Source: Terriglobia bacterium
GTDB lineage: Bacteria > Acidobacteriota > Terriglobia > Terriglobales > Acidobacteriaceae
NCBI GenBank assembly: GCA_020072585.1
Contig: JAIQGL010000018.1
Location: forward strand, 124,001 to 188,000
Direction of reading: 5' to 3'
DNA: 64,000 nt
The position numbers were made by a program, and so were the translations under genes. The notes under the pieces were generated by a model. That model was given only the letters and a program-made list of their open reading frames with translations. It ran no database searches and was not told the DNA's origin. Shown here in pieces: positions 1 to 64,000 of the stretch (position 1 is its first letter; the number at the start of each line of letters is the position of its first letter).

Positions 1-536
1 CATTGAATCAGGTCCGCAGCATAACCGATCGCCATCAGTCCTGACGTGGCTCCCGAAGCAGTTGTGGAGTTAATTCCGCGCAGCTTGTGCCAGATAGCCG
101 TTTGGGCTGCGGCTGAGTTGATGACCGTGTTGGAAAAATCCATTGGGCTAACACACGATGGGCCGTCAACAAGAGCTTGCCGGTCAAATTGCGAAATGGT
201 ATGCATGCTGCCGAACATAGTTCCCAATACCACTCCGACATCGTGTGTGGCCAGATATTCGGCGGTCCAGCCGCTGCTCTCCAATGCTAACTTGGCTGCG
301 GACGCAAAGAGTCTTCCTGTCCTGTCCAAGGGCCTCAGAGTCCGGCCTTTAAGATACAATTCGGGCGCAAAATTAGAGATGCTGCCTCCCGGCTGGGAAT
401 CAAAACCTTGGGGTCCATACTCCGTAATCTCTCCCAGGCCGCCAGTTCCGGCACATAGTTTTTGGTGAAGGAGAGCAGCTGATTCTCCCAGCCCAGAAAT
501 CAACCCCACGCCGGTGATGACTACTCGTTTGCTCAT
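1..536 (-). CDS. Chain-length-factor-like ketosynthase, partial (C-terminus off the left edge)
   Basis: About 178 N-terminal residues are visible, starting MSKRVVITGVGLISGLGE, the usual thiolase-fold opening of FabF-type ketosynthases. At the nucleophile position the protein reads TASGATSGLMAIGYA. Aligned with the adjacent KS (PTACAAGNYAIAHA), the active-site Cys is replaced by Ala. That is a feature of chain-length factors and decarboxylating KS partners, so I infer a non-condensing subunit that pairs with the neighbour. The ATG (534-536) overlaps the stop of the upstream KS gene by 4 bp (ATGA), which implies translational coupling in an ACP-KS-CLF operon. The C-terminal His motifs lie outside the window. 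An inactive KS of another kind cannot be excluded. Confidence 0.8.
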   Translation of the reverse strand, partial: MSKRVVITGVGLISGLGESAALLHQKLCAGTGGLGEITEYGPQGFDSQPGGSISNFAPELYLKGRTLRPLDRTGRLFASAAKLALESSGWTAEYLATHDVGVVLGTMFGSMHTISQFDRQALVDGPSCVSPMDFSNTVINSAAAQTAIWHKLRGINSTTASGATSGLMAIGYAADLIQ

Positions 537-1777
537 GGGCGTTCACGGTTCGAATCAGCACATGCAGCAAGAACCAAAGACGAATTGTTCCCGCCAAATG
601 CATACGCGTTATTCATTGCCACTCTGACTTTTTGCTTGCGCGCCACATTGGGAACATAGTCGAGATCACACTCACTGTCTCTGTGCTGCCAATGCATGGT
701 TGGAGGGATACATCCATGAGTAATGGCAAGCGCGCAAACTGCGGCTTCAATTGCAGACGCCGCCCCCATTGTGTGCCCTAGCATTGATTTGACAGAGCTC
801 ATTGGCACACTATATGCGTGGTTCCCAAACACTTTCTTGACCGCGATCGTCTCCAAGCGGTCATTCGTTGGAGTGCCGGTACCGTGGGCGCTAATGTAAT
901 CAACTTCGTGCGGCTTGATGTTGCTTTGCATCATGGCCATTCGAATGGCACGAGCAGCACCCTCGCCTTCTGGATGAGCAGCTGTCATGTGATGCGCGTC
1001 GCATGACAAACCATAGCCGGCAACTTCACAATAGATCCGGGCGCCACGAGCCAGAGCCTGGTCACTGCGTTCAAGGAGCAGTATTGCCGCACCTTCACCT
1101 GGGATCATGCCTTTGCGGTCGCGATCAAATGGCTGACAAACTTCAGGAGCAATGGCGCCAAGCCTCGCAAATCCTGTATAAGTAATTCGGGAAAAGGAGT
1201 CGGCCCCACCTGCAAGCATGAAGTCGGCCTTCCCCGCGTAAAGCAGATCACATGCGTGAGCGATTGCATAGTTGCCGGCCGCGCAGGCGGTAGGGATCAT
1301 CATCACTTCCCCGCCCAGACTGAATTCCTTTGCAATGTGAAACGGTACGACGTGGCAAGGGTATCCGTGCAGAAACTCCCCGCCAATCTTTGACACGCAG
1401 CCCTGCACATACTGATCGTCAAAGCGTTCAATACTGTGCGGCTCCCCCGAAGTGGTACCTACGCAAACCCCGACGCGCCCTCTATCGATCTCCGACAAAT
1501 CCAGATCGCCATCCAGCAGCGCAAGACGGGAAGCTGCTATTGCCAGTTGTGATGTGCGTCCAATCGCAGCTGGATCCATTTCCAAAACATAATCTTGAGG
1601 GCAAAAATCATAAATTTCAGCGCCCATGTGAACGGCGTAGCCAATTGTGTCAAAGCTCGTTACGCGGCTGAATCCGCTGCGGCCCGCCAACAGGGACTCC
1701 CAGAATGTCTGGCATCCCGTCCCAATTGAGGTCACAACGCCGAGCCCGGTAACGGCAACTGCCGCAGATCTTGTCAT
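533..1777 (-). CDS. Beta-ketoacyl-ACP synthase (FabF-type), catalytically complete
   Basis: A 414-residue condensing enzyme of normal family length. It carries the full Cys-His-His triad: IPTACAAGNYAIAH (Cys near residue 165), ISAHGTGTPTNDRLET, and VKSMLGHTMGAASAIEA. It should elongate an acyl chain on the ACP encoded just upstream, in the cytoplasm. It overlaps the ACP gene by 4 bp (ATGA at 1774-1777) and the downstream CLF-like gene by 4 bp, so the three form a tight minimal type II PKS/FAS unit. The remainder of the pathway is probably left of the window. Whether the product is a polyene, aromatic or fatty acyl chain cannot be told from this gene. Confidence 0.9.
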   Translation of the reverse strand: MTRSAAVAVTGLGVVTSIGTGCQTFWESLLAGRSGFSRVTSFDTIGYAVHMGAEIYDFCPQDYVLEMDPAAIGRTSQLAIAASRLALLDGDLDLSEIDRGRVGVCVGTTSGEPHSIERFDDQYVQGCVSKIGGEFLHGYPCHVVPFHIAKEFSLGGEVMMIPTACAAGNYAIAHACDLLYAGKADFMLAGGADSFSRITYTGFARLGAIAPEVCQPFDRDRKGMIPGEGAAILLLERSDQALARGARIYCEVAGYGLSCDAHHMTAAHPEGEGAARAIRMAMMQSNIKPHEVDYISAHGTGTPTNDRLETIAVKKVFGNHAYSVPMSSVKSMLGHTMGAASAIEAAVCALAITHGCIPPTMHWQHRDSECDLDYVPNVARKQKVRVAMNNAYAFGGNNSSLVLAACADSNRERP

Positions 1778-2028
1778 GCTACTTCCACGCCCACTCTTTT
1801 TGTCACAAGGGTCACTGCATCTTGCACGGTATGAATTGAGGATAGCTCTTCATCGGAAGCATGAAACTTGAATTGGTTTTCCAATTCAACAGCGATCTCT
1901 AGAATGGAAAGCGAGTCCAATCCCAGATCGGTTTCGTATGAGGCAGTATCAGAAATTGCAGCCACTTCAATGCCGGCCACACGGTGAATTGCTTGTTTAA
2001 TCTTAGCCCTGACGACCTCAACATCCAT
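1774..2028 (-). CDS. Acyl carrier protein
   Basis: An 84-residue ACP with the phosphopantetheine site DLGLDSLSILEI (Ser at about residue 41) in a four-helix acidic protein. I chose the ATG at 2028, which has GTGGAG about 9 nt upstream. A GTG five codons earlier (2043) is in frame but less well placed. The stop overlaps the KS start by 4 bp. It is presumably the carrier for the KS/CLF pair downstream. It is clearly distinct from the two paralogous ACPs at 40657 and 58501, which carry the motif GDLGA(E/G)SI. Confidence 0.9.
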   Translation of the reverse strand: MDVEVVRAKIKQAIHRVAGIEVAAISDTASYETDLGLDSLSILEIAVELENQFKFHASDEELSSIHTVQDAVTLVTKRVGVEVA

Positions 2029-2554
2029 TGTCTTGTGCTCCACAAAATTGAATTTCTGATTGTTTTAGACTGCCATCTCAATAGCTTGCACATTCCAAGC
2101 TACGATGTTTAACGATGGAGATTACGTTTACTAGCTGACAAAACTAGCGGATTGATATTACTAGAGACACCCAAAGCCAGGTAATTTGCGACGGAGGATT
2201 TTGACTGCGCTCTATTGCGTCCACATGCGCATTGTTTCAGATTGCAACTCTTAACCACTGTGCCGCCTATCTGGCGCCACATTCGGGAAGTTTTCTGCAT
2301 AACTCTCTTCTGTGTGGAACATTCGCAACTGTAGTCGATGGATAATCCCAAAATGGAACCAACCTCCTTGGGAACCATCAGGCTTCAACGTAGTCAGCAC
2401 GATAGCAGACTCATTTCAATCGAGTTGATGAGGACAGCACATGGGCTGCACTTTGCAGCAAAAACTCCGCTTCAGCAATATGCATATTGTCGTGGCCCCT
2501 TGTCCTTACGAACGATGCGTCTCCCGTCTAGGCGGAGAGTGATGTCTGCGCAAG
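2029..2554. other. Intergenic region upstream of the ACP-KS-CLF operon
   Basis: About 525 bp between the ACP start and the response-regulator stop. Short open frames exist on both strands, but none has a convincing ribosome-binding site or recognisable protein sequence. It must hold the promoter of the ACP operon. I saw no strong sigma-54 or sigma-70 box and no copy of the TGTCCA palindrome found elsewhere in the window. Confidence 0.5.
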
Positions 2555-3247
2555 CTAAAGAATATTGATAAGGCCATTACGAATCGCGTAGGCAACAAGC
2601 CCGGCCGCATTATGGATTCCCAGCGCCTGCATCATATTGGCGCGATGTACCGCAACCGTGTTCACGCTGATGTCGAGCTGTCCAGCGATTTCTTTGTTTG
2701 ATTTGCCTGCGACTATATATTGAAGAATTTGCAACTCTCTCTGGGTAAGGCCGTGATTTCTCTCGCCTTTTAAAGCAGGCGTACGGGACAATTGAGAATC
2801 GAGTACAATTTCGCCATCTGCCACTTTCTTCACTGCAGCCACAAGGTCCAAATCTACAGCGTTCTTCAGGATGTAGCCGCGAGCACCTACGTTGAGGGCC
2901 TTGCGCACCCATGTGTCTTCTGCATGCATGCTCAACATCAACACGCTTGTATTGATTGATACCTCTGCAATACGCCTCGTGGCCGTAAGCCCGCTCATTC
3001 CAGGAAGGGCGCAATCCATAATCATTACTCGAGGTCGAAGGGCCTGCGCCATCTTAACCGCTGCAACACCATCACTCGCTTCGCCGACAATACAAATGTC
3101 CGCACTGTCCTCCAGAATACGTTTAAATCCGCAGCGCACAAGAGCGTGATCATCCACAAGCACAACAGAAATACGATCAGGTAAAGGGCATGGCCCAGTA
3201 GCTGATAAATGTTCGGGAATGCAATCATATTGCGGAATCAAGGGCAT
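2555..3247 (-). CDS. NarL/LuxR-type response regulator
   Basis: About 230 residues: an N-terminal receiver domain (VVLVDDHALVR, phospho-acceptor Asp in VMIMDCALPGMSG, conserved Lys in GARGYILKN) and a C-terminal LuxR helix-turn-helix (LTQRELQILQYIVAGKSNKE, then ISVNTVAVHRANMM). I prefer the ATG at 3247 (AGGA about 10 nt upstream) over the GTG at 3265. It lies downstream of, and in the same orientation as, the NarX-like kinase at 3671-5050, its probable partner. The 420-bp spacer suggests a separate promoter. Targets cannot be deduced. Confidence 0.9.
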   Translation of the reverse strand: MPLIPQYDCIPEHLSATGPCPLPDRISVVLVDDHALVRCGFKRILEDSADICIVGEASDGVAAVKMAQALRPRVMIMDCALPGMSGLTATRRIAEVSINTSVLMLSMHAEDTWVRKALNVGARGYILKNAVDLDLVAAVKKVADGEIVLDSQLSRTPALKGERNHGLTQRELQILQYIVAGKSNKEIAGQLDISVNTVAVHRANMMQALGIHNAAGLVAYAIRNGLINIL

Positions 3248-3670
3248 CTTTGTTGATCCTGACACGGCTTCGGACCTTAGGTCTAAATAACGGGCGGCAT
3301 GGGCTACTCTCCCATACTCCGTTATAACAATTGATCAGACGGCTAATACTTTCTACGGTGCTCGAACCACTACCTATTGCATTCGTATCTTGGACAAGAC
3401 AAGATAAAATGTGAATTCTTGTGGACGCTATGGTGCTAAATCTCACGGAAGGCTTAGCTCGGCTCAGCACGATAAACAATCACATGATGTTTGAGCCCAG
3501 GATCATCAAGAGCGACACGGCGCCCAACGCAAAACTCGATCATCCACTGGCAAAGAGAGCTGGGCGGTGCGCTGTTGTCCTGTTCATTTGCTTAAGACAA
3601 TGATGAGCAGGTTTTTTGCGAATCATTTGTTTGCGAAATCACAACGCACCCGGGTCACACGTACTTGCAA
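3248..3670. other. Spacer between sensor kinase and response regulator
   Basis: About 420 bp between two genes of the same orientation. No credible protein-coding frame or RNA structure was recognised. It presumably carries the promoter and leader of the response-regulator gene. Confidence 0.4.
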
Positions 3671-5050
3671 TTACCAGTTTGGGACAAATTGATCAGAAAC
3701 TGCCAAAGGCTGCCGCTCACACAAATCCACGCGAGATCTGGGAACCGTCAACCGCACCAGAGTACCAGGAGTTGCTGGCAGAAAATCGATTCGGCCACCC
3801 AGTATCTCCGCACGCTCATGCATGCCCACCAAACCGATTCCTGACCGCCCAGATTGAAGGCGCAAACCAGTGCCATGGTCTTCCACTTCAAGGACCAACT
3901 CGCTGTCTGAATAGCGCAAGCGGACTCTGACTTCAGACGCGCGCGAGTGCCTGATGGCATTGTTTAGGGCCTCCTGTAATACGCGGTAAATGTGGATTGC
4001 AGCGTTGCTTTCAAGCACAAAGCCCACACCAGATTTTTCATAGAAGATAGAGATGGCGGTCTGCTTTTCAACGTTCGGCAGATACCAATCGAGCGCGCTC
4101 TCGAGACCCGCTTCCTCGAGAATAACAGGATGCAGAGCTTGGGAGAGCCTGCGCACATTGTCGAGAGTCGACTGGGTGATTTCGCAAATCTCTTGCAACT
4201 CTTCGCGAATACAAGATTCTTCTGGAGACCGATTGCGCATTCGTGACAGCATCGCACCCACAGCCGTCAGTATCTGGCCGAATTCATCGTGCAACTCTCT
4301 GGAGATGTGCCGAAGGGTCGATTCCTGAGTAGAAATAAGTTTTTGCGCAAGGTCGCTGCGTTGTTGCGAGAGCAAGGATAGTTTGGCAAATAGCCGGCGG
4401 CTTGAATCAATCAGGCCAAGTGTTGTAAGAAGAATGGTGGTAAGAGCCCCTCCCAGAAACAGGTAGGCATGACGCTGCACACCATTGTAAATGCGCCCAA
4501 CGTGGATAGCCGTTTGCTCCTCGCTCTCATTATTTTCAACCAGTAATCTCGCCACCGAATTGCCAAGCGCGGCCTGTCGCGGCAAAGAAACACGGATTTG
4601 TGCGCGCGCTTCGTCTTCCTTTCCTTTGGCGGCAAGCACAAAGGCCTGATCTACAGCATTCCAGAATTGTGTCACTGCTGCTGTCAGATATTGTTGTTGG
4701 TCCGCAGTGCGATGCCCGATAGCTACTTTACTTTCCAGACGGAAAGCATCGTCAAGATCGCCTCGAATCCTCTGGAACTGGGCCGTCCATGCGGTGAGAG
4801 GATACGCCTGATCGGCATTGAGCATATCGCGCATCGCCAAACCAAGGGAGTTCAAGTCATTCTGTATCCGCAACAACTGAAGCGAGTCTCTGCGATTCCG
4901 ATCGGCGAGGTCTCTCTGCACCGCACGCAGCCCGGAGATCTGGCCGGTGATATACCAGGAATATGACACCACTGACGCGAGTGTGATAATCAATCCCAAC
5001 ATGAGGGCCACCGTTGGCGATCGTTCTGATGAGATTCCTTTTAATGCCAT
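3671..5050 (-). CDS. NarX/DegS-type sensor histidine kinase
   Basis: A 459-residue membrane kinase. An N-terminal transmembrane segment (residues about 13-35) is followed by a mostly helical periplasmic four-helix-bundle-like sensor (about 36-190), a second membrane segment (about 195-215) and a cytoplasmic HisKA_3 region with phospho-acceptor His in RHISRELHDEFGQILTAVG. The HATPase domain follows (N-box EALNNAIRHSRA, G-boxes DHGTGL and GIGLVGMHERA). This architecture pairs with NarL/LuxR-type regulators, and one lies downstream. The ligand is unknown. The HATPase C-terminal end (VRLTVPR) is intact, followed by a non-conserved tail. Confidence 0.9.
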   Translation of the reverse strand: MALKGISSERSPTVALMLGLIITLASVVSYSWYITGQISGLRAVQRDLADRNRRDSLQLLRIQNDLNSLGLAMRDMLNADQAYPLTAWTAQFQRIRGDLDDAFRLESKVAIGHRTADQQQYLTAAVTQFWNAVDQAFVLAAKGKEDEARAQIRVSLPRQAALGNSVARLLVENNESEEQTAIHVGRIYNGVQRHAYLFLGGALTTILLTTLGLIDSSRRLFAKLSLLSQQRSDLAQKLISTQESTLRHISRELHDEFGQILTAVGAMLSRMRNRSPEESCIREELQEICEITQSTLDNVRRLSQALHPVILEEAGLESALDWYLPNVEKQTAISIFYEKSGVGFVLESNAAIHIYRVLQEALNNAIRHSRASEVRVRLRYSDSELVLEVEDHGTGLRLQSGRSGIGLVGMHERAEILGGRIDFLPATPGTLVRLTVPRSRVDLCERQPLAVSDQFVPNW

Positions 5051-5102
5051 GGCATAAATGTTTTAGCCGTCTCGAAAGTCGACCGGCAGACATCACTATT
5101 TC

Positions 5103-6548
5103 TCAGTCGTTCGCTCTGCACAATGGTGGCTCTCTCCACTTGTATTGTTGATTCAATATGTTTGCCACAGCCAGGACTTCATGGTCCTTATAAGGGCGGC
5201 CGATGATTTGCACTCCAATCGGCAAGCCTTCTGCTGATTGTCCGACCGGGACTGTGGCAGCAGGATTGCCCAGAAGGTTATAGTGTTGGCAATAACTCAT
5301 CGTTCGGAGATAATCTGCCGCATGTTCTGGCCCCCACCCTGCATCTTGGTGAAGGAATGCCGGCATGGAGCATATTGGCGCCAAAAGAATAGGATAATCC
5401 CGCATCTGCTCTTGTATGCTCAAGCGTAGCTGGTCACACTCAATCAATGTATTCAACAGCCGCTCACCCGTCAGTACCGGCCGCGCGGCGGCAAGAGCAA
5501 TAAATTCGCGGGTATTCCGGGTGACATCATTTTCTTGTCCCTGCGCCATTGCTCCAAGAAGCAAGGCGCCGGCTTCTACAAAGATTACAGCCCACAACTC
5601 TCGTGCCCTTGCGAGCCCTTTAGGACGAAATGGTTCCACCACAAACCCAGCATTCCTTAAGGCAGATGCAGCAGAGCGCACTACCTCCGCAGTCTTGCAG
5701 TCAGAACCGCTCTCGCCATCGTCTTCGTAATAGCCGATACGTAGTTGTTTCATGCGTCCGCTGTCCTGAGCCTTCCCTGGCGCCGGCACTGCCCCTGGAT
5801 CAGCAGACTCACAGCCTGCAGTTACTGCAAACAGCAACTGTAGGTCTTTGACGGTGCGCGCCATCGGCCCTACAACTCCGATGAGGGAGAAGGGGCCAGC
5901 GCAAGCAGGATAATGACCGTCCGCGGGAATCAGACCGGGAGTCGGTTTCAGCCCGCAGATTCCGGTGAAATGCGCGGGGACTCGAATTGATCCACCGCCA
6001 TCACTACCAAAACCGCCAGCCGACATGCATGAGGAAATGGCCGCCGCTTCGCCGCCGCTGGAACCTCCAGGTGTCCGGCTGAGGTCCCAGGGATTGTTGG
6101 TTCGTCCGTGGATTTCATTCTCGGTGTGATATGCCATCAACATCTCAGGAGTCGTTGTATTGCCAATCACGATTGCTCCGGCCCGCTTGAGCCGCGTAAC
6201 CAAAGTCGCGCTGCTTGCGGGAACGTAATCTGACCTTAAGCGGCTTCCCACTGCACACCGTAAACCTTCAACATCAATGCAGGACTTGATGGTAACCGGC
6301 ACGCCCAGCAGCACTCCCTCTGCGGAGCCATGTATACAACCGGAGTCTATGCGTCTGGCCTCCTCGAATGCGCGTTCCAAATCGAGATGCGCAAATGCAT
6401 TCAAGGCTGGATTCAGTCTTTGGATCCGCTCAGCATGCTCGTACATCACTTCCACGGCAGAGACTTCTTTTGAATTGACCAGTTGCGCAATCTCTAATGC
6501 CGGCAGCAAACAGAGAGACGAAGCAGATAACGCGCTCGGGCTCTTCAT
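5103..6548 (-). CDS. Amidase-signature-family amidase
   Basis: About 481 residues of the amidase signature family, which hydrolyses amides with a Ser-cisSer-Lys triad. Visible triad elements are the Lys in GVPVTIKSCID, the cis-Ser in TPGGSSGGEAAA and the nucleophile Ser in GSDGGGSIRVPA, followed by GICGLKPTPG. The start at 6548 (MKSPSALSA) gives the normal short lead before the first helix (ALEIAQLVNSKEVSAVE). A longer frame to 6650 has no family-like sequence. Substrate is not predictable. It is the last gene before the strand switch and has no obvious functional link to its neighbours. Confidence 0.9.
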   Translation of the reverse strand: MKSPSALSASSLCLLPALEIAQLVNSKEVSAVEVMYEHAERIQRLNPALNAFAHLDLERAFEEARRIDSGCIHGSAEGVLLGVPVTIKSCIDVEGLRCAVGSRLRSDYVPASSATLVTRLKRAGAIVIGNTTTPEMLMAYHTENEIHGRTNNPWDLSRTPGGSSGGEAAAISSCMSAGGFGSDGGGSIRVPAHFTGICGLKPTPGLIPADGHYPACAGPFSLIGVVGPMARTVKDLQLLFAVTAGCESADPGAVPAPGKAQDSGRMKQLRIGYYEDDGESGSDCKTAEVVRSAASALRNAGFVVEPFRPKGLARARELWAVIFVEAGALLLGAMAQGQENDVTRNTREFIALAAARPVLTGERLLNTLIECDQLRLSIQEQMRDYPILLAPICSMPAFLHQDAGWGPEHAADYLRTMSYCQHYNLLGNPAATVPVGQSAEGLPIGVQIIGRPYKDHEVLAVANILNQQYKWREPPLCRAND

Positions 6549-6896
6549 GAAATCACTTTCGAGTGAGTTAGGGTTCCACACTTTCTCAAAGACTATAGAC
6601 ACGCACCGCTCCACGGTTTGCATGAAAAAGCTGCGGGCACGAGTTCCCAATTTGGCACACAGCTATGCAGGAACGAATCCGATGGAAGCAAGTACAGAGG
6701 AGTTCTTTGTTCTCCATCTATGGGAGCGTTTGCTCTGATCTTCTTCATCCTCAAGCGCCGTTTCTCAGATAAATCTTCTACCAATGCATTCTCTAGTTAT
6801 TTGCAGTTATTGTGTGCCGGCAATCCCAGACATACATTCATCGCATTCAGATATTTGATTGAAAGCTACACAGTTTTGAAGATCAGGAGCTCTACT
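6549..6896. other. Divergent intergenic region
   Basis: About 350 bp between the divergent amidase and small secreted protein genes. An open frame continues upstream of the amidase start but does not resemble the family. No promoter consensus or repeat stood out. Confidence 0.4.
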
Positions 6897-7154
6897 ATGA
6901 AAAAGCGATTCGCAGCGCTGGCAATAATGTCTTTCCTCGCTAGTTCGTTTGTCCTCGCTCAGGATGTGAAGAAGAGTGCGCACCCAACGGACAATCCGCG
7001 AAAGAGTGCCGCAGAGAACTCACAAGGTAACGATGCCAGCCACAGTGACCATCCGGCCGCGAAGAAGGGCGCAAAGGGCAAACACCAACCAGAGGCTCCT
7101 TGTTCGTGTGGGGAACAAGAGTTTGATGAGGTGTTGCGCGGTATTTACGGCTAA
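6897..7154 (+). CDS. Small secreted protein of unknown function
   Basis: An 85-residue protein. It has a clear Sec signal peptide (MKKRFAALAIMSFLASSFVLAQ, cleavage probably after ALA-like VLA at about residue 21) and a low-complexity, hydrophilic Lys/Ala/His-rich middle. It ends in a short tail with two cysteines (CSCGEQEFDEVLRGIYG). A good ribosome-binding site, AGGAG, lies 7 nt before the ATG. I do not recognise the family. The two cysteines could bind metal or form a disulfide. Nothing links it to the lanthipeptide enzymes 7 kb away, and it lacks their leader motif. Confidence 0.7.
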   Translation: MKKRFAALAIMSFLASSFVLAQDVKKSAHPTDNPRKSAAENSQGNDASHSDHPAAKKGAKGKHQPEAPCSCGEQEFDEVLRGIYG

Positions 7155-7170
7155 ACGAGCACACGCGCGC

Positions 7171-7296
7171 CGTGCCTAAGATGGCCCCTGTTTCCTGCAC
7201 TCGCGTGCCGACACCGAAAACGGAATAAGCGTACTCCAACTCTACATTCTTAATTGTGAGACTGGCGAGATATCGTCTGGCCGTCCCTTAGGCACG
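7171..7296. repeat. Distant inverted repeat (10-bp arms)
   Basis: CGTGCCTAAG at 7171-7180 is the exact reverse complement of CTTAGGCACG at 7287-7296. The arms flank the 106 bp that precede the DUF5916 gene. This could be a long-range mRNA stem or paired operator halves. It could also be chance. Confidence 0.4.
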
Positions 7297-7320
7297 CATT
7301 CAACATTCATTTAGGACTAA

Positions 7321-9807
7321 ATGAGGAAAGCTATGAGCATGATTTCAACGCAATGGTTGTCCAGGCTCTTTTTGTCATCTCTATTGTGCTTGGCCGCCCA
7401 GTTCGCATTCTCAGGTAAAGCCGCAGGCAAAGATGCCGAAAAACCAGCAGTTTTGGAAAAACAGGCCGTACACATCAAGCAGTTTACAAAACCCCCGGTA
7501 ATGAATGGCAAGCTGGACTCCGAATGGAATGACGCTCAGGTCTCCACGGAATTCTTTGAAGTGGCACCCTTGGGCAACGTTCCCGCGCCTGTAAAAACGA
7601 TTGCTTATCTGGGGTACGATGCAGGAAACCTGTACTTTGCATTTCACTGTTATGACCCTCATCCCGGCTCTATCAGGGCCGCGGTGACGGGACACGACAA
7701 AATCACTTTTGATGATTTCGCGGGTATATATGTTGACACTCGCGGCGACGGCCGGCACGCCTATGAATTTACAGTCAACCCGCGCGGCGTGCAGATGGAT
7801 GCCGTACGTACTGAAGGTCAGAATGAAGATTTCACATGGGATGGAACATGGACCAGCGCGGCCAGTGTCACGGATGACGGATATATCGTTGAGGGCAAAA
7901 TACCTTTCGCAAACCTGATGTATTCCGCCAAACCCATCCAGGACTGGAAATTTCTGTTAATACGCATGTGGCCCAGAAGCCGGAGCAGCGTTGCAATGGT
8001 CAATTTCAAAATGGATTACAAGAATCCATGCCTGATCTGTCAATTCCCTGACTTGCAAGGTGTGGAGCACATTCAAGGTTCAGAGCATGCTTCCCTCAAC
8101 AATTTTTCAATCCAGTCCACTCTGACCTTCCACCGAACTGACCGGCCATTGCAACTGAGGAACCATCCGAATGTCGCGGCAGATCCGGGCGCTTCCATTA
8201 AGTGGGCACCCTTACCCGGTACTCAGATTGAGTTCACCGCAAACCCGGATTTCAGCCAGGTTGAAGCGGACGTCAACCAGTTGGCAATCAACAATCGTTT
8301 TGTCCTGTTCTTCCCGGAAAAGCGGCCGTTTTTCCAGGAAACCAATGACACATTTCGGGCGCCGGGCACTCCCGGTGGATTTGCATTTGACAGTCCTGGG
8401 GGCATTGCTGGGGGCAATAGCGGCCAACCGCTCAACCTGTTCTATAGTCGCTCCATTGCCCAGCCGATTGCCGCAGGGAAGGTAACGCAGAGATTTGCAA
8501 GCGGGCAGTTCTCATTTCTTTGGGCAACTGACGAGCTGCCGACGATCGTAGTGCCCAACCCGAACGGCTCTTCTGTATTTCAATTGCCGGGAGAAAGCGT
8601 TGATACCGTGGCCCGGTATGACATGAACCTGCCGAAACATTCCTCGCTTGGATTTTCATTGCTGGACATGCAATCAGGCGGAGGGCACAGCATCGTTGCA
8701 TCAACGGACGTTCTACTCCGCCCATTTGCCCACCTTGACATCACTGGACAATATGCACATTCGGACGCGGATGCGTTAGGTTCCCCCGAACTGCTGGCGG
8801 CTTTTGCAGGGCGCGGACTGAAAGGCGATGCCTTTAACGTTCAGGCGAGCGCTCGCGGATCTTTCTATAACTTTCAGACCGGATATTCAGACATAGGCCG
8901 TGATTTTCGGTCAGACCTTGGGTTTGTTCAACAGACCGACCTTCGCACGTTGGATACCTCCGGCACCGTGCAATGGATTCCCGAAGCGAACCCCGCGATC
9001 ACACGCATCGGGCTGGCGTTCCGCTTCGTCGACTCTTATAACCATAACGGTATCTTGATGGAGCGGACCTATGTCGCAGGAATACTAGGCGTAATGAGGG
9101 GACAAATCCACACCCGCCTTCATGCCGTCTTCAGCACGCAGACGGTCAGTGGTATCCAGTTTGACGGACAGAGAAGGATCATCGGTGAACTGCAAAGCCG
9201 TCCCACCAAGTGGATGCTGCCTCTGAATGCCACATTTATTGTCGGCGATCTGGTGGACCTGGTGAACGTGCGCCGTGGCCGTGGCTATTCTCTCGGACTT
9301 GGTGGTGTTATCCGGCCCGCACCCCAGCTTTCTTTCACGCTAGACACATCGCGTGAGAGGTTGGAACGGAAAGACACCGGTGCGGAGGTCTACCATGCCC
9401 AGATCGCACGAGTGAATACTCAATATTATTTTTCCAAAAAAGCGGACGTCACTTCAATTCTTCAGTACAGTTACGTTGCGCGCAATCCGCACCAGTATGT
9501 GGTGCCGGTCCTGCGTAGCAACCATACGCTCAATTCGTTTTTCCTCTTTAACTACAGAATTAAGCCCCCGATTTCAATCACCCTCGGCTATAACGATTCG
9601 TTCGTTGGCCCAAAAGCGGCCCGCTTCTTCGATACGACTCATCCAATCGACGATCCCAATCATCCCCAGAACGCTGGCTCTTGTGCCATAGATGCGTCTG
9701 TTGGCATGGCCGGCTTCCAGGGGAGCGCCAACGGACTAGCAGGACAGAGTGTGACATCTCGATGCCGCACTGTGTTTGTGAAAGTCGGATATACGTTTCA
9801 CCCATAG
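7321..9807 (+). CDS. DUF5916 protein: CBM9-like domain plus predicted outer-membrane barrel
   Basis: An 828-residue exported protein with an N-terminal signal peptide (hydrophobic segment about residues 12-32). Residues about 55-240 form a CBM9-like sugar-binding beta-sandwich (PPVMNGKLDSEWNDA, then YDAGNLYFAFHCYD). The rest has the DUF5916 hallmark FFPEKRPFFQE and many alternating aromatic/hydrophobic beta strands ending in an aromatic-rich C-terminus (VKVGYTFHP), as in outer-membrane barrels. Such proteins are common in Acidobacteriota and Bacteroidota. A role in binding or uptake of glycans is inferred only. The start could be the ATG at 7321 or at 7333, and both have purine-rich boxes. 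Confidence 0.85.
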   Translation: MRKAMSMISTQWLSRLFLSSLLCLAAQFAFSGKAAGKDAEKPAVLEKQAVHIKQFTKPPVMNGKLDSEWNDAQVSTEFFEVAPLGNVPAPVKTIAYLGYDAGNLYFAFHCYDPHPGSIRAAVTGHDKITFDDFAGIYVDTRGDGRHAYEFTVNPRGVQMDAVRTEGQNEDFTWDGTWTSAASVTDDGYIVEGKIPFANLMYSAKPIQDWKFLLIRMWPRSRSSVAMVNFKMDYKNPCLICQFPDLQGVEHIQGSEHASLNNFSIQSTLTFHRTDRPLQLRNHPNVAADPGASIKWAPLPGTQIEFTANPDFSQVEADVNQLAINNRFVLFFPEKRPFFQETNDTFRAPGTPGGFAFDSPGGIAGGNSGQPLNLFYSRSIAQPIAAGKVTQRFASGQFSFLWATDELPTIVVPNPNGSSVFQLPGESVDTVARYDMNLPKHSSLGFSLLDMQSGGGHSIVASTDVLLRPFAHLDITGQYAHSDADALGSPELLAAFAGRGLKGDAFNVQASARGSFYNFQTGYSDIGRDFRSDLGFVQQTDLRTLDTSGTVQWIPEANPAITRIGLAFRFVDSYNHNGILMERTYVAGILGVMRGQIHTRLHAVFSTQTVSGIQFDGQRRIIGELQSRPTKWMLPLNATFIVGDLVDLVNVRRGRGYSLGLGGVIRPAPQLSFTLDTSRERLERKDTGAEVYHAQIARVNTQYYFSKKADVTSILQYSYVARNPHQYVVPVLRSNHTLNSFFLFNYRIKPPISITLGYNDSFVGPKAARFFDTTHPIDDPNHPQNAGSCAIDASVGMAGFQGSANGLAGQSVTSRCRTVFVKVGYTFHP

Positions 9808-9864
9808 CGCAAGCGTTCACTTCTTCGCCACGTATTCAAAGCGAATTCAGAATGGAGACTGCAC

Positions 9865-11421
9865 ATGTCAATGCCACACTCACATGAACGTTTATTCAAA
9901 AGCCTCAGATCAAAGTTGCCGGGCGTTCTTGTTTTCTGCATGATGCTCCTGACCGGGTGCGGGAAAAATGGTAACGGTGGAGCAATCAATATAGGATCGA
10001 ACAGCAACGATGGGTCAGTGGCAAATGCTGTTGTGGCCTGGAACAACATGAACCTGACCGCGATCCGGACCTTACAAGGGTGCCGGCCGGGCTTCACCAC
10101 GCCTGCCACATGCGTCAAGCCTTTCCCAACCGTCGTTTCCCGGACACTGGCAATCACTCAAACCTGCGTTTTTGATGCCTGGGCTGCTTATGATGACAAG
10201 GCCAAAGCCACGGTCCTGGGGACTGCCTTGCGACGTCCGGCCGCGGAACGTACTCTGGGAAATAAGAGCAAGGCAATCAGTTTTGCGGCTTACAGATGTC
10301 TAGCCGATCTCTTTCCTGACCAGTTATTCCGATTCAGATCGGAAATGTTGACATTGGGATTTAACCCTGATGACACCAGCAATGATCCGGCAACTCCCAG
10401 CGGGATTGGCAATCTGGCTGCAGCTTCCGTACTGAATTTCCGCCATCATGATGGCTCCAACCAATTGGGTGATCTTCATGCAGGCATTTATACCGACTAC
10501 TCCGGATACGTCCCTCTCAATGATCCGGACCATATCAACAACCCCGACCACTGGCAACCTCTTCACGTTCCAGACGGGCAAGGCGGATTTCTGGAACCCG
10601 CCCTCACTTCTTTCAGTACGCCGTTTTGGGGACGTGTGGTCCCGTTTGCCCTGCTAAGCGGTTCACAGTTTCGCCCTGGTCCTCCCCCATCATTTGTCAC
10701 AGATCCAGCTGGATATAAAGCGGAAGTCGACGAATTGGTAAACATCAGCGCAGGTCTGACGGATGAACAAAAGGCAGTGGCGGAATACTGGTCGGACGGT
10801 CCCGCGTCAGAAACGCCTGCTGGTCACTGGTTGCTGTTTGCGCAGTTCATATCATCGCGCGACCACCATACCCTGGATGATGATGTGAAAATGTTTTTTG
10901 CTGTGAGTAATGCCGTCTTTGATGCCGGCATCGCCGCATGGGATGCGAAACGATTTTACGATTCTGTACGTCCGATTACCGCTACCCGGTTTCTGTACGC
11001 AGGCAAGCAAATACAGGCGTGGGCTGGCCCAGGCTTGGGTACTCGGACGATCAACGGTGGGGTCTGGTTTCCATACCAACGCGATATAGTCACTACGCCA
11101 CCTTTTCCGGAATACGTATCCGGCCACAGCACATTTAGTGCTGCGGCCGCTCAAGTGCTTTTCCGCTTTACCGGCAGCGACAACTTTGGCGATGCGGCCA
11201 AGGTACTCAAGGGCAGCTCAAATATTGAGCCCGGCATTACACCTTCTCACGATGTCCTCTTGTCCTGGCCCACCTTTTCAAGCGCCGCCGATGAGGCAGG
11301 CATCTCTCGCCGTTTTGGCGGCATTCATTTCGCCGATGGCGACATGATGGGAAGGACCCTGGGACGCCAGGTCGGCGAGCAGGCATGGAACAAAGCATTG
11401 ACGTTTATCAATGGTCTCTAG
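9865..11421 (+). CDS. Vanadium-dependent haloperoxidase-family lipoprotein (PAP2 superfamily)
   Basis: 518 residues. An N-terminal lipoprotein signal with lipobox LLTGC puts the acylated Cys at residue 32. The C-terminal half carries the vanadate/phosphate site of the PAP2 superfamily: a KxxxxxxRP motif (KRFYDSVRP), YVSGHSTFSAAA, and SRRFGGIHFADGD with the catalytic His. This fits bacterial vanadium-haloperoxidase-like enzymes, which oxidise halides with peroxide. A phosphatase activity of the same fold is the alternative. It follows the DUF5916 gene by 57 bp and may be co-transcribed. Anchoring in the envelope is inferred from the lipobox. Confidence 0.85.
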   Translation: MSMPHSHERLFKSLRSKLPGVLVFCMMLLTGCGKNGNGGAINIGSNSNDGSVANAVVAWNNMNLTAIRTLQGCRPGFTTPATCVKPFPTVVSRTLAITQTCVFDAWAAYDDKAKATVLGTALRRPAAERTLGNKSKAISFAAYRCLADLFPDQLFRFRSEMLTLGFNPDDTSNDPATPSGIGNLAAASVLNFRHHDGSNQLGDLHAGIYTDYSGYVPLNDPDHINNPDHWQPLHVPDGQGGFLEPALTSFSTPFWGRVVPFALLSGSQFRPGPPPSFVTDPAGYKAEVDELVNISAGLTDEQKAVAEYWSDGPASETPAGHWLLFAQFISSRDHHTLDDDVKMFFAVSNAVFDAGIAAWDAKRFYDSVRPITATRFLYAGKQIQAWAGPGLGTRTINGGVWFPYQRDIVTTPPFPEYVSGHSTFSAAAAQVLFRFTGSDNFGDAAKVLKGSSNIEPGITPSHDVLLSWPTFSSAADEAGISRRFGGIHFADGDMMGRTLGRQVGEQAWNKALTFINGL

Positions 11422-11466
11422 CGCGCTACGCCTGATGCTGTGTTACCGCCGGTGTGGATCTTGTCC

Positions 11467-11787
11467 TCACCGGCGTTGCTCCACTTCGCGGTATCTCTTC
11501 AGAATGATCAGCAGATTCCCACCAAGCACAGCAGTGCCAACCACACCTGGCAGTAGCAGGCCATACCACACACCCCAAGGTTGCTGATCGCTCAATGCCA
11601 CGATTCCCGTGACCAGAAGTATGATTGCCACCACCCATAGGCTAACCCACGACTTAACGATGAATCCCTTGGCTTTGCCCTGAGGGACGAGCCATGCCGC
11701 CAGAGCTCCCAACCCCAATGCAATAGCGCCAAACGTAACGCCCGTAACCCACGAAAATCGATTCGGATCAAACCATGGTTCTATCAT
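11467..11787 (-). CDS. Small integral membrane protein, unknown
   Basis: 106 residues with three predicted membrane helices (about 14-35, 45-66 and 72-95) and a basic C-terminal tail (KRYREVEQRR). AGGAG precedes the ATG by about 10 nt. It lies downstream of the sigma-54 activator gene in the same orientation with a 114-bp gap, so it could be read from the same transcript. I recognise no specific family. Accessory membrane proteins of immunity or transport type can look like this, but that is speculation. Confidence 0.7.
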   Translation of the reverse strand: MIEPWFDPNRFSWVTGVTFGAIALGLGALAAWLVPQGKAKGFIVKSWVSLWVVAIILLVTGIVALSDQQPWGVWYGLLLPGVVGTAVLGGNLLIILKRYREVEQRR

Positions 11788-11901
11788 GACTTTTTTACTC
11801 CTTTATCCGCGACATGCGGAGCATTCAAATATTTTGCTTTTGCCCGCAATCTCACCATCGCAGCAGCAAAACTATTGTAGCCAATCTTCATCGGCTAACG
11901 T

Positions 11902-13554
11902 TTAGCTCAGCGCGGGTATTCCGCCTCCAACGGATGGTTTTGGCTGATACGGGAACTGCTCAATTCCTGCCAGTTCGTCGCGAACGGAACCGGCGATTCC
12001 CAGGGCGCGAGTATAGCGATGGAACGTTGTTTTGGGCAGACCAAGACTTTCCCGAGCCGATTTGATATTCCAATTGTGCTGCCGCAGACGGGCAAGAATG
12101 AGTTCCCGCCCAAAAGTTTCCAGAGCTTCGCGCATGGGAACATCCCCCACCAACAAGGCCCCGGCTTTGGGGTTCCATTCTTCTTTTGCGATGTTCGGTA
12201 TGACCCGGTTAAACAAAGCTGCATCAATCGAGCTGCCTGACTTTACATGCGTAACCAGCAGAGAGCATATTCTGGCCAACTCTCGCACGTTACCCGGCCA
12301 CGAATAGCCAACCAGCATTTTCAATACGTCAGCATGGAGGCTTAGAATTTTTTTCTGAGTGCGCTTTTCGTTGTAAGCGATGAAATGACGGACTAGCGCA
12401 GGAATGTCCCATGGACGCTCCCGTAACGGCGCCAGACGGATCGCCTGAGTACGAAAACGATCCAGCAGATCGGGACGCATCCGGCCTTCAGCAACAGCAC
12501 GGTCGGGATCACAGTTAGTGCCTAAAACCACCTGGACATCAATTCTCTGCTCTCGGGTTTCCCCAAGCGGAACAACGGTGCGGTTCTCCAGTACGCGAAG
12601 TAACGTTCCCTGCGCTTTGAGAGAAAGATCGCCGATCTCATCAAGAAATAGTACACCGTGGTCCGCCGCCCGAAACAGGCCAGGCTCATTGGCCAGAGAT
12701 CCGGTGAAAGACCCCTTCTTGTGGCCAAAAAAACGCGCGGTTGCCAGTTCATCTGTAATTTCGGCACAATTCACCGCCACATAGGGACGGTTGCGGCGCG
12801 CACTATAAGCGTAGATGTAGCGGGTTACCAGGTCCTTGCCAGTTCCCTTTTCACCCAGGATAAGGATGGGATCAGGATCTGGGGTACTCGCGGCTGGAAT
12901 ATAAATTTCGTGCAACTCCTGTCGCAATGCCTGCGTTTGCACTGATACGCCAATCAATTCTGGAGCATTCTCCGGCGTTTTGATGTCGATTGATTTAGCT
13001 TCGGTTTCGATTTCAGCTTGTGTCTGTGGGAAGCCAAGGTTGAGGACCTGCCCAAGCGCTAGCGCGTATGGAGTAACCCACTCTCTTGCCACCGCTTCAA
13101 ACTCAGGATTGCCCTCCATTTCTTTTTCAAAATGCAGAACGGCCGCCGGCGCATCAAGAACCGGATCAATAATTGGAATGCAAAGAACACACAGATTGGG
13201 CGAGATTCGCTCGATTGATCCTGCTTTCGTAGGAACCGTTCCCTGAGCGCACCACTGGCTGAAAATTTTCCAGATTCGACTCGTAGCAGGGTCTTCCAGA
13301 TCAGTACCGCTCTCGACCGCGCGAATCTGTTGCGGACTCATTCCATAATGGCACAGCGCCTCCAGCCGGGTTGCAGCCGGGTGGTGCCGAACCAGAAACA
13401 ATCCACCGCGAGCAACTCCTAGTCCTTTGGCCGCTGACTCAAACGATGAGGAAACAGTCTCCTCGGCTTGGCTGGGGTACGATATCCCCCGGAGCAATAT
13501 GGACAATCCCGTGAACAAAGACTCCTGATCGTAAGAAAAGCCTATGGCACCCAT
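11902..13554 (-). CDS. Sigma-54-dependent transcriptional activator (GAF-like, AAA+, Fis HTH)
   Basis: About 550 residues. The N-terminal region (about 15-185) resembles a GAF sensory domain. The central AAA+ domain has Walker A GEKGTGKD, the sigma-54 contact loop as GSFTGS instead of GAFTGA, Walker B GVLFLDEIGDL, and the R-finger region DLLDRFRTQAIRL. The C-terminal Fis-type HTH is WNIKSARESLGLPKTTFHRY. There is no receiver domain, so it should respond to a ligand rather than phosphorylation. I chose the third of three consecutive ATGs because AGAGG lies 7 nt before it; 13569 is the longest start. Upstream are a strong sigma-54-type promoter and a pair of palindromes, so the gene itself seems to be under enhancer control. 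It adjoins the lanthipeptide operon. Confidence 0.9.
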   Translation of the reverse strand: MGAIGFSYDQESLFTGLSILLRGISYPSQAEETVSSSFESAAKGLGVARGGLFLVRHHPAATRLEALCHYGMSPQQIRAVESGTDLEDPATSRIWKIFSQWCAQGTVPTKAGSIERISPNLCVLCIPIIDPVLDAPAAVLHFEKEMEGNPEFEAVAREWVTPYALALGQVLNLGFPQTQAEIETEAKSIDIKTPENAPELIGVSVQTQALRQELHEIYIPAASTPDPDPILILGEKGTGKDLVTRYIYAYSARRNRPYVAVNCAEITDELATARFFGHKKGSFTGSLANEPGLFRAADHGVLFLDEIGDLSLKAQGTLLRVLENRTVVPLGETREQRIDVQVVLGTNCDPDRAVAEGRMRPDLLDRFRTQAIRLAPLRERPWDIPALVRHFIAYNEKRTQKKILSLHADVLKMLVGYSWPGNVRELARICSLLVTHVKSGSSIDAALFNRVIPNIAKEEWNPKAGALLVGDVPMREALETFGRELILARLRQHNWNIKSARESLGLPKTTFHRYTRALGIAGSVRDELAGIEQFPYQPKPSVGGGIPALS

Positions 13555-13689
13555 CATCATTCCTCTCATTCTTTAGCTGCGAAGAGGTCGTCTGGCGTCA
13601 CTACGAAATACCAGTTCCGCATTTCTCAAATCTGATTAGTGCTTCTGGATTCCGTTAAGCAGCCATCGTGCTTCATGCACCTACTTGGT

Positions 13690-13707
13690 GTGCAAGAGTA
13701 TTGCCAA
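13690..13707 (-). promoter_or_regulatory. Sigma-54-type promoter for the activator gene
   Basis: On the minus strand the sequence reads TTGGCAATACTCTTGCA, close to the -24/-12 consensus TTGGCAC-N5-TTGCA. The invariant GG is at 13705-13704 and GC at 13693-13692, exactly 10 nt apart. The predicted start lies about 125 nt before the activator start codon. Confidence 0.65.
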
Positions 13708-13757
13708 TCCATTTCATTGAATTAACAGGCTTTTAAGCGAATTCCATAAGATTTTTC

Positions 13758-13793
13758 TGTCCGACACCGGACGCTCCATTCCAGCCATGGACA
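13758..13793. promoter_or_regulatory. Paired enhancer-like palindromes (sites G and H)
   Basis: Two 16-bp imperfect palindromes start 20 bp apart: TGTCCGACACCGGACG (13758-13773) and ATTCCAGCCATGGACA (13778-13793). They match TGTCCA-N4-TGGACA with 3 and 2 mismatches. They lie 65 bp upstream of the GC element of the sigma-54 promoter at 13692. This is the weakest pair in sequence but has the same 20-bp register as the others. Confidence 0.55.
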
Positions 13794-13865
13794 ATCGCAG
13801 AAGAAATCCTGCCCGAATGGAACCATATTGAAATGAATGGCGCAAAAACCTGAAAGAGTCAGCAC

Positions 13866-15152
13866 TCAGATGATTGTTTCTAACAGCAAAACAGAGGGGA
13901 AAAGGTCAGGGTAGTTCAATCGAAGCAAGGTATAGCCCACCCCGGCAAGCCCAAGAAATAAAGATGGATTTTTTTCAGGCAAGGCAGCTTGATGATCAGA
14001 TGGGTGAAAACGGAAACCTGAGGTGGCCGCACGTGCCAGGAGTTGCATAGCCAACTGGCGGGCGTGTGCCGTTAGCTGCAACCGGCCCAGGACGCTGCCT
14101 GCAATATTCATAATCTCAACCCGGCCAAAATTACCGCAGCAAAGATGATCGACCGGACCTTCAGGAAGCATGCGGGTAATACGCAGCGCTTGTTCCAGAT
14201 CGTGACGCAACGCATGTGAATCGATGGCGATCATACTGCCTAAAATGCCAAGCGCCACTCCGGGCGCGCCCTCACACCAAGAAGCCTTGCTCAACGGCAG
14301 ATTGCAGCGCGGATCAAACCAGGTTTGAAGTTCAGGCATGTAAAGGGTACGTTCGAAAGCAAACCCTTCAATGGCGGCATCACGAAACTCTTCATGTCCG
14401 GTGTACTGAAAAAGACGGATCAAAGCATACGCAATACCCGCGGCGCCATGTGCAAACCCCGACAGCGGAAGTGAATCAACCGCCGCCCAGGCCCGCGGCC
14501 CTGAGTTATAGGAAACGCGTTTCTCAAGAAGCCGCCTGCCGCAAAGGAGCGCAAGCTCAGGTGCTATGCCGCTGTCCATTCCCATGGCGGTCACTTCTTC
14601 AATGAATGAGAGCAGTGCCAGCAATGTTCCGGCACAGCCACACCTGACATCAAGACGTTCTTCCGTCATGATCTGGCCCGGGGTAATGCTGGTTGCCGCT
14701 TCGCGGGCAGAATCAAGAAGTTCAGGCATCTTCAACCACGCCGCAAGTTGCACGCAAGCATAAGGAAGAGAACCTACACCGGCAAGCCCACCAGTTCCAT
14801 TGCCCGTGTGGCGGGCGTCGCCAGAGATGGCGACAGTCTGCTTGATCGCGAGGCGTAGCCGGGCAGCGGAACGAAGTGCCAGATCGCGGGCATCCTGGTT
14901 ATTTGTTGCAAAGTAATAGGCGGCCAGAAATAGTGCTGTCCCGGAGATACCATCGTAAAGCTGCGGACCTTCTGGGGTAGGAGATCTTCTCGCATCGTGA
15001 ACCGAAACATTTAAAGCTGTGCGAGCCGCGCCACCAGTTTCACTGGCGATTGAATTCTCACCAACCCGGCGGAAAATGCCTACAAGCGCTTCGGCTACTT
15101 CGTCCCGCTCTTCACCGGCACCATTGCCCTTGTCTTTATCGTTCTTTGCCAA
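13866..15152 (-). CDS. Stand-alone lanthionine synthetase C-like cyclase with CCG zinc motif
   Basis: 428 residues forming a LanC-type alpha/alpha toroid with repeated GxxG turns (LYDGISGTALFL, GFAHGAAGIAYAL, FLGLAGVGYTLL). The zinc site is visible: Cys293 in SWCEGAPG, then Cys338-Cys339 in HLCCGNFG. Two adjacent Cys followed by Gly is the CCG signature of a subset of LanM cyclases such as ProcM, where zinc has three Cys ligands. The usual His is absent. It should catalyse Cys addition to dehydro-amino acids. The start is a TTG at 15152 preceded by GGAGG, and no ATG lies near. It follows lanKC by 22 bp. It would supply the zinc cyclase activity that LanKC lacks, or act on another peptide. Confidence 0.9.
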   Translation of the reverse strand: MAKNDKDKGNGAGEERDEVAEALVGIFRRVGENSIASETGGAARTALNVSVHDARRSPTPEGPQLYDGISGTALFLAAYYFATNNQDARDLALRSAARLRLAIKQTVAISGDARHTGNGTGGLAGVGSLPYACVQLAAWLKMPELLDSAREAATSITPGQIMTEERLDVRCGCAGTLLALLSFIEEVTAMGMDSGIAPELALLCGRRLLEKRVSYNSGPRAWAAVDSLPLSGFAHGAAGIAYALIRLFQYTGHEEFRDAAIEGFAFERTLYMPELQTWFDPRCNLPLSKASWCEGAPGVALGILGSMIAIDSHALRHDLEQALRITRMLPEGPVDHLCCGNFGRVEIMNIAGSVLGRLQLTAHARQLAMQLLARAATSGFRFHPSDHQAALPEKNPSLFLGLAGVGYTLLRLNYPDLFPSVLLLETII

Positions 15153-15174
15153 TGGTCCTCCGATCCTGTGAGCA

Positions 15175-17868
15175 TCAGGCTGGTATCGATACTCTTATTT
15201 CCCGCGATGATGTCAGCAGTCCGGATTGCTCCAGCAGGCAGTCCAACATAAAGTCGTTCTTTCGCTGGTATAGAAGTCGGTTCAGGAACAGTCCGATTCC
15301 TGCACTACCCGTCCCGTAGTCACAGCACAGCCGGGACAGCATATCTCCAGGGAATGCAATACCTTGTTGCCTTTCAACGCGGAACTGCCGGATGCCTTCG
15401 GCCGCTTTTGTGGCTGCTTCCAGATATCTGGCTTCGCCCGTGAACTGATGCATGTCGAGCATGAAGTCGCCAATCCCAGCCAGGCCAATAAACTTTCCCG
15501 GAAGGACAACGTATTTACGGTCAGTATCGATAAATATCTTTTCCAGGATCGATTGATAGTGTTCTGTTCCCAAAAGCCTGGCATAGCGCAGTACGGCCAT
15601 ACCGATGCCGGCGCTGCCAAACCGCCAATACGGAAACAGCGGCGACTGCCCTTGCGTAGCTTGCCGCCAGGACAGTCCGCCGTCTCTGGTTGTCACCGCA
15701 AAGCTCAGATCAAATTCCAGCCCTCGACGTCCTGCTTCTAAAAAAGCCTCATTGCGGGTGGCCAGATAGAGATACAGCATGAAAACGGCTATGCCAGTGG
15801 CTCCATGTGCGAAGCCAAGAGGCGTTTCTTTTGGTGTATCCCAGAAGCAGCCTGCGGGGGCCAAATGGCAGGTTTCCAGCAGATGGTTGCCGGCGTTCGT
15901 TGCTTTATCCAGATAAAGTTGATTACCGGTTTGCAGGAAGAAATGGAGATTCGTCATGCCCCAACCGGCGGTCCCATAAAAAACTCCCGGAGCATCATGG
16001 AGCAGGCGATGCTGGAATGTTTGCTGGAAAAGCTCTTCCGCTTCCTTCACCGCACCCATTTCCAGCAGGCATAGCGCGATTCCTGACATTCCCACGTAGA
16101 GCCCAGGCGCATAGGTTTGGGATGTAATCTTGTGGCGGAGGATCCAGCTTAACAACTGCTCTGAGTGAGTTCCTGTGATCTGCTTGAGGGCATATCCAAC
16201 ACCTGCCGCGCCGTACGCAAGGCTCAAAGGGTTAGTCGCAAACACCTTTGGATCAGCCGGAAACAACCGGTCCTGGCGTGAATAGGTCGCAGCCTGTTCG
16301 ATGTGCGCAACAATACCGGTCAACAGTGGTTCGTAGTTCCATTCGGCATGCTCCGCAATAACTTCCTGCTCAATCACCGGCTCTGACTCCAGCACTTCCA
16401 ACATTCTGGCCGGCACCGGACGTCGAGTGGGATCCTGGTCCATCAGATCCAGTAGCAGATCAGCGATGCCTTTGGGAAGCCGTGCGTCTCTTTGAATCGT
16501 GGTTACAATTTCTCGCTTCGCCTTTGGCTTGAGATGAAAAAGAGAGTTGATCGGGAACAGGTATGCCAGCAGCACGGCGCCCACAGAATAGTAGTCATCC
16601 GCATATGCGGCGTTGGATCCGGCCAGCCGGTTTTCTGAAACAAATCCGGGCGTGAATACCGAACTTGGGCGGTCCACCCCTATCTGGCTTGCACCCTCAA
16701 AATCAATCAGCTTCAGCTCTGCCTTCCCGGCAAGCACAATAAGGTTGTTGATGGAAAGGTCTGCAAAGACGATCTGATGAGTGTGCAGTACTTCCATGAT
16801 CTTTGCCAGACTGATGCATACAGAACGAAAAGTTGCATACCACTCTTCATACTGCTCAGCTCGGGGTCTGGTCCTCAGCAGAACGTTATGCTGCGCGGAA
16901 TGCCCCCCCATGGAATCGCCTTCAATATATTCTTCGACTAAAAACCAATGCTCCCATTCCTTAAAGAGGTCGACTGGCTGGGGCGCAATTCCGGTGTCCT
17001 TGAGCACGTTGAGCAAACGGTATTCTTTCTTGAGCAACTCCACGGCGTCATAGCCATCAAACGTGGAGTTAATGCACGGGCGTGCCTCTTTAATGACCAC
17101 CTTCTTACCGGTTTGCTGATCAACCGCCCTGTACACTCCGCCGGCGTTGGAGAAGTCGAGCACGTCCTGAATCTTGTAGCGCCCGCCTTTCATTCCCTGG
17201 AATTCCTGCTGTTGCGTACTCGGATCTTCCAACGGAAGCGGGGGATTCTCCCATGACGGCGTCACGGGATAGGCTGTCCTCTGGTCAGGGACTTCGGTGC
17301 CATCCGGCGCCACCAGCATCGGGGTGCGCTCTCCTTTTACATTTAAAACGTCATAGAGGCGCATGCCTCCAAAGCGAAAGAACAGGACGTTGCTGTCTTT
17401 GTAGCGGTGATCAGAAAGGATGTAAGGGCCACGCTGTCCTTCAGTTACACGATGAAGTTGTTCAATCAGGTCAAGGAAGTGGCCATTGTCATGGGGATAG
17501 ATGGTGATGAATTTCCCTGATCTTCCGCGAGACCAATTCTTGCTGTTGAGCAGGAATAAGGTTGACATGTCGAGAGCAAACTTAAAATCCGTATCGCGTC
17601 TGTTGAACAGCACCGAGGTCACGCGTTGCAGAAGATCGCGCGCATTCGCAGGCGTTGCGGAAACATGAATCTTCCAACCCTGTTGTGGTATGGCATTTTG
17701 TGGTGAACCACAATGAAACCAGATGCCATTGCGCTGTATGCCCCATCCTGCGGGAAGAGCTGCGGAAACCAGATCACAAAAATCCGTTCTCTGGGGCGCA
17801 TAGGCATCAAAGTTCTCGTGGTAATCCTTGTCCATCAAGCGATACAACGGATTGGGTCTGCTCCGCAT
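15175..17868 (-). CDS. Class III lanthionine synthetase LanKC (lyase-kinase-cyclase)
   Basis: 897 residues of class III architecture. The N-terminal phospho-Ser/Thr lyase region covers about 1-200 (QGWKIHVSA near 62-71). The protein kinase covers about 230-490, with Lys260 in VVIKEA, catalytic Asp370 and Asn375 in FADLSINNLIV, and metal-binding DFE at Asp389. The cyclase toroid covers about 510-880. Zinc ligands are missing: positions equivalent to SWCEG and CCGN read YWRFGSAG and FIGLAGIG, as expected for class III rather than class IV. The last repeat, RLCCDYGTGSAG, contains two Cys where relatives usually have Ser-Thr. The ATG at 17868 has GAGGAA 7 nt upstream and is preferred over a GTG at 17958. 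It sits 89 bp after the precursor gene and should phosphorylate, dehydrate and cyclise that peptide. Confidence 0.95.
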   Translation of the reverse strand: MRSRPNPLYRLMDKDYHENFDAYAPQRTDFCDLVSAALPAGWGIQRNGIWFHCGSPQNAIPQQGWKIHVSATPANARDLLQRVTSVLFNRRDTDFKFALDMSTLFLLNSKNWSRGRSGKFITIYPHDNGHFLDLIEQLHRVTEGQRGPYILSDHRYKDSNVLFFRFGGMRLYDVLNVKGERTPMLVAPDGTEVPDQRTAYPVTPSWENPPLPLEDPSTQQQEFQGMKGGRYKIQDVLDFSNAGGVYRAVDQQTGKKVVIKEARPCINSTFDGYDAVELLKKEYRLLNVLKDTGIAPQPVDLFKEWEHWFLVEEYIEGDSMGGHSAQHNVLLRTRPRAEQYEEWYATFRSVCISLAKIMEVLHTHQIVFADLSINNLIVLAGKAELKLIDFEGASQIGVDRPSSVFTPGFVSENRLAGSNAAYADDYYSVGAVLLAYLFPINSLFHLKPKAKREIVTTIQRDARLPKGIADLLLDLMDQDPTRRPVPARMLEVLESEPVIEQEVIAEHAEWNYEPLLTGIVAHIEQAATYSRQDRLFPADPKVFATNPLSLAYGAAGVGYALKQITGTHSEQLLSWILRHKITSQTYAPGLYVGMSGIALCLLEMGAVKEAEELFQQTFQHRLLHDAPGVFYGTAGWGMTNLHFFLQTGNQLYLDKATNAGNHLLETCHLAPAGCFWDTPKETPLGFAHGATGIAVFMLYLYLATRNEAFLEAGRRGLEFDLSFAVTTRDGGLSWRQATQGQSPLFPYWRFGSAGIGMAVLRYARLLGTEHYQSILEKIFIDTDRKYVVLPGKFIGLAGIGDFMLDMHQFTGEARYLEAATKAAEGIRQFRVERQQGIAFPGDMLSRLCCDYGTGSAGIGLFLNRLLYQRKNDFMLDCLLEQSGLLTSSREIRVSIPA

Positions 17869-17957
17869 ATCTTTTTCCTCTAACTTAAGTTGCATGGGCC
17901 CTCTGTTGGAATCGGTCAGATCAATTGCCGCTTTCACAAACAGAGGACCCCGTAGCA

Positions 17958-18098
17958 CTACTCCATCTGAAATGGACTATCGGGGCCGATGGGACCTTGG
18001 GGGCAAACGGTACTTACCGCGCTACCAAACAGGTTCGCGAATTCGGAAGAACTGCTATTCGAGTGCAGCCGCTGAAGCATCAGTACGTTCGACATCAT
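17958..18098 (-). CDS. Class III lanthipeptide precursor peptide (LanA)
   Basis: A 46-codon gene with a strong ribosome-binding site (AGAGGAGA about 7 nt before the ATG), directly upstream of lanKC. The leader has VLMLQRL at residues 5-11, matching the LxLQxL-type recognition helix of class III leaders, followed by a Ser-rich spacer (NSSSSEF, 14-20). The core contains SAVSTVC at residues 26-32, a Ser-x-x-Ser-x-x-Cys arrangement of the kind that gives labionin or lanthionine rings. The tail is PQGPIGPDSPFQME with one further Ser at 41. There is only one Cys, so at most one ring. Leader cleavage probably falls around residues 18-24, but no protease gene is nearby. Confidence 0.9.
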   Translation of the reverse strand: MMSNVLMLQRLHSNSSSSEFANLFGSAVSTVCPQGPIGPDSPFQME

Positions 18099-18134
18099 TT
18101 TGTCTCCTCTTTTTAATTTTTGGGGGGTTCCTGG

Positions 18135-18152
18135 CCATGCTAAATAGCATGG
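18135..18152. promoter_or_regulatory. Perfect palindrome overlapping the lan promoter -12 element
   Basis: CCATGCTAAATAGCATGG consists of 8-bp arms around AA. Its right arm includes the GC of the -12 element of the sigma-54-type promoter, and its left arm covers the predicted transcription start. It could be a repressor operator or an early-transcript hairpin. Confidence 0.5.
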
Positions 18153-18162
18153 GAATTGCCAA
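18145..18162 (-). promoter_or_regulatory. Sigma-54-type promoter of the lanthipeptide operon
   Basis: On the minus strand the sequence reads TTGGCAATTCCCATGCTA. GG is at 18160-18159 and GC at 18148-18147, with exactly 10 nt between. The -24 box matches TTGGCA. The -12 box is ATGCT against TTGCT. The predicted start near 18135 leaves a leader of about 37 nt before the lanA ATG. Confidence 0.6.
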
Positions 18163-18425
18163 ACCGCATTGGCAGCTTGGCTTCCTAGCGTGAATGCTCA
18201 GATTTCAGACACAAAATACTTCTTCTCCCGTACCGTTGCCAGGGATGAGTGCTCCATGCTTGCAACTATAAGCATTAGAGAGTTTTATCCTTAGCCGTAT
18301 TTACAGGTGAAAAGACTTTGCACCGTCCAATATTAGGGGGTTTTGGCTCCAACCGAAAAAGTTTTAAACGGGCCTGCGGCTTTATGCGTGCCTATGGAAA
18401 TAGGAAGGCGATTGTCACGCTAAAG

Positions 18426-18461
18426 TGTCCAGTGCTGGAAAGGGTTGTCCATGAGTGAACA
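18426..18461. promoter_or_regulatory. Paired enhancer-like palindromes (sites A and B)
   Basis: TGTCCAGTGCTGGAAA (18426-18441) and TGTCCATGAGTGAACA (18446-18461) each match TGTCCA-N4-TGGACA with one mismatch and start 20 bp apart. They lie about 278 bp upstream of the GC element of the lanA promoter. They are also upstream of sites C/D, so they could serve either divergent unit. Confidence 0.65.
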
Positions 18462-18605
18462 AGTGGTTGACTATTTAAAATCATGAATGATCAATTTCAA
18501 CAGGCCATAGCTCCGGGCTCACCCAATGTTTTGGGCAATTGGGCTCTCATTTTCATTTTCTTTTGCCGCTTCCTCGCCGAAGCAATAGACCCTCCCTTTC
18601 CCCGG

Positions 18606-18641
18606 TGTCCACGGATGGACACCTGTGTCCATGAATGGACA
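18606..18641. promoter_or_regulatory. Paired perfect palindromes (sites C and D)
   Basis: TGTCCACGGATGGACA (18606-18621) and TGTCCATGAATGGACA (18626-18641) are both exact matches to TGTCCA-N4-TGGACA and start 20 bp apart. They lie about 85 bp upstream of the GC of a weak sigma-54-type promoter before the ADOP permease gene. These sites define the consensus. Confidence 0.75.
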
Positions 18642-18711
18642 ATATGGCAAACTTGCTGAGATTGATAGACTTGCAAATAGTTGAATCTGAAGAGGTTTAG
18701 GTTTTTAACGG

Positions 18712-18728
18712 AAGGCCCTCAAGATGCG
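18712..18728 (+). promoter_or_regulatory. Weak sigma-54-type promoter for the ADOP1-regulator-kinase operon
   Basis: AAGGCCCTCAAGATGCG has GG at 18714-18715 and GC at 18726-18727. Only the invariant dinucleotides, the C after GG and the ATGC box match well. It is kept because its distance from sites C/D (85 bp) equals the distance at the second ADOP gene (87 bp). Confidence 0.4.
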
Positions 18729-18848
18729 CTGGAAAAGCTATAAACGTGCTCCGCTGTTCACAGGACGTTTTATTGTCAGGGCTCGGCCTATAGCATTCCT
18801 TTGCTGTGTAGGTTTTTTGTGAAACAGAAGGGAGGACCGGCAAGAGTA

Positions 18849-21290
18849 ATGCGAACGCTTTTTCAAGACATATCCTATTCCTTGCGCTCGCTGCAGAAAA
18901 CGCCCGGTTTTACCTCTATGGGGATATTGACCCTTGCTTTGGGGATCGCTGCAAATACCGTTGTTTTCAGCATCGTCAACGCCTCATTATTACGCCCTCT
19001 ACCTTATATAAGCCCTGACAGGCTGGTAATTCTAACCTGGTATGGCCCACATGGACGTTTGACCCGGGATATATCTGCATCCGCATTCTTCATGGTTAAG
19101 GAACGGGCGCGCTCCTTCCAGAACATTGCTGCCGTTCATGGCGTCAATACCGGAGTAAACGTGGCAGCCCTGGGGTCTCCACAGTATAAAAAGGCCGAGC
19201 GAGTTTCTTTGGAATTTTTCCGCACTCTTGGCGCGTCGCCAATACTGGGTAGAGAATTCAATCCAGATGAAGAGCAGGCGGGAGGACCGCAAGTTGTGAT
19301 CCTCAGCTATGGTTTGTGGGAACAAGATTACAACAAGGATACTTCAGCATTAGGAAGCGAGGTTCGTATCAATGGTGAGCCTTATACCATTGTAGGGATC
19401 ATGCAAAAGGGATTTCAGTCATATCCTGATGCGGATTTGTGGCTGCCACTCCCTCTCAGTTCAGCGACTGTTGACGCAGGCAACGAATATCGTGTCATCG
19501 CCCGCTTGAAAGATGGAATAGGCCTGCAAGATGCCCGGAGCGAACTGGCAGCTACGACAGACTATCGGCTTACCTATCCGTTGCCCTCCAAGGCAGAAGA
19601 CATCTCGTTGGTGCCCGATGAGCTGCAGAGCTTCATCGTTTCCGGCGTCCGCAAAAGCTTGCTCTCGTTATTTGGTGCCGTGGTATTTGTCCTTTTGATC
19701 ACGTGCACCAACCTGGCACTGTGTCTTACCGTTCGCGGCGCTGCCCGCAGTCATGAGTTTGCTATCAGGGCCGCTCTGGGCTCCAGCAGTACTCGGTTGA
19801 TCCGGACTTTCCTGATGGATGGGGTTCTAATCTCCATTACGGGCGGAGTGATTGGCAGTATAGCCGGCAAGGAGCTTCTTCCCTTTATCAACTGGTCCGC
19901 ACCGACTGATCTACCGCTAAGCAGCACGATCAGAATTGACATGCACGTGCTGCTGTTTGTGTTGTCAATCTCCGTGGCAACTGCGATTTTTTCCGGGCTC
20001 ACGCCGGCAATCAGGATGTCGCGTGTCAGCCTGAATGACATGATCCGTCAATCGTCTCAGACGGGCAGCCATAGCGTTCAGCAGACGCGGCTTGGCCGGA
20101 TGCTCGTTACAGCCCAGACTGCGCTCGCCCTGCTTTTGCTGGCCGGAACCGCTTCATTGTTGCAAAACTTCTTGAAGCTACAATCGGTACCACCTGGCTT
20201 TGATGCGCAGAACGTCTCTGTTGGACAAATTTCACTGGCGCCTGGCCGCTATGCAACAACCGCGGCCACAGCGCACCTTCTCGATCAGGTTTTAGCCCAG
20301 CTACGCGATGTTCCAGGCGTTGAGACGGTGGCAAGCATCAACGGCCTGCCGCTGGAACAAGGGCTTGGCCTGCCTATGTATCCCGCTGAGGCACACGATA
20401 GAAACGCTTTTGGAGAATCACAGTTTCGGGTTGTCAGCGCTGAATATTTTCGCACTCTTCACATACCACTCATTGCAGGAAGATTCTTTTCAGACAGTGA
20501 TGACAGGGGCAACAAGCCTGTAACAATCGTAAGTGAAGGACTGGCGCGGCAATGGTGGCCCAATCAATCTCCGCTTGGAAAGATGGTCGCCATGGGGGGC
20601 GAACTGGGCGGCCAGTTCTCTGATGTGCCGCATGAGGTAATTGGAGTCGTCGCCGATGTCAGGGAGGCTGGATTGGAAAAACTCCCGCCACCCACGGTCT
20701 TTGTTACCCCCAAACAGGTACCGGACCAAATTACAGCATTTATGAACCGGTTGTTTCCAACCTCCATTATTGTTCGCTCTGATAAATATGCCAACATCTA
20801 CGAATCACTAAGCCATGCCCTGACAAGCGCTGACCGCGATCTGGCAATAGTGTCCTTGCGGCCACTGACCCAGGTAGTGTCTACCTCTTTGGCTCGGCCC
20901 CGCTTTTATGTTTCTTTGATCGGGGCTTTCGGGGCTTTTGCCCTACTGCTGACCGCAGTGGGTTTGTACGGGATATTGAGTTATCAGCTAATTTTACGTA
21001 CCAGGGAGATTGCCATGCGAGTAGCCGTAGGCGCAAAAAAATCACACGTGATAGGTTTAATCGTCAAACAGGGGGTCGGATTGGTTGCCATTGGCATCCT
21101 GCTTGGCTCTGTAGCCAGTATTTTTCTGACTAAATTCCTTGGTGCGTTAATTTATAATATGCTCGACGCTACCACAGGTATTCTTGCAACCGCAGCCCTG
21201 CTTCTTGTAACGATTGCTTTCTTGACCAGCCTGGTGATTGCTGTACGTGCGACGGCAATTGAGCCCATGGTAGTGCTGAGGACCGAGTGA
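18849..21290 (+). CDS. Duplicated orphan ABC permease (ADOP family, MacB/FtsX type)
   Basis: About 813 residues: two copies of a MacB periplasmic-core plus FtsX-like permease unit. The first membrane helix is in the typical TLALGIAANTVVFSIVNA, with LLRPLPY next. Paired FtsX regions lie near 290-420 and 690-800, ending in AIEPMVVLRTE. No ATPase domain is present, as usual for the acidobacterial orphan permeases; an ATPase encoded elsewhere must energise it. The start at 18849 (MRTLFQDISYSL) fits the family, with GGAGG about 12 nt upstream; a frame from 18801 adds unrelated residues. It leads an operon with an NtrC-type regulator (TGATG overlap) and a kinase. A role in peptide export or self-protection is inferred from position. 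Confidence 0.9.
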   Translation: MRTLFQDISYSLRSLQKTPGFTSMGILTLALGIAANTVVFSIVNASLLRPLPYISPDRLVILTWYGPHGRLTRDISASAFFMVKERARSFQNIAAVHGVNTGVNVAALGSPQYKKAERVSLEFFRTLGASPILGREFNPDEEQAGGPQVVILSYGLWEQDYNKDTSALGSEVRINGEPYTIVGIMQKGFQSYPDADLWLPLPLSSATVDAGNEYRVIARLKDGIGLQDARSELAATTDYRLTYPLPSKAEDISLVPDELQSFIVSGVRKSLLSLFGAVVFVLLITCTNLALCLTVRGAARSHEFAIRAALGSSSTRLIRTFLMDGVLISITGGVIGSIAGKELLPFINWSAPTDLPLSSTIRIDMHVLLFVLSISVATAIFSGLTPAIRMSRVSLNDMIRQSSQTGSHSVQQTRLGRMLVTAQTALALLLLAGTASLLQNFLKLQSVPPGFDAQNVSVGQISLAPGRYATTAATAHLLDQVLAQLRDVPGVETVASINGLPLEQGLGLPMYPAEAHDRNAFGESQFRVVSAEYFRTLHIPLIAGRFFSDSDDRGNKPVTIVSEGLARQWWPNQSPLGKMVAMGGELGGQFSDVPHEVIGVVADVREAGLEKLPPPTVFVTPKQVPDQITAFMNRLFPTSIIVRSDKYANIYESLSHALTSADRDLAIVSLRPLTQVVSTSLARPRFYVSLIGAFGAFALLLTAVGLYGILSYQLILRTREIAMRVAVGAKKSHVIGLIVKQGVGLVAIGILLGSVASIFLTKFLGALIYNMLDATTGILATAALLLVTIAFLTSLVIAVRATAIEPMVVLRTE

Positions 21291-22789
21291 TGGAAACCAG
21301 AGAAAGCATTCTGCCATCACCCGTGGACGCAACCGGCTTCTTCTCAAGGCCTGGCGTAACGTTCCTCTCCGATAACAACGATAGCTTTATGCGTATTAAT
21401 GATCAGCCTTACCGCGTCCTGATAGCAGACGACCAGCCGGCCGTGCTGGATGCGCTGAAGCTGTTGTTTAGATCGCACGATTTTGAAGTGGATACCGTGC
21501 GCTCACCGCAGGTGGTGCTGGAATCACTGGCGTTGCGGGAATATGACGCGGTACTTCTTGACCTGAACTACGCTCGAGATACCACATCAGGCCGCGAGGG
21601 CATTGAACTTCTTGACAGAGTCAGAGAAATCGACAACCAGCTGCCCATCATCGTTATGACGGCTTGGGGCACCATCGATCTTGCGGTTGCAGCTGTGCGT
21701 CGCGGTGCTCGCGATTTTATCCAAAAGCCCTGGGATGACGAGCGGCTCATTTCCACGATCACGGTCCATGCGGAGCTGTACCGGGCCCTGCGCCAGGGAC
21801 AGCGCCTGTCGGCCGAAAACCAGTTGATGCGAAACCAGGGGCGAACCACATTCGTGGCCCAGGCTCCCGCCATGCGGCCAGTGAGCGAAGCCATTGCGCA
21901 AATTGGCCCGTCTGATGCAAGTGTGCTGATTACCGGGGAACATGGCAGCGGAAAAGAAGTCGTCGCCCAGATGTTACATGCAGTGTCACGCCGCGCTGAC
22001 AAGCCACTGATCACTGTAAATACCGGCGGCTTACCTGAAGGCACTTTTGAAAGCGAGCTGTTTGGTCACGTAAGGGGCGCTTTTACTGATGCACGCACAG
22101 ACCGTATTGGCCGTTTTGAAATGGCGGATGGTGGGACCCTGTTTCTGGATGAAATAGCCAACGTTCCAATAAGGCAGCAAGCCAGACTCTTGCGCGTACT
22201 TGAAACCGGCGAAATGGAGCGTGTAGGTTCCTCGCGAACGCAAAAGGTAAACGTCCGCGTAATTTCGGCTACAAACGCTGATCTTAAGGCTGCATGCGCT
22301 AACGGGAGCTTCCGCGAGGATCTCCTGTTCCGCCTGAATACCGTCGAAATCCACTTGCCTCCGCTACGAGAGCGGCGGGAGGACATACCTGCGCTCTCCG
22401 CGCATTTTCTGCACAAGTACACCCAACGCTATACCAAACAGATTGATGGGTTCACGCCGGAGGCGATGGAAAAGCTGCTGGAATACTACTGGCCGGGAAA
22501 CGTCAGAGAGTTGGACCACACTATTGAACGCGCCGTTCTGATGTGCCGCGAAGAGAAGATTGACGCTAATCATTTAGGTCTTCCCTCTGCCAGCAGCGCC
22601 CGCACTTCCAATCTCTCTGATATGAGCCTGGAAGAAGTGGAAGCACAGCTGATCGGCAAAGCGCTGGCGCGCTATAACGGAAACGTAAGCCAGGCAGCCG
22701 AAGTGCTGGGACTGAGCCGGGGAACATTCTACCGGCGCATGGAAAAACACGGCCTCTATGTTCCTTCCGCAGTCAAGAAAGAAAAGTAG
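21290..22789 (+). CDS. NtrC-family response regulator (receiver, AAA+, Fis HTH)
   Basis: About 499 residues. After an unusual 35-residue N-terminal extension comes a receiver domain (VLIADDQPAVLDAL, phospho-acceptor Asp in AVLLDLNYA, Lys in FIQKPW). The AAA+ sigma-54-interaction domain has Walker A GEHGSGKE, contact loop GAFTDA, Walker B GTLFLDEIAN and ENTV-like region FRLNTVEIHLPPLRERREDI. The Fis-type HTH is NVSQAAEVLGLSRGTFYRRM. The ATG overlaps the permease stop (TGATG). It is the best candidate to bind the TGTCCA-N4-TGGACA pairs around it, including those upstream of its own operon (autoregulation). The 32-bp overlap with the kinase gene indicates translational coupling. Confidence 0.9.
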   Translation: METRESILPSPVDATGFFSRPGVTFLSDNNDSFMRINDQPYRVLIADDQPAVLDALKLLFRSHDFEVDTVRSPQVVLESLALREYDAVLLDLNYARDTTSGREGIELLDRVREIDNQLPIIVMTAWGTIDLAVAAVRRGARDFIQKPWDDERLISTITVHAELYRALRQGQRLSAENQLMRNQGRTTFVAQAPAMRPVSEAIAQIGPSDASVLITGEHGSGKEVVAQMLHAVSRRADKPLITVNTGGLPEGTFESELFGHVRGAFTDARTDRIGRFEMADGGTLFLDEIANVPIRQQARLLRVLETGEMERVGSSRTQKVNVRVISATNADLKAACANGSFREDLLFRLNTVEIHLPPLRERREDIPALSAHFLHKYTQRYTKQIDGFTPEAMEKLLEYYWPGNVRELDHTIERAVLMCREEKIDANHLGLPSASSARTSNLSDMSLEEVEAQLIGKALARYNGNVSQAAEVLGLSRGTFYRRMEKHGLYVPSAVKKEK

Positions 22790-24230
22790 TAAGCGCCAGT
22801 TTTCGCTGCCTTTCGAACGGCGATTGCTGTTTTCCATCCTGACCACGGGACTTCCCTGCGCTATTTTGTCGTTCGTTCTGCTCTGGACCAACTCTTATTC
22901 GCTCGACCACAAGATTGAAGGAACGGCGTTCTCAATCCTGTTATGGTTTTCCCTGGGCTTTGCCGCGCGTAATCGCGTGGTCAATTCTGTCCGCGTGCTG
23001 TCCAATGTGGTTGCATCTCTCAAGGAAGATGACTTCTCATTTCGCGCCACGCGTGCTGTCTCAGGAGACGCGCTGGGCGATCTAGCCATCGAAATCAATA
23101 ACCTGGCTCAGGCGTTGGAATCCGAGCGCCTGGGAACAATGGAAGCGGAAAATCTGCTGCGCAAAGTCCTGGCTGAAGCCGAAGGAGTGATTCTGGCTTT
23201 CTCGCTGGACGGGAAATTAAAACTATTTAATCGTGCCGCCGCAACCTTTCTCGGCAAAAAGGAAGAGGACCTTGCGAACCATGATGCCAAGGAACTTGGC
23301 ATTGCTGATCTTCTTGGCGGTCCAACATCGCAGACCATTTCCCGTCTTTCCAATGGTATTGAAAGGCGCTGGATCGTCCGGCGCACGCACTTCCGCCAGA
23401 ATGGTGTCCCGCATCACCTGGTAATGCTCTCTGAAGCTTCAGAAGCATTGCGCGCTGAAGAGCGGCTTGCATGGCAGCGAATGGTTCGCGTCCTGAGCCA
23501 TGAAATCAACAATTCCCTGGCTCCCATTAAATCCGTGGCCCGTACCCTGCGTAGAATTTTGTCACAAAACGTATTGCCGGAACGCGTTCACCAGGATTTT
23601 GACCTCGGCCTGGATGTGATTGGAACGCGTGCAGAGGCGCTGAACCGTTTTCTGCAAAGCTATGCTCAATTGTCCAAATTGCCTCCACCCATGCGCCGCA
23701 CGGTGGGCCTGCGGAACATGGCGGAGCGTGTGAGCGGCCTGGAAGCACGGCTGACAATCACGGTACTCCCGGGGCCAGATATCGCGATCAACGTGGATCC
23801 TGATCAGCTTGAGCAAGTGCTCATCAATCTGACCAAGAATGCGACTGAGGCTGTCCTTGCAAAATACACAGCCGAAACGTTGCCCGATCTCAGCGGTGAA
23901 CCTGCTGTCAGCGTGAGTTGGAATGTGGCCGGCAATGACTTGGAACTGTGGGTCCGCGACCGGGGCGTGGGTTTACTTGATGCGTCCAATCTCTTCGTGC
24001 CTTTCTATACCACAAAGGAAACCGGCACCGGAATCGGCCTTGTCCTTTGCAGACAGATCATTGAAGCCCACGGTGGAAGACTGACAATCCAGAACAGAAC
24101 CGACACTGCCGGGTGTGAAGTACAGATCAAGATTCCAGCATGCATAGTCTCTGATGGCCAGCAGCATGCTTCTGGTGAGAAGCCCAAGAGCGGCGTAAGA
24201 GCTGATCTTAAATACATTCCCTCAAAATAA
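22758..24230 (+). CDS. NtrY-like sensor histidine kinase
   Basis: 490 residues. Two N-terminal membrane helices (about 24-46 and 55-72) are separated by only a few residues, so there is almost no periplasmic loop. A HAMP-like region (about 75-130) and a PAS domain (about 135-235) follow. The HisKA motif is RMVRVLSHEINNSLAPIKS. The HATPase has N-box INLTKNATEAV and G-boxes RDRGVGLLD and GTGIGLVLCRQIIEAHGG. The short loop suggests sensing in the membrane or cytoplasm, as for cell-envelope stress. It partners the overlapping NtrC-type regulator. Confidence 0.9.
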   Translation: MFLPQSRKKSSKRQFSLPFERRLLFSILTTGLPCAILSFVLLWTNSYSLDHKIEGTAFSILLWFSLGFAARNRVVNSVRVLSNVVASLKEDDFSFRATRAVSGDALGDLAIEINNLAQALESERLGTMEAENLLRKVLAEAEGVILAFSLDGKLKLFNRAAATFLGKKEEDLANHDAKELGIADLLGGPTSQTISRLSNGIERRWIVRRTHFRQNGVPHHLVMLSEASEALRAEERLAWQRMVRVLSHEINNSLAPIKSVARTLRRILSQNVLPERVHQDFDLGLDVIGTRAEALNRFLQSYAQLSKLPPPMRRTVGLRNMAERVSGLEARLTITVLPGPDIAINVDPDQLEQVLINLTKNATEAVLAKYTAETLPDLSGEPAVSVSWNVAGNDLELWVRDRGVGLLDASNLFVPFYTTKETGTGIGLVLCRQIIEAHGGRLTIQNRTDTAGCEVQIKIPACIVSDGQQHASGEKPKSGVRADLKYIPSK

Positions 24231-24233
24231 AAC

Positions 24234-24271
24234 ACGGTCCAGATCAGCCAGGTTCGACTTGTCTGGACCGT
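24234..24271 (-). terminator. Terminator between convergent genes, best for the minus strand
   Basis: Inverted repeat ACGGTCCAGA (24234-24243) and TCTGGACCGT (24262-24271), with 10-bp perfect arms and an 18-nt loop. Read on the minus strand, the stem is followed by GTTTTATTTTG, a U-rich tract, so it fits an intrinsic terminator for the ADOP permease gene ending at 24313. It may also stop the kinase transcript from the other side. Confidence 0.6.
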
Positions 24272-24312
24272 ATTAGTAACAAGCAAGGAGCAAACTACAG
24301 GTCAAGCAGAGA

Positions 24313-26772
24313 CTATTCATACCGCAACGCAATAACAGGATCCAGACGCATGGCTCGTCGTGCCGGCAAATAACACGCTCCTACCGCAACAATTAACAAT
24401 ATCAAGGTTACCGGGACGAACGTACCCGGGTCAGCCGCGCTGATGCCGACTAACAAATTGGCCATGGCGCGCGTCAAGGCAAAGGCAGCAAGCAGTCCCA
24501 GCACTACTCCCGCAGTAATCAAGCGCACGCCCTGGCCCAGAATCAGGCTCAGGATGTTGCTCTTGCTGGCGCCGAGTGCCATGCGTACACCGATTTCGCG
24601 AGTGCGCTGAGCGGCCGCGAAAGACACTACGCCATAAACTCCCACAACGGCGATCACAAAGCCCAGCACACCCATGATTGCTGTGAGTGCTGCTCCTAGT
24701 CGAAACACCAGAAACCCGTTTCCTCCGGCCATGGCCTCTCTCATGGTCTGCAGATCGGAAACCGGCATTTCCGGATCGAGGCCCTGAATCTGCTGCTTCA
24801 CCTGCGTGATCAAAGACTCAGGGGAGACCGATGAGCGCACCTGGAGGATGCGCATGGAAGTGAAGTTCTGGTTAAAAGGAACATAGTAGTAGGGTAGTGG
24901 TCCTGAAAAATAACCGAAGAGCCTGCTGTCATGGGCCACTCCCACAACCTGAAGGAATGGTCCTGACGAGCTCTTGGTGCTAAAGCGTTTGCCCACTGCA
25001 TCTTCGTTGGGCCAGAACCGGTCCGCCATGGACTGATTCACAATGGCAACCAGTGGAACAGTCGAATTGTCCGCCTCAGTGAAAGAACGTCCCCGCAAGA
25101 GCGGTGTCCGGGCGGTCTCAAAATAGTCAGTACCGATCCGATTGAAAAACACGAGTGGAGGCTGTTGGCCTGCAGGCAAGGGCTGACCCTCTACAAAAAC
25201 CTGGCTTCCGTCATTGTAGTTTCCCATGGGAACGCTGAAAGCCTGGCTCGTCGACTGCACGCCCGGTAAAGCCCGTACGCGGCGTTCAAGTTCACGATAG
25301 AACTCGGTCGCACGCGTTTGGTCGTAACCAGCCTGGTGAGGATCCAGCATGACGTTGATGACGTTGTCCGGCTCAAAGCCCAGAGCCATGTGTTGAGCCT
25401 TGTCCAGACTGCGAAGAAACCGCGCGGCAACGATCAGCAGCATCAAAGAACATGCCACCTGCGCCACTACCAGGAAGCTGCGTACGCGCAAGCGGCCCGC
25501 GCTGGCGGAACCTCCACGCCCGCCTTCCTGAAGACCAGCACTCAATCCCCCACGTGCGGCGCGCAACGCTGGCCACGCGCCTACAATCACTCCCGTGACC
25601 AGCGCAGCCAGCAGACTGTAACCAAAGACGCGCCAATCAAATCCAAAATCGAGGACCAGGGGAAGCTTGGTTCCCAGGTTAATTGAGCCTATAGCGCCGC
25701 TTGCCCACATTCCTAAAAATACACCTGAGAAGGCGCTGAACAGCGCCAGCACAATGCTCTCCGTAAGCAATTGCCGCACGACTCGCGTCCGTGTGGCGCC
25801 CAATGCCATACGCAAGGAAATCTCACGTTGACGGGTGGTGGCCCGAACAAGCATCAGGTTTGCAACGTTCATGCAAGCCAGCACCAAAACCACGCCGGCC
25901 AGAACAAGAAACAAGCCTGCAATCAAAGGAATGGCGCTGGCAAGCCTGGGTATGGGCCGCGCCAACTTCTCCGGCACCACACTTACCGTTACGCCATCAT
26001 TTGTCTTGGGATATTCTTTCGACAGACGGGTTGCAACCAAGTTAACGGAACTCTGGGCCTGCGCCAGGCTTGTACCAGATTTGAGACGGCCCAATACTGC
26101 AAGGATTCTCTGACTGCGATCCGTCCACAATCCGTTCCCTCGTGCTTCGCTCGCCATCATGCTCAAAGGCAGATACGCCTGCATGTCTACATTGGCTGCG
26201 ACGCCATGAAACCCTTTGGGAGCAATCCCAACCACCACGGCAGCATTTCCGTCAACGCGCACTTGCTTGCCAACCACACCGGAGTCGCCTCCAAACCTCT
26301 TCTGCCAATAGGAATATCCCAACACGACAATCGGAGTGGCACCGGGCTGCTCTCCCTCATCCGGAAGGAACAGCCGGCCGGCGGCGGGCTGAATGCCCAA
26401 CGCGGAAAAGAAATTGCCGGTAACATAGCTGTAAACCAGAGGCTCTGCTCTGCCGCCAGCGCTAAATCCACCCAATCCAATCTGGTAACCAAACAAGTCA
26501 GAGAATGTATCTGCTTGCTTGCGGAAATCGACGAGATCCGTGTAAGAAAAGTAGTAGATTCCTAATGTGTCGCCCTTCTGCTGGGCCGCCAGGACCATGA
26601 TTTGATTGGGATCAGTTACCGGCAATGGCCGCAGCCAGCCATTCACAACACTAAAAATCGCAGTGTTAGTTCCAATTCCCAGCGCCAGCGTGAGGACTGC
26701 AACAATGGCAAAGGACGGGTTTTTTAGTAGCTGACGGATTGCATATTGAATGTCTTGCTTCAGGGTGTGCAC
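24313..26772 (-). CDS. Second duplicated orphan ABC permease (ADOP family)
   Basis: About 819 residues with the same duplicated MacB-core/FtsX layout as the first ADOP protein. It has LTLALGIGTNTAIFSVVNG in the first helix region, NLMLVRATTRQREISLRMA and the second copy AAAQRTREIGVRMALGASK, ending LDPVIALRYE. I chose the GTG at 26772 because AGGAGA lies 9 nt upstream and VHTLKQDIQYAIRQLLKNP is the standard family beginning. The frame stays open to 26976 but covers promoter and operator sequence. It converges on the kinase gene and carries its own pair of palindromes upstream, so it is probably in the same regulon as the first permease. Confidence 0.9.
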   Translation of the reverse strand: MHTLKQDIQYAIRQLLKNPSFAIVAVLTLALGIGTNTAIFSVVNGWLRPLPVTDPNQIMVLAAQQKGDTLGIYYFSYTDLVDFRKQADTFSDLFGYQIGLGGFSAGGRAEPLVYSYVTGNFFSALGIQPAAGRLFLPDEGEQPGATPIVVLGYSYWQKRFGGDSGVVGKQVRVDGNAAVVVGIAPKGFHGVAANVDMQAYLPLSMMASEARGNGLWTDRSQRILAVLGRLKSGTSLAQAQSSVNLVATRLSKEYPKTNDGVTVSVVPEKLARPIPRLASAIPLIAGLFLVLAGVVLVLACMNVANLMLVRATTRQREISLRMALGATRTRVVRQLLTESIVLALFSAFSGVFLGMWASGAIGSINLGTKLPLVLDFGFDWRVFGYSLLAALVTGVIVGAWPALRAARGGLSAGLQEGGRGGSASAGRLRVRSFLVVAQVACSLMLLIVAARFLRSLDKAQHMALGFEPDNVINVMLDPHQAGYDQTRATEFYRELERRVRALPGVQSTSQAFSVPMGNYNDGSQVFVEGQPLPAGQQPPLVFFNRIGTDYFETARTPLLRGRSFTEADNSTVPLVAIVNQSMADRFWPNEDAVGKRFSTKSSSGPFLQVVGVAHDSRLFGYFSGPLPYYYVPFNQNFTSMRILQVRSSVSPESLITQVKQQIQGLDPEMPVSDLQTMREAMAGGNGFLVFRLGAALTAIMGVLGFVIAVVGVYGVVSFAAAQRTREIGVRMALGASKSNILSLILGQGVRLITAGVVLGLLAAFALTRAMANLLVGISAADPGTFVPVTLILLIVAVGACYLPARRAMRLDPVIALRYE

Positions 26773-26815
26773 TTTGTATCGTCTCCTGATAAAGCCTTCC
26801 CGCACACAACAAAAG

Positions 26816-26833
26816 AAGCATCTTTCTGGCCAG
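26816..26833 (-). promoter_or_regulatory. Sigma-54-type promoter of the second ADOP gene
   Basis: On the minus strand the sequence reads TGGCCAGAAAGATGCTT, with GG at 26831-26830 and GC at 26819-26818. The -12 box ATGCT is the same as at the lanA promoter. The predicted start near 26806 is about 34 nt before the GTG. The paired palindromes lie 87 bp upstream of the GC. Confidence 0.5.
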
Positions 26834-26905
26834 CTAGGCTCTGCCAATAAGACATTGAAAATACGATACTTAACTACTCGACATGCCTGAATTACCTTGC
26901 CAGAG

Positions 26906-26941
26906 TGTCCATATCTGGACTGGGGTGTCCAGTAGTGGACC
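26906..26941. promoter_or_regulatory. Paired enhancer-like palindromes (sites E and F)
   Basis: TGTCCATATCTGGACT (26906-26921) and TGTCCAGTAGTGGACC (26926-26941) each match TGTCCA-N4-TGGACA with one mismatch and start 20 bp apart. They sit in the classical enhancer position, about 100-135 bp before the predicted start of the second ADOP gene. Confidence 0.7.
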
Positions 26942-26995
26942 TTCTCTTTTGCATCGCATGTCGCGGGGATTGTCACTTCTAAATGACTGAAAAGA

Positions 26996-27010
26996 TTAGT
27001 CTAAGACTAA
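26996..27010. repeat. 15-bp perfect palindrome
   Basis: TTAGTCTAAGACTAA, 7-bp arms around one base, in the short region between the ADOP2 upstream sites and the end of the PLP-enzyme gene. It may be an operator. It is AT-rich and short, so significance is uncertain. Confidence 0.35.
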
Positions 27011-27057
27011 AATCAGGATTCGATTAAAGGGACGGGGTGTTCATGACAGCATCCTTA

Positions 27058-28044
27058 TTAATAAGACTGATTTCCCGAGGGCTCACCTTCATCGAACAGC
27101 CAATCCCGCATCTGCCTGGGAGAAAGATTTCCCCCGGCAAATATTGTGGCAACTCTTTGTCCGCGAAAACGCGACCGATCACTCAGAATTGCGGCAAGCC
27201 CCGCAATACCTGAAGGCTCCACAACAAGTCCCAGCACACGGTGCGCCAGGCGCATCGCTTGGAGCATTTGTTCGTCACTGACTGCCAAGACTTCATCCAC
27301 CACACCACGCATCGCATCCAGGGAAAATGGCACTGGGACGCGCACGGCAATGCCGTCCGCAATTGTGTTCACGCTGTCGGTTTCCACCACTTTGTTCCGG
27401 GCAAACGAGAGTTGCATGGCTGGCGCTCCCTGAGAGACAACCCCTAAGACGCTGGCCTGTGGGGCAAAGCGCTTCATCCATACGGCAATTCCAGTAAGCA
27501 AAGCTCCGTTACCCAAGGGGACAACGACAGCATCAATCTGGCCACCGGCTTCCGTTAACTCCTTGGCAATCGTTCCGGCACCTTCGGCAAAAGCAGGATG
27601 CGCGCCATCTTCCACAAATAGCGCGTTCGTCGCCTTCGCAAAGTTGCGAGCCACTTCCTTGGCGTCATCCATGTCCAAGCCAGCAAGGCGGACATCAGCG
27701 CCCATGCGGCGCATGGCGGAAATTTTGACCGGGTTACCTTTCTCTGGTGCGAACACGGTTAAAGATCTGCGGGCTTTGCGAGCGGCAAACGCTAAGCCTT
27801 GGCCAAAGTTACCCGCAGACGCTGCAACCATCGGTTGGTCGTTGGGCCGTAGGCGCTGAACAAAGAGATCAGTCCCGCGTCCCTTGAAGCTGCGGATGGG
27901 ATTCACCGTTTCCACTTTTACAACAACGCGCGCACCCGTCAGTTCATCAAGTTCGTCATGCCAGATGAGCGGCGTATTGCGAAATACAGGATCAATGACA
28001 GTGCTGGCGGCTTCAATTCGGTCCAGGCAGACATAATCACTCAT
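27058..28044 (-). CDS. Threonine dehydratase/serine racemase-like PLP enzyme (fold type II)
   Basis: About 328 residues of the tryptophan-synthase-beta fold family. The PLP Lys is in NPIRSFKGRG, the substrate loop in ASAGNFGQGLAFAA, and the phosphate-binding glycine loop in PLGNGALLTG. The length fits catabolic threonine dehydratases or serine/threonine racemases without the C-terminal ACT domain. The ATG at 28044 has AAGGTGAG about 9 nt upstream. It is the last gene of the minus-strand NRPS block, so it may process threonine or a derivative for the pathway (dehydration, racemisation or removal of excess). The exact reaction cannot be assigned by eye. Confidence 0.8.
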   Translation of the reverse strand: MSDYVCLDRIEAASTVIDPVFRNTPLIWHDELDELTGARVVVKVETVNPIRSFKGRGTDLFVQRLRPNDQPMVAASAGNFGQGLAFAARKARRSLTVFAPEKGNPVKISAMRRMGADVRLAGLDMDDAKEVARNFAKATNALFVEDGAHPAFAEGAGTIAKELTEAGGQIDAVVVPLGNGALLTGIAVWMKRFAPQASVLGVVSQGAPAMQLSFARNKVVETDSVNTIADGIAVRVPVPFSLDAMRGVVDEVLAVSDEQMLQAMRLAHRVLGLVVEPSGIAGLAAILSDRSRFRGQRVATIFAGGNLSPRQMRDWLFDEGEPSGNQSY

Positions 28045-28116
28045 CAAGCAGCTCTCACCTTCTGGAACAGCTTTATGATCCTTCACTGAGCATGAGCCGC
28101 GCTCAACGACCACGCA

Positions 28117-28695
28117 TCATGCCGGTGACGGGCGAGCGGTCGCCTCCGAGTTCTCCCGGGAAGCTTGGATCATTTGTTGGCGTAACGCATACAGTTGCTT
28201 CATATGTCGCCGCACGTGAAACAATTGGAACTTACGCCACTGCTTGATTGTAAGCGGGCCAAGGTACGGATGCGAGAGCATCTCTATCTTGCTTCCAAAT
28301 TTTTCTTCACACTCCCACATCATGCGGTCCATTTCTGCGAGGTTCTCCAGAAGACTGCGCTTCGCATCTTCAGGCCCCAATCCTCTGGGGCAGACCATTT
28401 TGGGAGCAATCACACGCATGGGAAAATAACCCAGCACCAGTACGCGAAAAGCGAGCCAGCGTTGGTGCAATGTAGGTCTGGGAAGTTCCGGTCCGCCTTG
28501 TCTCAAGATCATCCTGCATCCCTTTGCCGTGATCATGAACCCCAGCGAGAGATGCTCTAACAGATTTGCTGAAGACCATTTTCCTTCCGGGGCCCACGTC
28601 ATCTGATCATCAGCCATTCCGGCAATGGATGACTCCACCACGCTTAAGGCGCGGCGTAAATGCCGCGAGTGGAATGAGGTAAGTTCGTTCGTCAT
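28117..28695 (-). CDS. DinB/DUF1569-like protein
   Basis: 192 residues, a helical bundle resembling DinB/YfiT/DUF1569 proteins. An N-terminal helix has the DinB-like WSSANLLEHLSLGF with a potential metal-binding His, and the C-terminal FQLFHVRRHMKQL carries the paired His typical of the family. Some members are metal-dependent thiol transferases (for example with bacillithiol or mycothiol); many have no known role. It lies between the NRPS and the PLP enzyme with short spacing, so it is probably co-transcribed. Confidence 0.7.
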   Translation of the reverse strand: MTNELTSFHSRHLRRALSVVESSIAGMADDQMTWAPEGKWSSANLLEHLSLGFMITAKGCRMILRQGGPELPRPTLHQRWLAFRVLVLGYFPMRVIAPKMVCPRGLGPEDAKRSLLENLAEMDRMMWECEEKFGSKIEMLSHPYLGPLTIKQWRKFQLFHVRRHMKQLYALRQQMIQASRENSEATARPSPA

Positions 28696-28745
28696 CGGGA
28701 TGTCTCCGTCAATTCTTGAGTCTCAAGCCAGTGCCCGAGATCCAG

Positions 28746-31700
28746 CTATCGTAGAAGTTCTTCCAGTTCTCCGGCGTCCAATTCGAGCGTGTCAAACTGG
28801 CGGGTATCGATTTCGAGCGTGCCATCGCTCTGCCATCTTCCGAACCATGCAAGTGGAACTATTCCAAAGGCTGGGTCATTTTGCAGCCTCTTGAACAGCC
28901 GGCCACGAACGCCAATAGGCACGACCTGGTCCCATTCATCCAGCACAAACACTGAAGCTGAACCCGCCGGGCGTCCAGCGAGCGGACCGCCGGAGGCAAA
29001 ATCGTCAATCCAAAGCAGTAGGTCCACTTCTTCATCAAGAGGAACAAACGCGCTGACTTGGACTCCCATATTCTGGCGAACAAAGGCCACGTCGCATTGT
29101 GACGGCGCACGAACAATGACACGTTCCAGAGCTGGAGCTATCTGCCTGACGACTGCTCCGCTCTCAGCCAGATGTTCGAGGATTTCGGCGCTGGCCACTA
29201 AAGCTTTTACTTTGGGGGCAGCGAGCGCCCTATACAAATCATCAGAAGCAGAGGGGGCAGCGGCTACACGGTTAAAGACAATGCCTTCCGCGGTCAAGGC
29301 CGCGGCGCCTTGTCCGCCCGCCCGCTGAAATTCGCGAATCATATTTATAAGTTCAGAGTTAATCTGAGCTCCAGAGCTGAAACTGGAGAGCGCCTCCTGC
29401 TCAAGATTTTCAACCAGGGTGAACCCACTAATCCGCTCGTGCGGATGTGCAACAATTTCCTGCAATAGGTGCGCCCATTTGGCAAGCAGGCCAGCAGGTG
29501 CAGGCGCTTTGTCCATGGTTCCTGGAACAATCTCCGCGCACCAGCTCTCAGGCCCTTCTGAGACACGCACGGAAAGCTGGGGACCGGCAACACGATTGAG
29601 ATCAAAACCGTAGCCAGGCAATGACTCAAAGTATGCTTTTGCTCCGGCGAAAGATAAATCTTTGGGCTGCTCTTCGAGCAGCAACACCAGTGAGTATGGA
29701 TAAAGATCATTGCGACCATGTTTCCGCCGCAACGCGTGCAGCCATTGTTGGAAAGGATATTCTTGATGAGCCATCGCACCGAGCACGGTCTGGCAGACTC
29801 GCCCAAGCAGTTCAAAGAACGTTGGGTTGCCGGAAATATCTGACCTGAGGCAAAGCGGGTTCATGAAGAAACCAGCCACACGCTCCAAATCAGGATGAGC
29901 ACGGCCACTGACGGCCGTACCCACCGCCACATCAGTGGTGCCGGTAAGCCGCGCAAGAAGAATTTTGAAGGCGGCAAGCAACACCACAAAGAGTGTGGTT
30001 CCTTGATCTCCGGCAAGCTGCTTCAGCCGCGCCATGAGCTCTTTTGGCAGATGCAGCATTTGGTTCTGGGCAGACTGCTTCCCAACAGCGCCTGCACCTG
30101 CCCGATTCAGGTTGAGCGGAGCCAATTCGTTGTTAAACAACTCCAGCCAATAATCTTTTTGCACCTGCATGGCGGATGAATCAAGACGCTTCTGGTGCCA
30201 CTCTGCATAGTCCACATAGCGGACCTGAAGTTCGGGTAATGAGGAGACACGCGTTTGCTTGAAAGCACTGTACAATTCAGCCAAGTCCTCCACCAGAATG
30301 TGCTCGGTCCAAACATCAGAAATAATATGAGGCAGTTGCATCACCACGCAGTGAACTTGAGCTTCCAGGCGAACCAGTTGCACACGAAGCATTGGCGGCT
30401 GGTTTTTCATGGAGGCATTGAGTTGCTCGGCCAGCAACTGCCGTAGCTTCTCGCGCTGCACCTGGTCCTTAAAGGAAGAAAGATCGTGAAATTGCCAGTC
30501 GACTTTCACATGATTATGAACGATCTGGACTGGTTCACCTTCGATCTCCGAAAAGGAGACGCGCAGCGATTCATGTCTTTGCACCAGAGCGTCCAGAGCT
30601 TTGTCAAAACTCTCTGGTTCAATTTCGCCCTCAATGCGGATGATCTGAGGGAATCCCCAGCCTGGGGCTTCAGCACGGAGCACATCATTGAAAGCAAGCC
30701 ACATGGGCCTTTGTGTGGGAGCCAGCGGATAATGCGGTTGGCTGGCTACGCTCGGAATTTTTTCAATAACGGAAACATTCGTGCTTTCAGAACTCAATGC
30801 AACTGCCAACTCGGCGATAGTCGGATTCAAAAAAAGCTCGCGGATGGAAACACCACGAGAAAGCCGGGCTTGCAGGTTAAGCACGATCCTGGTCGCATTC
30901 AGCGAGTGTCCGCCGATCTCAAAGAAATCATCATGCGCGCCGATGCGGTCGATTCCCAAAACTTCTTGCCAGACTTGGGCAATTTGTTTCTCCACGTCAG
31001 TGGTTGGAGCGACATATTCTTCCGCTCTCTGGCTCCAGTCAGGGGCAGGCAGAGCACGACGGTCCACTTTGCCGGTGCGGGTGAGCGGCAACTTTTCAAG
31101 GGTTATAAAAGCGTCCGGGACCATGTGCTCAGGAAGACGTTCTGCAACATATTTCCTCATCTCCCTCACATCTAAGGCGCCACTGCCCACACAATAACCC
31201 ACAAGGCGGCCGGAGTGAACAGCGGCCACAGCCTGGCTGACTCCGGGATGGCCGCCCAACGCCCCTTCGACTTCCGCAATTTCAATGCGACGTCCACGAA
31301 CCTTAACCTGACCGTCGCGACGCCCCAGAAACTCAAGCACACCGTCCCATCTCCAGCGTCCCACGTCTCCGGTAAGATAGAGTCGGCTGCCTGCTTCCAA
31401 CCCAAATGGATCCGGGACAAACGTCCTGGCAGTCTTCGTGGCATCTCCAATGTATCCGCGCCCTACGCAGATACCTCCAACCGCGATTTCACCAACGCAA
31501 CCGACAGGCACCAGGCGCAATTCACGATCAACCACATAGACGCACGATCCCGCGATTGGGCGGCCCACGCCTACCCGGTCTCGAATCTCCAGAGCAGAGT
31601 GAAGGATTTCATGCGTCACGTCGTCAGAGCATTCCGTCGGCCCCCATGCGTTGATCAGAGGTATGCCGGGAAAACGTTGCATCCAACGATGGCTCAGCGA

Positions 31701-33980
31701 AACGGAGAGGGTTTCCGCCGTAGAGACCATGAACTTCAACCATCTGAGATTTTCGACACCATCCATTCCCAGCAATAACTCAAGGTAGCTGGGAACTGTT
31801 TCAAGAATCGTCACGCCATCGCGCTTAACGGCATCCAATAATGCCGCCGGATTCAGTACCAGATCTTCGCCGTAAATTAGCACGCGGCCGCCTACCATCA
31901 GCGGAGCCAGAAATTGCCACACAGAAATATCGAAGCAGTGAGATGCATTCTGGACGACTGCATCGCCCGGATTTAATGCCAGAACTTCGATCTTCGACCG
32001 AAGGTGATTGCGCATCCCCGCGCGTTCCACCATTGCCCCTTTCGGTATCCCCGTGGATCCCGACGTATAAAAGATATAAGCCAATTCCTTGCCGGTAAAT
32101 TTCACGGCTGGCGGACCTGCGGCGACGCTCAACATCCATTCGCCGGCACTTACGACTCCTTCAAGCTGCGTATTGTCCCAGCTAAACGTTCCGCAACCGC
32201 TCATGCAGGAAAGATTGCAGCCCCGTTCCGCCGAATCATCATCCACTGCAAGCCAGCTAAGGCCGGCGTCCTTTATCATGCCCAGCATTCGCTCTTCAGG
32301 ATCTTTCGGGTCCAAAGGCACATATGCTGCACCGGCCTTCATGACTCCTAAAATAGTTATGAGCATCCCCACGCTGCGCCGGCCCATGATGCCCACTCTG
32401 CCCTCAGGGCCTACGCCGCAAGAACGCAGCCAATTTGCCAGACGATTGGTGCGCTCATCCAACTCACTGTAAGTCAGCTCACAATTTCGATCAGCCACCG
32501 CGGGGGCATGTGGATGTTCGCACGCAAACCACGCGATTGATTCTTCCACCCATGGCCCTTCAGAATTTGCGGCGCCACCTTTGCCAAAGCTGAGAACACG
32601 CGCTCGTTCCATTTGCGGCAGAGGTTCGAATTGTGAAAGCAACGCTTCCGGTTGTTCCGCGATCCTTGACAACAATTCCTGCATGCAGTCTGCGATCAAT
32701 GCCAAGGGCTTCCCCGAAAGGAGTTCGCGGTTGTAATAAAAGCCGAGAGAGAGCCCGTCCTTGAGTTCGCGGACGGTCAGCCAGAGATGGTAAACGCCTC
32801 CCTGCACGAAGCGCGAAACCATATTCATGCGAATGCCGCCCGCCTCACTCTCCAGGGCTTTCACCTGGGAGATAACCACGGGGAAAAGCGGGAGATGCGG
32901 ATCACGGTTGATCTTGAGGCCACGCACGGCTTCAAAGAGCGGATATTCAACGTGCTGCTGAGCATTCTTCATCTGCCGGTTCACATCCGCCAACACATCA
33001 GTGAACCGCGCCATATCTTCCATGTTTGTCCGTACCGGCACCAGATGACCAAAAAATCCGAGCAGTTCCGGCCAGTGAACAGGTAGCGTAGTAAAAGGAA
33101 TTCCCAGGAGCAGGTCCTTTTCCCCCACCAGTTGCTGCAGCAGCACTTGAAAAGCAGCGAGCACGGTACGAAACAGCGTGGTGCGATAGCGCTTGCGAAA
33201 ACTCTTCAGCTGTTGAAAGACCTTGTCCGGAACATCCTGGTCCAGAACTCCAAGATCGAAGCTGGTCACGCGGCGCGATTCCCGGTCTGTGGGCAGTTCC
33301 ATGGCCGGCAGCGGTGATTGCAGCTGGTCCCGCCAGTAGCTTTCGTGCTCTTTGAGCAGTCCCTTTTGCAAGAGTTCAATTTGGCGGGCGGCAAAATCCG
33401 TATACTGAACGCTGATCGACGGTAAAATCCCACTCTCGCCCCGCAGCAGCATTTCATAGGAAGCGCCTACTTGCTCGAAGATCTGTGACATATAAATGCC
33501 ATCGAGGATGAGGTGGCTAAAAATGAACAAGAAGACATGATGGGCCGGCCCGCGCTGCGCCAGCGCAAAGCGAAAGAGTGGTCCCGTTCCAAAATCAAAT
33601 TGCTTGCTGACCAGATCTTTTTCAATCGCCTGTATGATGCCGGCTTGCGCCGCCTCCGGCTCTTCCGAGAGGTCGTGAACGGCAAAGCTTACGCGTACAT
33701 TGGACACAATCTTTTGATAGGGAACGCCATCCAATTCGACAAAGACAGTGCGCAAAGTCTCATGGCGGTCAACCACCGCCTGCCAGGCCTGACGGAAGAA
33801 TTCAACGTTTAATTCGCCTTCCAGAGTGACCTGCACACAAACATTGTTAAGTCCCTGTTGTGAGTGGATCTGGCTCTGGAACCACATATCGCGCTGATTC
33901 ATTGAGAGCGGGAACAACTCCCTGTCAGCGCGCCGCTCCAGCGGAACTGTCTCACGCGTTTCTACTTCGTCCTTGACCAT
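28746..33980 (-). CDS. NRPS: C-A-PCP-C with a degenerate C-terminal A-domain remnant
   Basis: About 1744 residues. C1 (about 20-450) opens FPLSMNQRDMWFQ and has SHLILDG at the HHxxxDG site, retaining the second His. The A domain (about 480-960) has TSGSTGIPKGAMVE, TGDVGRWRWDGVLEFLGRR and catalytic Lys in TRTGKVDRRALP. Selectivity positions by alignment to GrsA read D-I-W-E-M-S-A-D-D-K. The PCP (about 1000-1070) has FFEIGGHSLNATRI. C2 (about 1085-1520) has PHIISDV, second His kept. The last about 200 residues contain only worn pieces of an A domain (VPIGVRGRLF, then WFGRWQSDGTLEI), with no nucleotide-binding motif and no PCP. The ATG at 33980 is 22 bp after the MFS gene; the frame is open further upstream without family-like sequence. 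Confidence 0.95.
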   Translation of the reverse strand: MVKDEVETRETVPLERRADRELFPLSMNQRDMWFQSQIHSQQGLNNVCVQVTLEGELNVEFFRQAWQAVVDRHETLRTVFVELDGVPYQKIVSNVRVSFAVHDLSEEPEAAQAGIIQAIEKDLVSKQFDFGTGPLFRFALAQRGPAHHVFLFIFSHLILDGIYMSQIFEQVGASYEMLLRGESGILPSISVQYTDFAARQIELLQKGLLKEHESYWRDQLQSPLPAMELPTDRESRRVTSFDLGVLDQDVPDKVFQQLKSFRKRYRTTLFRTVLAAFQVLLQQLVGEKDLLLGIPFTTLPVHWPELLGFFGHLVPVRTNMEDMARFTDVLADVNRQMKNAQQHVEYPLFEAVRGLKINRDPHLPLFPVVISQVKALESEAGGIRMNMVSRFVQGGVYHLWLTVRELKDGLSLGFYYNRELLSGKPLALIADCMQELLSRIAEQPEALLSQFEPLPQMERARVLSFGKGGAANSEGPWVEESIAWFACEHPHAPAVADRNCELTYSELDERTNRLANWLRSCGVGPEGRVGIMGRRSVGMLITILGVMKAGAAYVPLDPKDPEERMLGMIKDAGLSWLAVDDDSAERGCNLSCMSGCGTFSWDNTQLEGVVSAGEWMLSVAAGPPAVKFTGKELAYIFYTSGSTGIPKGAMVERAGMRNHLRSKIEVLALNPGDAVVQNASHCFDISVWQFLAPLMVGGRVLIYGEDLVLNPAALLDAVKRDGVTILETVPSYLELLLGMDGVENLRWLKFMVSTAETLSVSLSHRWMQRFPGIPLINAWGPTECSDDVTHEILHSALEIRDRVGVGRPIAGSCVYVVDRELRLVPVGCVGEIAVGGICVGRGYIGDATKTARTFVPDPFGLEAGSRLYLTGDVGRWRWDGVLEFLGRRDGQVKVRGRRIEIAEVEGALGGHPGVSQAVAAVHSGRLVGYCVGSGALDVREMRKYVAERLPEHMVPDAFITLEKLPLTRTGKVDRRALPAPDWSQRAEEYVAPTTDVEKQIAQVWQEVLGIDRIGAHDDFFEIGGHSLNATRIVLNLQARLSRGVSIRELFLNPTIAELAVALSSESTNVSVIEKIPSVASQPHYPLAPTQRPMWLAFNDVLRAEAPGWGFPQIIRIEGEIEPESFDKALDALVQRHESLRVSFSEIEGEPVQIVHNHVKVDWQFHDLSSFKDQVQREKLRQLLAEQLNASMKNQPPMLRVQLVRLEAQVHCVVMQLPHIISDVWTEHILVEDLAELYSAFKQTRVSSLPELQVRYVDYAEWHQKRLDSSAMQVQKDYWLELFNNELAPLNLNRAGAGAVGKQSAQNQMLHLPKELMARLKQLAGDQGTTLFVVLLAAFKILLARLTGTTDVAVGTAVSGRAHPDLERVAGFFMNPLCLRSDISGNPTFFELLGRVCQTVLGAMAHQEYPFQQWLHALRRKHGRNDLYPYSLVLLLEEQPKDLSFAGAKAYFESLPGYGFDLNRVAGPQLSVRVSEGPESWCAEIVPGTMDKAPAPAGLLAKWAHLLQEIVAHPHERISGFTLVENLEQEALSSFSSGAQINSELINMIREFQRAGGQGAAALTAEGIVFNRVAAAPSASDDLYRALAAPKVKALVASAEILEHLAESGAVVRQIAPALERVIVRAPSQCDVAFVRQNMGVQVSAFVPLDEEVDLLLWIDDFASGGPLAGRPAGSASVFVLDEWDQVVPIGVRGRLFKRLQNDPAFGIVPLAWFGRWQSDGTLEIDTRQFDTLELDAGELEELLR

Positions 33981-34002
33981 TGTGTCGCTCACTTGGTATC
34001 GC

Positions 34003-35367
34003 TCACTTGATTTCCTGCAGTGAATCCAACTGGCACAGGAGCGGTGCATTAAGAGTGGCCTCCGGTGCCTCCGTGTGCATGGTGATCTTTGGTTCAAATG
34101 AGACAGCCACCGGCATGCTTCCTTCTTCTCCGGCAAGGAAGTCACGGCATTCACGCTTCAAAGCAACATTCGTCGCCAACAAAGTGGCTGCGACGCCGCA
34201 AAACAAATAGATAGCCGGGATGTTGCGGTGCGTCATATCAGCGATGATGCCGGTCAAGCCCATGGCAAATGGTGTGAGGCCGCGGGTTATAGTCATGAGT
34301 AAGCCGAAGACCCGTCCACGAATCTCACTGGGCGTGGCCAACTGAAGAGTGGTGATTAATTTGAGAACGATAAACCCATCCATGGCGCCCACTGCCCCGA
34401 TAAGCCACAGAGCCGCCCACGGTCCACTCACAAAACTCAATGCCGTCAGGCACAAGGACATCACAATCATGACCACGACTGTTACCCGACTGGAAGTTCG
34501 GGCCGAGAGTTTTAGCGCTCCACCAAGGCCGTAACCGATAAAAGTGCCGAACCCTGACGCGGCCAGCAGGAAACCATACCATTGCGGGCCTGCGCGCAGA
34601 TAATCTTCCACGTAAAACGGAAACAGAATCAACATTGGAACCATGACGAGTTGAAAAAATGCCATGGTATAGAAAAGCATTTTCATTCCAGGCCGGGAAT
34701 GAATATGCCGCAGTCCTTCCATGATTTCGCTTTTAAAGCTGGAGGGCTTCTTCTGTTCGTCCACCGGCTTAGCTGGCAGTGGAGGAATTCGAATAAATGC
34801 GTCACTGATGGCTGCATAAAAATAAGTTGCAGCGTCTGCTAGCATGAGCAGAGGAGCGCCCACCGTGCGGAACAACAGGCCCGCAATGGCCTGGCCCAGT
34901 ACAGTGCAAATCTGGAACGAGCCCTGAATAAAGGAATTCGCGGTGCCCAGGCCTTCTTTCGGCACCAGATCAGGAACTACAGACATGCTGGCCGGCTGCC
35001 AGACAGCCCCGACGCTGCCTTCAAGCAAGGAATACGCAAAGAGCGATCCAACAATGAGCACAATTGAATGTGATCCAAACCACAAGATTCCGGCAATTCC
35101 GGTCAGCGCCAGCCCACGGATAAAATCACCAGTGATTAGGACGGACCGTCTGGAATAACGGTCCACTACCGCGCCCCCCAAAGGCCCAAGCACCAAAGCT
35201 GGAATAGTAGACGCCATCATGAGCAAGCCGACCAGCGTAGCGGATTCCGTTGCCTGCTTCAGGGAGAGAATCACGATCACCTGAAACAGTTGCGTGCCAA
35301 TCTGGCTGACAACCTGCCCTTGCCATAAAAACAGGAAATTTCGGTTCATCGTGCGCTTCGGAACCAT
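34003..35367 (-). CDS. MFS transporter, probable exporter of the NRPS product
   Basis: 454 residues with about 12 membrane helices in two bundles of six and a long central loop (about 200-225). GPLGGAVVDRYSRRSVLITGD is the conserved loop 2-3 motif of MFS drug and enterobactin-type exporters. It has a clear ribosome-binding site (AAGGAG about 8 nt before ATG). A cytoplasmic tail of about 50 residues follows the last helix. Its place between the threonine aldolase and the NRPS genes in one operon suggests export of the peptide or self-resistance. Confidence 0.9.
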   Translation of the reverse strand: MVPKRTMNRNFLFLWQGQVVSQIGTQLFQVIVILSLKQATESATLVGLLMMASTIPALVLGPLGGAVVDRYSRRSVLITGDFIRGLALTGIAGILWFGSHSIVLIVGSLFAYSLLEGSVGAVWQPASMSVVPDLVPKEGLGTANSFIQGSFQICTVLGQAIAGLLFRTVGAPLLMLADAATYFYAAISDAFIRIPPLPAKPVDEQKKPSSFKSEIMEGLRHIHSRPGMKMLFYTMAFFQLVMVPMLILFPFYVEDYLRAGPQWYGFLLAASGFGTFIGYGLGGALKLSARTSSRVTVVVMIVMSLCLTALSFVSGPWAALWLIGAVGAMDGFIVLKLITTLQLATPSEIRGRVFGLLMTITRGLTPFAMGLTGIIADMTHRNIPAIYLFCGVAATLLATNVALKRECRDFLAGEEGSMPVAVSFEPKITMHTEAPEATLNAPLLCQLDSLQEIK

Positions 35368-35411
35368 TGTGTAACTCCTTGCTGGATTTCTCCTGCTATT
35401 TCACGTCGATG

Positions 35412-36545
35412 TCATGGCACAATAGCGGCCATTTCAAAAGGTTTCTCTGCCTCCTGCCAGGGCAGAAAATCTGCGGTAGCAACTGGAGAAGACGCGGCAC
35501 GAGCGCGGGCCAGAGCTCTGCCGACCGCTTCAATGGCAAACTTGATGTCTTCCGCGCTGACGCCATAATGCGTCACCGCCCGTATTTTCCGTTTGCCCAG
35601 TTCCATCACACGAACGCCTTCGTTCTCCAGCGCGTAAAGAAAATATTTGAGGCTTAGTTCCGGGTCCGCCAAAGTGAAAAAGACTATGTTGGTTTGGGGC
35701 GGCTCCGCCGCAATCTCAATCCCAGGAATTTCCGCCAATCCTTGTGACAAAGAGCGAGCATTCATGTGGTCTTCGCTAAGACGGTCCACCATCTGCTCCA
35801 GGGAATAAACACCACCGGCGGCAACGATTCCGGCCTGGCGCATTCCGCCACCCAGCATCTTTCGCAACCGCCGTGCGTGGTTAATAAAGGAACTGCGCCC
35901 AGCAAGCACTGAACCAACCGGAGCAGCCAGCCCCTTGGACAGGCAGATCGTGACTGAATCAGCAAAAGTAGCAATGTGGCGAACATCCATTCCCATGCTC
36001 ACGGCAGCATTGAAGATGCGCGCGCCGTCCAGATGCACGGGTAAGGACCGGCGCTGAGCAAATTCATAAACCTGCGCCAGATATTCGAGCGACAACACTT
36101 TTCCGCCACACAAGCAATGTGTGTTCTCCAGGCAAATCAGACCCGTGGGAACACACTGGAAATCCTGCTCGCCATACAGCGCAGCATCCATCGCCTCAAT
36201 TGGAACTTCGCCATTGGCAAGTGTAGGAAGCGGATGGTAGACCAGCCCGCCGAGCACTGACGCCCCTCCGGCTTCCCACTTCCATATGTCAGACTGGTCG
36301 CCAACCAGCAACCTCTTCCGCTGCGAACAGTGGGTGAGTATCGCTAACAGGTTGGCCATGGTTCCACTGGGGGTAAGAATGGCTGCTTCCTTGCCCAGCG
36401 TCCGCGCAGCCAGACGCTCCAGATCGTTGACGGTGGGGTCTTCACCATAGACATCATCGCCCAGTTGCGCGCGCGCGATCGCTTTGCGCATATTCAGCGG
36501 TGGCAAGGTCACGGTATCACTGCGTAGATCAATGAAAGATTTCAT
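35412..36545 (-). CDS. L-threonine aldolase-like PLP enzyme
   Basis: 377 residues, fold type I. Features of the threonine aldolase/beta-eliminating lyase family are visible: N-terminal FIDLRSDTVTLPP, YGEDPTVNDLE, TPSGTMANLLAI, HLDGARIFNAA with the PLP-interacting Asp, and the PLP Lys in ICLSKGLAAPVGSVLAG. It interconverts threonine or allo-threonine and glycine plus acetaldehyde, or a similar beta-hydroxy amino acid. In this operon it may supply or purge a threonine isomer for the diaminobutyrate branch. It sits 19 bp downstream of the ATP-grasp gene and 44 bp before the MFS gene. Confidence 0.9.
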   Translation of the reverse strand: MKSFIDLRSDTVTLPPLNMRKAIARAQLGDDVYGEDPTVNDLERLAARTLGKEAAILTPSGTMANLLAILTHCSQRKRLLVGDQSDIWKWEAGGASVLGGLVYHPLPTLANGEVPIEAMDAALYGEQDFQCVPTGLICLENTHCLCGGKVLSLEYLAQVYEFAQRRSLPVHLDGARIFNAAVSMGMDVRHIATFADSVTICLSKGLAAPVGSVLAGRSSFINHARRLRKMLGGGMRQAGIVAAGGVYSLEQMVDRLSEDHMNARSLSQGLAEIPGIEIAAEPPQTNIVFFTLADPELSLKYFLYALENEGVRVMELGKRKIRAVTHYGVSAEDIKFAIEAVGRALARARAASSPVATADFLPWQEAEKPFEMAAIVP

Positions 36546-36564
36546 GGGTTGTATTCACTCCACT

Positions 36565-37821
36565 TCATGTCTGAAGCACACACTCCAGAGGCTCAATCTC
36601 AAGCTGAATTGTTTCCATCGCTTCCTGCATGTGGCGTTCCAGCAGATCCGGGTCCGGTCCCGCACCAATAACAAAGCCCAACCGGTCATAGGCGTCCGCT
36701 GCGCGGTTCACCATTCGTCCTGGTTTAGCCGTCACGGAAATCTCTCGCACGCTTGGAATTACAGTAGCCTGGTCAATTCCGTGGGTTCCACGCAGCTGTC
36801 CTGCGCGATCCGCTGTCAGGAACCGTATGGATGCGCTATTTTCATGAGCCGGTGACAGATCGACTGGAAGACCAAGCAGAAGGTCCATCCAAATCTGGAG
36901 AAGGTCAATGCCTTTAGCGTGGCTGACTAACTCAGGAATCATCCCGCCCGCCAGACGGGGATTGATCTCGATCACCACTGCGCCGCGCGGGGTCCAGCGA
37001 ATCTCCGTATGGGCTGGCCCAAAAGTGTAGTTGACGGCGGCCAGCGCACGCAGAACTGTCTCAACCAGCGCCTGCTGGATCGCTTTCGGTGCGCGACTGG
37101 GAAAGTCATGGCCCATCTCCACAAAATAAGGCTCTGGCGAAAGGTACTTATCCGTCACTCCGATCACGTGGGTGACGCAGCCCGGCAAAGTAACCGTTTC
37201 CACGCTGTACTCCGGCCCTTCAAGGTAGCTCTCTACCAACACACTGCCATCCAGTGCCTGGCCGCGAATGTTTTCCTTCCAACCATGGATGTCATGGTAG
37301 TGCTCCATGAACTCGTTACTGTTGGCTACCAAACGCACTCCGTGGCTTGAACTGTCAGAAGGCGGCTTGACTACGCATGGATACTCGATCCGTTCCGCAA
37401 GCTCCCGGGCCTCCTTTTCTCCAGTGACTAAATAAAAATCAGGAGTAAGAAGTCCGGCGGCCCGCAGTTTTTTGCGCGTGCTTGGCTTGTGGCGGCAGGT
37501 TTGGGCGGCCACAGGGTCCAGCCCCGGCAGGCCAAGCGCTGTTGAAACTTGCGCTACTAAAGGTACATAAAACTCTGACGTCGTTACAACGGCGTTCACA
37601 GGTTTCTGGGAATGAATTTCCTGGATGGTTTTAATGACAGACGCGAAACAGTTGGTATCAACGTCTCTCACTTCAAGACCAGGGTCCTTGAAAAAGAGGA
37701 ACGGATACTTTTCCGGTGTCCGCGTCAGAAAAGTCACGCTGTCGCCGCGAGCCAGCAATCGCTCAACAATGATGGCCCCGGTCCCTGTCGTATTGCTTTC
37801 TATCAAGACAAAGTGGTTCAT
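36565..37821 (-). CDS. ATP-grasp carboxylate-amine ligase
   Basis: 418 residues. The N-terminal pre-ATP-grasp domain covers about 1-110. The ATP-grasp fold covers about 115-320, with nucleotide Lys in YPCVVKPPSDSSSHGV, EYSVETV, and the metal ligands in AHTEIRWTPRGAVVIEINPRLAGG. A C-terminal domain of about 90 residues follows. Such ligases join a carboxylate to an amine through an acyl phosphate. The 4-bp overlap with the cysteine-synthase-like gene (ATGA at 37818-37821) indicates a tight functional pair. It could make a dipeptide or an amide from the diamino acid or its precursor. The substrate is unknown. Confidence 0.9.
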   Translation of the reverse strand: MNHFVLIESNTTGTGAIIVERLLARGDSVTFLTRTPEKYPFLFFKDPGLEVRDVDTNCFASVIKTIQEIHSQKPVNAVVTTSEFYVPLVAQVSTALGLPGLDPVAAQTCRHKPSTRKKLRAAGLLTPDFYLVTGEKEARELAERIEYPCVVKPPSDSSSHGVRLVANSNEFMEHYHDIHGWKENIRGQALDGSVLVESYLEGPEYSVETVTLPGCVTHVIGVTDKYLSPEPYFVEMGHDFPSRAPKAIQQALVETVLRALAAVNYTFGPAHTEIRWTPRGAVVIEINPRLAGGMIPELVSHAKGIDLLQIWMDLLLGLPVDLSPAHENSASIRFLTADRAGQLRGTHGIDQATVIPSVREISVTAKPGRMVNRAADAYDRLGFVIGAGPDPDLLERHMQEAMETIQLEIEPLECVLQT

Positions 37822-38936
37822 GAGACGTACGCAGCCTCCAGACCCAAATCGCGGGCGAATTCTTCCGTAGTGCTGACGTCTCCGGTGTAAACAGAGGGTT
37901 GCGCATGCGGGATGGGCGCATAGCTCCAGCGCTTCGCCACATCTACACCATAACGAATCGGCGTTGGGTACGAGCCGGCAACTTCTTCGCTAAGTCCCTT
38001 TTCCCGCATGAACTCAGGCGAGTAGATGTTGGCGTAGTACCGATCACCGCGGTCAGGAAGAATAGCGACAACTTGCTGGTCCTTGTCGTAGTGCTCTGCC
38101 ACCCAGGATGCAACCACGTAAGTTGCGCCGGACGATCCGCCGGCAAAAACACCCGTGCGTCGCACAAGTTCAAGACAACCATTAAAAGCTTCTCCGTCAG
38201 AAACCCAATGCACTTCATCGATCAACGGATAATTCACATTACCCGGCAGCAAACTGTTTCCATGCCCGCTTTGCAGACGCTTTCCGTTGGGCTGGTTGAA
38301 CAGAACGGAGCCAACCGCATCCACTGCGACAATCTTGACGCCAGGAACATATTTCCGGAGCGAGCGGCCGATACCACAAAGCGATCCACCCGTGCCAACC
38401 GTTCCGACCAGGGCGGCGACATTTCCTCCCAGACCTTCATAAATCGCTTTGCCAACGCGATCATAAGCAGCAGGATTGCTGGGCGTGTCATATTGGCAGG
38501 CCCAAAATGCCCGTGGATGTTTCTCCATGATTTCGCGGAGGCGTTGCAGGCGCGTACCCTGCCATCCGGTCACAGGATCCAACCGGTCTACAATCTCTAA
38601 TTCGGCACCCAGGGCCAGCAATTTGGCTTTGGTGATTTCGTCCAGGCGAGGGTCCGTTACGATAATGACCTTGTAACCCTTGGCTGCTCCCACGCGGGCA
38701 AGCCCTTCAGCGGTGGAACCGGAGGAGCTCTCTATGATGATGCCGCCCGGCCGCAATTCGCCGGAACGTTCGGCGTCTTCCACAATCTGAAGCGCAACGC
38801 GGTCTTTCATTCCTCCGGGAAGCTGCAGTTCCAGCTGCCCCCACAGGTTGGCGCCTTCGCTGGAAATCTCACGAGGACGGAGGTGTATTAATGTCGAGTG
38901 CCGTATCAGGTCCAGAATCGAATCGAATTTGTTCAT
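37818..38936 (-). CDS. Cysteine-synthase-like PLP enzyme, probable beta-replacement step to a 2,3-diamino acid
   Basis: 372 residues, fold type II. Visible are the PLP Lys in PGGMKDRVALQIVED, the substrate loop ESSSGSTAEGLARVGA, and the phosphate loop in GTVGTGGSLCGIGRSL. It belongs with cysteine-synthase relatives such as SbnA and the DabA type, which replace a beta-leaving group with an amine donor. With the threonine-kinase-like and argininosuccinate-lyase-like genes at 42388-45050, the established proposal for friulimicin and pacidamycin-type pathways would be phosphothreonine plus aspartate giving an adduct that is cleaved to 2,3-diaminobutyrate. The ATG at 38936 has AGAGG 8 nt upstream; the longer frame to 39239 is not family-like. 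Confidence 0.85.
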   Translation of the reverse strand: MNKFDSILDLIRHSTLIHLRPREISSEGANLWGQLELQLPGGMKDRVALQIVEDAERSGELRPGGIIIESSSGSTAEGLARVGAAKGYKVIIVTDPRLDEITKAKLLALGAELEIVDRLDPVTGWQGTRLQRLREIMEKHPRAFWACQYDTPSNPAAYDRVGKAIYEGLGGNVAALVGTVGTGGSLCGIGRSLRKYVPGVKIVAVDAVGSVLFNQPNGKRLQSGHGNSLLPGNVNYPLIDEVHWVSDGEAFNGCLELVRRTGVFAGGSSGATYVVASWVAEHYDKDQQVVAILPDRGDRYYANIYSPEFMREKGLSEEVAGSYPTPIRYGVDVAKRWSYAPIPHAQPSVYTGDVSTTEEFARDLGLEAAYVS

Positions 38937-39298
38937 TCCTTTGACCTCTGCCTTTAACTCTTGCGGCCTGCGGCTAGACTGGCGGCGGGCCGAGGAAGAT
39001 TTTTGTTCGCACCTGGAGATAGGCAACCGGAGTGCCGCATTCGCCCGCGCATCCTCAAGATAGTAAGTTGTTGAATTCACGCTGCTGCGAAAGGGGGCCA
39101 AGCTTTTCTGGCAAAGATCAAGTCGCTGCCAGACCCACATGTGGTCCGTCAGCGAAGATAGTGAAGTTCCGATTTTGGGCGGACTGTCTGCGATTCGAAA
39201 AACACAACCAGAGGCTTTTGGCGGACGGCATGAAAACAAGTCGATTCAATACCGCAGTCGTATCGCAGCAAAAGATATGTAAATGCAATGAAAGCGGA
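38937..39298. other. Spacer between KS and diamino-acid genes
   Basis: About 360 bp, all minus-strand neighbours. An open frame continues upstream of the cysteine-synthase-like start, but its sequence is not protein-like. It probably holds a promoter for the 38936-27058 block. No sigma-54 box with correct GG-N10-GC spacing was found. Confidence 0.4.
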
Positions 39299-40570
39299 TT
39301 AAGAGACGTACGCGGAACGAGGTGCTTGCGGACTATTTTGGTCATCGCGGCGGCTGGCGGCCTCTTCGAAAACAACGCAAGTATTTTGTCCGCCAAAGCC
39401 AAAGTTATTGCTCAGTATTCTTTGCATCGCAGCAGGACGAGCCACGTTTGGTACATAGTCAAGATCGCATTCCACATCAGCATCGTTATAGTTAATGGTG
39501 GGTGCGAGTTTTTGTTCTGAAAGCATGAGGAGACTGGCAACCGCCTCCAGCGCGCCGGCGGCGGCAAGGCAATGTCCGATCTGCGATTTTAGAGACATGA
39601 CCGGCACCCGGTACGCGCCATTGCCAAAAGCCTGTTTCATGGCCTTTGTTTCCAGCCGGTCATTCATTCGCGTTGAAGTGCCGTGCGCGCTGATGGCATT
39701 GATCTGGCTAGTGTTTAGTCCAGCATCTCGAATCGCCTTTCGCATAGCTGTGGCGGCCCCCAGGGCATCAGAACGTCCATCAGTAATGCGATAAGCATCT
39801 GACGTGGTTGCGTATCCCGTAACGGCGCCGAGTATTTCTGCCCCGCGACTTTCAGCGGCAGCGCTAGTCTCAAGCACCAGTGTGGCTGCGCCTTCTCCCA
39901 ATACAAAACCTGAACGGGTTTTGGAAAAAGGACGGCTGGCATGGGCTGCTGGACCGTCATCAGTAGTCAGCGTGCCGAGCAGATGAAAGTTCATCAGGTC
40001 TTTTGCACTGCACCGTCCATAGACCGCGCTGACAACAGCACGCTGCCAAATCCCTGACCGGATTCGATGGAATGCCAGCCCGATGGCCTGGTTGGAACTG
40101 ACAGTAACGTTGTTGATACTGACAAGGTCGCGCTCGTCGAACGGCCCATGACCATGCTGCTCCAACATTCTGCGAATTAGATGCAATGGACTTGACCATG
40201 CGGCATCTTCATCACAAGCATCCGCCAGCCTGTTGGAACCGGCACTGGATTCTGTTGCGTCCTGACCGCCGAACACAACGGCGCTCACGGGCAAACCTTC
40301 TGGGAGGTATTGGATTGCTTGTTCTGTGGCTGCTCCCGTGAGATGAAGCACATGCGGAATACGGGCGGATTCATGGCCTAGCAGTATGTCCGGAAGCTTG
40401 AAATCTTGCAGAATGGGCGCCGCAACGGATACAGGAAAATTTGTCGCAACCAGATTGCCGCGGATATTAATGGCCCCTGATTCAGAAGCAAACATCCGCT
40501 GTTTGAATTCCGCGAGAGTCGTCCCAATGGAAGAGACAACTCCCGCTCCTGTGATCACGACCTGACACAC
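39299..40570 (-). CDS. KS paralogue with Thr at the active-site Cys position
   Basis: 423 residues, FabF-like thiolase fold (VVITGAGVVSSIGTTLAEF). Both His motifs are intact (ISAHGTSTRMNDRLET; LKSQIGHCLAAAGALEA), but the nucleophile region reads INNVTVSSNQAIG. The close paralogue at 58853 has LNNACVTSNQAIG, so Cys has become Thr. It should not form an acyl-enzyme. A chain-length-factor-like, decarboxylating or acyltransferase role is inferred. The GTG start is preceded by AAGGAAGG. It lies 86 bp after an ACP that is also paralogous to the ACP next to the other KS, so a KS-ACP pair was duplicated across the cluster. Confidence 0.9.
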   Translation of the reverse strand: MCQVVITGAGVVSSIGTTLAEFKQRMFASESGAINIRGNLVATNFPVSVAAPILQDFKLPDILLGHESARIPHVLHLTGAATEQAIQYLPEGLPVSAVVFGGQDATESSAGSNRLADACDEDAAWSSPLHLIRRMLEQHGHGPFDERDLVSINNVTVSSNQAIGLAFHRIRSGIWQRAVVSAVYGRCSAKDLMNFHLLGTLTTDDGPAAHASRPFSKTRSGFVLGEGAATLVLETSAAAESRGAEILGAVTGYATTSDAYRITDGRSDALGAATAMRKAIRDAGLNTSQINAISAHGTSTRMNDRLETKAMKQAFGNGAYRVPVMSLKSQIGHCLAAAGALEAVASLLMLSEQKLAPTINYNDADVECDLDYVPNVARPAAMQRILSNNFGFGGQNTCVVFEEAASRRDDQNSPQAPRSAYVS

Positions 40571-40656
40571 AACGAATTCCTTCCTTGTAGCGAGGCCAGC
40601 CCCGCACGTCTGCCGGACGGCGTCCCGGCTCGACAGCAGGCATTGAGTTTTGAAGC

Positions 40657-40974
40657 CTATTGGACGATGGCGGCAGCAACTTCCGTTTCTGTCTGAGCTT
40701 TCAGATAGTCCACAACTTCCTGCACAGTAACGTCGAGTACGCCATTACCCTCTGACTGGGCGCGCTTTTCCTGGAATAGTTTGCGAAAATCCACTTCGGC
40801 ATCCACGATCTTTTCCAGATCACAGCCAAGGTCGAGGAAATCGATGGACTCGGCTCCCAGATCACCGACGAGTGTTGTGTCGGGCCGCACTGCTGATCCG
40901 CTGAGCCTGAACACGTTGCAAATCACTTTTTCCACTTCGCTGTACAACTCTTGATTGCTCAATTGCTTTTTCAT
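40657..40974 (-). CDS. Acyl carrier protein (paralogue of the ACP at 58501)
   Basis: 105 residues with the phosphopantetheine motif GDLGAESIDFLDL. The C-terminal sequence VTVQEVVDYLKAQ is shared almost exactly with the ACP at 58501-58818. It is longer than standard ACPs because of an insertion around residues 65-80. It is the first gene of its transcription unit after a 400-bp gap and precedes the Cys-less KS. It presumably carries the acyl group used by the cluster. Confidence 0.9.
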   Translation of the reverse strand: MKKQLSNQELYSEVEKVICNVFRLSGSAVRPDTTLVGDLGAESIDFLDLGCDLEKIVDAEVDFRKLFQEKRAQSEGNGVLDVTVQEVVDYLKAQTETEVAAAIVQ

Positions 40975-41377
40975 ATTGCTCTCCTCGTAACAAGTAGGCT
41001 GGCAGCCGCTCCAGCAGCGCTCCTGGCGCTGAAAGACTGCGCACTGCTTTTAATAGCAAATGGATTGCCATGGTGATCTTCGGATACGTCCTGCGCCTAA
41101 GTGCCTGTTATCCATCTAATTCAAAGGCTTTTTGGATTCATTGGAAGCCCTGCCGAAATATATCTTGCCAGTGCGACGAGCAAACCCGGACCGAAACCGG
41201 GCTGTGCCCGAAATCAGCAATTCCATATTTGGCCCACTTGGGCGGGCAAACTGCATTTTTAGCAACACGCGGAAGCACCTGAGCTTGCGAAGAGCCAGGT
41301 GTTCAACAATCCACCGAGTGGCCCCGCACTTGCATATGTTATGTAGACGCCTTGGTGAATCGGAAAGTGGGGTCTAA
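40975..41377. other. Divergent intergenic region between ACP and patatin genes
   Basis: About 400 bp with divergent starts. Short open frames on both strands look random. It must contain promoters in both directions. Several GG-N10-GC matches occur, but none has convincing flanking bases. Confidence 0.4.
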
Positions 41378-42283
41378 GTGAGCACACTGTCAGCCGTCCT
41401 TGAACCAATGCACGCCATGGGGAGCAGTATTCTTCCCTTGTCACCTGTCCGTCAGCGGTCCAATCCACAGATTGGGCTCGCGTTGAGTGGCGGGTTTGCC
41501 CGCGGTATTGCTCATATAGGCGTATTGAAGGTCCTTGAAGAAGAAAATATTCCCATCCATTGTGTTGCGGGCAGCAGCGTTGGATCGTTCATCGGCGCCA
41601 TCTATTGTGCCGGCGCCACAGCAAAAGAGATGGAGCAGATCGCGAGCCGCATGCGTCGCCGTCACTTTGCCCAGTTAAGCATTTCCCGCTATGGCTTCTT
41701 TTCCAACCGCCGGATGATCAAATTCCTCAATAAGATTCTGCAAGTCCGGACCTTTGATGAACTTGAGATGCCCTTGACCATCACAGCCACTGAGATCGCT
41801 ACCGGCGAAGGCGTTGTGTTTCGCTCCGGGCCGCTAGCCGAGGCAGTCAGGGCCAGCTGTGCTTATCCAGGAGTATTTCCTCCCGTCGACTCCGATGGAC
41901 GCTTGCTGGTGGATGGCGGACTCGCTTATCCCGTTCCCACTCAGCCTCTGCATGAGATGGGCCCCGACCGCATCATCGCCGTGCATCTGCGCAATCGCAC
42001 CGGACTGGGCGGCCCCCGCAATATGTTCGACATCATTGCAAAATCCTTTGCCATCGCCCAGCAACAAAATGGGACGCTGTGGCAATCCCTGGCCGACCTG
42101 ATAGTGGAACCTGACGTCAGACATTTCAGATACGACGCTTTTGAACGGACTGCGGACCTGGTGCGCGCCGGCGAAACAGCTATGCGTTCCGCGCTTCCCA
42201 ATCTTCTCCGGTGGTTTGAAGGAAGAGTAAACCTGGAAATGACCGAACAATCAAGACACGCTTATCCGCAAAGCGTCTTGTAA
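41378..42283 (+). CDS. Patatin-like phospholipase (RssA-type)
   Basis: 301 residues. The patatin catalytic dyad is visible: nucleophile Ser in the GxSxG motif of AGSSVGSFIGA and Asp in LLVDGGLAYPVP. The oxyanion loop is GGFARGIAH. This family hydrolyses acyl esters of lipids. It is the only plus-strand gene inside the 27-57 kb minus-strand block. It may be an insertion, or an acyl-releasing enzyme acting on the lipid part of the product. The GTG start has only a weak GTGGGG box; ATGs at 41408 and 41414 are alternatives. Confidence 0.85.
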   Translation: MSTLSAVLEPMHAMGSSILPLSPVRQRSNPQIGLALSGGFARGIAHIGVLKVLEEENIPIHCVAGSSVGSFIGAIYCAGATAKEMEQIASRMRRRHFAQLSISRYGFFSNRRMIKFLNKILQVRTFDELEMPLTITATEIATGEGVVFRSGPLAEAVRASCAYPGVFPPVDSDGRLLVDGGLAYPVPTQPLHEMGPDRIIAVHLRNRTGLGGPRNMFDIIAKSFAIAQQQNGTLWQSLADLIVEPDVRHFRYDAFERTADLVRAGETAMRSALPNLLRWFEGRVNLEMTEQSRHAYPQSVL

Positions 42284-42387
42284 AACCACAAGCACACTAC
42301 CAGTTTTCAAAGACCAATTCCTCCTGCAATACAGCGGGAGTGCCCATTCTCCTTTACTCAGCGGCCTCCGCTTCACTCCACCTTTAT

Positions 42388-43374
42388 CTATTGAGAGATG
42401 GAAATCCCAGAATCCCGTGAGGGAAAATCTTGCATCCCGTAGTGCACGGAGAGGTGCTGGCGGATCGCCCGGTTCGAAATGTGAAACCATGAAGGCGGCC
42501 GCAGTCCTTCTACAAAGGCTTTAGCATTAGCGAAGCACTCCTCATAATCCGGGCGGCCTGGATCAAAAATGAGCGCCATGGCAGTGCCGCTGTGCGCCAC
42601 CATCATGCCGTCGGCACAGCCCAACTCCACAAACTGCGAAAGCTCCTGAAAATATGGCTTGGGAAGAAGCTGCTCGTTGATGCGGGCGCTAATCGTGGTA
42701 GCACGGGCTAGCAATAAAGAGTCACGGGTGCGGTTTGCTTCCCGGATCATGGACCAAGCGGTAAGCAACTGCGCTTCATCACGATTGGAATAGCGGAAGT
42801 TTTTGCGGCGGCCATCAAATTCCATGGTATCGACAACGCCACCCGTACAAATAACAAGCGCTTCAAAGCTGGGGAGCGAGCCCAGATGTTCGATAAGAAG
42901 GCCTTCTCGATGACCAAACACTACGCAACCTGGATACATGGAACCGTCGCTCGGTTCGATGCCAATGGCGATACGGGCAATCGTTTCCGATGATATCTCG
43001 CGATTCCAGGCCGCAGCTGCTGCCCGCAAACTGGCGGTGATATCCGCGGTACTGGTTCCAAACCCCTGGCCGGAACCTATCGGCGTGGAGATCCGTAACG
43101 TACCTGTCTGCGGCAGTCCTTGCTGAGCCAGATATTCTGCAACTGCGGTCCGGGCTTTCCAGCAGAATGCCGGCTCAACGCTGAGACTATTGTCATCGTC
43201 GTCAGAGCTCCTGATGAATTCAGCCCATGAAAATAGGCCGATGGGCGACGTGATAAGAAAATGCCGGCGTTCACTGGTTTGCCCCTGGATGCATTCACCC
43301 AGCACCAGCGGGCATTGCCCCATGCCGACGGTTTCTACGCTCTCATTTTTCTGTTCGTAATCGGTAGCAATCAT
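42388..43374 (-). CDS. GHMP kinase, PduX-like L-threonine kinase
   Basis: 328 residues. Near the N-terminus, LGECIQGQTSERRHFLITSP resembles the PduX threonine kinase start. The GHMP phosphate loop is PIGSGQGFGTSTADI, and the C-terminal motif is GCADGMMVAHSGTAMALIF. The reaction would be ATP plus L-threonine giving O-phospho-L-threonine, a leaving group for the cysteine-synthase-like enzyme at 37818. The ATG overlaps the end of the lyase gene by 4 bp (43371-43374), consistent with a common pathway. A kinase for a related hydroxy amino acid is the alternative. Confidence 0.85.
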   Translation of the reverse strand: MIATDYEQKNESVETVGMGQCPLVLGECIQGQTSERRHFLITSPIGLFSWAEFIRSSDDDDNSLSVEPAFCWKARTAVAEYLAQQGLPQTGTLRISTPIGSGQGFGTSTADITASLRAAAAAWNREISSETIARIAIGIEPSDGSMYPGCVVFGHREGLLIEHLGSLPSFEALVICTGGVVDTMEFDGRRKNFRYSNRDEAQLLTAWSMIREANRTRDSLLLARATTISARINEQLLPKPYFQELSQFVELGCADGMMVAHSGTAMALIFDPGRPDYEECFANAKAFVEGLRPPSWFHISNRAIRQHLSVHYGMQDFPSRDSGISISQ

Positions 43375-45050
43375 GACTTGTCACCATTCAGGTTCTGCGC
43401 AACGATTTCTTCCACTGCAGCCTGCAGTTGCTGTTCCGCGGAGCGCAGGTTCTGGCGCCGGCGCTTCAACCGTTTTTCAATTGAACTGGTCCGGCGTACC
43501 AGGGCGCTAACCTGAGCCTGGACTGCAACTGGGCTCGATCCGCCGCCACACCGGGCCATGGCCGCCGTTGTGACCGGATCCAAAACCATCGCCAATTCAG
43601 TTTCATCCAGATGTAGTCTCATATGCGCCACTTCAGCAACAATGCGTTCCAGGATCGGCCCTATCTCTTCAGCCGGAGGAATTTCCGGGTATTGGTTGAT
43701 CAGCTTGCTCACTGAATCATGGGCCGCACGAAACGCAAGGCCATACCGGGCCACGAGCAGATCAGCCACGGCAGTCATGGTTGTTTGTTTGTCCTCAAGA
43801 AATTCACGCATTTTTCTGGGGTAAACTTGCAGACGCTCAATCAGGAGTTGGACCAGTTGTATCGCCTGCATCATGGCCTTGAGGGCCGGCCAGATGTGGC
43901 CCGAAGCTTCTGAACTTACTTCCACGGTATTGTTAAACGAAACATTTTTCATTCCCGTAAGCGTGTTTACGAGTCCGCCGATTGGAGTGATCGCCTTGCC
44001 GCGAATGTTTTCCCACACAAAAGCATTTCGCTTTTGTGGCATGATCGAGCTGGTGCTCACCAGATCATCTTCCCAGCCAAGAAAACCATAGGCAGCGCTG
44101 GACCAGATTTGAAAATCCGTGGCAAAGCGGGTGAGGGAGATGCCAAGCATGGCCATGCCGCTCAGCACATGGACAAGATAATCGCGGGAGGCAACCGCAT
44201 CCGCGGAGTTGTGAATGATAGAAGAGAAGCCCAGAAACTGGGCTACTTCGCCACGATCAATCGCAAAAGAGGTTCCCAGGCCCGCCGCGGCTCCCATGGG
44301 CGAGCAATTGATAATGTCGTAGACAGAGTCCAGAATTTCTGCTGAACGCAGAAGCTCCGACAAGACGGCCGCAATGTAATGCCCCAAAGTACTGGGTTGG
44401 GCAGGCTGCATATGGGTGAACCCACAAATTACTGCATCCGAATATTTCTGCCCTGCAGCCGCCATTATGTGTGATAGCTTGCAAAACTCGGCAAGCATAT
44501 CCAGCAACTCATCTCGCAGACGGGCCCGCATGACGGTGGCATTGATGTCATTCCTGCTGCGCGCGAGATGAGCAGCGCCGCCTACCTGTTTTCCCAGCCG
44601 GTCAATATATTCCTGTTCATAAAGGAAGTAGAAACCGCGATGCTGAGGCCGTGTTGGAAGGGCCTCTTTTCCTGCTTTCATCAGGCGTACCAATTCGCGG
44701 TTCACACGCAACAATTCGGCCGCGACCTGGGGGCTAAGCAGCCTGGTATGCGCCAGCATTACAACGTGGGCAGCGTCAATCCGCAATAAATGCGGCAGCA
44801 CTTCCACCAGATCGCGCTCGGTTTGCTTCTCATAGAGCAACCGAAAAAGGACCGGGTTCGGTGGACGCGAAAGGCGGCCAACACCCTCCGCGTGCCCGGA
44901 TATCCCTCCGCTTCTCCCTGCCATTTCGCCTGTTGCAGCCTGGAAAAGAGTGGGGTCTTCCGTGTCGCCGCTCCGGAAGTCTTCGGCTGCTTCCAATATG
45001 CCGTTCATCGGGTCGATGGCTTCGAGTTCGAGGGTAGGTTCCCTTTTCAT
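43371..45050 (-). CDS. Argininosuccinate-lyase-like enzyme (fumarase/aspartase superfamily)
   Basis: 559 residues, longer than ArgH (about 460) because of a 60-residue N-terminal extension and a C-terminal coiled-coil-like tail. Superfamily signatures are present: ARSRNDINAT, GFTHMQPAQPSTLGHY and the catalytic loop SSIMPQKRN with the general-base Ser. No argG or other arginine gene is nearby. In context it should release fumarate from an aspartate adduct to give the diamino acid, as proposed for DabB-like enzymes. It overlaps the NRPS stop and the kinase start by 4 bp each, which makes NRPS, lyase and kinase one translationally coupled set. Confidence 0.9.
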   Translation of the reverse strand: MKREPTLELEAIDPMNGILEAAEDFRSGDTEDPTLFQAATGEMAGRSGGISGHAEGVGRLSRPPNPVLFRLLYEKQTERDLVEVLPHLLRIDAAHVVMLAHTRLLSPQVAAELLRVNRELVRLMKAGKEALPTRPQHRGFYFLYEQEYIDRLGKQVGGAAHLARSRNDINATVMRARLRDELLDMLAEFCKLSHIMAAAGQKYSDAVICGFTHMQPAQPSTLGHYIAAVLSELLRSAEILDSVYDIINCSPMGAAAGLGTSFAIDRGEVAQFLGFSSIIHNSADAVASRDYLVHVLSGMAMLGISLTRFATDFQIWSSAAYGFLGWEDDLVSTSSIMPQKRNAFVWENIRGKAITPIGGLVNTLTGMKNVSFNNTVEVSSEASGHIWPALKAMMQAIQLVQLLIERLQVYPRKMREFLEDKQTTMTAVADLLVARYGLAFRAAHDSVSKLINQYPEIPPAEEIGPILERIVAEVAHMRLHLDETELAMVLDPVTTAAMARCGGGSSPVAVQAQVSALVRRTSSIEKRLKRRRQNLRSAEQQLQAAVEEIVAQNLNGDKS

Positions 45051-48000
45051 ACTCCACTACCTCGTTGGCCTCCAGGATTGCCAAGCTTCTCTTTCAGGGC
45101 CGCTGCCAGCGTCTGGACTGCCGGCGGGAACACCATGTCATAGTGCGATCCATTCACCGTAACGGTTTCAACTGCCCCCCGCGTCCAGGGCGCCCACCAT
45201 TGTGGGTCATCGACCAGACTCTGGGCAGCACGGAACAAAACAATGTCCGTCTGCACAGGATTTTCAGGCTGGAAGCCGTACAGAGCAAGCCCGCTGCTGA
45301 TGGCCACAGCAATGAAGCGCTTAAGCATAGCCGGCGAGACATCCGGGGGGAGCATACCGGCGCGCTGCGCCATTTCCTTGAGCGCGTTTACGATTTGCGT
45401 GTCGCTCAGACCTTCAAATTGCTTTTCGTCGGCGCGGAAAAACCAGCGAGCAAAGCTGGCCATGGACATCTCTGAACCAAAGTCATTCGCGCCCATCGAT
45501 GGCGGCAGAAGTTGCTCAAGGCTCTTTCCACTTGACGAAGGAATTGCGGAATCGAAAATACCGAGCAATGCAACCTTGGATCCTGCGCTTTCAAGTTGTC
45601 TGGCCACTTCGAAAGCGATAGGGCCGCCAAGAGACCAGCCCGCAATCTGATAGGGGCCTTCCGGTTGTGCAAGACGAATGTCCTTTATGTATTCGGCTGC
45701 CATGGCCGGGATGGAAGCGAGAGGCTCTTCGCCTTCCTCCAGACCACGACACTGGATACCGAAGACCGTGACTTGATCTCCCAAGGCGGCCGCCAGAGCT
45801 TGATAGCAAAAGACCGTGCCGCCATGCGGATGCACCAGAAACAAGGGCAGCGTCGATGGATTCCCAGCCTGGAGTGGAACAAGCCTGCCAGCTGCTTGGC
45901 TCAACGGTGATGCATTTTGGCAGCGCTCTCGGATGACGCGGCTCAAGCTGTCAATCGTCTGGTGGTCAAACAACGTGCGCAAAGGCAGGCTTATTTTGAA
46001 TTCGCCTTGCAGACGATTGATCAATGAAACGGCCTTGAGCGAATGTCCGCCGCGCTCAAAGAAATTGTCAAAGACGCCTACCGCAGAAATATTGAGTTCA
46101 TCCTTCCACAATTTGGCTACTTTAAACTCCACTTCATCCCGGGGAGGCACAAAGCCGCTGGCATTGCTCTCCGTGGGTTTTGGCAGCGCCTGGCGATCGA
46201 CCTTGCCGTTCGCGGTAAGCGGCAATGCAGGCATCTGTACAAACGCATTCGGCACCATGTAAACGGGAAGCTCTTTCCGCGCGTGGTTACGCAGAATATT
46301 TCCATCAACATCGGCATCTCCAACCCAATATGCCAGCAGCCTCTGTGACCCTTGCTCGTCAGAGACAACAACCACAACCTGGCGCAATCCTGGAACCCTG
46401 GCGAGCGCAGCTTCAATCTCCGTGAGTTCCACGCGATGACCGTGGACCTTGACTTGATTATCCGTGCGCCCCAGAAAGTCGAGCTCTCCTGCGGAATTCC
46501 ATCGTCCCAGATCGCCGGTCAGGTAGAGCCGTGCCCCGTCTGCGCGGAACGGATCGGGAACAAAAGTGCGAGCCGTAGCCGCAGGATTAGCGAGGTAACC
46601 CCGTCCCACAACATCTCCAGCGATAGCTATTTGGCCGATGCAGCCCGCAGGCAACGGCCTCAATTCATGGTCCAGAACATAATGCTGTGCGCCAGCGATT
46701 GACTGGCCTACCGGGATGCGAACGGTCGCTTCGGAAAGATCCCGTACAATCTGATGCGTCGTGTCATCCGAGCATTCCGTTGCGCCATAAGTATTCACCA
46801 GAGCAACGTGTGGAAACCTTTGCGACCAGCGGCGGCTGAGCGGTACCGGTAGAAGTTCCGCGTTGGAAATCAGATAACTCAGATTGGGCAGCTTCACCCC
46901 GGCTGCCAGTTCATTCAGCATCATCTCTAACAGACTGGGAACAGTTTCCAGGACCGTAATTCCATCCTGCTCCACCAGCGCCAGCATCGATCCCGGATGG
47001 AAAAGAGCTTCGGGCGGATAGACCACTACACGTCCGCCAGCCACAAGTGCGGCGAAAAATTGCCAGATGGAAATGTCAAAGCAATGCGAGGCGTTCTGCG
47101 CAACAACGCTCTCTTCGTTAAGACCCAGAATATTGACCTTGGCAAGGAGGTGATTCAGCATACCGCGGTGCTCAACCATCGCACCTTTGGGGATGCCCGT
47201 GGAGCCAGACGTGTGGCACACGTAAGCAAGGTCGCGCAATCCATTGATGACACCAGGATTTGAAACAGGCTGATTGGTCCAGGTAGCGGGGTTCGAAACA
47301 CCGCACTCATCTGGGATGTTATGCCAGCAAATTAACTGTGGCGGCTCCGATGCACCTGCAGCCAATTCCCGGCCGCGCATCACCAGGTCAGCGCTCGTCG
47401 CCAGAACATCAATTTTTGCCTTGATAAGAATGCTGTTGATACGCACGTCTGGATGCTCGGGATCAAGCGGCACAAACGCAGCACCGGATTTCAAAACGCC
47501 GAGCAAGGTAGTAAGCATTTCCAGGCCGCGAGTCCCAAATACCCCAATCCGGGATTCCCGGCCAATACCCTGGTCACGTAGCCAGTGCGCCAAACGATTA
47601 GCGTTTTGATTGAGTTGTTCATAGCTGAGTTCCGCGCTTCCACAAACAGCTGCCGTGGCGTGGGGTTTTGTCTCCGCATGGTGCTCAATTCGCGCAACGA
47701 TTCCCTTGCCTTCGGCGGTAGGCGAGCTGATCGCCCCAGCCAACTCCGTCAAGACCTTTGTACGTTCCGCGCCCGATACGATCCCCAATTCTCCAATAGG
47801 AGCTTCTGGATTCGCAGCAACCTGGGCCAGCAACTCATTCAAACACTCCTGGATCATTGCCAGAGGCCGGCCTTCCAGGACTTCCCGGTTGTAGTAGAAT
47901 CCCAGATGCAGAGCATCCTTACTTTCCAGAATCGTGAGCCACAGGTGATATACACCGGCATGGACAGGACGAAGGTCCATGCTCATCCGGAGTTCACCCA

Positions 48001-51000
48001 CGGTGCGATCAAGGTCCCTGACTTGCGAAACTACAACTGGAAATAACGGCCGCTGTGGGTCGCGGTTGATCTGCATGCCACGCACGGCTTCGCAAAGCGG
48101 GTACTCCAGATGCTCCTGCGCTAGACCAATGGTCTTGTTCACATCACTTAGCACTTGCGTAAATGGCTGTTGGTCGTCCAGCGTTATGCGCACCGGCACA
48201 GCGTGGCCAAAGAAACCCAGAGCCTGGGAAACATGGGCAGGTAGCGATGAAAAAGGAACACCCAACAGCAATTCCTTCTCGCCTATAATCTTGCGGAGCA
48301 AAACTTCAAAAGCCGCCAGCACGGTGCGAAACATCGTAGTCCGGTAGCGTTTGCGGAAAGCTTTCAATCCTTTAAAGACTTCATCGCGTACTGGCCACTG
48401 CGTAAATTCCAATTCAAAGCTGTGGACCGTGCGCGTGTCCTTATCGCTCGGCAGACTCATGGCCGGCAATGGCGCCTGCAACTGTTGCTGCCAGTAGCCC
48501 TGGTGATGTTCCAACAGTCCTTGCTTCAGACGTTCATCCTGCCATGTGGCAAAATCCTGATATTGAAGCTTGAGCGGCGGCAGTGCGGCAGGCTTTCCGT
48601 TCATGAGCGATTCATAGGAAACTGCAAGCTGCTCAAAAAGCTCTGCCATGTAAACGCCATCCAGGATGAGATGGCTGAACGCAAATATTAAAACGTGCTT
48701 GTTTTCCTGTAAGCGCAACAACTCGGTTCGGAAGAGAGGCCCAGCGCCAAAGTCGTATGGCTCACCAATGACCTCATAACGTCTCTTCCGCACCGTCTCC
48801 GTCTGCTCTTCTTCACTTCTGCCGGAAAGATCCAGCGCGGCGATTGCCACCGGCATTGAGGCGAGCACTTTCTGGTATGGAACCCCATTGCGCTCCACGA
48901 AGATGGTCCGCAACGTGTCATGCCTGTCAACCACAGCTTGCAGTGACTGGCGGAAGAACTCGACATCCAACGGGCCGGAGAGAGTCACTAGGGCGCCAAG
49001 ATTGTTGAGTCCAGCTTCGGTGTGAATCTGCCTCTGGAACCACATATCGCGCTGATTAAATGACAGCGGGAACTCTTCGCGGTCAGTAATCCGCTCCAGC
49101 GGGATTTCGCTCTCCGCCCACACCGTCTGGATCTTCGACAGCGGAACATCGGGATTTTTGGCAAGATTCGCGAGGAAAGCTTTGAACTGGCGGGCCAAAC
49201 GCTGCGCGGTTTCCACGGCAAAGTGGTCGGCACGGAACAGGAAGCGCCACGTAAGTTTCCCGCCTCCGCCATCGTGGCAAACCATGCCCAATCCGACCGG
49301 TAGTTTCCGTCCGCCCACGCCCGCAGCCATGCTATTGCTCACGTCGACTGGCGTGAACCGCAAACCCTCAATGACCTTCGGCTCTGATTGAGGAATATCC
49401 GCAAAGAATGCCTGCAGCAAAGGTAGTTGTCCCGCTTCACGCGCTGGAGCCAGGCGCTGCACCAGCAAGTCAAACGGATACTCCTGGTGGGCATAAGCTT
49501 CCACACAGCTCTGCTTGACCCGCGCCAGGATTTCTGAAAATTTTGGATCGCCGCCAAGGTTGGTGCGCAAGGCAACAACGTTGACGAAGAGCCCGATCAA
49601 AGGCTCGATATCAGGATGGTCACGGCCGGCCGTGGTGCTTCCTAAAAGGATATCGCTCTGCCCGGTGATGCGGGAAAGAAACGCCTTAAACAAAGCCAGT
49701 TTCACCATGAATGGCGTGGCGTCCTGTGCCTGAGCAATCCGGACCAGTTGCTCCGCCAGTTCGGGCCCGCTCTCAATTACCTCATTCAACAAGTCAGTTT
49801 CTCGCTTGCCGTTTTGCGAAGTCTCCATTGGCAGCTTTAGCTTGGGAATCTCACCGCTCAGGCGTCCCAGCCAATAGCGTTCTGATTCCGCAAGTTTGCC
49901 GCCTTCAATTCTTTCTTTCTGCCAGACAGCGAAATCAGCGTAACGTATACGAACTTCCGGCAAGTTCGGACGTTGTTTCCGGCAAGCAGCCGAATAGAGC
50001 TCCATGAGGTCGCGCCAAACAACCTGGCCTGACCACTCATCGCTGAGAATGTGATGGATCGCAAGAATAAAAACGTGTTTATCTTCCGCGAGCTTGACCA
50101 GCAGTGCGCCCACCGGTGGGACTTCCAGGTCAGAAAGCCACTTAGGCACCTCGTCCTGGAGATGCTTCATGGTCTGTGTCTGCTCATCCTGTCCCAGAGC
50201 GGAAAGATCATGGAAAGGAACGGTCAGAATATTCTCTGAGATGCGTTGGACCGGCTCGTCTGCTACCAGCGTAAAGCTGGTGCGCAAAATTTCCTGCCGC
50301 TCCACCAGAGCATGAAAGGCCTGTTCAAAAGCGGGCTGATTCAGCGGGCCATCCAGCACAATGTAGTCAGCCGTGTGATAAAAGCGGTCGTCGGGATCGA
50401 GACGGTGGAGGAACCAAAGCCTCCTTTGCGCATGAGAAACGGGATAATGTTTCCTCTTCTGAAGCCGGGGAATACCAGGGCCAGCTTGAGTTGCCCCTTT
50501 CGCGAGAGCGGCTATGGCACGGGCCTGCGCTTCCAGCCCGGTATTTGCAAAAATGGTCTTGAGTGGGACATTGATCCCCAACCGCTGTGAAAGCCGCGAA
50601 CGTATTTGAATGGTATTGAGCGAGTGTCCGCCGAGATCAAAGAAGTCGTCATTGAGACCTGCCTGGCTAACCTCCAGCACTTCTTGCCACACCTGAGCCA
50701 CCAGCTTTTCAATCTCAGTAACGGGCGCAATGTACCCACCAGGAGCGCATCTTTCCGCACTCACTTGATCAACCGGCTTTGCCACTAGCTCCAGGCTTCC
50801 ATCCCACTTCCAGCGGCCCTGCTGGCCGGTCAGGTATAGCTGGCTGCTTTCAGTCGGTGCAAATGGATTGGAAACAAATTTCTCAGCATCGCCAGATGCT
50901 TCATCTACGCCGCTGATCGCAATCTCGCCAATACAGCCCACGGGCGCCAAACGTTGCTGTTGCTCAAAGAGGAACAATGCAGTGCCTGAATCTAGTTTTG

Positions 51001-52405
51001 TTATTCCCAGGCTTTGCCACAATCCCTGGTTAGCCAAAGCAGCACCTTGCGCAAAAGCCAAGACACGAGTGAGCTCATTCGCCGGTAAAATATCGAGTTC
51101 AGCCACCAGTCCGTGAGGCTTGGCCACCATATCTTCAACAAGCTGGTGGAACGAAGCCAACAAGCACTCTACGGTTTCGGGGTCGAATATTCCTTTCTGG
51201 AAGTGAATCGAAATTCGCAGCGATTCTCCCTGTGCCACTTCTACCGTCAAGACGGCATGTGCATTTTCTCTCGCCTGACCAGAAAGGAACTGCAAATCCG
51301 TGGTGGTGGGTCTGGCCGTGGAGGCCTGCTCTTTGAAAACGGTATTAAAGAGTTTCTTTGGCGAAGCGCCCCCAACCTGGCTCAGCGGCAAAAAGTTGTA
51401 GCGGTTGACATTGATGATCTGCTGCTGCAAAGAATGCAGCAGCTTTGTAACTGTTTCGCCGGTCTGCGTCTGGACCCGCACAGGCAGCGTATGCGCGAAC
51501 TTGCCGGCAATTCTTTGATTGCCAGCCAACCCCGAAGCGCGGCCATCCAGATTCAATCCAAAAGTGACATCGGACGCGCCAGTATACCGGGCCAACAGGA
51601 TCGCCCATGCTCCCTGAAGAACGACTGGAACACTCACGCCAGATTGCGCGGCCAATGCCTCTACTGCCAAAGTTAAATTGGAGCTGAAAGTGCAATCACA
51701 CTGTACGTATGCTCTCTCTTCTGCGCCCTGGGAATGATCTGGTGTAAAGTGTGTGATCGATGCCCCATCGAGATGCTGCTCCCAATAGCGTAGTGCCTCG
51801 TCTGAATCCTGCCGCTTCAGCCACAGAATGAAATCTTTAATGGTGGGCGTGTCCTGCTCTGATGGAACACTTTCTCTCGTCAGGGCCTCATAGATGGCTG
51901 AAACTTCCAGACGAAGCATCCCCACGGACTGGCGATCCACGAGAATGGGATGAAATGTCAGAAGCGTCTTGAATGCGCTATCCGACAGACGAAACACATT
52001 GACACGGAAAAGCGGTCCTTTGCCAAGATCGAACGGGACCATGAGTTCCTGACGAATGACACGCTGGAGAACTTCCTGCTGCCTGGCCGCAGGCTCATGG
52101 TTAAGGTTGTGGAGAGCTACCGAGACGCGCGAGCTGGCGCGGATGATCTGCACCGTCTGCTTACGGGCCTGGCGAAACAAGGTGCGCAAAATCGGATGAC
52201 GCTGGGCCAGCAAGTCCCATGAGCGCTTGAGCACCTCATCATTCAGTGGCCAGTCATTGCTCCAGAGCGCCTGCTCAACGTACTCCGCATGATTAGGATC
52301 TGAGAATATCTCCTGCTGAAGCGGAGAGAGCGCACAAATATCATCAACACTGCCGGGGGCAGCGGTGGTGTTTACCGCAGCGCCACTTACAAGACTGCTG
52401 CTCAC
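45047..52405 (-). CDS. NRPS: degenerate C, A remnant, PCP, C, C, A, PCP, TE
   Basis: 2452 residues. The first C (about 25-440) has HPILVDR at 152-158 in place of HHxxxDG, losing the catalytic second His. Residues about 455-545 are an A-domain scrap (PVGCIGEIAISG, then LTGQQGRWKWDGSLEL). PCP1 is at 565-635 (FFDLGGHSLNTIQ). C2 is at 650-1085 (HHILSDE) and C3 directly after at 1105-1530 (SHLILDG). The A domain (1565-2070) has TSGSTGIPKGAMVE and Lys in TANGKVDRQALP, with selectivity residues D-I-W-E-L-S-T-D-D-K. PCP2 has GGHSLKA near 2119. The TE (2170-2440) has GWSLGG, an Asp in FDSAIP and His in GSHYDMV. The GTG start is preceded by AAGGAGG. The TE should release the final product. Confidence 0.95.
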   Translation of the reverse strand: MSSSLVSGAAVNTTAAPGSVDDICALSPLQQEIFSDPNHAEYVEQALWSNDWPLNDEVLKRSWDLLAQRHPILRTLFRQARKQTVQIIRASSRVSVALHNLNHEPAARQQEVLQRVIRQELMVPFDLGKGPLFRVNVFRLSDSAFKTLLTFHPILVDRQSVGMLRLEVSAIYEALTRESVPSEQDTPTIKDFILWLKRQDSDEALRYWEQHLDGASITHFTPDHSQGAEERAYVQCDCTFSSNLTLAVEALAAQSGVSVPVVLQGAWAILLARYTGASDVTFGLNLDGRASGLAGNQRIAGKFAHTLPVRVQTQTGETVTKLLHSLQQQIINVNRYNFLPLSQVGGASPKKLFNTVFKEQASTARPTTTDLQFLSGQARENAHAVLTVEVAQGESLRISIHFQKGIFDPETVECLLASFHQLVEDMVAKPHGLVAELDILPANELTRVLAFAQGAALANQGLWQSLGITKLDSGTALFLFEQQQRLAPVGCIGEIAISGVDEASGDAEKFVSNPFAPTESSQLYLTGQQGRWKWDGSLELVAKPVDQVSAERCAPGGYIAPVTEIEKLVAQVWQEVLEVSQAGLNDDFFDLGGHSLNTIQIRSRLSQRLGINVPLKTIFANTGLEAQARAIAALAKGATQAGPGIPRLQKRKHYPVSHAQRRLWFLHRLDPDDRFYHTADYIVLDGPLNQPAFEQAFHALVERQEILRTSFTLVADEPVQRISENILTVPFHDLSALGQDEQTQTMKHLQDEVPKWLSDLEVPPVGALLVKLAEDKHVFILAIHHILSDEWSGQVVWRDLMELYSAACRKQRPNLPEVRIRYADFAVWQKERIEGGKLAESERYWLGRLSGEIPKLKLPMETSQNGKRETDLLNEVIESGPELAEQLVRIAQAQDATPFMVKLALFKAFLSRITGQSDILLGSTTAGRDHPDIEPLIGLFVNVVALRTNLGGDPKFSEILARVKQSCVEAYAHQEYPFDLLVQRLAPAREAGQLPLLQAFFADIPQSEPKVIEGLRFTPVDVSNSMAAGVGGRKLPVGLGMVCHDGGGGKLTWRFLFRADHFAVETAQRLARQFKAFLANLAKNPDVPLSKIQTVWAESEIPLERITDREEFPLSFNQRDMWFQRQIHTEAGLNNLGALVTLSGPLDVEFFRQSLQAVVDRHDTLRTIFVERNGVPYQKVLASMPVAIAALDLSGRSEEEQTETVRKRRYEVIGEPYDFGAGPLFRTELLRLQENKHVLIFAFSHLILDGVYMAELFEQLAVSYESLMNGKPAALPPLKLQYQDFATWQDERLKQGLLEHHQGYWQQQLQAPLPAMSLPSDKDTRTVHSFELEFTQWPVRDEVFKGLKAFRKRYRTTMFRTVLAAFEVLLRKIIGEKELLLGVPFSSLPAHVSQALGFFGHAVPVRITLDDQQPFTQVLSDVNKTIGLAQEHLEYPLCEAVRGMQINRDPQRPLFPVVVSQVRDLDRTVGELRMSMDLRPVHAGVYHLWLTILESKDALHLGFYYNREVLEGRPLAMIQECLNELLAQVAANPEAPIGELGIVSGAERTKVLTELAGAISSPTAEGKGIVARIEHHAETKPHATAAVCGSAELSYEQLNQNANRLAHWLRDQGIGRESRIGVFGTRGLEMLTTLLGVLKSGAAFVPLDPEHPDVRINSILIKAKIDVLATSADLVMRGRELAAGASEPPQLICWHNIPDECGVSNPATWTNQPVSNPGVINGLRDLAYVCHTSGSTGIPKGAMVEHRGMLNHLLAKVNILGLNEESVVAQNASHCFDISIWQFFAALVAGGRVVVYPPEALFHPGSMLALVEQDGITVLETVPSLLEMMLNELAAGVKLPNLSYLISNAELLPVPLSRRWSQRFPHVALVNTYGATECSDDTTHQIVRDLSEATVRIPVGQSIAGAQHYVLDHELRPLPAGCIGQIAIAGDVVGRGYLANPAATARTFVPDPFRADGARLYLTGDLGRWNSAGELDFLGRTDNQVKVHGHRVELTEIEAALARVPGLRQVVVVVSDEQGSQRLLAYWVGDADVDGNILRNHARKELPVYMVPNAFVQMPALPLTANGKVDRQALPKPTESNASGFVPPRDEVEFKVAKLWKDELNISAVGVFDNFFERGGHSLKAVSLINRLQGEFKISLPLRTLFDHQTIDSLSRVIRERCQNASPLSQAAGRLVPLQAGNPSTLPLFLVHPHGGTVFCYQALAAALGDQVTVFGIQCRGLEEGEEPLASIPAMAAEYIKDIRLAQPEGPYQIAGWSLGGPIAFEVARQLESAGSKVALLGIFDSAIPSSSGKSLEQLLPPSMGANDFGSEMSMASFARWFFRADEKQFEGLSDTQIVNALKEMAQRAGMLPPDVSPAMLKRFIAVAISSGLALYGFQPENPVQTDIVLFRAAQSLVDDPQWWAPWTRGAVETVTVNGSHYDMVFPPAVQTLAAALKEKLGNPGGQRGSGV

Positions 52406-52452
52406 AAGCCCTCCTTTATTACAACGCCAGTTTCATTTTCCGGCCATTCATC

Positions 52453-53934
52453 TCAAGTGTTCCTCGGCTGGCCTGCCCGCTGAACCGTAACTTCCGCCAC
52501 AGAATTACCCGCAGCCGCCGCTTTTGCTTTTTCAGACAGCCAAAAAGCATCCTGCTGATCTTCCGGCAGCATTAATTGCGATACCGGAACGTCCGGCTGG
52601 GCGACCACCCGTTGCACAGTCTTCTCCACCCAGTCCGCCCACTCGCGCGCACGAGTGCGGTCAAAAAGTTCATGAGAGTAGGCAAGAATGACTTCAAGAT
52701 CATCGTCTCTCTCCATAACTCCCAGCCACAGATCGTGGATGCTGGCGGTTACGTAGATCGAGCCGGTAAGATGCAGATCTCCAAGTGACCAATCCAGCTC
52801 GCCGAGCTGCGTAACCACGATTGGGCTCAGTGGCTGCATGGCATGCCGGCGATTTTTCAGTTTGCGCGTTAACTGCCGCACGGGGAATTCCCGGTTGGCC
52901 GAGACATTTCTCACCTGCAAGTCCACCGCACGCAACAGGTCAAGGAAGGTCTCTTCTCTATCGACCTTGAACCGCACCGGCAATAGATTGGCAAAAAAGC
53001 CAATCGAATGGCCCATCTCACGCGGGCGTGTGGAAAAATCAATGTCGAGCATCAGCTCACCGGTTTCACTCATCCGGGAAAAAAATAGAGTGAACGTGGC
53101 CAGCATCACGCGAAATAAAGTCGTGCGTGCCTGTCTCCCAATCTCGCGCAACCTCTTCACGATTCCGGTGTTCAAATTGAGCGCAACCTGCGATCTGACG
53201 ACGCGGGGGAACGGGACAGTGGAATCCGTGGGCAGATCAAGTTCGGGGAGCGGCTCCTGGAGCTGCTCGCGCCAAAAGCTGGTTGTGTCCGCCATCAGTC
53301 CCCGGCTCCAGCGCTCTTGTTGCCAGACACAGAAGTCGCCATACTGCAGGCCAGGCTTGGGAGGCAGAGCTTCTCCGCGGCGCAGCAAATCATAGGCCGT
53401 AACAATTTCTTTCATGAACTGGCCACTGTAGAACGCATCCAGAAGCAGATGATGAAACCCGACAATGAAGTAATGTTGATCATCGCTGGCGCGCAACAGT
53501 CCGGCGCGAAACAAGGGACCGGCGGCGAGGTCGTAAACGGGATCGGCCAACTCTGACAAGAGTGTCCAGACTCTATTTTCGCGATCACGCGTTGACAAAC
53601 CTGATGGCAGGTCCTGGACCGCGCATTCCACCTTCACGTCCATGACCTGCTGCACAGGAACATCGTCAGCGACAATGAAAATGGTCCGCAAGATCTCATG
53701 ACGATCCACTGTGTTCTGAATCGCTTGAGTAAAAACTGCAACATCAAGAGGGCCGGCGACGCTCATCTTGGCGCCCAGGTTCCACAAGCTGGATTCCGAA
53801 TCGAGTTGCGCCTGAAACCACATGTGCTGCTGGTTCAGTGACAGCGGATATTCCCTGCGGCCCGCGTGTCTTTCCAGCACAGGCATTGTGGTCTCTACCT
53901 GAATGTTTCCATTTGATTGACTATGCGAATTCAT
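52453..53934 (-). CDS. Stand-alone NRPS condensation domain protein
   Basis: 493 residues, one C domain opening YPLSLNQQHMWFQAQL and related to C1 of the 28746 NRPS and C3 of the 45047 NRPS. The active-site motif reads HHLLLDA, with both His kept and Gly replaced by Ala. As a free-standing protein placed before the NRPS it may transfer the first acyl group (from an ACP of the cluster) or act as a late amide-forming enzyme. AAGGTG precedes the ATG by about 6 nt. The gap to the next NRPS gene is 47 bp. Confidence 0.9.
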   Translation of the reverse strand: MNSHSQSNGNIQVETTMPVLERHAGRREYPLSLNQQHMWFQAQLDSESSLWNLGAKMSVAGPLDVAVFTQAIQNTVDRHEILRTIFIVADDVPVQQVMDVKVECAVQDLPSGLSTRDRENRVWTLLSELADPVYDLAAGPLFRAGLLRASDDQHYFIVGFHHLLLDAFYSGQFMKEIVTAYDLLRRGEALPPKPGLQYGDFCVWQQERWSRGLMADTTSFWREQLQEPLPELDLPTDSTVPFPRVVRSQVALNLNTGIVKRLREIGRQARTTLFRVMLATFTLFFSRMSETGELMLDIDFSTRPREMGHSIGFFANLLPVRFKVDREETFLDLLRAVDLQVRNVSANREFPVRQLTRKLKNRRHAMQPLSPIVVTQLGELDWSLGDLHLTGSIYVTASIHDLWLGVMERDDDLEVILAYSHELFDRTRAREWADWVEKTVQRVVAQPDVPVSQLMLPEDQQDAFWLSEKAKAAAAGNSVAEVTVQRAGQPRNT

Positions 53935-54001
53935 GCTGCACCTTGCTGAAAACCGACGTTCGTTCTAATGATCTTCATGGATAGCGCTAGTCTTCCTTGG
54001 C

Positions 54002-54034
54002 CTGGGCCGTCCCCGCACGGCGCGGACGGCCCAG
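54002..54034. promoter_or_regulatory. Strong intercistronic hairpin
   Basis: CTGGGCCGTCC (54002-54012) pairs perfectly with GGACGGCCCAG (54024-54034) across an 11-nt loop. It lies between the MbtH-like gene and the condensation-domain gene. No U-tract follows in either direction, so it is more likely to stabilise or process the mRNA, or attenuate partly, than to be a full terminator. Confidence 0.5.
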
Positions 54035-54037
54035 AAT

Positions 54038-54250
54038 TTAAGCAAGATATGTTGGTTGCCTCGCGCTCAGTGGACGCATATCTGTCCATACCTCGCTGAT
54101 ATACGCCAGGCATTCATCCAGGCTTCCTGTTTTGGGCACTGCTTCCCATCCCAGTGGCAGTTGGCGGATGGCCAGCCAAATTGAATACTGCTCCTCTGTG
54201 TTGCGAACGACCATGTAGGTCAGGTTGTTTTCAGGAGTCTTATAGTCCAT
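54038..54250 (-). CDS. MbtH-like protein
   Basis: 70 residues with the family signature NTEEQYSIWLAIRQLPLGW, a CLAYI segment and the WTDMRP ending. MbtH-like proteins bind and activate NRPS adenylation domains. The start is certain because GAAGGAGG lies just before the ATG at 54250. The same frame stays open for another 140 codons upstream, but that part is not family sequence. Its presence implies that one or both A domains in the cluster need an MbtH partner. Confidence 0.95.
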   Translation of the reverse strand: MDYKTPENNLTYMVVRNTEEQYSIWLAIRQLPLGWEAVPKTGSLDECLAYISEVWTDMRPLSARQPTYLA

Positions 54251-54588
54251 AGCCCCTCCTTCGCCTTTGGTGAAATTGCTTAGTGTCCACCACCGGACTC
54301 GCTGTCCGATGACATGTAACTCAATGCACGTTCCATTCCAACCTGCATACCTCCAGTTTTGCTGCAATTTCCTAGCGATTTGTTTAGCCAACATCTCTAA
54401 AGCCAATGAAAAGACCGCAGGTGGACTTAAGTCCTTACCAGACAGTCCCGAAATTGGGTCTGAATGTTGGGCGGAGATGAACATGCTGAGGGGCAAAACG
54501 CTAAGAATTGGTAGCCTATTGCGTTTCTTGCCGTCGCGCTGAACTCCAACTGGAAGGTGTTCCATTTGGGACTGTGAGATAGGTTGGC
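54251..54588. other. Spacer between glycosyltransferase and MbtH-like genes
   Basis: About 340 bp with a fortuitous open frame in phase with the MbtH-like gene but no ribosome-binding site or recognisable protein. It may contain an internal promoter. No repeat was seen. Confidence 0.4.
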
Positions 54589-55815
54589 CTATTTGGAGAT
54601 CAAGGAATGCTGATCCAATCCGTCCAGTTCCGGACCGGAATGCCCATAGGAGGACAGTTGCCTGCAATCGCCGATTCTCTGTGCTGCTGATTTGGCACCG
54701 TCTTCAGACTGGATGATGGCAGCCACCGTTTGCGCTCGCTCCTGATAACGCTCATATAGATCGAAGGTGTGACAGATTGCAGTAGAAAGCCGTTCGACCG
54801 ATAACTCCCGCTGGGGAATCACTGCAGAAGTAGTGCCGTGTTGCATGGTCAGGGCGCCCCAAGCCGGCTGGTCAATCATCCAGGGAACCACGATGGAGGG
54901 CACTCCTGCACGCAGGCACGCCGCAGTGGTTCCAACTCCGCCATGGTGAATAATCAAGCTGGCCTGATTGAAGAGCCAGCCATGGGGAGCGTGGCCAATC
55001 ATTTTGATGAATGGCGGTAGCGATTTTGCATCCAGTCCCAGTGACCTCCATCCTCTCTGGATGATGGTGCGCTTCCCTGCTGACTCAAGAGCTGCAATCA
55101 GTAATTTCGTGGTTGCGGCGGGATCTTTCGGAACCATGCTTCCGAAAGTCATGATAATCGGTTTTTCGCCGGCCGCAAGAAATTCAGCGAGCGGGCGGGA
55201 CGGAGAAAACGGCGTATCTTTGCAGAAAAAGAAGCCGGGAGCCTGGTGCGGGCTGAAGCCCGTCAATGCGGGGCTGATTGCGTACAGTGCCATGAATCGG
55301 GAATGCGAATCTTCTCCAAACGGATCATCCAAAGCCTGGAAGCCAAGCTGACATCGGCAGCGATTGATGGCCTCACCCGCCTGTTCTTTCGTCGCCTGGT
55401 CTTCTTCGCCAAAGTGCGCAAGACGGACAGTGATGAAGGGAATCCCAAGAGTCTCCTGCACCATGTGGGCGGCAAAGCTGTAGCAGGATGCCACCAACAC
55501 ATCCGCTTCCTCACACACATTGCTTAAATCGCGAAACATGGCCGGAACAGCGAAAGAGAAGCCTTCAAAGAATATGCTCCACTGCCGCGTGGGATCAGGC
55601 TCATTGACCATTTTCATGGAGAGTTGGCTGGCCCACTCGTTCTCCCAGAATGGCCCGACAGGCGCAAAGTCAATGCCAGTACCTTCGGCCATCGGCTGAA
55701 AATTAGGAGGTGCAGCAAGGATGACTGAGTGCCCCAGTTCTTTCAACTCTTGTCCCAACGCCAGAAATGGCATCACGTCACCCGTGGACCCGACACTATT
55801 CAGCACAATGCGCAT
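54589..55815 (-). CDS. Family 1 (UGT/MGT-type) glycosyltransferase
   Basis: 408 residues, GT-B fold. The N-terminal RIVLNSVGSTGDVMPFLALG is the acceptor-domain start of sterol/macrolide glycosyltransferases. The C-terminal donor motif is IIHHGGVGTTAACLRAGVPS, then PWMIDQPAWG. It should transfer a sugar from a nucleotide sugar to a lipophilic acceptor. Its place in the NRPS operon suggests glycosylation of the product, or glycosylation for self-protection. No sugar biosynthesis genes are in the window, so the donor is probably a common UDP-sugar. Confidence 0.9.
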   Translation of the reverse strand: MRIVLNSVGSTGDVMPFLALGQELKELGHSVILAAPPNFQPMAEGTGIDFAPVGPFWENEWASQLSMKMVNEPDPTRQWSIFFEGFSFAVPAMFRDLSNVCEEADVLVASCYSFAAHMVQETLGIPFITVRLAHFGEEDQATKEQAGEAINRCRCQLGFQALDDPFGEDSHSRFMALYAISPALTGFSPHQAPGFFFCKDTPFSPSRPLAEFLAAGEKPIIMTFGSMVPKDPAATTKLLIAALESAGKRTIIQRGWRSLGLDAKSLPPFIKMIGHAPHGWLFNQASLIIHHGGVGTTAACLRAGVPSIVVPWMIDQPAWGALTMQHGTTSAVIPQRELSVERLSTAICHTFDLYERYQERAQTVAAIIQSEDGAKSAAQRIGDCRQLSSYGHSGPELDGLDQHSLISK

Positions 55816-55911
55816 CGCAATCTCCCTTCACCTCAAAATCGAGCGGCAAAACGGGTGATTTCCAGGTGTTCTTTTTTGAAAAGCCATTTTGGGATGGCAG
55901 TTTGATTGGCC

Positions 55912-56805
55912 TTAGTCGCCACTGCTGTACACCGGCTCGGCTTCTCTGGTCCTTGTCTCTGTGGTCGCGGGGGTGAATATGGGTTCAAATGCCACCGGCA
56001 TTGAGACCCTGCCCAGCGATTTCAAGATACTGGCCACAACAAGGTGCGCACTCTGCTGGATAAAGAAATGGTCCCCTTCAAGAAGCCGTACTGTACAACT
56101 GCTGCGCGTATGGCGCTGCCATTCATGCAGGCGTTCAGACGGCGTGGTCACATCTCCAATACCGCCAAAAACAGTGATGGGATGTTGCAATGGTGTTCCA
56201 GGGGTGAATTGATAGGTCTCAGACAAGCGAAGGTCCGCACGCAGAAGAGGAATAAACATTTCCAGAAGACTGCTGTCGCCCAGGACTTCTGAAGGAGTTC
56301 CATTCAGGGTCCGCAATGCCTCTACAAACTCTTTATCGGGAAGACTATGGATATGGTATCCACCCCAGAGATGGGGAGCACGCATTCCGGAAGCAAAAAG
56401 ACGAAGCGGGGCCTTGCGTCCACTGGCCCTCAGAGCACGTGATAATTCAAACGAAATCAAAGCGCCCATGCTGTGTCCAAACAAAGCAAAAGGCTTGTCC
56501 AGCAGCGGATCAAGTACCGGGAGCAAGCGCTCAATCATGGTGCTCATGTCTTTAATCAATGGGCTCCGTGAATTGAAGCCACGGCCAGGAAGCTCAATCG
56601 CCACCACTTCCACTTCCGGCCCACACCAGTCGTGCCATTCACGAAATATGCGCGCGTTTCCGCCAGCATAGGGAAAACAGAACAGGCGTACCTTAGGTGA
56701 GGAGTGAGATGCCCGGCGAAACCAGCGCTCTGCCGCGGGCTTCTGCGTTATTGCATTCTCAATGTCGCACACATCACTGCTACAGGCATTTGCATTTGAG
56801 TTCAT
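55912..56805 (-). CDS. Type II thioesterase
   Basis: About 297 residues, alpha/beta hydrolase. It has FCFPYAGGNARIFREW, nucleophile Ser in LFGHSMGALISFEL, Asp in FGGIGDVTTP and His in LEGDHFFI. Such enzymes remove wrong acyl groups from NRPS carrier domains. I chose the ATG at 56805, with AAGGAGA about 9 nt upstream. The open frame continues to 57138, but a good sigma-54-type promoter lies within that extension, which argues it is not translated. It is the first gene of the minus-strand NRPS operon (thioesterase, glycosyltransferase, MbtH, C domain, NRPS, lyase, kinase). Confidence 0.9.
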   Translation of the reverse strand: MNSNANACSSDVCDIENAITQKPAAERWFRRASHSSPKVRLFCFPYAGGNARIFREWHDWCGPEVEVVAIELPGRGFNSRSPLIKDMSTMIERLLPVLDPLLDKPFALFGHSMGALISFELSRALRASGRKAPLRLFASGMRAPHLWGGYHIHSLPDKEFVEALRTLNGTPSEVLGDSSLLEMFIPLLRADLRLSETYQFTPGTPLQHPITVFGGIGDVTTPSERLHEWQRHTRSSCTVRLLEGDHFFIQQSAHLVVASILKSLGRVSMPVAFEPIFTPATTETRTREAEPVYSSGD

Positions 56806-56877
56806 GGAAGCATCTCTCCTTGGCTTACTGATGGCACCGCTTCTGCCAGCGCGGATGCATCTTTCCCGCTGCTGACT

Positions 56878-56896
56878 GAAGCAGTCATACTGCCAA
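56878..56896 (-). promoter_or_regulatory. Sigma-54-type promoter of the NRPS operon
   Basis: On the minus strand the sequence reads TTTGGCAGTATGACTGCTT. GG is at 56894-56893 and GC at 56882-56881, with correct 10-nt spacing and good -24 (TTGGCA) and -12 (CTGCTT) boxes. The predicted start near 56869 is about 64 nt before the thioesterase ATG. Confidence 0.6.
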
Positions 56897-57202
56897 ACCA
56901 GCTTCGTGCGGGTGCACGCTCGCTGAGCATTCCAGAAAATCTCCTTTTGTGACGTATTGCATAAGGATATGGTGCGTTCATGTGCGTTGTGAGCTGCAAA
57001 GAGCATGTTGCGGAAACTCTGAGTCAATTCTGGCGGATCGCGCATTATGACCCAATAAGGAACCAACTCTGGCAGCCAGATCTCCAACCGGTGTCCCAAT
57101 TTTGGTTCGCTTTCCTCGCATGAATCTTGTTTTTCCACTCACGGTTTACCCGTTTTCCTGCTATTTGGAGCATTCGCGTCCAGCAATCCTGTGCAAATGC
57201 GT

Positions 57203-57220
57203 TTGGCACCCGGTTTGCGA
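57203..57220 (+). promoter_or_regulatory. Sigma-54-type promoter of the fatty-acid-like operon
   Basis: TTTGGCACCCGGTTTGCG has GG at 57205-57206 and GC at 57217-57218, almost identical to the TTGGCAC-N5-TTGC consensus. It is the best promoter match in the window. The predicted start near 57230 gives a leader of about 80 nt before the dehydratase gene. Confidence 0.7.
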
Positions 57221-57310
57221 TTGCAAAGGGTGCAAGACCGGTTGGGTAAGCAAAGGTCTTGATGATTTTTCAGGGCGGCAATTTAAAAGAACTAATAAGA
57301 GGTGGGCACC

Positions 57311-57793
57311 GTGCGATGGTTTTTGATCGACCGACTGGAAGAATGCGAAGCCGGAAAGCGCGCTGTAGCTATTAAAGCTTTTTCACGTGCGGACCTTATC
57401 TTCATGGACCACTTCCCCGGACATGAGATTGTCCCAGGAGTGCTGGAGATCGAGATGATCGCGCAAACAGTGACAACTTGTGTACGGCTGTTGCGGCCAA
57501 AAACATTTGCAGTTCTCAGCAAGGTGGAGTCGGCCAGGTTCATGAAACCGATTGTGCCTGGCGACCAATGCAGAGTTACGGCCCAGATACTGAGGATGCG
57601 CCCGCACTACATTCAAGCCACGGGATACATCGAAGTGGCCGGTGTGAGAGTGGGAGAAGCGCAGTTCGTTGCCGCTATCGTTCCCGGAGTCGAGGTCGAC
57701 AGCAGGGACCCGTTGATTGAGGACTGGATACGACGCCAAGGAGGCTCTTGTGAGCAGGATTCAGTGGAAGCAAGCGTTGCGGCCTTCGCCTAG
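57311..57793 (+). CDS. 3-hydroxyacyl-ACP dehydratase (FabZ/FabA-like)
   Basis: About 160 residues, hot-dog fold. DHFPGHEIVPGVLEIEMIAQ contains the catalytic His (HFPG) and the acidic residue (EIE) of FabZ-type dehydratases. It removes water from 3-hydroxyacyl-ACP. The GTG at 57311 gives the family-typical start MRWFLIDRLEE and has AGAGGTGG 5-6 nt upstream; the GTG at 57302 is less likely. It is the first gene of the plus-strand acyl-chain operon and overlaps the next gene by 44 bp. Confidence 0.9.
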   Translation: MRWFLIDRLEECEAGKRAVAIKAFSRADLIFMDHFPGHEIVPGVLEIEMIAQTVTTCVRLLRPKTFAVLSKVESARFMKPIVPGDQCRVTAQILRMRPHYIQATGYIEVAGVRVGEAQFVAAIVPGVEVDSRDPLIEDWIRRQGGSCEQDSVEASVAAFA

Positions 57794-58589
57794 TGCTACG
57801 CCGCAGCACTACACTTACGATCTCTACGACAATTTTGATTTTCGAATTCCGCGAACATGCGCATTGCCCCAGACGGATGAGCAGATCGTTGAGTTACCGG
57901 AACCACGGAGCTTTCGGTCTCTCAACCGGGCGGGGCTGATGCTGGCGTCCGTGGGACTGCAAACCAAAGACGCAGTGGCCGAGTATCTGGCCGAAGATCC
58001 TTTCAGCGTTGGATTGTATTGCGCCATGCAGGACGGGCCGGACGATTACAAGTCCGCCAAACAGATGGCCCACACACCGCCTGAGGATTTCGCCCGACAG
58101 TACAAGTTTTTGCGCTCGTCAAAGCAGTTCCTGCGTGAAGTGGGCAGCGTGCAGGCAAGTTTCCTGAGCATCTTCCTGGGCACGATGGGCCCCCTGTATG
58201 GGTTTACGCACTCTCGCTGGGCCGGTCTTCACGCCCTGGAACAGGCCGAATGCGACCTGCACAATGGCGTTGTCAAAGCGGCGATTGTAGGCAGTGCGTT
58301 CAGCCTGGAGGATCCGCTGCTCACGATGCGGATACGCAGAAGCATTCCTGACACTTCGATTTTGTGTGAAGGCGCGGCAGCGCTGGTTCTGACCGCAAGT
58401 GAAGAGTACACCGACTGGCGCAGCGCCATGCCGGAAAGCGGGGAGTGCTTTTATGGCACTGCTCATGACTTAGTTCTGCTTGCCACTGGTAGTGAACAAT
58501 ATGAACAAAACTTTGAGCGATCAGGAGCTGTTGTTGGATCTGGAGACGGCGATCTGCAATGTGTTGCGAGTGAGCGGTCCGGGGATTAA
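57750..58589 (+). CDS. Half-length, catalytically empty ketosynthase-like protein
   Basis: About 279 residues, starting at a GTG with a perfect AAGGAGG 5 nt upstream. It resembles only the N-terminal half of a condensing enzyme: LFGTMGPLYG-like turn (IFLGTMGPLYGFTHSR), GLHALEQAECDL, and the late CEGAAALVLTASE. The Cys motif is THSRWAGLHAL, so no nucleophile, and the C-terminal His motifs are absent. Its last 89 bp overlap the following ACP gene in another frame, so the final about 30 residues are probably non-conserved. A structural partner of the full KS at 58853 or of an ACP is inferred. Confidence 0.75.
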   Translation: MSRIQWKQALRPSPSATPQHYTYDLYDNFDFRIPRTCALPQTDEQIVELPEPRSFRSLNRAGLMLASVGLQTKDAVAEYLAEDPFSVGLYCAMQDGPDDYKSAKQMAHTPPEDFARQYKFLRSSKQFLREVGSVQASFLSIFLGTMGPLYGFTHSRWAGLHALEQAECDLHNGVVKAAIVGSAFSLEDPLLTMRIRRSIPDTSILCEGAAALVLTASEEYTDWRSAMPESGECFYGTAHDLVLLATGSEQYEQNFERSGAVVGSGDGDLQCVASERSGD

Positions 58590-58818
58590 CCCAAACACAA
58601 GGTTGATCGGCGATCTGGGCGCAGGTTCGATCGAGTTTTTCGATCTGAGCTGCGACCTGAAAAAAATCGCCGGCGCCGAGGTTGATTTCACCAAACTGTT
58701 CCGGCAAAAGTACGCACATTCAGATGGCGCTCCACTCGACGTTACCTTGCAAGAGGTCGTGGACTATCTTAAGGCGCAAGCCGGGCTGCAGGAGCCACTC
58801 ACGATCGTAATCCAGTAG
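58501..58818 (+). CDS. Acyl carrier protein (paralogue of the ACP at 40657)
   Basis: 105 residues, with phosphopantetheine site GDLGAGSIEFFDL and C-terminal TLQEVVDYLKAQ shared with the ACP at 40657. The ATG at 58501 lies inside the end of the preceding KS-like gene. It should carry the growing chain for the KS, dehydratase and reductase around it. Confidence 0.9.
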   Translation: MNKTLSDQELLLDLETAICNVLRVSGPGINPNTRLIGDLGAGSIEFFDLSCDLKKIAGAEVDFTKLFRQKYAHSDGAPLDVTLQEVVDYLKAQAGLQEPLTIVIQ

Positions 58819-58852
58819 TCAGACATTTTGAAGCGAACAAATGAGGTTTGCT

Positions 58853-60097
58853 ATGCACCAAGTCGTAATAACAGGCGTAGGCATCGTATCATCGCTCGGC
58901 ACCGGCGTATCAGAGTTCGGACAACGAATGTTTGCCGGCGGGTCCGGCGTAACAGAGATCCGAGGTACGCGCGTGGCTGACAACTTTCCCGTGCCAGTCG
59001 GCGGCCCGGTTGCTCGTGCTCCGCTACCACAGCCGGAAGTCCTTAAGTACCGTGCTCCGGAAGACACGCCGCATTTTTGGCGGCTGGCTGGACTCGCTAC
59101 CGAAGAAGCTGTGCAGTATCTGCCAGAAGGATTACCGGTGGACGGCATCGTTTATGGCGGGCACGGCTCCATTGCTTTCAGCATCACCACCGGCTCTTTC
59201 CGTACATTCGAGCCGAATATATTCGATTGGGACGCATTCCAGCCCGAGAGCCCGCTGACCTTAATGCGGGAGATTGCCGAGCGTCGCGGCCATGGTCCGA
59301 TTGACGAGCGCAACATCGTCAGTCTGAACAACGCCTGCGTTACCAGCAACCAGGCGATCGGCGTCGCTTTTCAACGCGTCCGGTCAGGACAGATGAACCG
59401 GGTGCTTACCGGAGCGGTCTACGGCCGCTGGGCTGACAGCGAGCTCATGAACTTTCACATGCTGGGCACGCTCACCACCGCACCAGGCCCGGCAGCCGAG
59501 GCGAGCCGGCCATTCTCCAAGGACCGTTCAGGCTTTGTGCTTGGTGAAGGAGCAGCCACTCTTGTTCTGGAAACCCGCGAATCAGCGGAAGCGCGCGGAG
59601 CAAAAATTCTGGGCGTGATCTCCGGCTACTCCAGCACCTCTGACGCGTACCGCGTCACCGATGGACGTCCGGATGGTAAAGCCGCCGCGAAGGCCATGAC
59701 CAATGCTCTTGCAGATGCCGGCCTTGCCGCGGAACAAATCAGCGCCATCAGCGCACATGGAACTTCCACGTCAATGAATGACCGGGTAGAAACCATGGCC
59801 ATCAAGCAGGCGCTTGGTGACACAGCCTACAAAGTGCCGGCCATATCACTCAAATCGCAGGTCGGCCACTCTGTCATCGCGGCCGGCGCGCTGGAATCAG
59901 TAGCTTGCGTGCTCATGCTGAGAGAACAAAAGCTGGCGCCCACAATTAACTACCGTGAGTTCGATCCGGATTGTGACTTGGATTACGTGCCAAACCAGTC
60001 CCGACCGGCAGTGGTGGAAAGAATTCTGAGCAATAACTTTGGATTCGGGGGACAAAACGCCAGCGTGATTTTTGAACGAGCGCCGCAGCAGGTCTGA
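58853..60097 (+). CDS. Beta-ketoacyl-ACP synthase (FabF-like), catalytically complete
   Basis: 414 residues starting MHQVVITGVGIVSSLG, preceded by TGAGG 6 nt upstream (an ATG at 58841 is less well placed). The nucleophile Cys is in LNNACVTSNQAIG and the His residues in ISAHGTSTSMNDRVET and LKSQVGHSVIAAGALES. It is closely related along its whole length to the Thr-containing KS at 39299. The enzyme elongates acyl-ACP in the cluster, probably with the ACP directly upstream, and follows that gene by 34 bp. Confidence 0.92.
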   Translation: MHQVVITGVGIVSSLGTGVSEFGQRMFAGGSGVTEIRGTRVADNFPVPVGGPVARAPLPQPEVLKYRAPEDTPHFWRLAGLATEEAVQYLPEGLPVDGIVYGGHGSIAFSITTGSFRTFEPNIFDWDAFQPESPLTLMREIAERRGHGPIDERNIVSLNNACVTSNQAIGVAFQRVRSGQMNRVLTGAVYGRWADSELMNFHMLGTLTTAPGPAAEASRPFSKDRSGFVLGEGAATLVLETRESAEARGAKILGVISGYSSTSDAYRVTDGRPDGKAAAKAMTNALADAGLAAEQISAISAHGTSTSMNDRVETMAIKQALGDTAYKVPAISLKSQVGHSVIAAGALESVACVLMLREQKLAPTINYREFDPDCDLDYVPNQSRPAVVERILSNNFGFGGQNASVIFERAPQQV

Positions 60098-60133
60098 AGC
60101 CTGCCGGTATCACCGAATGGGCGGAATAACACC

Positions 60134-60898
60134 ATGACAAACGATTCAACAACAACTGCGAAAGTGGCCCTTATTACCGGGGGCACAAGGGGTATTGGAA
60201 AGGCCACCAGCATTGCCTTGGCACGCGAGGGGTACAGAGTGTACGCGGTCTATGTGCGCAATCGCCAGGCAGCGCAGGCATTAGGGCAATATGCGGAACA
60301 AAATGGCCTGGACATCCGATGCCTGCGCGCCGATCTGACGGACGAGGATGGCCGCGCGTCTTGTGTTAAGGCAATCCGGTCAGAGACGGACCGAATTGAC
60401 GTGGTTGTTCATTGTGCCGCGAGCGGAGTGCACCGTGAAACGACCAAAATCACCATGAAGCAGATGATGTGGACTTTTGACATCAATGTCTTTTCTTTCC
60501 ACTCATTGCTAGGGGAGCTGCTGCCATTGATCCCAGCCGGAGGCAGAATCATCGGGCTCTCTTCCTTTGGGGCAACACACGTTTTCTCTTCATTCTATGG
60601 CGCCGTGGGATCGAGCAAGGGAGCTCTGGAATCGCTATTCCGGCACTATGCCCGTGAGCTGGCGCCGCGTGGCATCGCCGTCAACATTGTCTGTCCGGGC
60701 ATGGTCGTAACGGACGCTATTGATGCATTTCCCGATCGAGACGACCAGATGCAGAGCGCAATCGAGATCACTCCAACGGGCAAACTGGCCACTCCTGACG
60801 ACGTCGCCGGCGTGGTGCTCTTTTTCGCCTCCAGTATTGCAGCAGGAGCAATCATCGGACAAACCATCAACGTGGACGGCGGAAGATCGCTCTACTAA
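60134..60898 (+). CDS. FabL-like enoyl-ACP reductase (SDR family)
   Basis: 254 residues. The Rossmann motif is TGGTRGIGKA. The active site reads SSFGATHVFSSFYGAVGSSK: Tyr and Lys are separated by six residues (Y-x6-K), the enoyl-reductase spacing of FabI/FabL, whereas ketoreductases have Y-x3-K. The match to FabL extends to CAASGVHR and VDGGRSLY at the end. I therefore prefer enoyl reduction over ketoreduction. That would leave the operon without a visible ketoreductase, which housekeeping FabG could supply. Confidence 0.85.
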   Translation: MTNDSTTTAKVALITGGTRGIGKATSIALAREGYRVYAVYVRNRQAAQALGQYAEQNGLDIRCLRADLTDEDGRASCVKAIRSETDRIDVVVHCAASGVHRETTKITMKQMMWTFDINVFSFHSLLGELLPLIPAGGRIIGLSSFGATHVFSSFYGAVGSSKGALESLFRHYARELAPRGIAVNIVCPGMVVTDAIDAFPDRDDQMQSAIEITPTGKLATPDDVAGVVLFFASSIAAGAIIGQTINVDGGRSLY

Positions 60899-60997
60899 GA
60901 GCGGGCTGCTGTAGCAACAATCGGTGGCGGGACGTTGCAATTTGTCTACACCACATAAATTGACAATCAGGACACAGAAAGCCAGATGGGGTAAGCC

Positions 60998-62041
60998 GTG
61001 AGAGCAGCGATAACGTCAATCAGCCATTACGTTCCACCGGACATCTTGGACAACCAATTCTTTGAATCAAACCTGGACACCAGCGACCAATGGATCCGGT
61101 CACGCACGGGAATTGTGGAACGCAGGATTGCCCGCACAGGCGGAACGTCTGACCTCATCATTCCGGCGGCCCAACAATGCCTGAACAAACGGGGGATTGC
61201 CGCCAGCGAAGTTGACTGCATCCTTGTGGCCACGGTGACTCCGGACTATGTTTTCCCTTCAACTGCATCACTGGTACAGGCCGGCATTGCGGCCCGCAAT
61301 GCCTGGGGCTTTGATCTTTCCGCCGCGTGCTGTGGTTTTATCGTGGCGCTGATCGTGGCGACCCGCTTTGTGGAAAGCGGCGCGGCGCAGAGGGTACTGG
61401 TCTGCGGCGCCGACAAGATGACCTCCATTGCGAATTACCAGGACCGCACCTCTGCTGTGCTCTTTGGGGATGGTGCGGGAGTGGCCCTGGTTGAGCAATC
61501 TGACGACGAATCTGTCGGGATAATCGACCATCTCGCTCATATGGACGGGCGGCATGCGAAAGAACTCTATATGCCCGCCGGCGGAAGCGTACGTCCCGCG
61601 TCCCTTGAGACTGTGAATAATCGCCAGCACTATCTCGTCCAGGACGGCTCGACGGTATTCAAAGCTGCAAGTAAAGATATTGTCGATATCACGCAAGAGC
61701 TGCTGGAACGCAACGGGATGTCCACGGATGACATTCGCTGGTTTGTTCCGCACCAGGCGAACCGCCGGATTATCGATGCTGTGGGCGAACGGCTAGGCCT
61801 TGATTCTGAGCGCGTGATGTGCAACATCCAACGCTATGGCAACACCTCATCGGCAACAATTCCGTTGTGCCTCTCTGAATGGATGGAAAAAGGAGCGTTA
61901 CACAGAGGAGATAACGTTGTGCTCAGCAGTTTCGGCGCCGGTTTCACTTCGGCCTCGCTATATATGCGCTGGGCAATTGCTCCCGATCTTCCGGCTGAAG
62001 AAACGGAAGATTCTCTCATATATGCCGAGGCCGCGGATTAA
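60998..62041 (+). CDS. Beta-ketoacyl-ACP synthase III (FabH-like)
   Basis: 347 residues. The Cys-His-Asn triad is visible: DLSAACCGFIVAL, FVPHQANRRIIDA and YGNTSSATIPL. FabH enzymes start chains by condensing an acyl-CoA with malonyl-ACP. In this operon it would set the starter unit. The start is a GTG at 60998. The last about 25 residues (ending IYAEAAD) are an acidic extension beyond the usual end. The gene follows the reductase after about 100 bp. Confidence 0.92.
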   Translation: MRAAITSISHYVPPDILDNQFFESNLDTSDQWIRSRTGIVERRIARTGGTSDLIIPAAQQCLNKRGIAASEVDCILVATVTPDYVFPSTASLVQAGIAARNAWGFDLSAACCGFIVALIVATRFVESGAAQRVLVCGADKMTSIANYQDRTSAVLFGDGAGVALVEQSDDESVGIIDHLAHMDGRHAKELYMPAGGSVRPASLETVNNRQHYLVQDGSTVFKAASKDIVDITQELLERNGMSTDDIRWFVPHQANRRIIDAVGERLGLDSERVMCNIQRYGNTSSATIPLCLSEWMEKGALHRGDNVVLSSFGAGFTSASLYMRWAIAPDLPAEETEDSLIYAEAAD

Positions 62042-62090
62042 GCCTCTTTATAAACAATGCACCAAGATCGATTTCAGCCAGGAAAGTCCA

Positions 62091-62906
62091 ATGCCGACAC
62101 TTACACATACCGTTAAGACACCGCGGGAGCTTTACCAGATCGCCAAACACCTGGGCACATGGGACCCGGCCGATATGTCTCTGGAGCAGGACCGGGCTGA
62201 CTTTAATACTCTCAACAGCGGAGAGAAGGAGCAGATCACCAAGATCTGCGCGTTGTTTTATGAAGGAGAGGTCAGCGTTGCAGATACCCTGGCCTGGTTC
62301 ATGCTCGCCATGCCAGAGCAGGACCGGCGCATGTATCTCTCGACCCACGTTTTTGAAGAGGTAAAGCACGCCGAGTTTTTTGAACGATATTTCAAAGAAG
62401 TACTGGGAGAGATGGATACCGCGTCGTATGTGGTAGCTGAGTCCAAAAATATGCTGATAGATGGGCTACAGGAACGCGGAGAAGCCATGGGGCGGGCCCT
62501 TATCAACCGCAATCAGGAAGAGCTGGATCGTGCACTCACGTTGTTCGCGGCTCACTATATGGGCATTGTTGAAGGCGTGATGGCGCAAACGGCGTATGAC
62601 TATGTTGGGGAAATGCTTACCACCGTCAAGATGTTTCCAAAACTGCAGGAAGCAATACGGCTGATCCGCTCTGACGAAGGACGGCACATCATTCATGGCA
62701 TGGATTACCTGCGGAAACAAATCGCCGAGCATCCAGAGCACAAAGCGCCGGTCAAAGAGCTGTTCCTCGATAACATCAAGAGCATGACCCTTTGGACGCA
62801 GTGGGTCTTCGTTCCCAATCCGTTTGGCCTGAATCAGGACCGCATGATGACATTGGGATATAATCTGCACCGCCAAAGAATGCGCGACATCGGCTTGATT
62901 CAATAA
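62091..62906 (+). CDS. R2-like ligand-binding oxidase (dinuclear metal)
   Basis: 271 residues, ferritin-like ribonucleotide-reductase-R2 fold. Metal-ligand motifs in order are YEGEVSVADTLAWF, EEVKHAEFF (ExxH), YMGIVEGVMAQTAY and SDEGRHIIHG (ExxxH). The length (about 270-300) and the RHI motif fit R2-like ligand-binding oxidases, which bind a fatty-acid-like ligand, rather than class I RNR; no R1 gene is present. It may oxidise or desaturate the acyl chain built by the preceding genes. The ATG at 62091 is the family-like start; the frame is open further upstream across the FabH gene. Confidence 0.88.
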   Translation: MPTLTHTVKTPRELYQIAKHLGTWDPADMSLEQDRADFNTLNSGEKEQITKICALFYEGEVSVADTLAWFMLAMPEQDRRMYLSTHVFEEVKHAEFFERYFKEVLGEMDTASYVVAESKNMLIDGLQERGEAMGRALINRNQEELDRALTLFAAHYMGIVEGVMAQTAYDYVGEMLTTVKMFPKLQEAIRLIRSDEGRHIIHGMDYLRKQIAEHPEHKAPVKELFLDNIKSMTLWTQWVFVPNPFGLNQDRMMTLGYNLHRQRMRDIGLIQ

Positions 62907-63238
62907 AACATCGATCCGATTCGCCACAGATTCCGGCTCCTTCTTGTTTCCCCTCCGCGATGGCATTCGTCGTCAATTCTTACTTGCTTTCAAATGCAAA
63001 CCTACAGGGTTCCAAAAATGGTTTTCCTTTCCGCCTGCTCAAACCCAGAAATGGTGCTCCGGCCCGGCGCCTGGCCACACACAGTTTTCTAAGTGCCGTA
63101 ATTATTGCGTGTTTGCCGTTGCGGCAGCCTATGGTGCAAAAACCTTCATGGCCCTGCAGTTGCTTATCTTTTGTTGACAGAGCAGGCTGACAGAAGCCAG
63201 ATCTAAACCGTAGTCGATAGAACGAGGGACGAAAACCA
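62907..63238. other. Intergenic region upstream of the LanB-like gene
   Basis: About 330 bp. It contains a fair sigma-54-type promoter, ATGGCCCTGCAGTTGCTT (GG 63150-63151, GC 63162-63163), about 75 nt before the LanB-like ATG. Two overlapping open frames of 76-77 codons from 62944 and 62960 contain Cys residues, but lack ribosome-binding sites and a leader-core pattern, so I do not call a precursor peptide here. Confidence 0.45.
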
Positions 63239-64000
63239 ATGCTAGTGGAAACAGAAGCGCCACAAACAGCCGTCCAGGAAGAGTCACAGACGCAGCGCAA
63301 GTATGCGCTGGCGCGCAACTTTGTGCTTCGGATGACTGGCTTCCCCACGGAAGTCATTCACTCCGCGGCTTCTCAGGAGCTTTCTGGGGCAGCCGACAAG
63401 TCATTTGTTCTCAGCGCCCGCACCGTAGCGGCAGCCCAGACACTGCTATCTTCCGACGCAACTTTAAGCCGTAGCCTGCGGCGACGTCTGAAACGTGGAA
63501 AAGCAGTAGCTGAAGGCTCCCAGGAAGGTCCGGAAGAAGAATTGCTGCAAGGCGCCGCACGCGAGCAACTTGAGGAATACAAGGATCTATACGCTCTGGA
63601 ACAAGCGCACCACAAGAAAACAGCGGAGCTTTATGAGCAGGAATACCATCGCGCCTTGAAGTTGCTCTATGAATTTGTAGTCAGTGAACCCTTTCAGCAC
63701 ATTCTTCTACTGTCCACGCCTGAGCTTGCAAGATTTACGCCCAAGGACGCAACGATTCCCACAGTCCGCAACAGCCATATTCGCCAGCGCGAATTTACCT
63801 GGATTTCCTATCTGCAACGGCTCGCTACCAAGAATGAAACCATCAGCTTCTTCGGCCCTTGCGCCTGGGGCAAATTTGACGCTCAAGAGCCTGCGGCGGC
63901 GGCTATTGAATTGTCTGAGCAGCAGGTAGTGGACCGCGAGGTCTATGTTGAACGATGGGTGTGCGAAGCACTGGCTCAATTAATTGCGTCGGACAAAGAC
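63239..64000 (+). CDS. LanB-type lantibiotic dehydratase, partial (C-terminus off the right edge)
   Basis: The first 254 residues are visible. They show an N-terminal glutamylation-domain pattern of LanB-type dehydratases: an early RNFVLRMTGFP strand, a basic then coiled helical stretch, SEPFQHILLLSTPEL, and the signature SYLQRLATKNETISFFGPCAWG. These enzymes use glutamyl-tRNA to dehydrate Ser/Thr in peptides, and some relatives add amino acids to peptide C-termini. GAGGGA lies about 9 nt before the ATG. No partner cyclase or precursor is visible, so its substrate and whether it belongs with the acyl-chain operon are open. Confidence 0.8.
   Translation, partial: MLVETEAPQTAVQEESQTQRKYALARNFVLRMTGFPTEVIHSAASQELSGAADKSFVLSARTVAAAQTLLSSDATLSRSLRRRLKRGKAVAEGSQEGPEEELLQGAAREQLEEYKDLYALEQAHHKKTAELYEQEYHRALKLLYEFVVSEPFQHILLLSTPELARFTPKDATIPTVRNSHIRQREFTWISYLQRLATKNETISFFGPCAWGKFDAQEPAAAAIELSEQQVVDREVYVERWVCEALAQLIASDKD

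Follow-up and report, generated by a model that had tools for sequence, protein, structure and literature searches.

Does a very small gene ahead of lanKC and lanC in the genome of a soil Acidobacteriota bacterium encode a genuine class III lanthipeptide precursor, and if so, what would a separate LanC and the regulatory sites around the operon add to its production? Class III lanthipeptides made with LanKC synthetases include SapB/AmfS and labyrinthopeptin. The window, meaning the whole 64-kb stretch of DNA analysed here, comes from a genome of 6.9 Mb in 74 contigs (G000), and coordinates given without a locus code are numbered in it (Table 1). Comparison loci are L014, in the same genome, L015 (genome G257, a congener and the closest relative), L012 (G119), L029 (G651) and L011 (a Gammaproteobacteria MAG). 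The explanation that we consider likely as a whole is a class III locus in which LanKC dehydrates the precursor, the separate LanC probably helps to close its rings, and NtrC/sigma-54 control takes in the neighbouring permeases.

A class III precursor and synthetase on one strand

The precursor gene lanA (ORF sequence MMSNVLMLQRLHSNSSSSEFANLFGSAVSTVCPQGPIGPDSPFQME) has a ribosome-binding site, AAAGAGGAGACAAA, 5' of its ATG, and encodes a VLMLQRL leader and a SAVSTVC core. An earlier note on this DNA had described a 46-codon gene with such a ribosome site, leader and core, lying directly ahead of lanKC and lanC, and we found all of these elements as claimed, the three genes being on one strand. 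The likely start of lanKC, ATG 17868, is 89 nt past the lanA stop with a ribosome site, AGAGGAAAAAGAT, in front, and matches the start of the L015 gene (MRSRPNPL); the LanKC match in that genome stands at 81%.

The synthetase scores 760.9 bits with the NCBIfam class III model NF038151 (cut-off 575), contains the Pfam domains RamC_N, Pkinase and LANC_like, and aligns with the solved ThurKC (8sao) across residues 75–893 of its 927-aa frame. Its cyclase domain has YWRFGSAG and KFIGLAG where the WCxG and C[CH]G zinc ligands are expected, and zinc ligands are absent from the LanKC cyclase domains at all ten loci compared below. The model score and the ligand-free cyclase bear out the class III identity proposed in the earlier note. 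Class IV LanL was rejected, as NF038150 gives 593.2 bits against a cut-off of 650 and the fused cyclase is without zinc ligands. We also rejected a degenerate locus: the frames are open and dN/dS between the window and L015 (Nei-Gojobori) is low, at 0.047 for lanKC, 0.091 for lanC (dS near saturation) and 0.109 for lanA (44 codons only, dS near saturation), these values being rough because dS is about 2 for all three genes. Judged from its sequence, this is very probably a genuine class III lanthipeptide locus in an unusual form, with a predicted peptide product.

Table 1 Features of the lanthipeptide locus and its surroundings, in window coordinates.
Feature	Position	Strand	Remarks
sigma-54 activator without receiver domain	11902..13569	(-)	PF00158; orthologue in L015
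sigma-54-type box of activator gene, TGGCAATACTCTTGCA	13691..13706	(-)	10/12; L015 6063 also 10/12
dyad pair upstream of sigma-54 activator gene	13758..13793	(.)	3 mismatches; L015 6115-6150
lanC, separate CCG-type (Cys-Cys-Cys) zinc cyclase, 428 aa	13866..15152	(-)	PF05147 155 bits, predicted zinc ligands, tree, model
lanKC, class III synthetase (RamC_N lyase, kinase, LanC-like), ~897 aa	15175..17868	(-)	NF038151, Pfam domains, ThurKC alignment
lanA, 46-aa class III precursor	17958..18098	(-)	alternative second ATG at 18095
SAVSTVC codons (residues 26-32, SxxSx2C ring motif)	18003..18023	(-)	motif definition per extract of PMC11251773
sigma-54-type -24/-12 box of lanA, TGGCAATTCCCATGCT	18146..18161	(-)	9/12; putative
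dyad pair nearer lanA (TGTCC-N6-GGACA twice, 20 bp apart)	18426..18461	(.)	2 mismatches; L015 10718-10753; likely activator site
dyad pair nearer ADOP1	18606..18641	(.)	perfect, 0 mismatches; likely activator site
weak sigma-54-type box candidate of ADOP1, AGGCCCTCAAGATGCG	18713..18728	(+)	7/12; L015 7, L012 9, L029 9
ADOP1, MacB/FtsX-like duplicated permease, divergent from lanA	18849..21290	(+)	TIGR03434 744 bits vs cut-off 622.3
NtrC-type response regulator, candidate activator for dyad pairs	21287..22789	(+)	receiver + AAA + HTH_8; 89% identical in L015, 73% in L012
sensor histidine kinase	22758..24230	(+)	HATPase_c
ADOP2 permease	24313..26772	(-)	TIGR03434 869 bits (longer frame); GTG start inferred from L015 orthologue
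sigma-54-type box of ADOP2, TGGCCAGAAAGATGCT	26817..26832	(-)	9/12; L015 9, L012 11
dyad pair upstream of ADOP2	26906..26941	(.)	2 mismatches; L015 19735-19770, L012 7170-7205

The precursor is conserved upstream of lanKC

LanKC relatives were detected in 4 of 298 genomes of the order (E 1e-40), 4 of the 9 genomes of the genus and 6 of 396 genomes of the phylum (E 1e-30), four of the last being over the family cut-off; these samples overlap. Ten LanKC loci were used, two each from G000 and G626 and one each from G257, G119, G651, G032, G572 and the Gammaproteobacteria MAG. G558, G543 and G572:C6 were left out, their NF038151 matches spanning only about positions 40–430 of the model, and a leader-motif scan of the partial G558 and G543 matches with their flanks listed no ORF. 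The G651 lanKC match crosses one TGA, and its 900-aa ORF is open.

When ORFs of 25–110 aa were searched for a VLxLQxL-like leader followed by SxxSx2-5C, precursor-like ORFs were found upstream of lanKC at 10/10 loci (22 ORFs in total, at least one per locus), compared to a mean of 0.03 and a maximum of 1 in a control of 100 shuffles in two-base blocks. Among 814 small ORFs in the window, lanA was the single match. One of the checks put forward in the earlier note was whether homologues of lanKC, too, are preceded by the small gene, and with precursor-like ORFs at every locus it turned out in the note's favour. In an alignment of ten precursors, one per locus, M1, L5, L7 and Q8 are invariant, and S25 and C31 are kept in at least 90% (numbered from the second Met). 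Judged by their motifs, these conserved features have known counterparts in the LELQL leader motif needed by ThurKC (PMC10604976) and, for type III peptides, in a VxxLQ motif combined with SxxSx(2-5)C (PMC11251773), both papers being drawn on here in extract; the SxxSx2C spacing of LanA is at the short end of that range.

Two of the comparison loci hold more than one precursor. At L011 (5490–6810), a series of four or more ORFs for class III precursors (MKNVLSLQEI...SAASLGC) stands ahead of one lanKC. The second class III locus of the window's own genome (G000:C52, L014 7520–13110) contains two similar precursors, lanKC and then an ABC transporter; between the kinase and the cyclase, in the linker, its lanKC frame is broken by in-frame TGA and TAG codons into ORFs of 522 and 394 aa, so that the gene has decayed or else is naturally split into kinase and cyclase.

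A rival reading is that lanA is a small ORF that arose by chance next to a LanKC-like kinase serving some other function. In its favour, LanA reaches only 15.6 bits with NF038154, the NCBIfam lanthi_III_a precursor model (cut-off 22), which is one subfamily model and not the class definition, and a Pfam scan of LanA gave no match. However, the synthetase is full-length class III and the precursor is conserved together with its motifs, and this conservation at 10/10 loci makes a chance ORF very unlikely, to a degree that leaves it hardly any weight.

As a class III precursor, LanA would be bound by LanKC through the VLMLQRL leader helix; LanKC would then phosphorylate LanA serines and eliminate the phosphate, and a thioether ring, either lanthionine or labionin, would close between S26/S29 and C32. 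The earlier note had proposed a single ring at residues 26–32. The SxxSx2C motif for such a ring is present and the ring could form there, but its singleness is an incomplete account, as serines 13 and 15–18 are also candidates that might be dehydrated too. The PQGP tail of LanA is common only to the L015 precursor, which has a second Cys in its tail.

A separate zinc-type LanC behind lanKC

The operon as the earlier note described it was right in its genes and silent on three of its features: the zinc-type, LanM-like character of lanC, the sigma-54-type boxes and the dyads. The lanC start, TTG 15152, is 22 nt past the lanKC stop, with a ribosome site, CGGAGGACCA, in front. Its product aligns with the LicM2 cyclase, carries predicted zinc ligands of the CCG type (Cys in SWCEG, Cys-Cys in LCCG), and has both the catalytic Asp and His positions filled. 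LanC stands behind lanKC in the window and L015 genomes, with 70% identity between the two proteins; the L015 LanC retains WC and CCG and has Tyr where the usual catalytic His would be. A structural model of LanC (pLDDT 83.6, pTM 0.87) matches LanC-fold structures, the best being GCR2, LanCL2 and LicM2 at TM 0.60–0.68.

In a tree of 26 rows, the two LanCs, from the window and L015, fall inside a 10-row clade (support 99/98) whose remaining eight rows are all CCG-type LanM with DUF4135, with six CHG LanM rows apart and LanKC far off. The tree includes 14 LanM rows, with the partial loci L036, L037 and L039 and matches without a returned locus left out, and DUF4135 was confirmed in 12 of these 14 (8/8 CCG, 4/6 CHG) in a scan that omitted L038 and L062 (L062 equals L061 across the tree stretch). 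The idea that LanC is a LanKC relic was rejected, since the tree groups it with LanM, as was its classification as a class II LanM, since the 428-aa protein has LANC_like only in Pfam and matches TIGR03897 at positions 535–932 only, scoring 260.2 against a cut-off of 304. Compared to class II LanM with a CCG cyclase (prochlorosin-type, 'type IIa D-CCC' in the extract of PMC11251773), the window LanC has the CCG triad in common and groups within the CCG LanM cyclases of Acidobacteriota, but lacks the DUF4135 dehydratase domain and is a free-standing protein of a class III operon. The same extract (Table 1 of PMC11251773) lists eight predicted peptides nearest to L-CCC (lyase-plus-CCC) synthetases, so that the combination of a lyase with a CCC cyclase has precedent; the L-CCC synthetases have the same lyase-type dehydration and CCC cyclase, whereas a separate LanC beside LanKC is not specified in that extract.

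Whole-genome LANC_like searches show LanC adjoining lanKC in 2/10 loci (L029 covers 1.1 kb past lanKC, and L011 the next ORF only), with L012 among the loci without an adjacent LanC, and class III maturation is therefore not generally LanC-dependent. In the window's own genome, LANC_like matches are found in three places only, LanC and the two LanKCs, and therefore no LanM was detected. Across the phylum sample, LanC relatives occur in 35/396 genomes (E 1e-10), the best being LanM frames near 1,100 aa. LanC-length frames (414–477 aa) occur in nine other genomes of this sample, of which only G626 has LanKC, on other contigs; we counted these frames against the explanation that we prefer. A separate CCG LanC in G651 (33% identical to the window LanC, on a 3990-base contig beside an ORF that looks by eye like a transposase) and a CHG-type LanC on another contig of G119 were not taken as orthologues.

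These data bear on whether LanC takes part in the pathway at all, as opposed to being a passenger in an ordinary class III locus or serving another pathway, for example that of a LanB-type dehydratase elsewhere in the genome. Such a full-length dehydratase (1079 aa) is encoded at G000:C38:129247-131199 (L083), where C38 has no LANC_like match, and it could use the window LanC. In addition to the 2/10 count, loci without LanC keep the same precursor design, the L015 protein has the Tyr substitution, and ThurKC is a LanKC that forms rings unaided (PMC10604976, in extract). Nevertheless, the gene is only 22 nt from lanKC with a strong ribosome site, its zinc cysteines are retained in both species (dN/dS 0.09, dS near saturation), and so is its position behind lanKC at 70% identity; taken with these points, we regard a passenger LanC as somewhat unlikely.

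In the explanation we prefer, the separate LanC, with its kinship to the LanM cyclases of class II, would probably assist zinc ring closure on the LanKC-dehydrated peptide. A stronger version, which we advance tentatively as a possibility, is a two-cyclase system in which LanKC dehydrates and the LanM-derived CCG LanC steers or takes over the rings, combined with one sigma-54 regulon comprising the peptide, the ADOP permeases and a dedicated sensor kinase. If true, the two cyclases would make rings or stereochemistry beyond what LanKC alone makes.

Sigma-54-type boxes and paired dyads as a probable link between the operon and neighbouring permeases

NtrC/sigma-54 two-component regulons are characterised by a receiver-AAA-HTH regulator, -24/-12 boxes and paired upstream dyads. 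We scored sigma-54-type boxes as GG-N10-GC near TGGCACG-N4-TTGCA over 12 positions. A putative promoter box is present upstream of lanA in 4/4 genus members with lanKC (4/9 genus genomes), with 9–10 of the 12 scored positions: TGGCAATTCCCATGCT in the window, TGGCAGCGCTCATGCT in L015, TGGCATACAGCTTGCG in L012 and TGGCTACTCTCTTGCT in L029, the window, L015 and L029 boxes scoring 9. The distance from box to the start considered is 63, 62, 58 and 50 nt, respectively; counted to the Met of the MNRILGLQ leader, another 30 nt downstream, the L029 distance becomes 80 nt. Sigma-54-like boxes are common by chance, with 73 at 9/12 or better on both strands of the 64 kb, and it is the place of the lanA box that is shared. 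For lanA, ADOP2 and the activator gene, the box sits between a dyad pair and the gene. The genome has one sigma-54 gene.

Exact TGTCC-N6-GGACA occurs in the window as two single sites only, 20 bp apart, which form the pair at 18606, against 0.05 expected. With up to three mismatches allowed across a pair, the locus contains four pairs (13758, 18426, 18606, 26906), and the matching places in L015 hold four as well (6115, 10718, 11413, 19735). In L012 there is a single pair, in front of ADOP2 (7170, one mismatch), and L029 has one in the lanA/ADOP1 gap (4356, spacing 21 bp); the L012 lanA/ADOP1 gap holds only a 5-mismatch pair, a level of five or fewer that 6/200 background stretches reach. Distance suggests which of the 18426 and 18606 pairs belongs to lanA and which to ADOP1. 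Across the nine genus genomes, two of which are less than 90% complete, there are eight pairs in G000, four in G257, three in G119, one each in G650 and G041 and none in four genomes, G651 being among these because its pair spacing differs (21 bp). A backward control pattern gave 0 in all nine. Four of the eight G000 pairs are in the locus and four elsewhere. Among the neighbours of the outside pairs at C26, G119 C109:26990, G119 C90, G650 and G041, there was no evident second lanthipeptide; further outside pairs lie at C16 and C57:201451. The window pair at 54621 (3 mismatches) is inside a glycosyltransferase ORF and is probably due to chance.

A divergent ADOP1 homologue is found in the matching place in L015, L012 and L029. 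The divergent unit of ADOP1, response regulator and histidine kinase is kept in L015 and L012, while the L029 contig ends soon past ADOP1 and the kinase orthologue of that genome is on another contig. With its orthologues (80, 60 and 57%), the histidine kinase is present in exactly those 4/9 genus genomes that carry lanKC, whereas the top matches in the remaining five stand at 36–44%. Given the kept unit and this co-occurrence, the leading candidate to act at the dyads is the NtrC-type regulator. Transcription of lanA-lanKC-lanC would thereby need sigma-54 and be switched on by this divergently encoded response regulator binding the paired TGTCC-N6-GGACA dyads, with the same signal turning on the two ADOP permeases and the further sigma-54 activator.

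The dyads could instead serve one of two other regulators. The first is the receiver-less sigma-54 activator (11902–13569), whose gene comes last on the lan strand and is itself preceded by a dyad pair. The second is a paralogous two-component system of the genus, since G650 and G041 each have one similar pair and no kinase orthologue, only a paralogue. The activator sits poorly with L012, where none was seen among the scanned large ORFs of the stretch, yet a 1-mismatch ADOP2 pair is present together with an orthologue of the response regulator; we consider either assignment unlikely and retain the neighbouring response regulator as the candidate. The pairs in G650 and G041 (L063, L066) are beside an ORF that by eye resembles MacA/HlyD, with a look-alike pair at G000:C16:16926, and are perhaps sites of such a paralogous system. 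A NusG-domain protein (L012 7233–7967) lies between lanKC and ADOP2 in G119, and a NusG-looking ORF (by eye) is near the dyad pair at G000:C26:42115 (L069).

Other genes around the locus

Adjoining the lan locus, an NRPS-type cluster (27058–60097) contains condensation/adenylation modules, thioesterases and two PALP enzymes, as well as an ATP-grasp amino-acid ligase, a beta-eliminating lyase, ketosynthases, an MFS transporter and a glycosyltransferase. From window position 63239 on, G000:C57:187239-189737 (L084 740–3238) encodes a protein of 832 aa that matches Lant_dehydr_N in part and whose neighbours look by eye like thioesterase, SDR and NRPS genes. The protein encoded at 9865–11418 contains a helical domain that resembles vanadium chloroperoxidase (VCPO_2nd, DUF6851).

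Relation to known systems and biological meaning

The window operon agrees with class III LanKC systems such as ThurKC/andalusicin (extract of PMC10604976) in the domain order of LanKC, the LxLQ-type leader, the SxxSx2-5C core and the zinc-ligand-free cyclase domain, and differs from them in adding a zinc-type LanC, a sigma-54-type box and paired dyads, with ADOP permeases alongside. An ABC transporter is directly behind lanKC in four of the other nine loci (L014, L026, L027, L028), whereas the window has ADOP permeases instead, which may have a role in export or protection. Its regulator layout, boxes and dyads are those of NtrC/sigma-54 regulons, with the difference that the candidate target is a class III lanthipeptide; in the open-licence literature, we found no case of NtrC/sigma-54 control of such a peptide.

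Experimentally identified class III clusters come from Actinobacteria, Firmicutes and Myxobacteria according to the extract of PMC12328550, and a Lysobacter comparison has class III lanthipeptide and LanKC rows marked 'No ortholog' for the strain studied (PMC10745450, in extract). A search of the open-licence literature found no characterised class III lanthipeptide from Acidobacteriota.

Understanding of zinc-free ring closure by class III enzymes has only begun (PMC10604976, in extract), and with a zinc-less LanKC and a zinc LanC behind one precursor, this operon offers a direct test of each cyclase's contribution. The conserved dyad pairs offer a way into the timing of peptide expression in such Acidobacteriota and into the question of which permeases accompany it. 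Should the peptide and the ADOP permeases form one sigma-54 regulon under a dedicated kinase, the peptide may belong to an envelope signalling or defence response.
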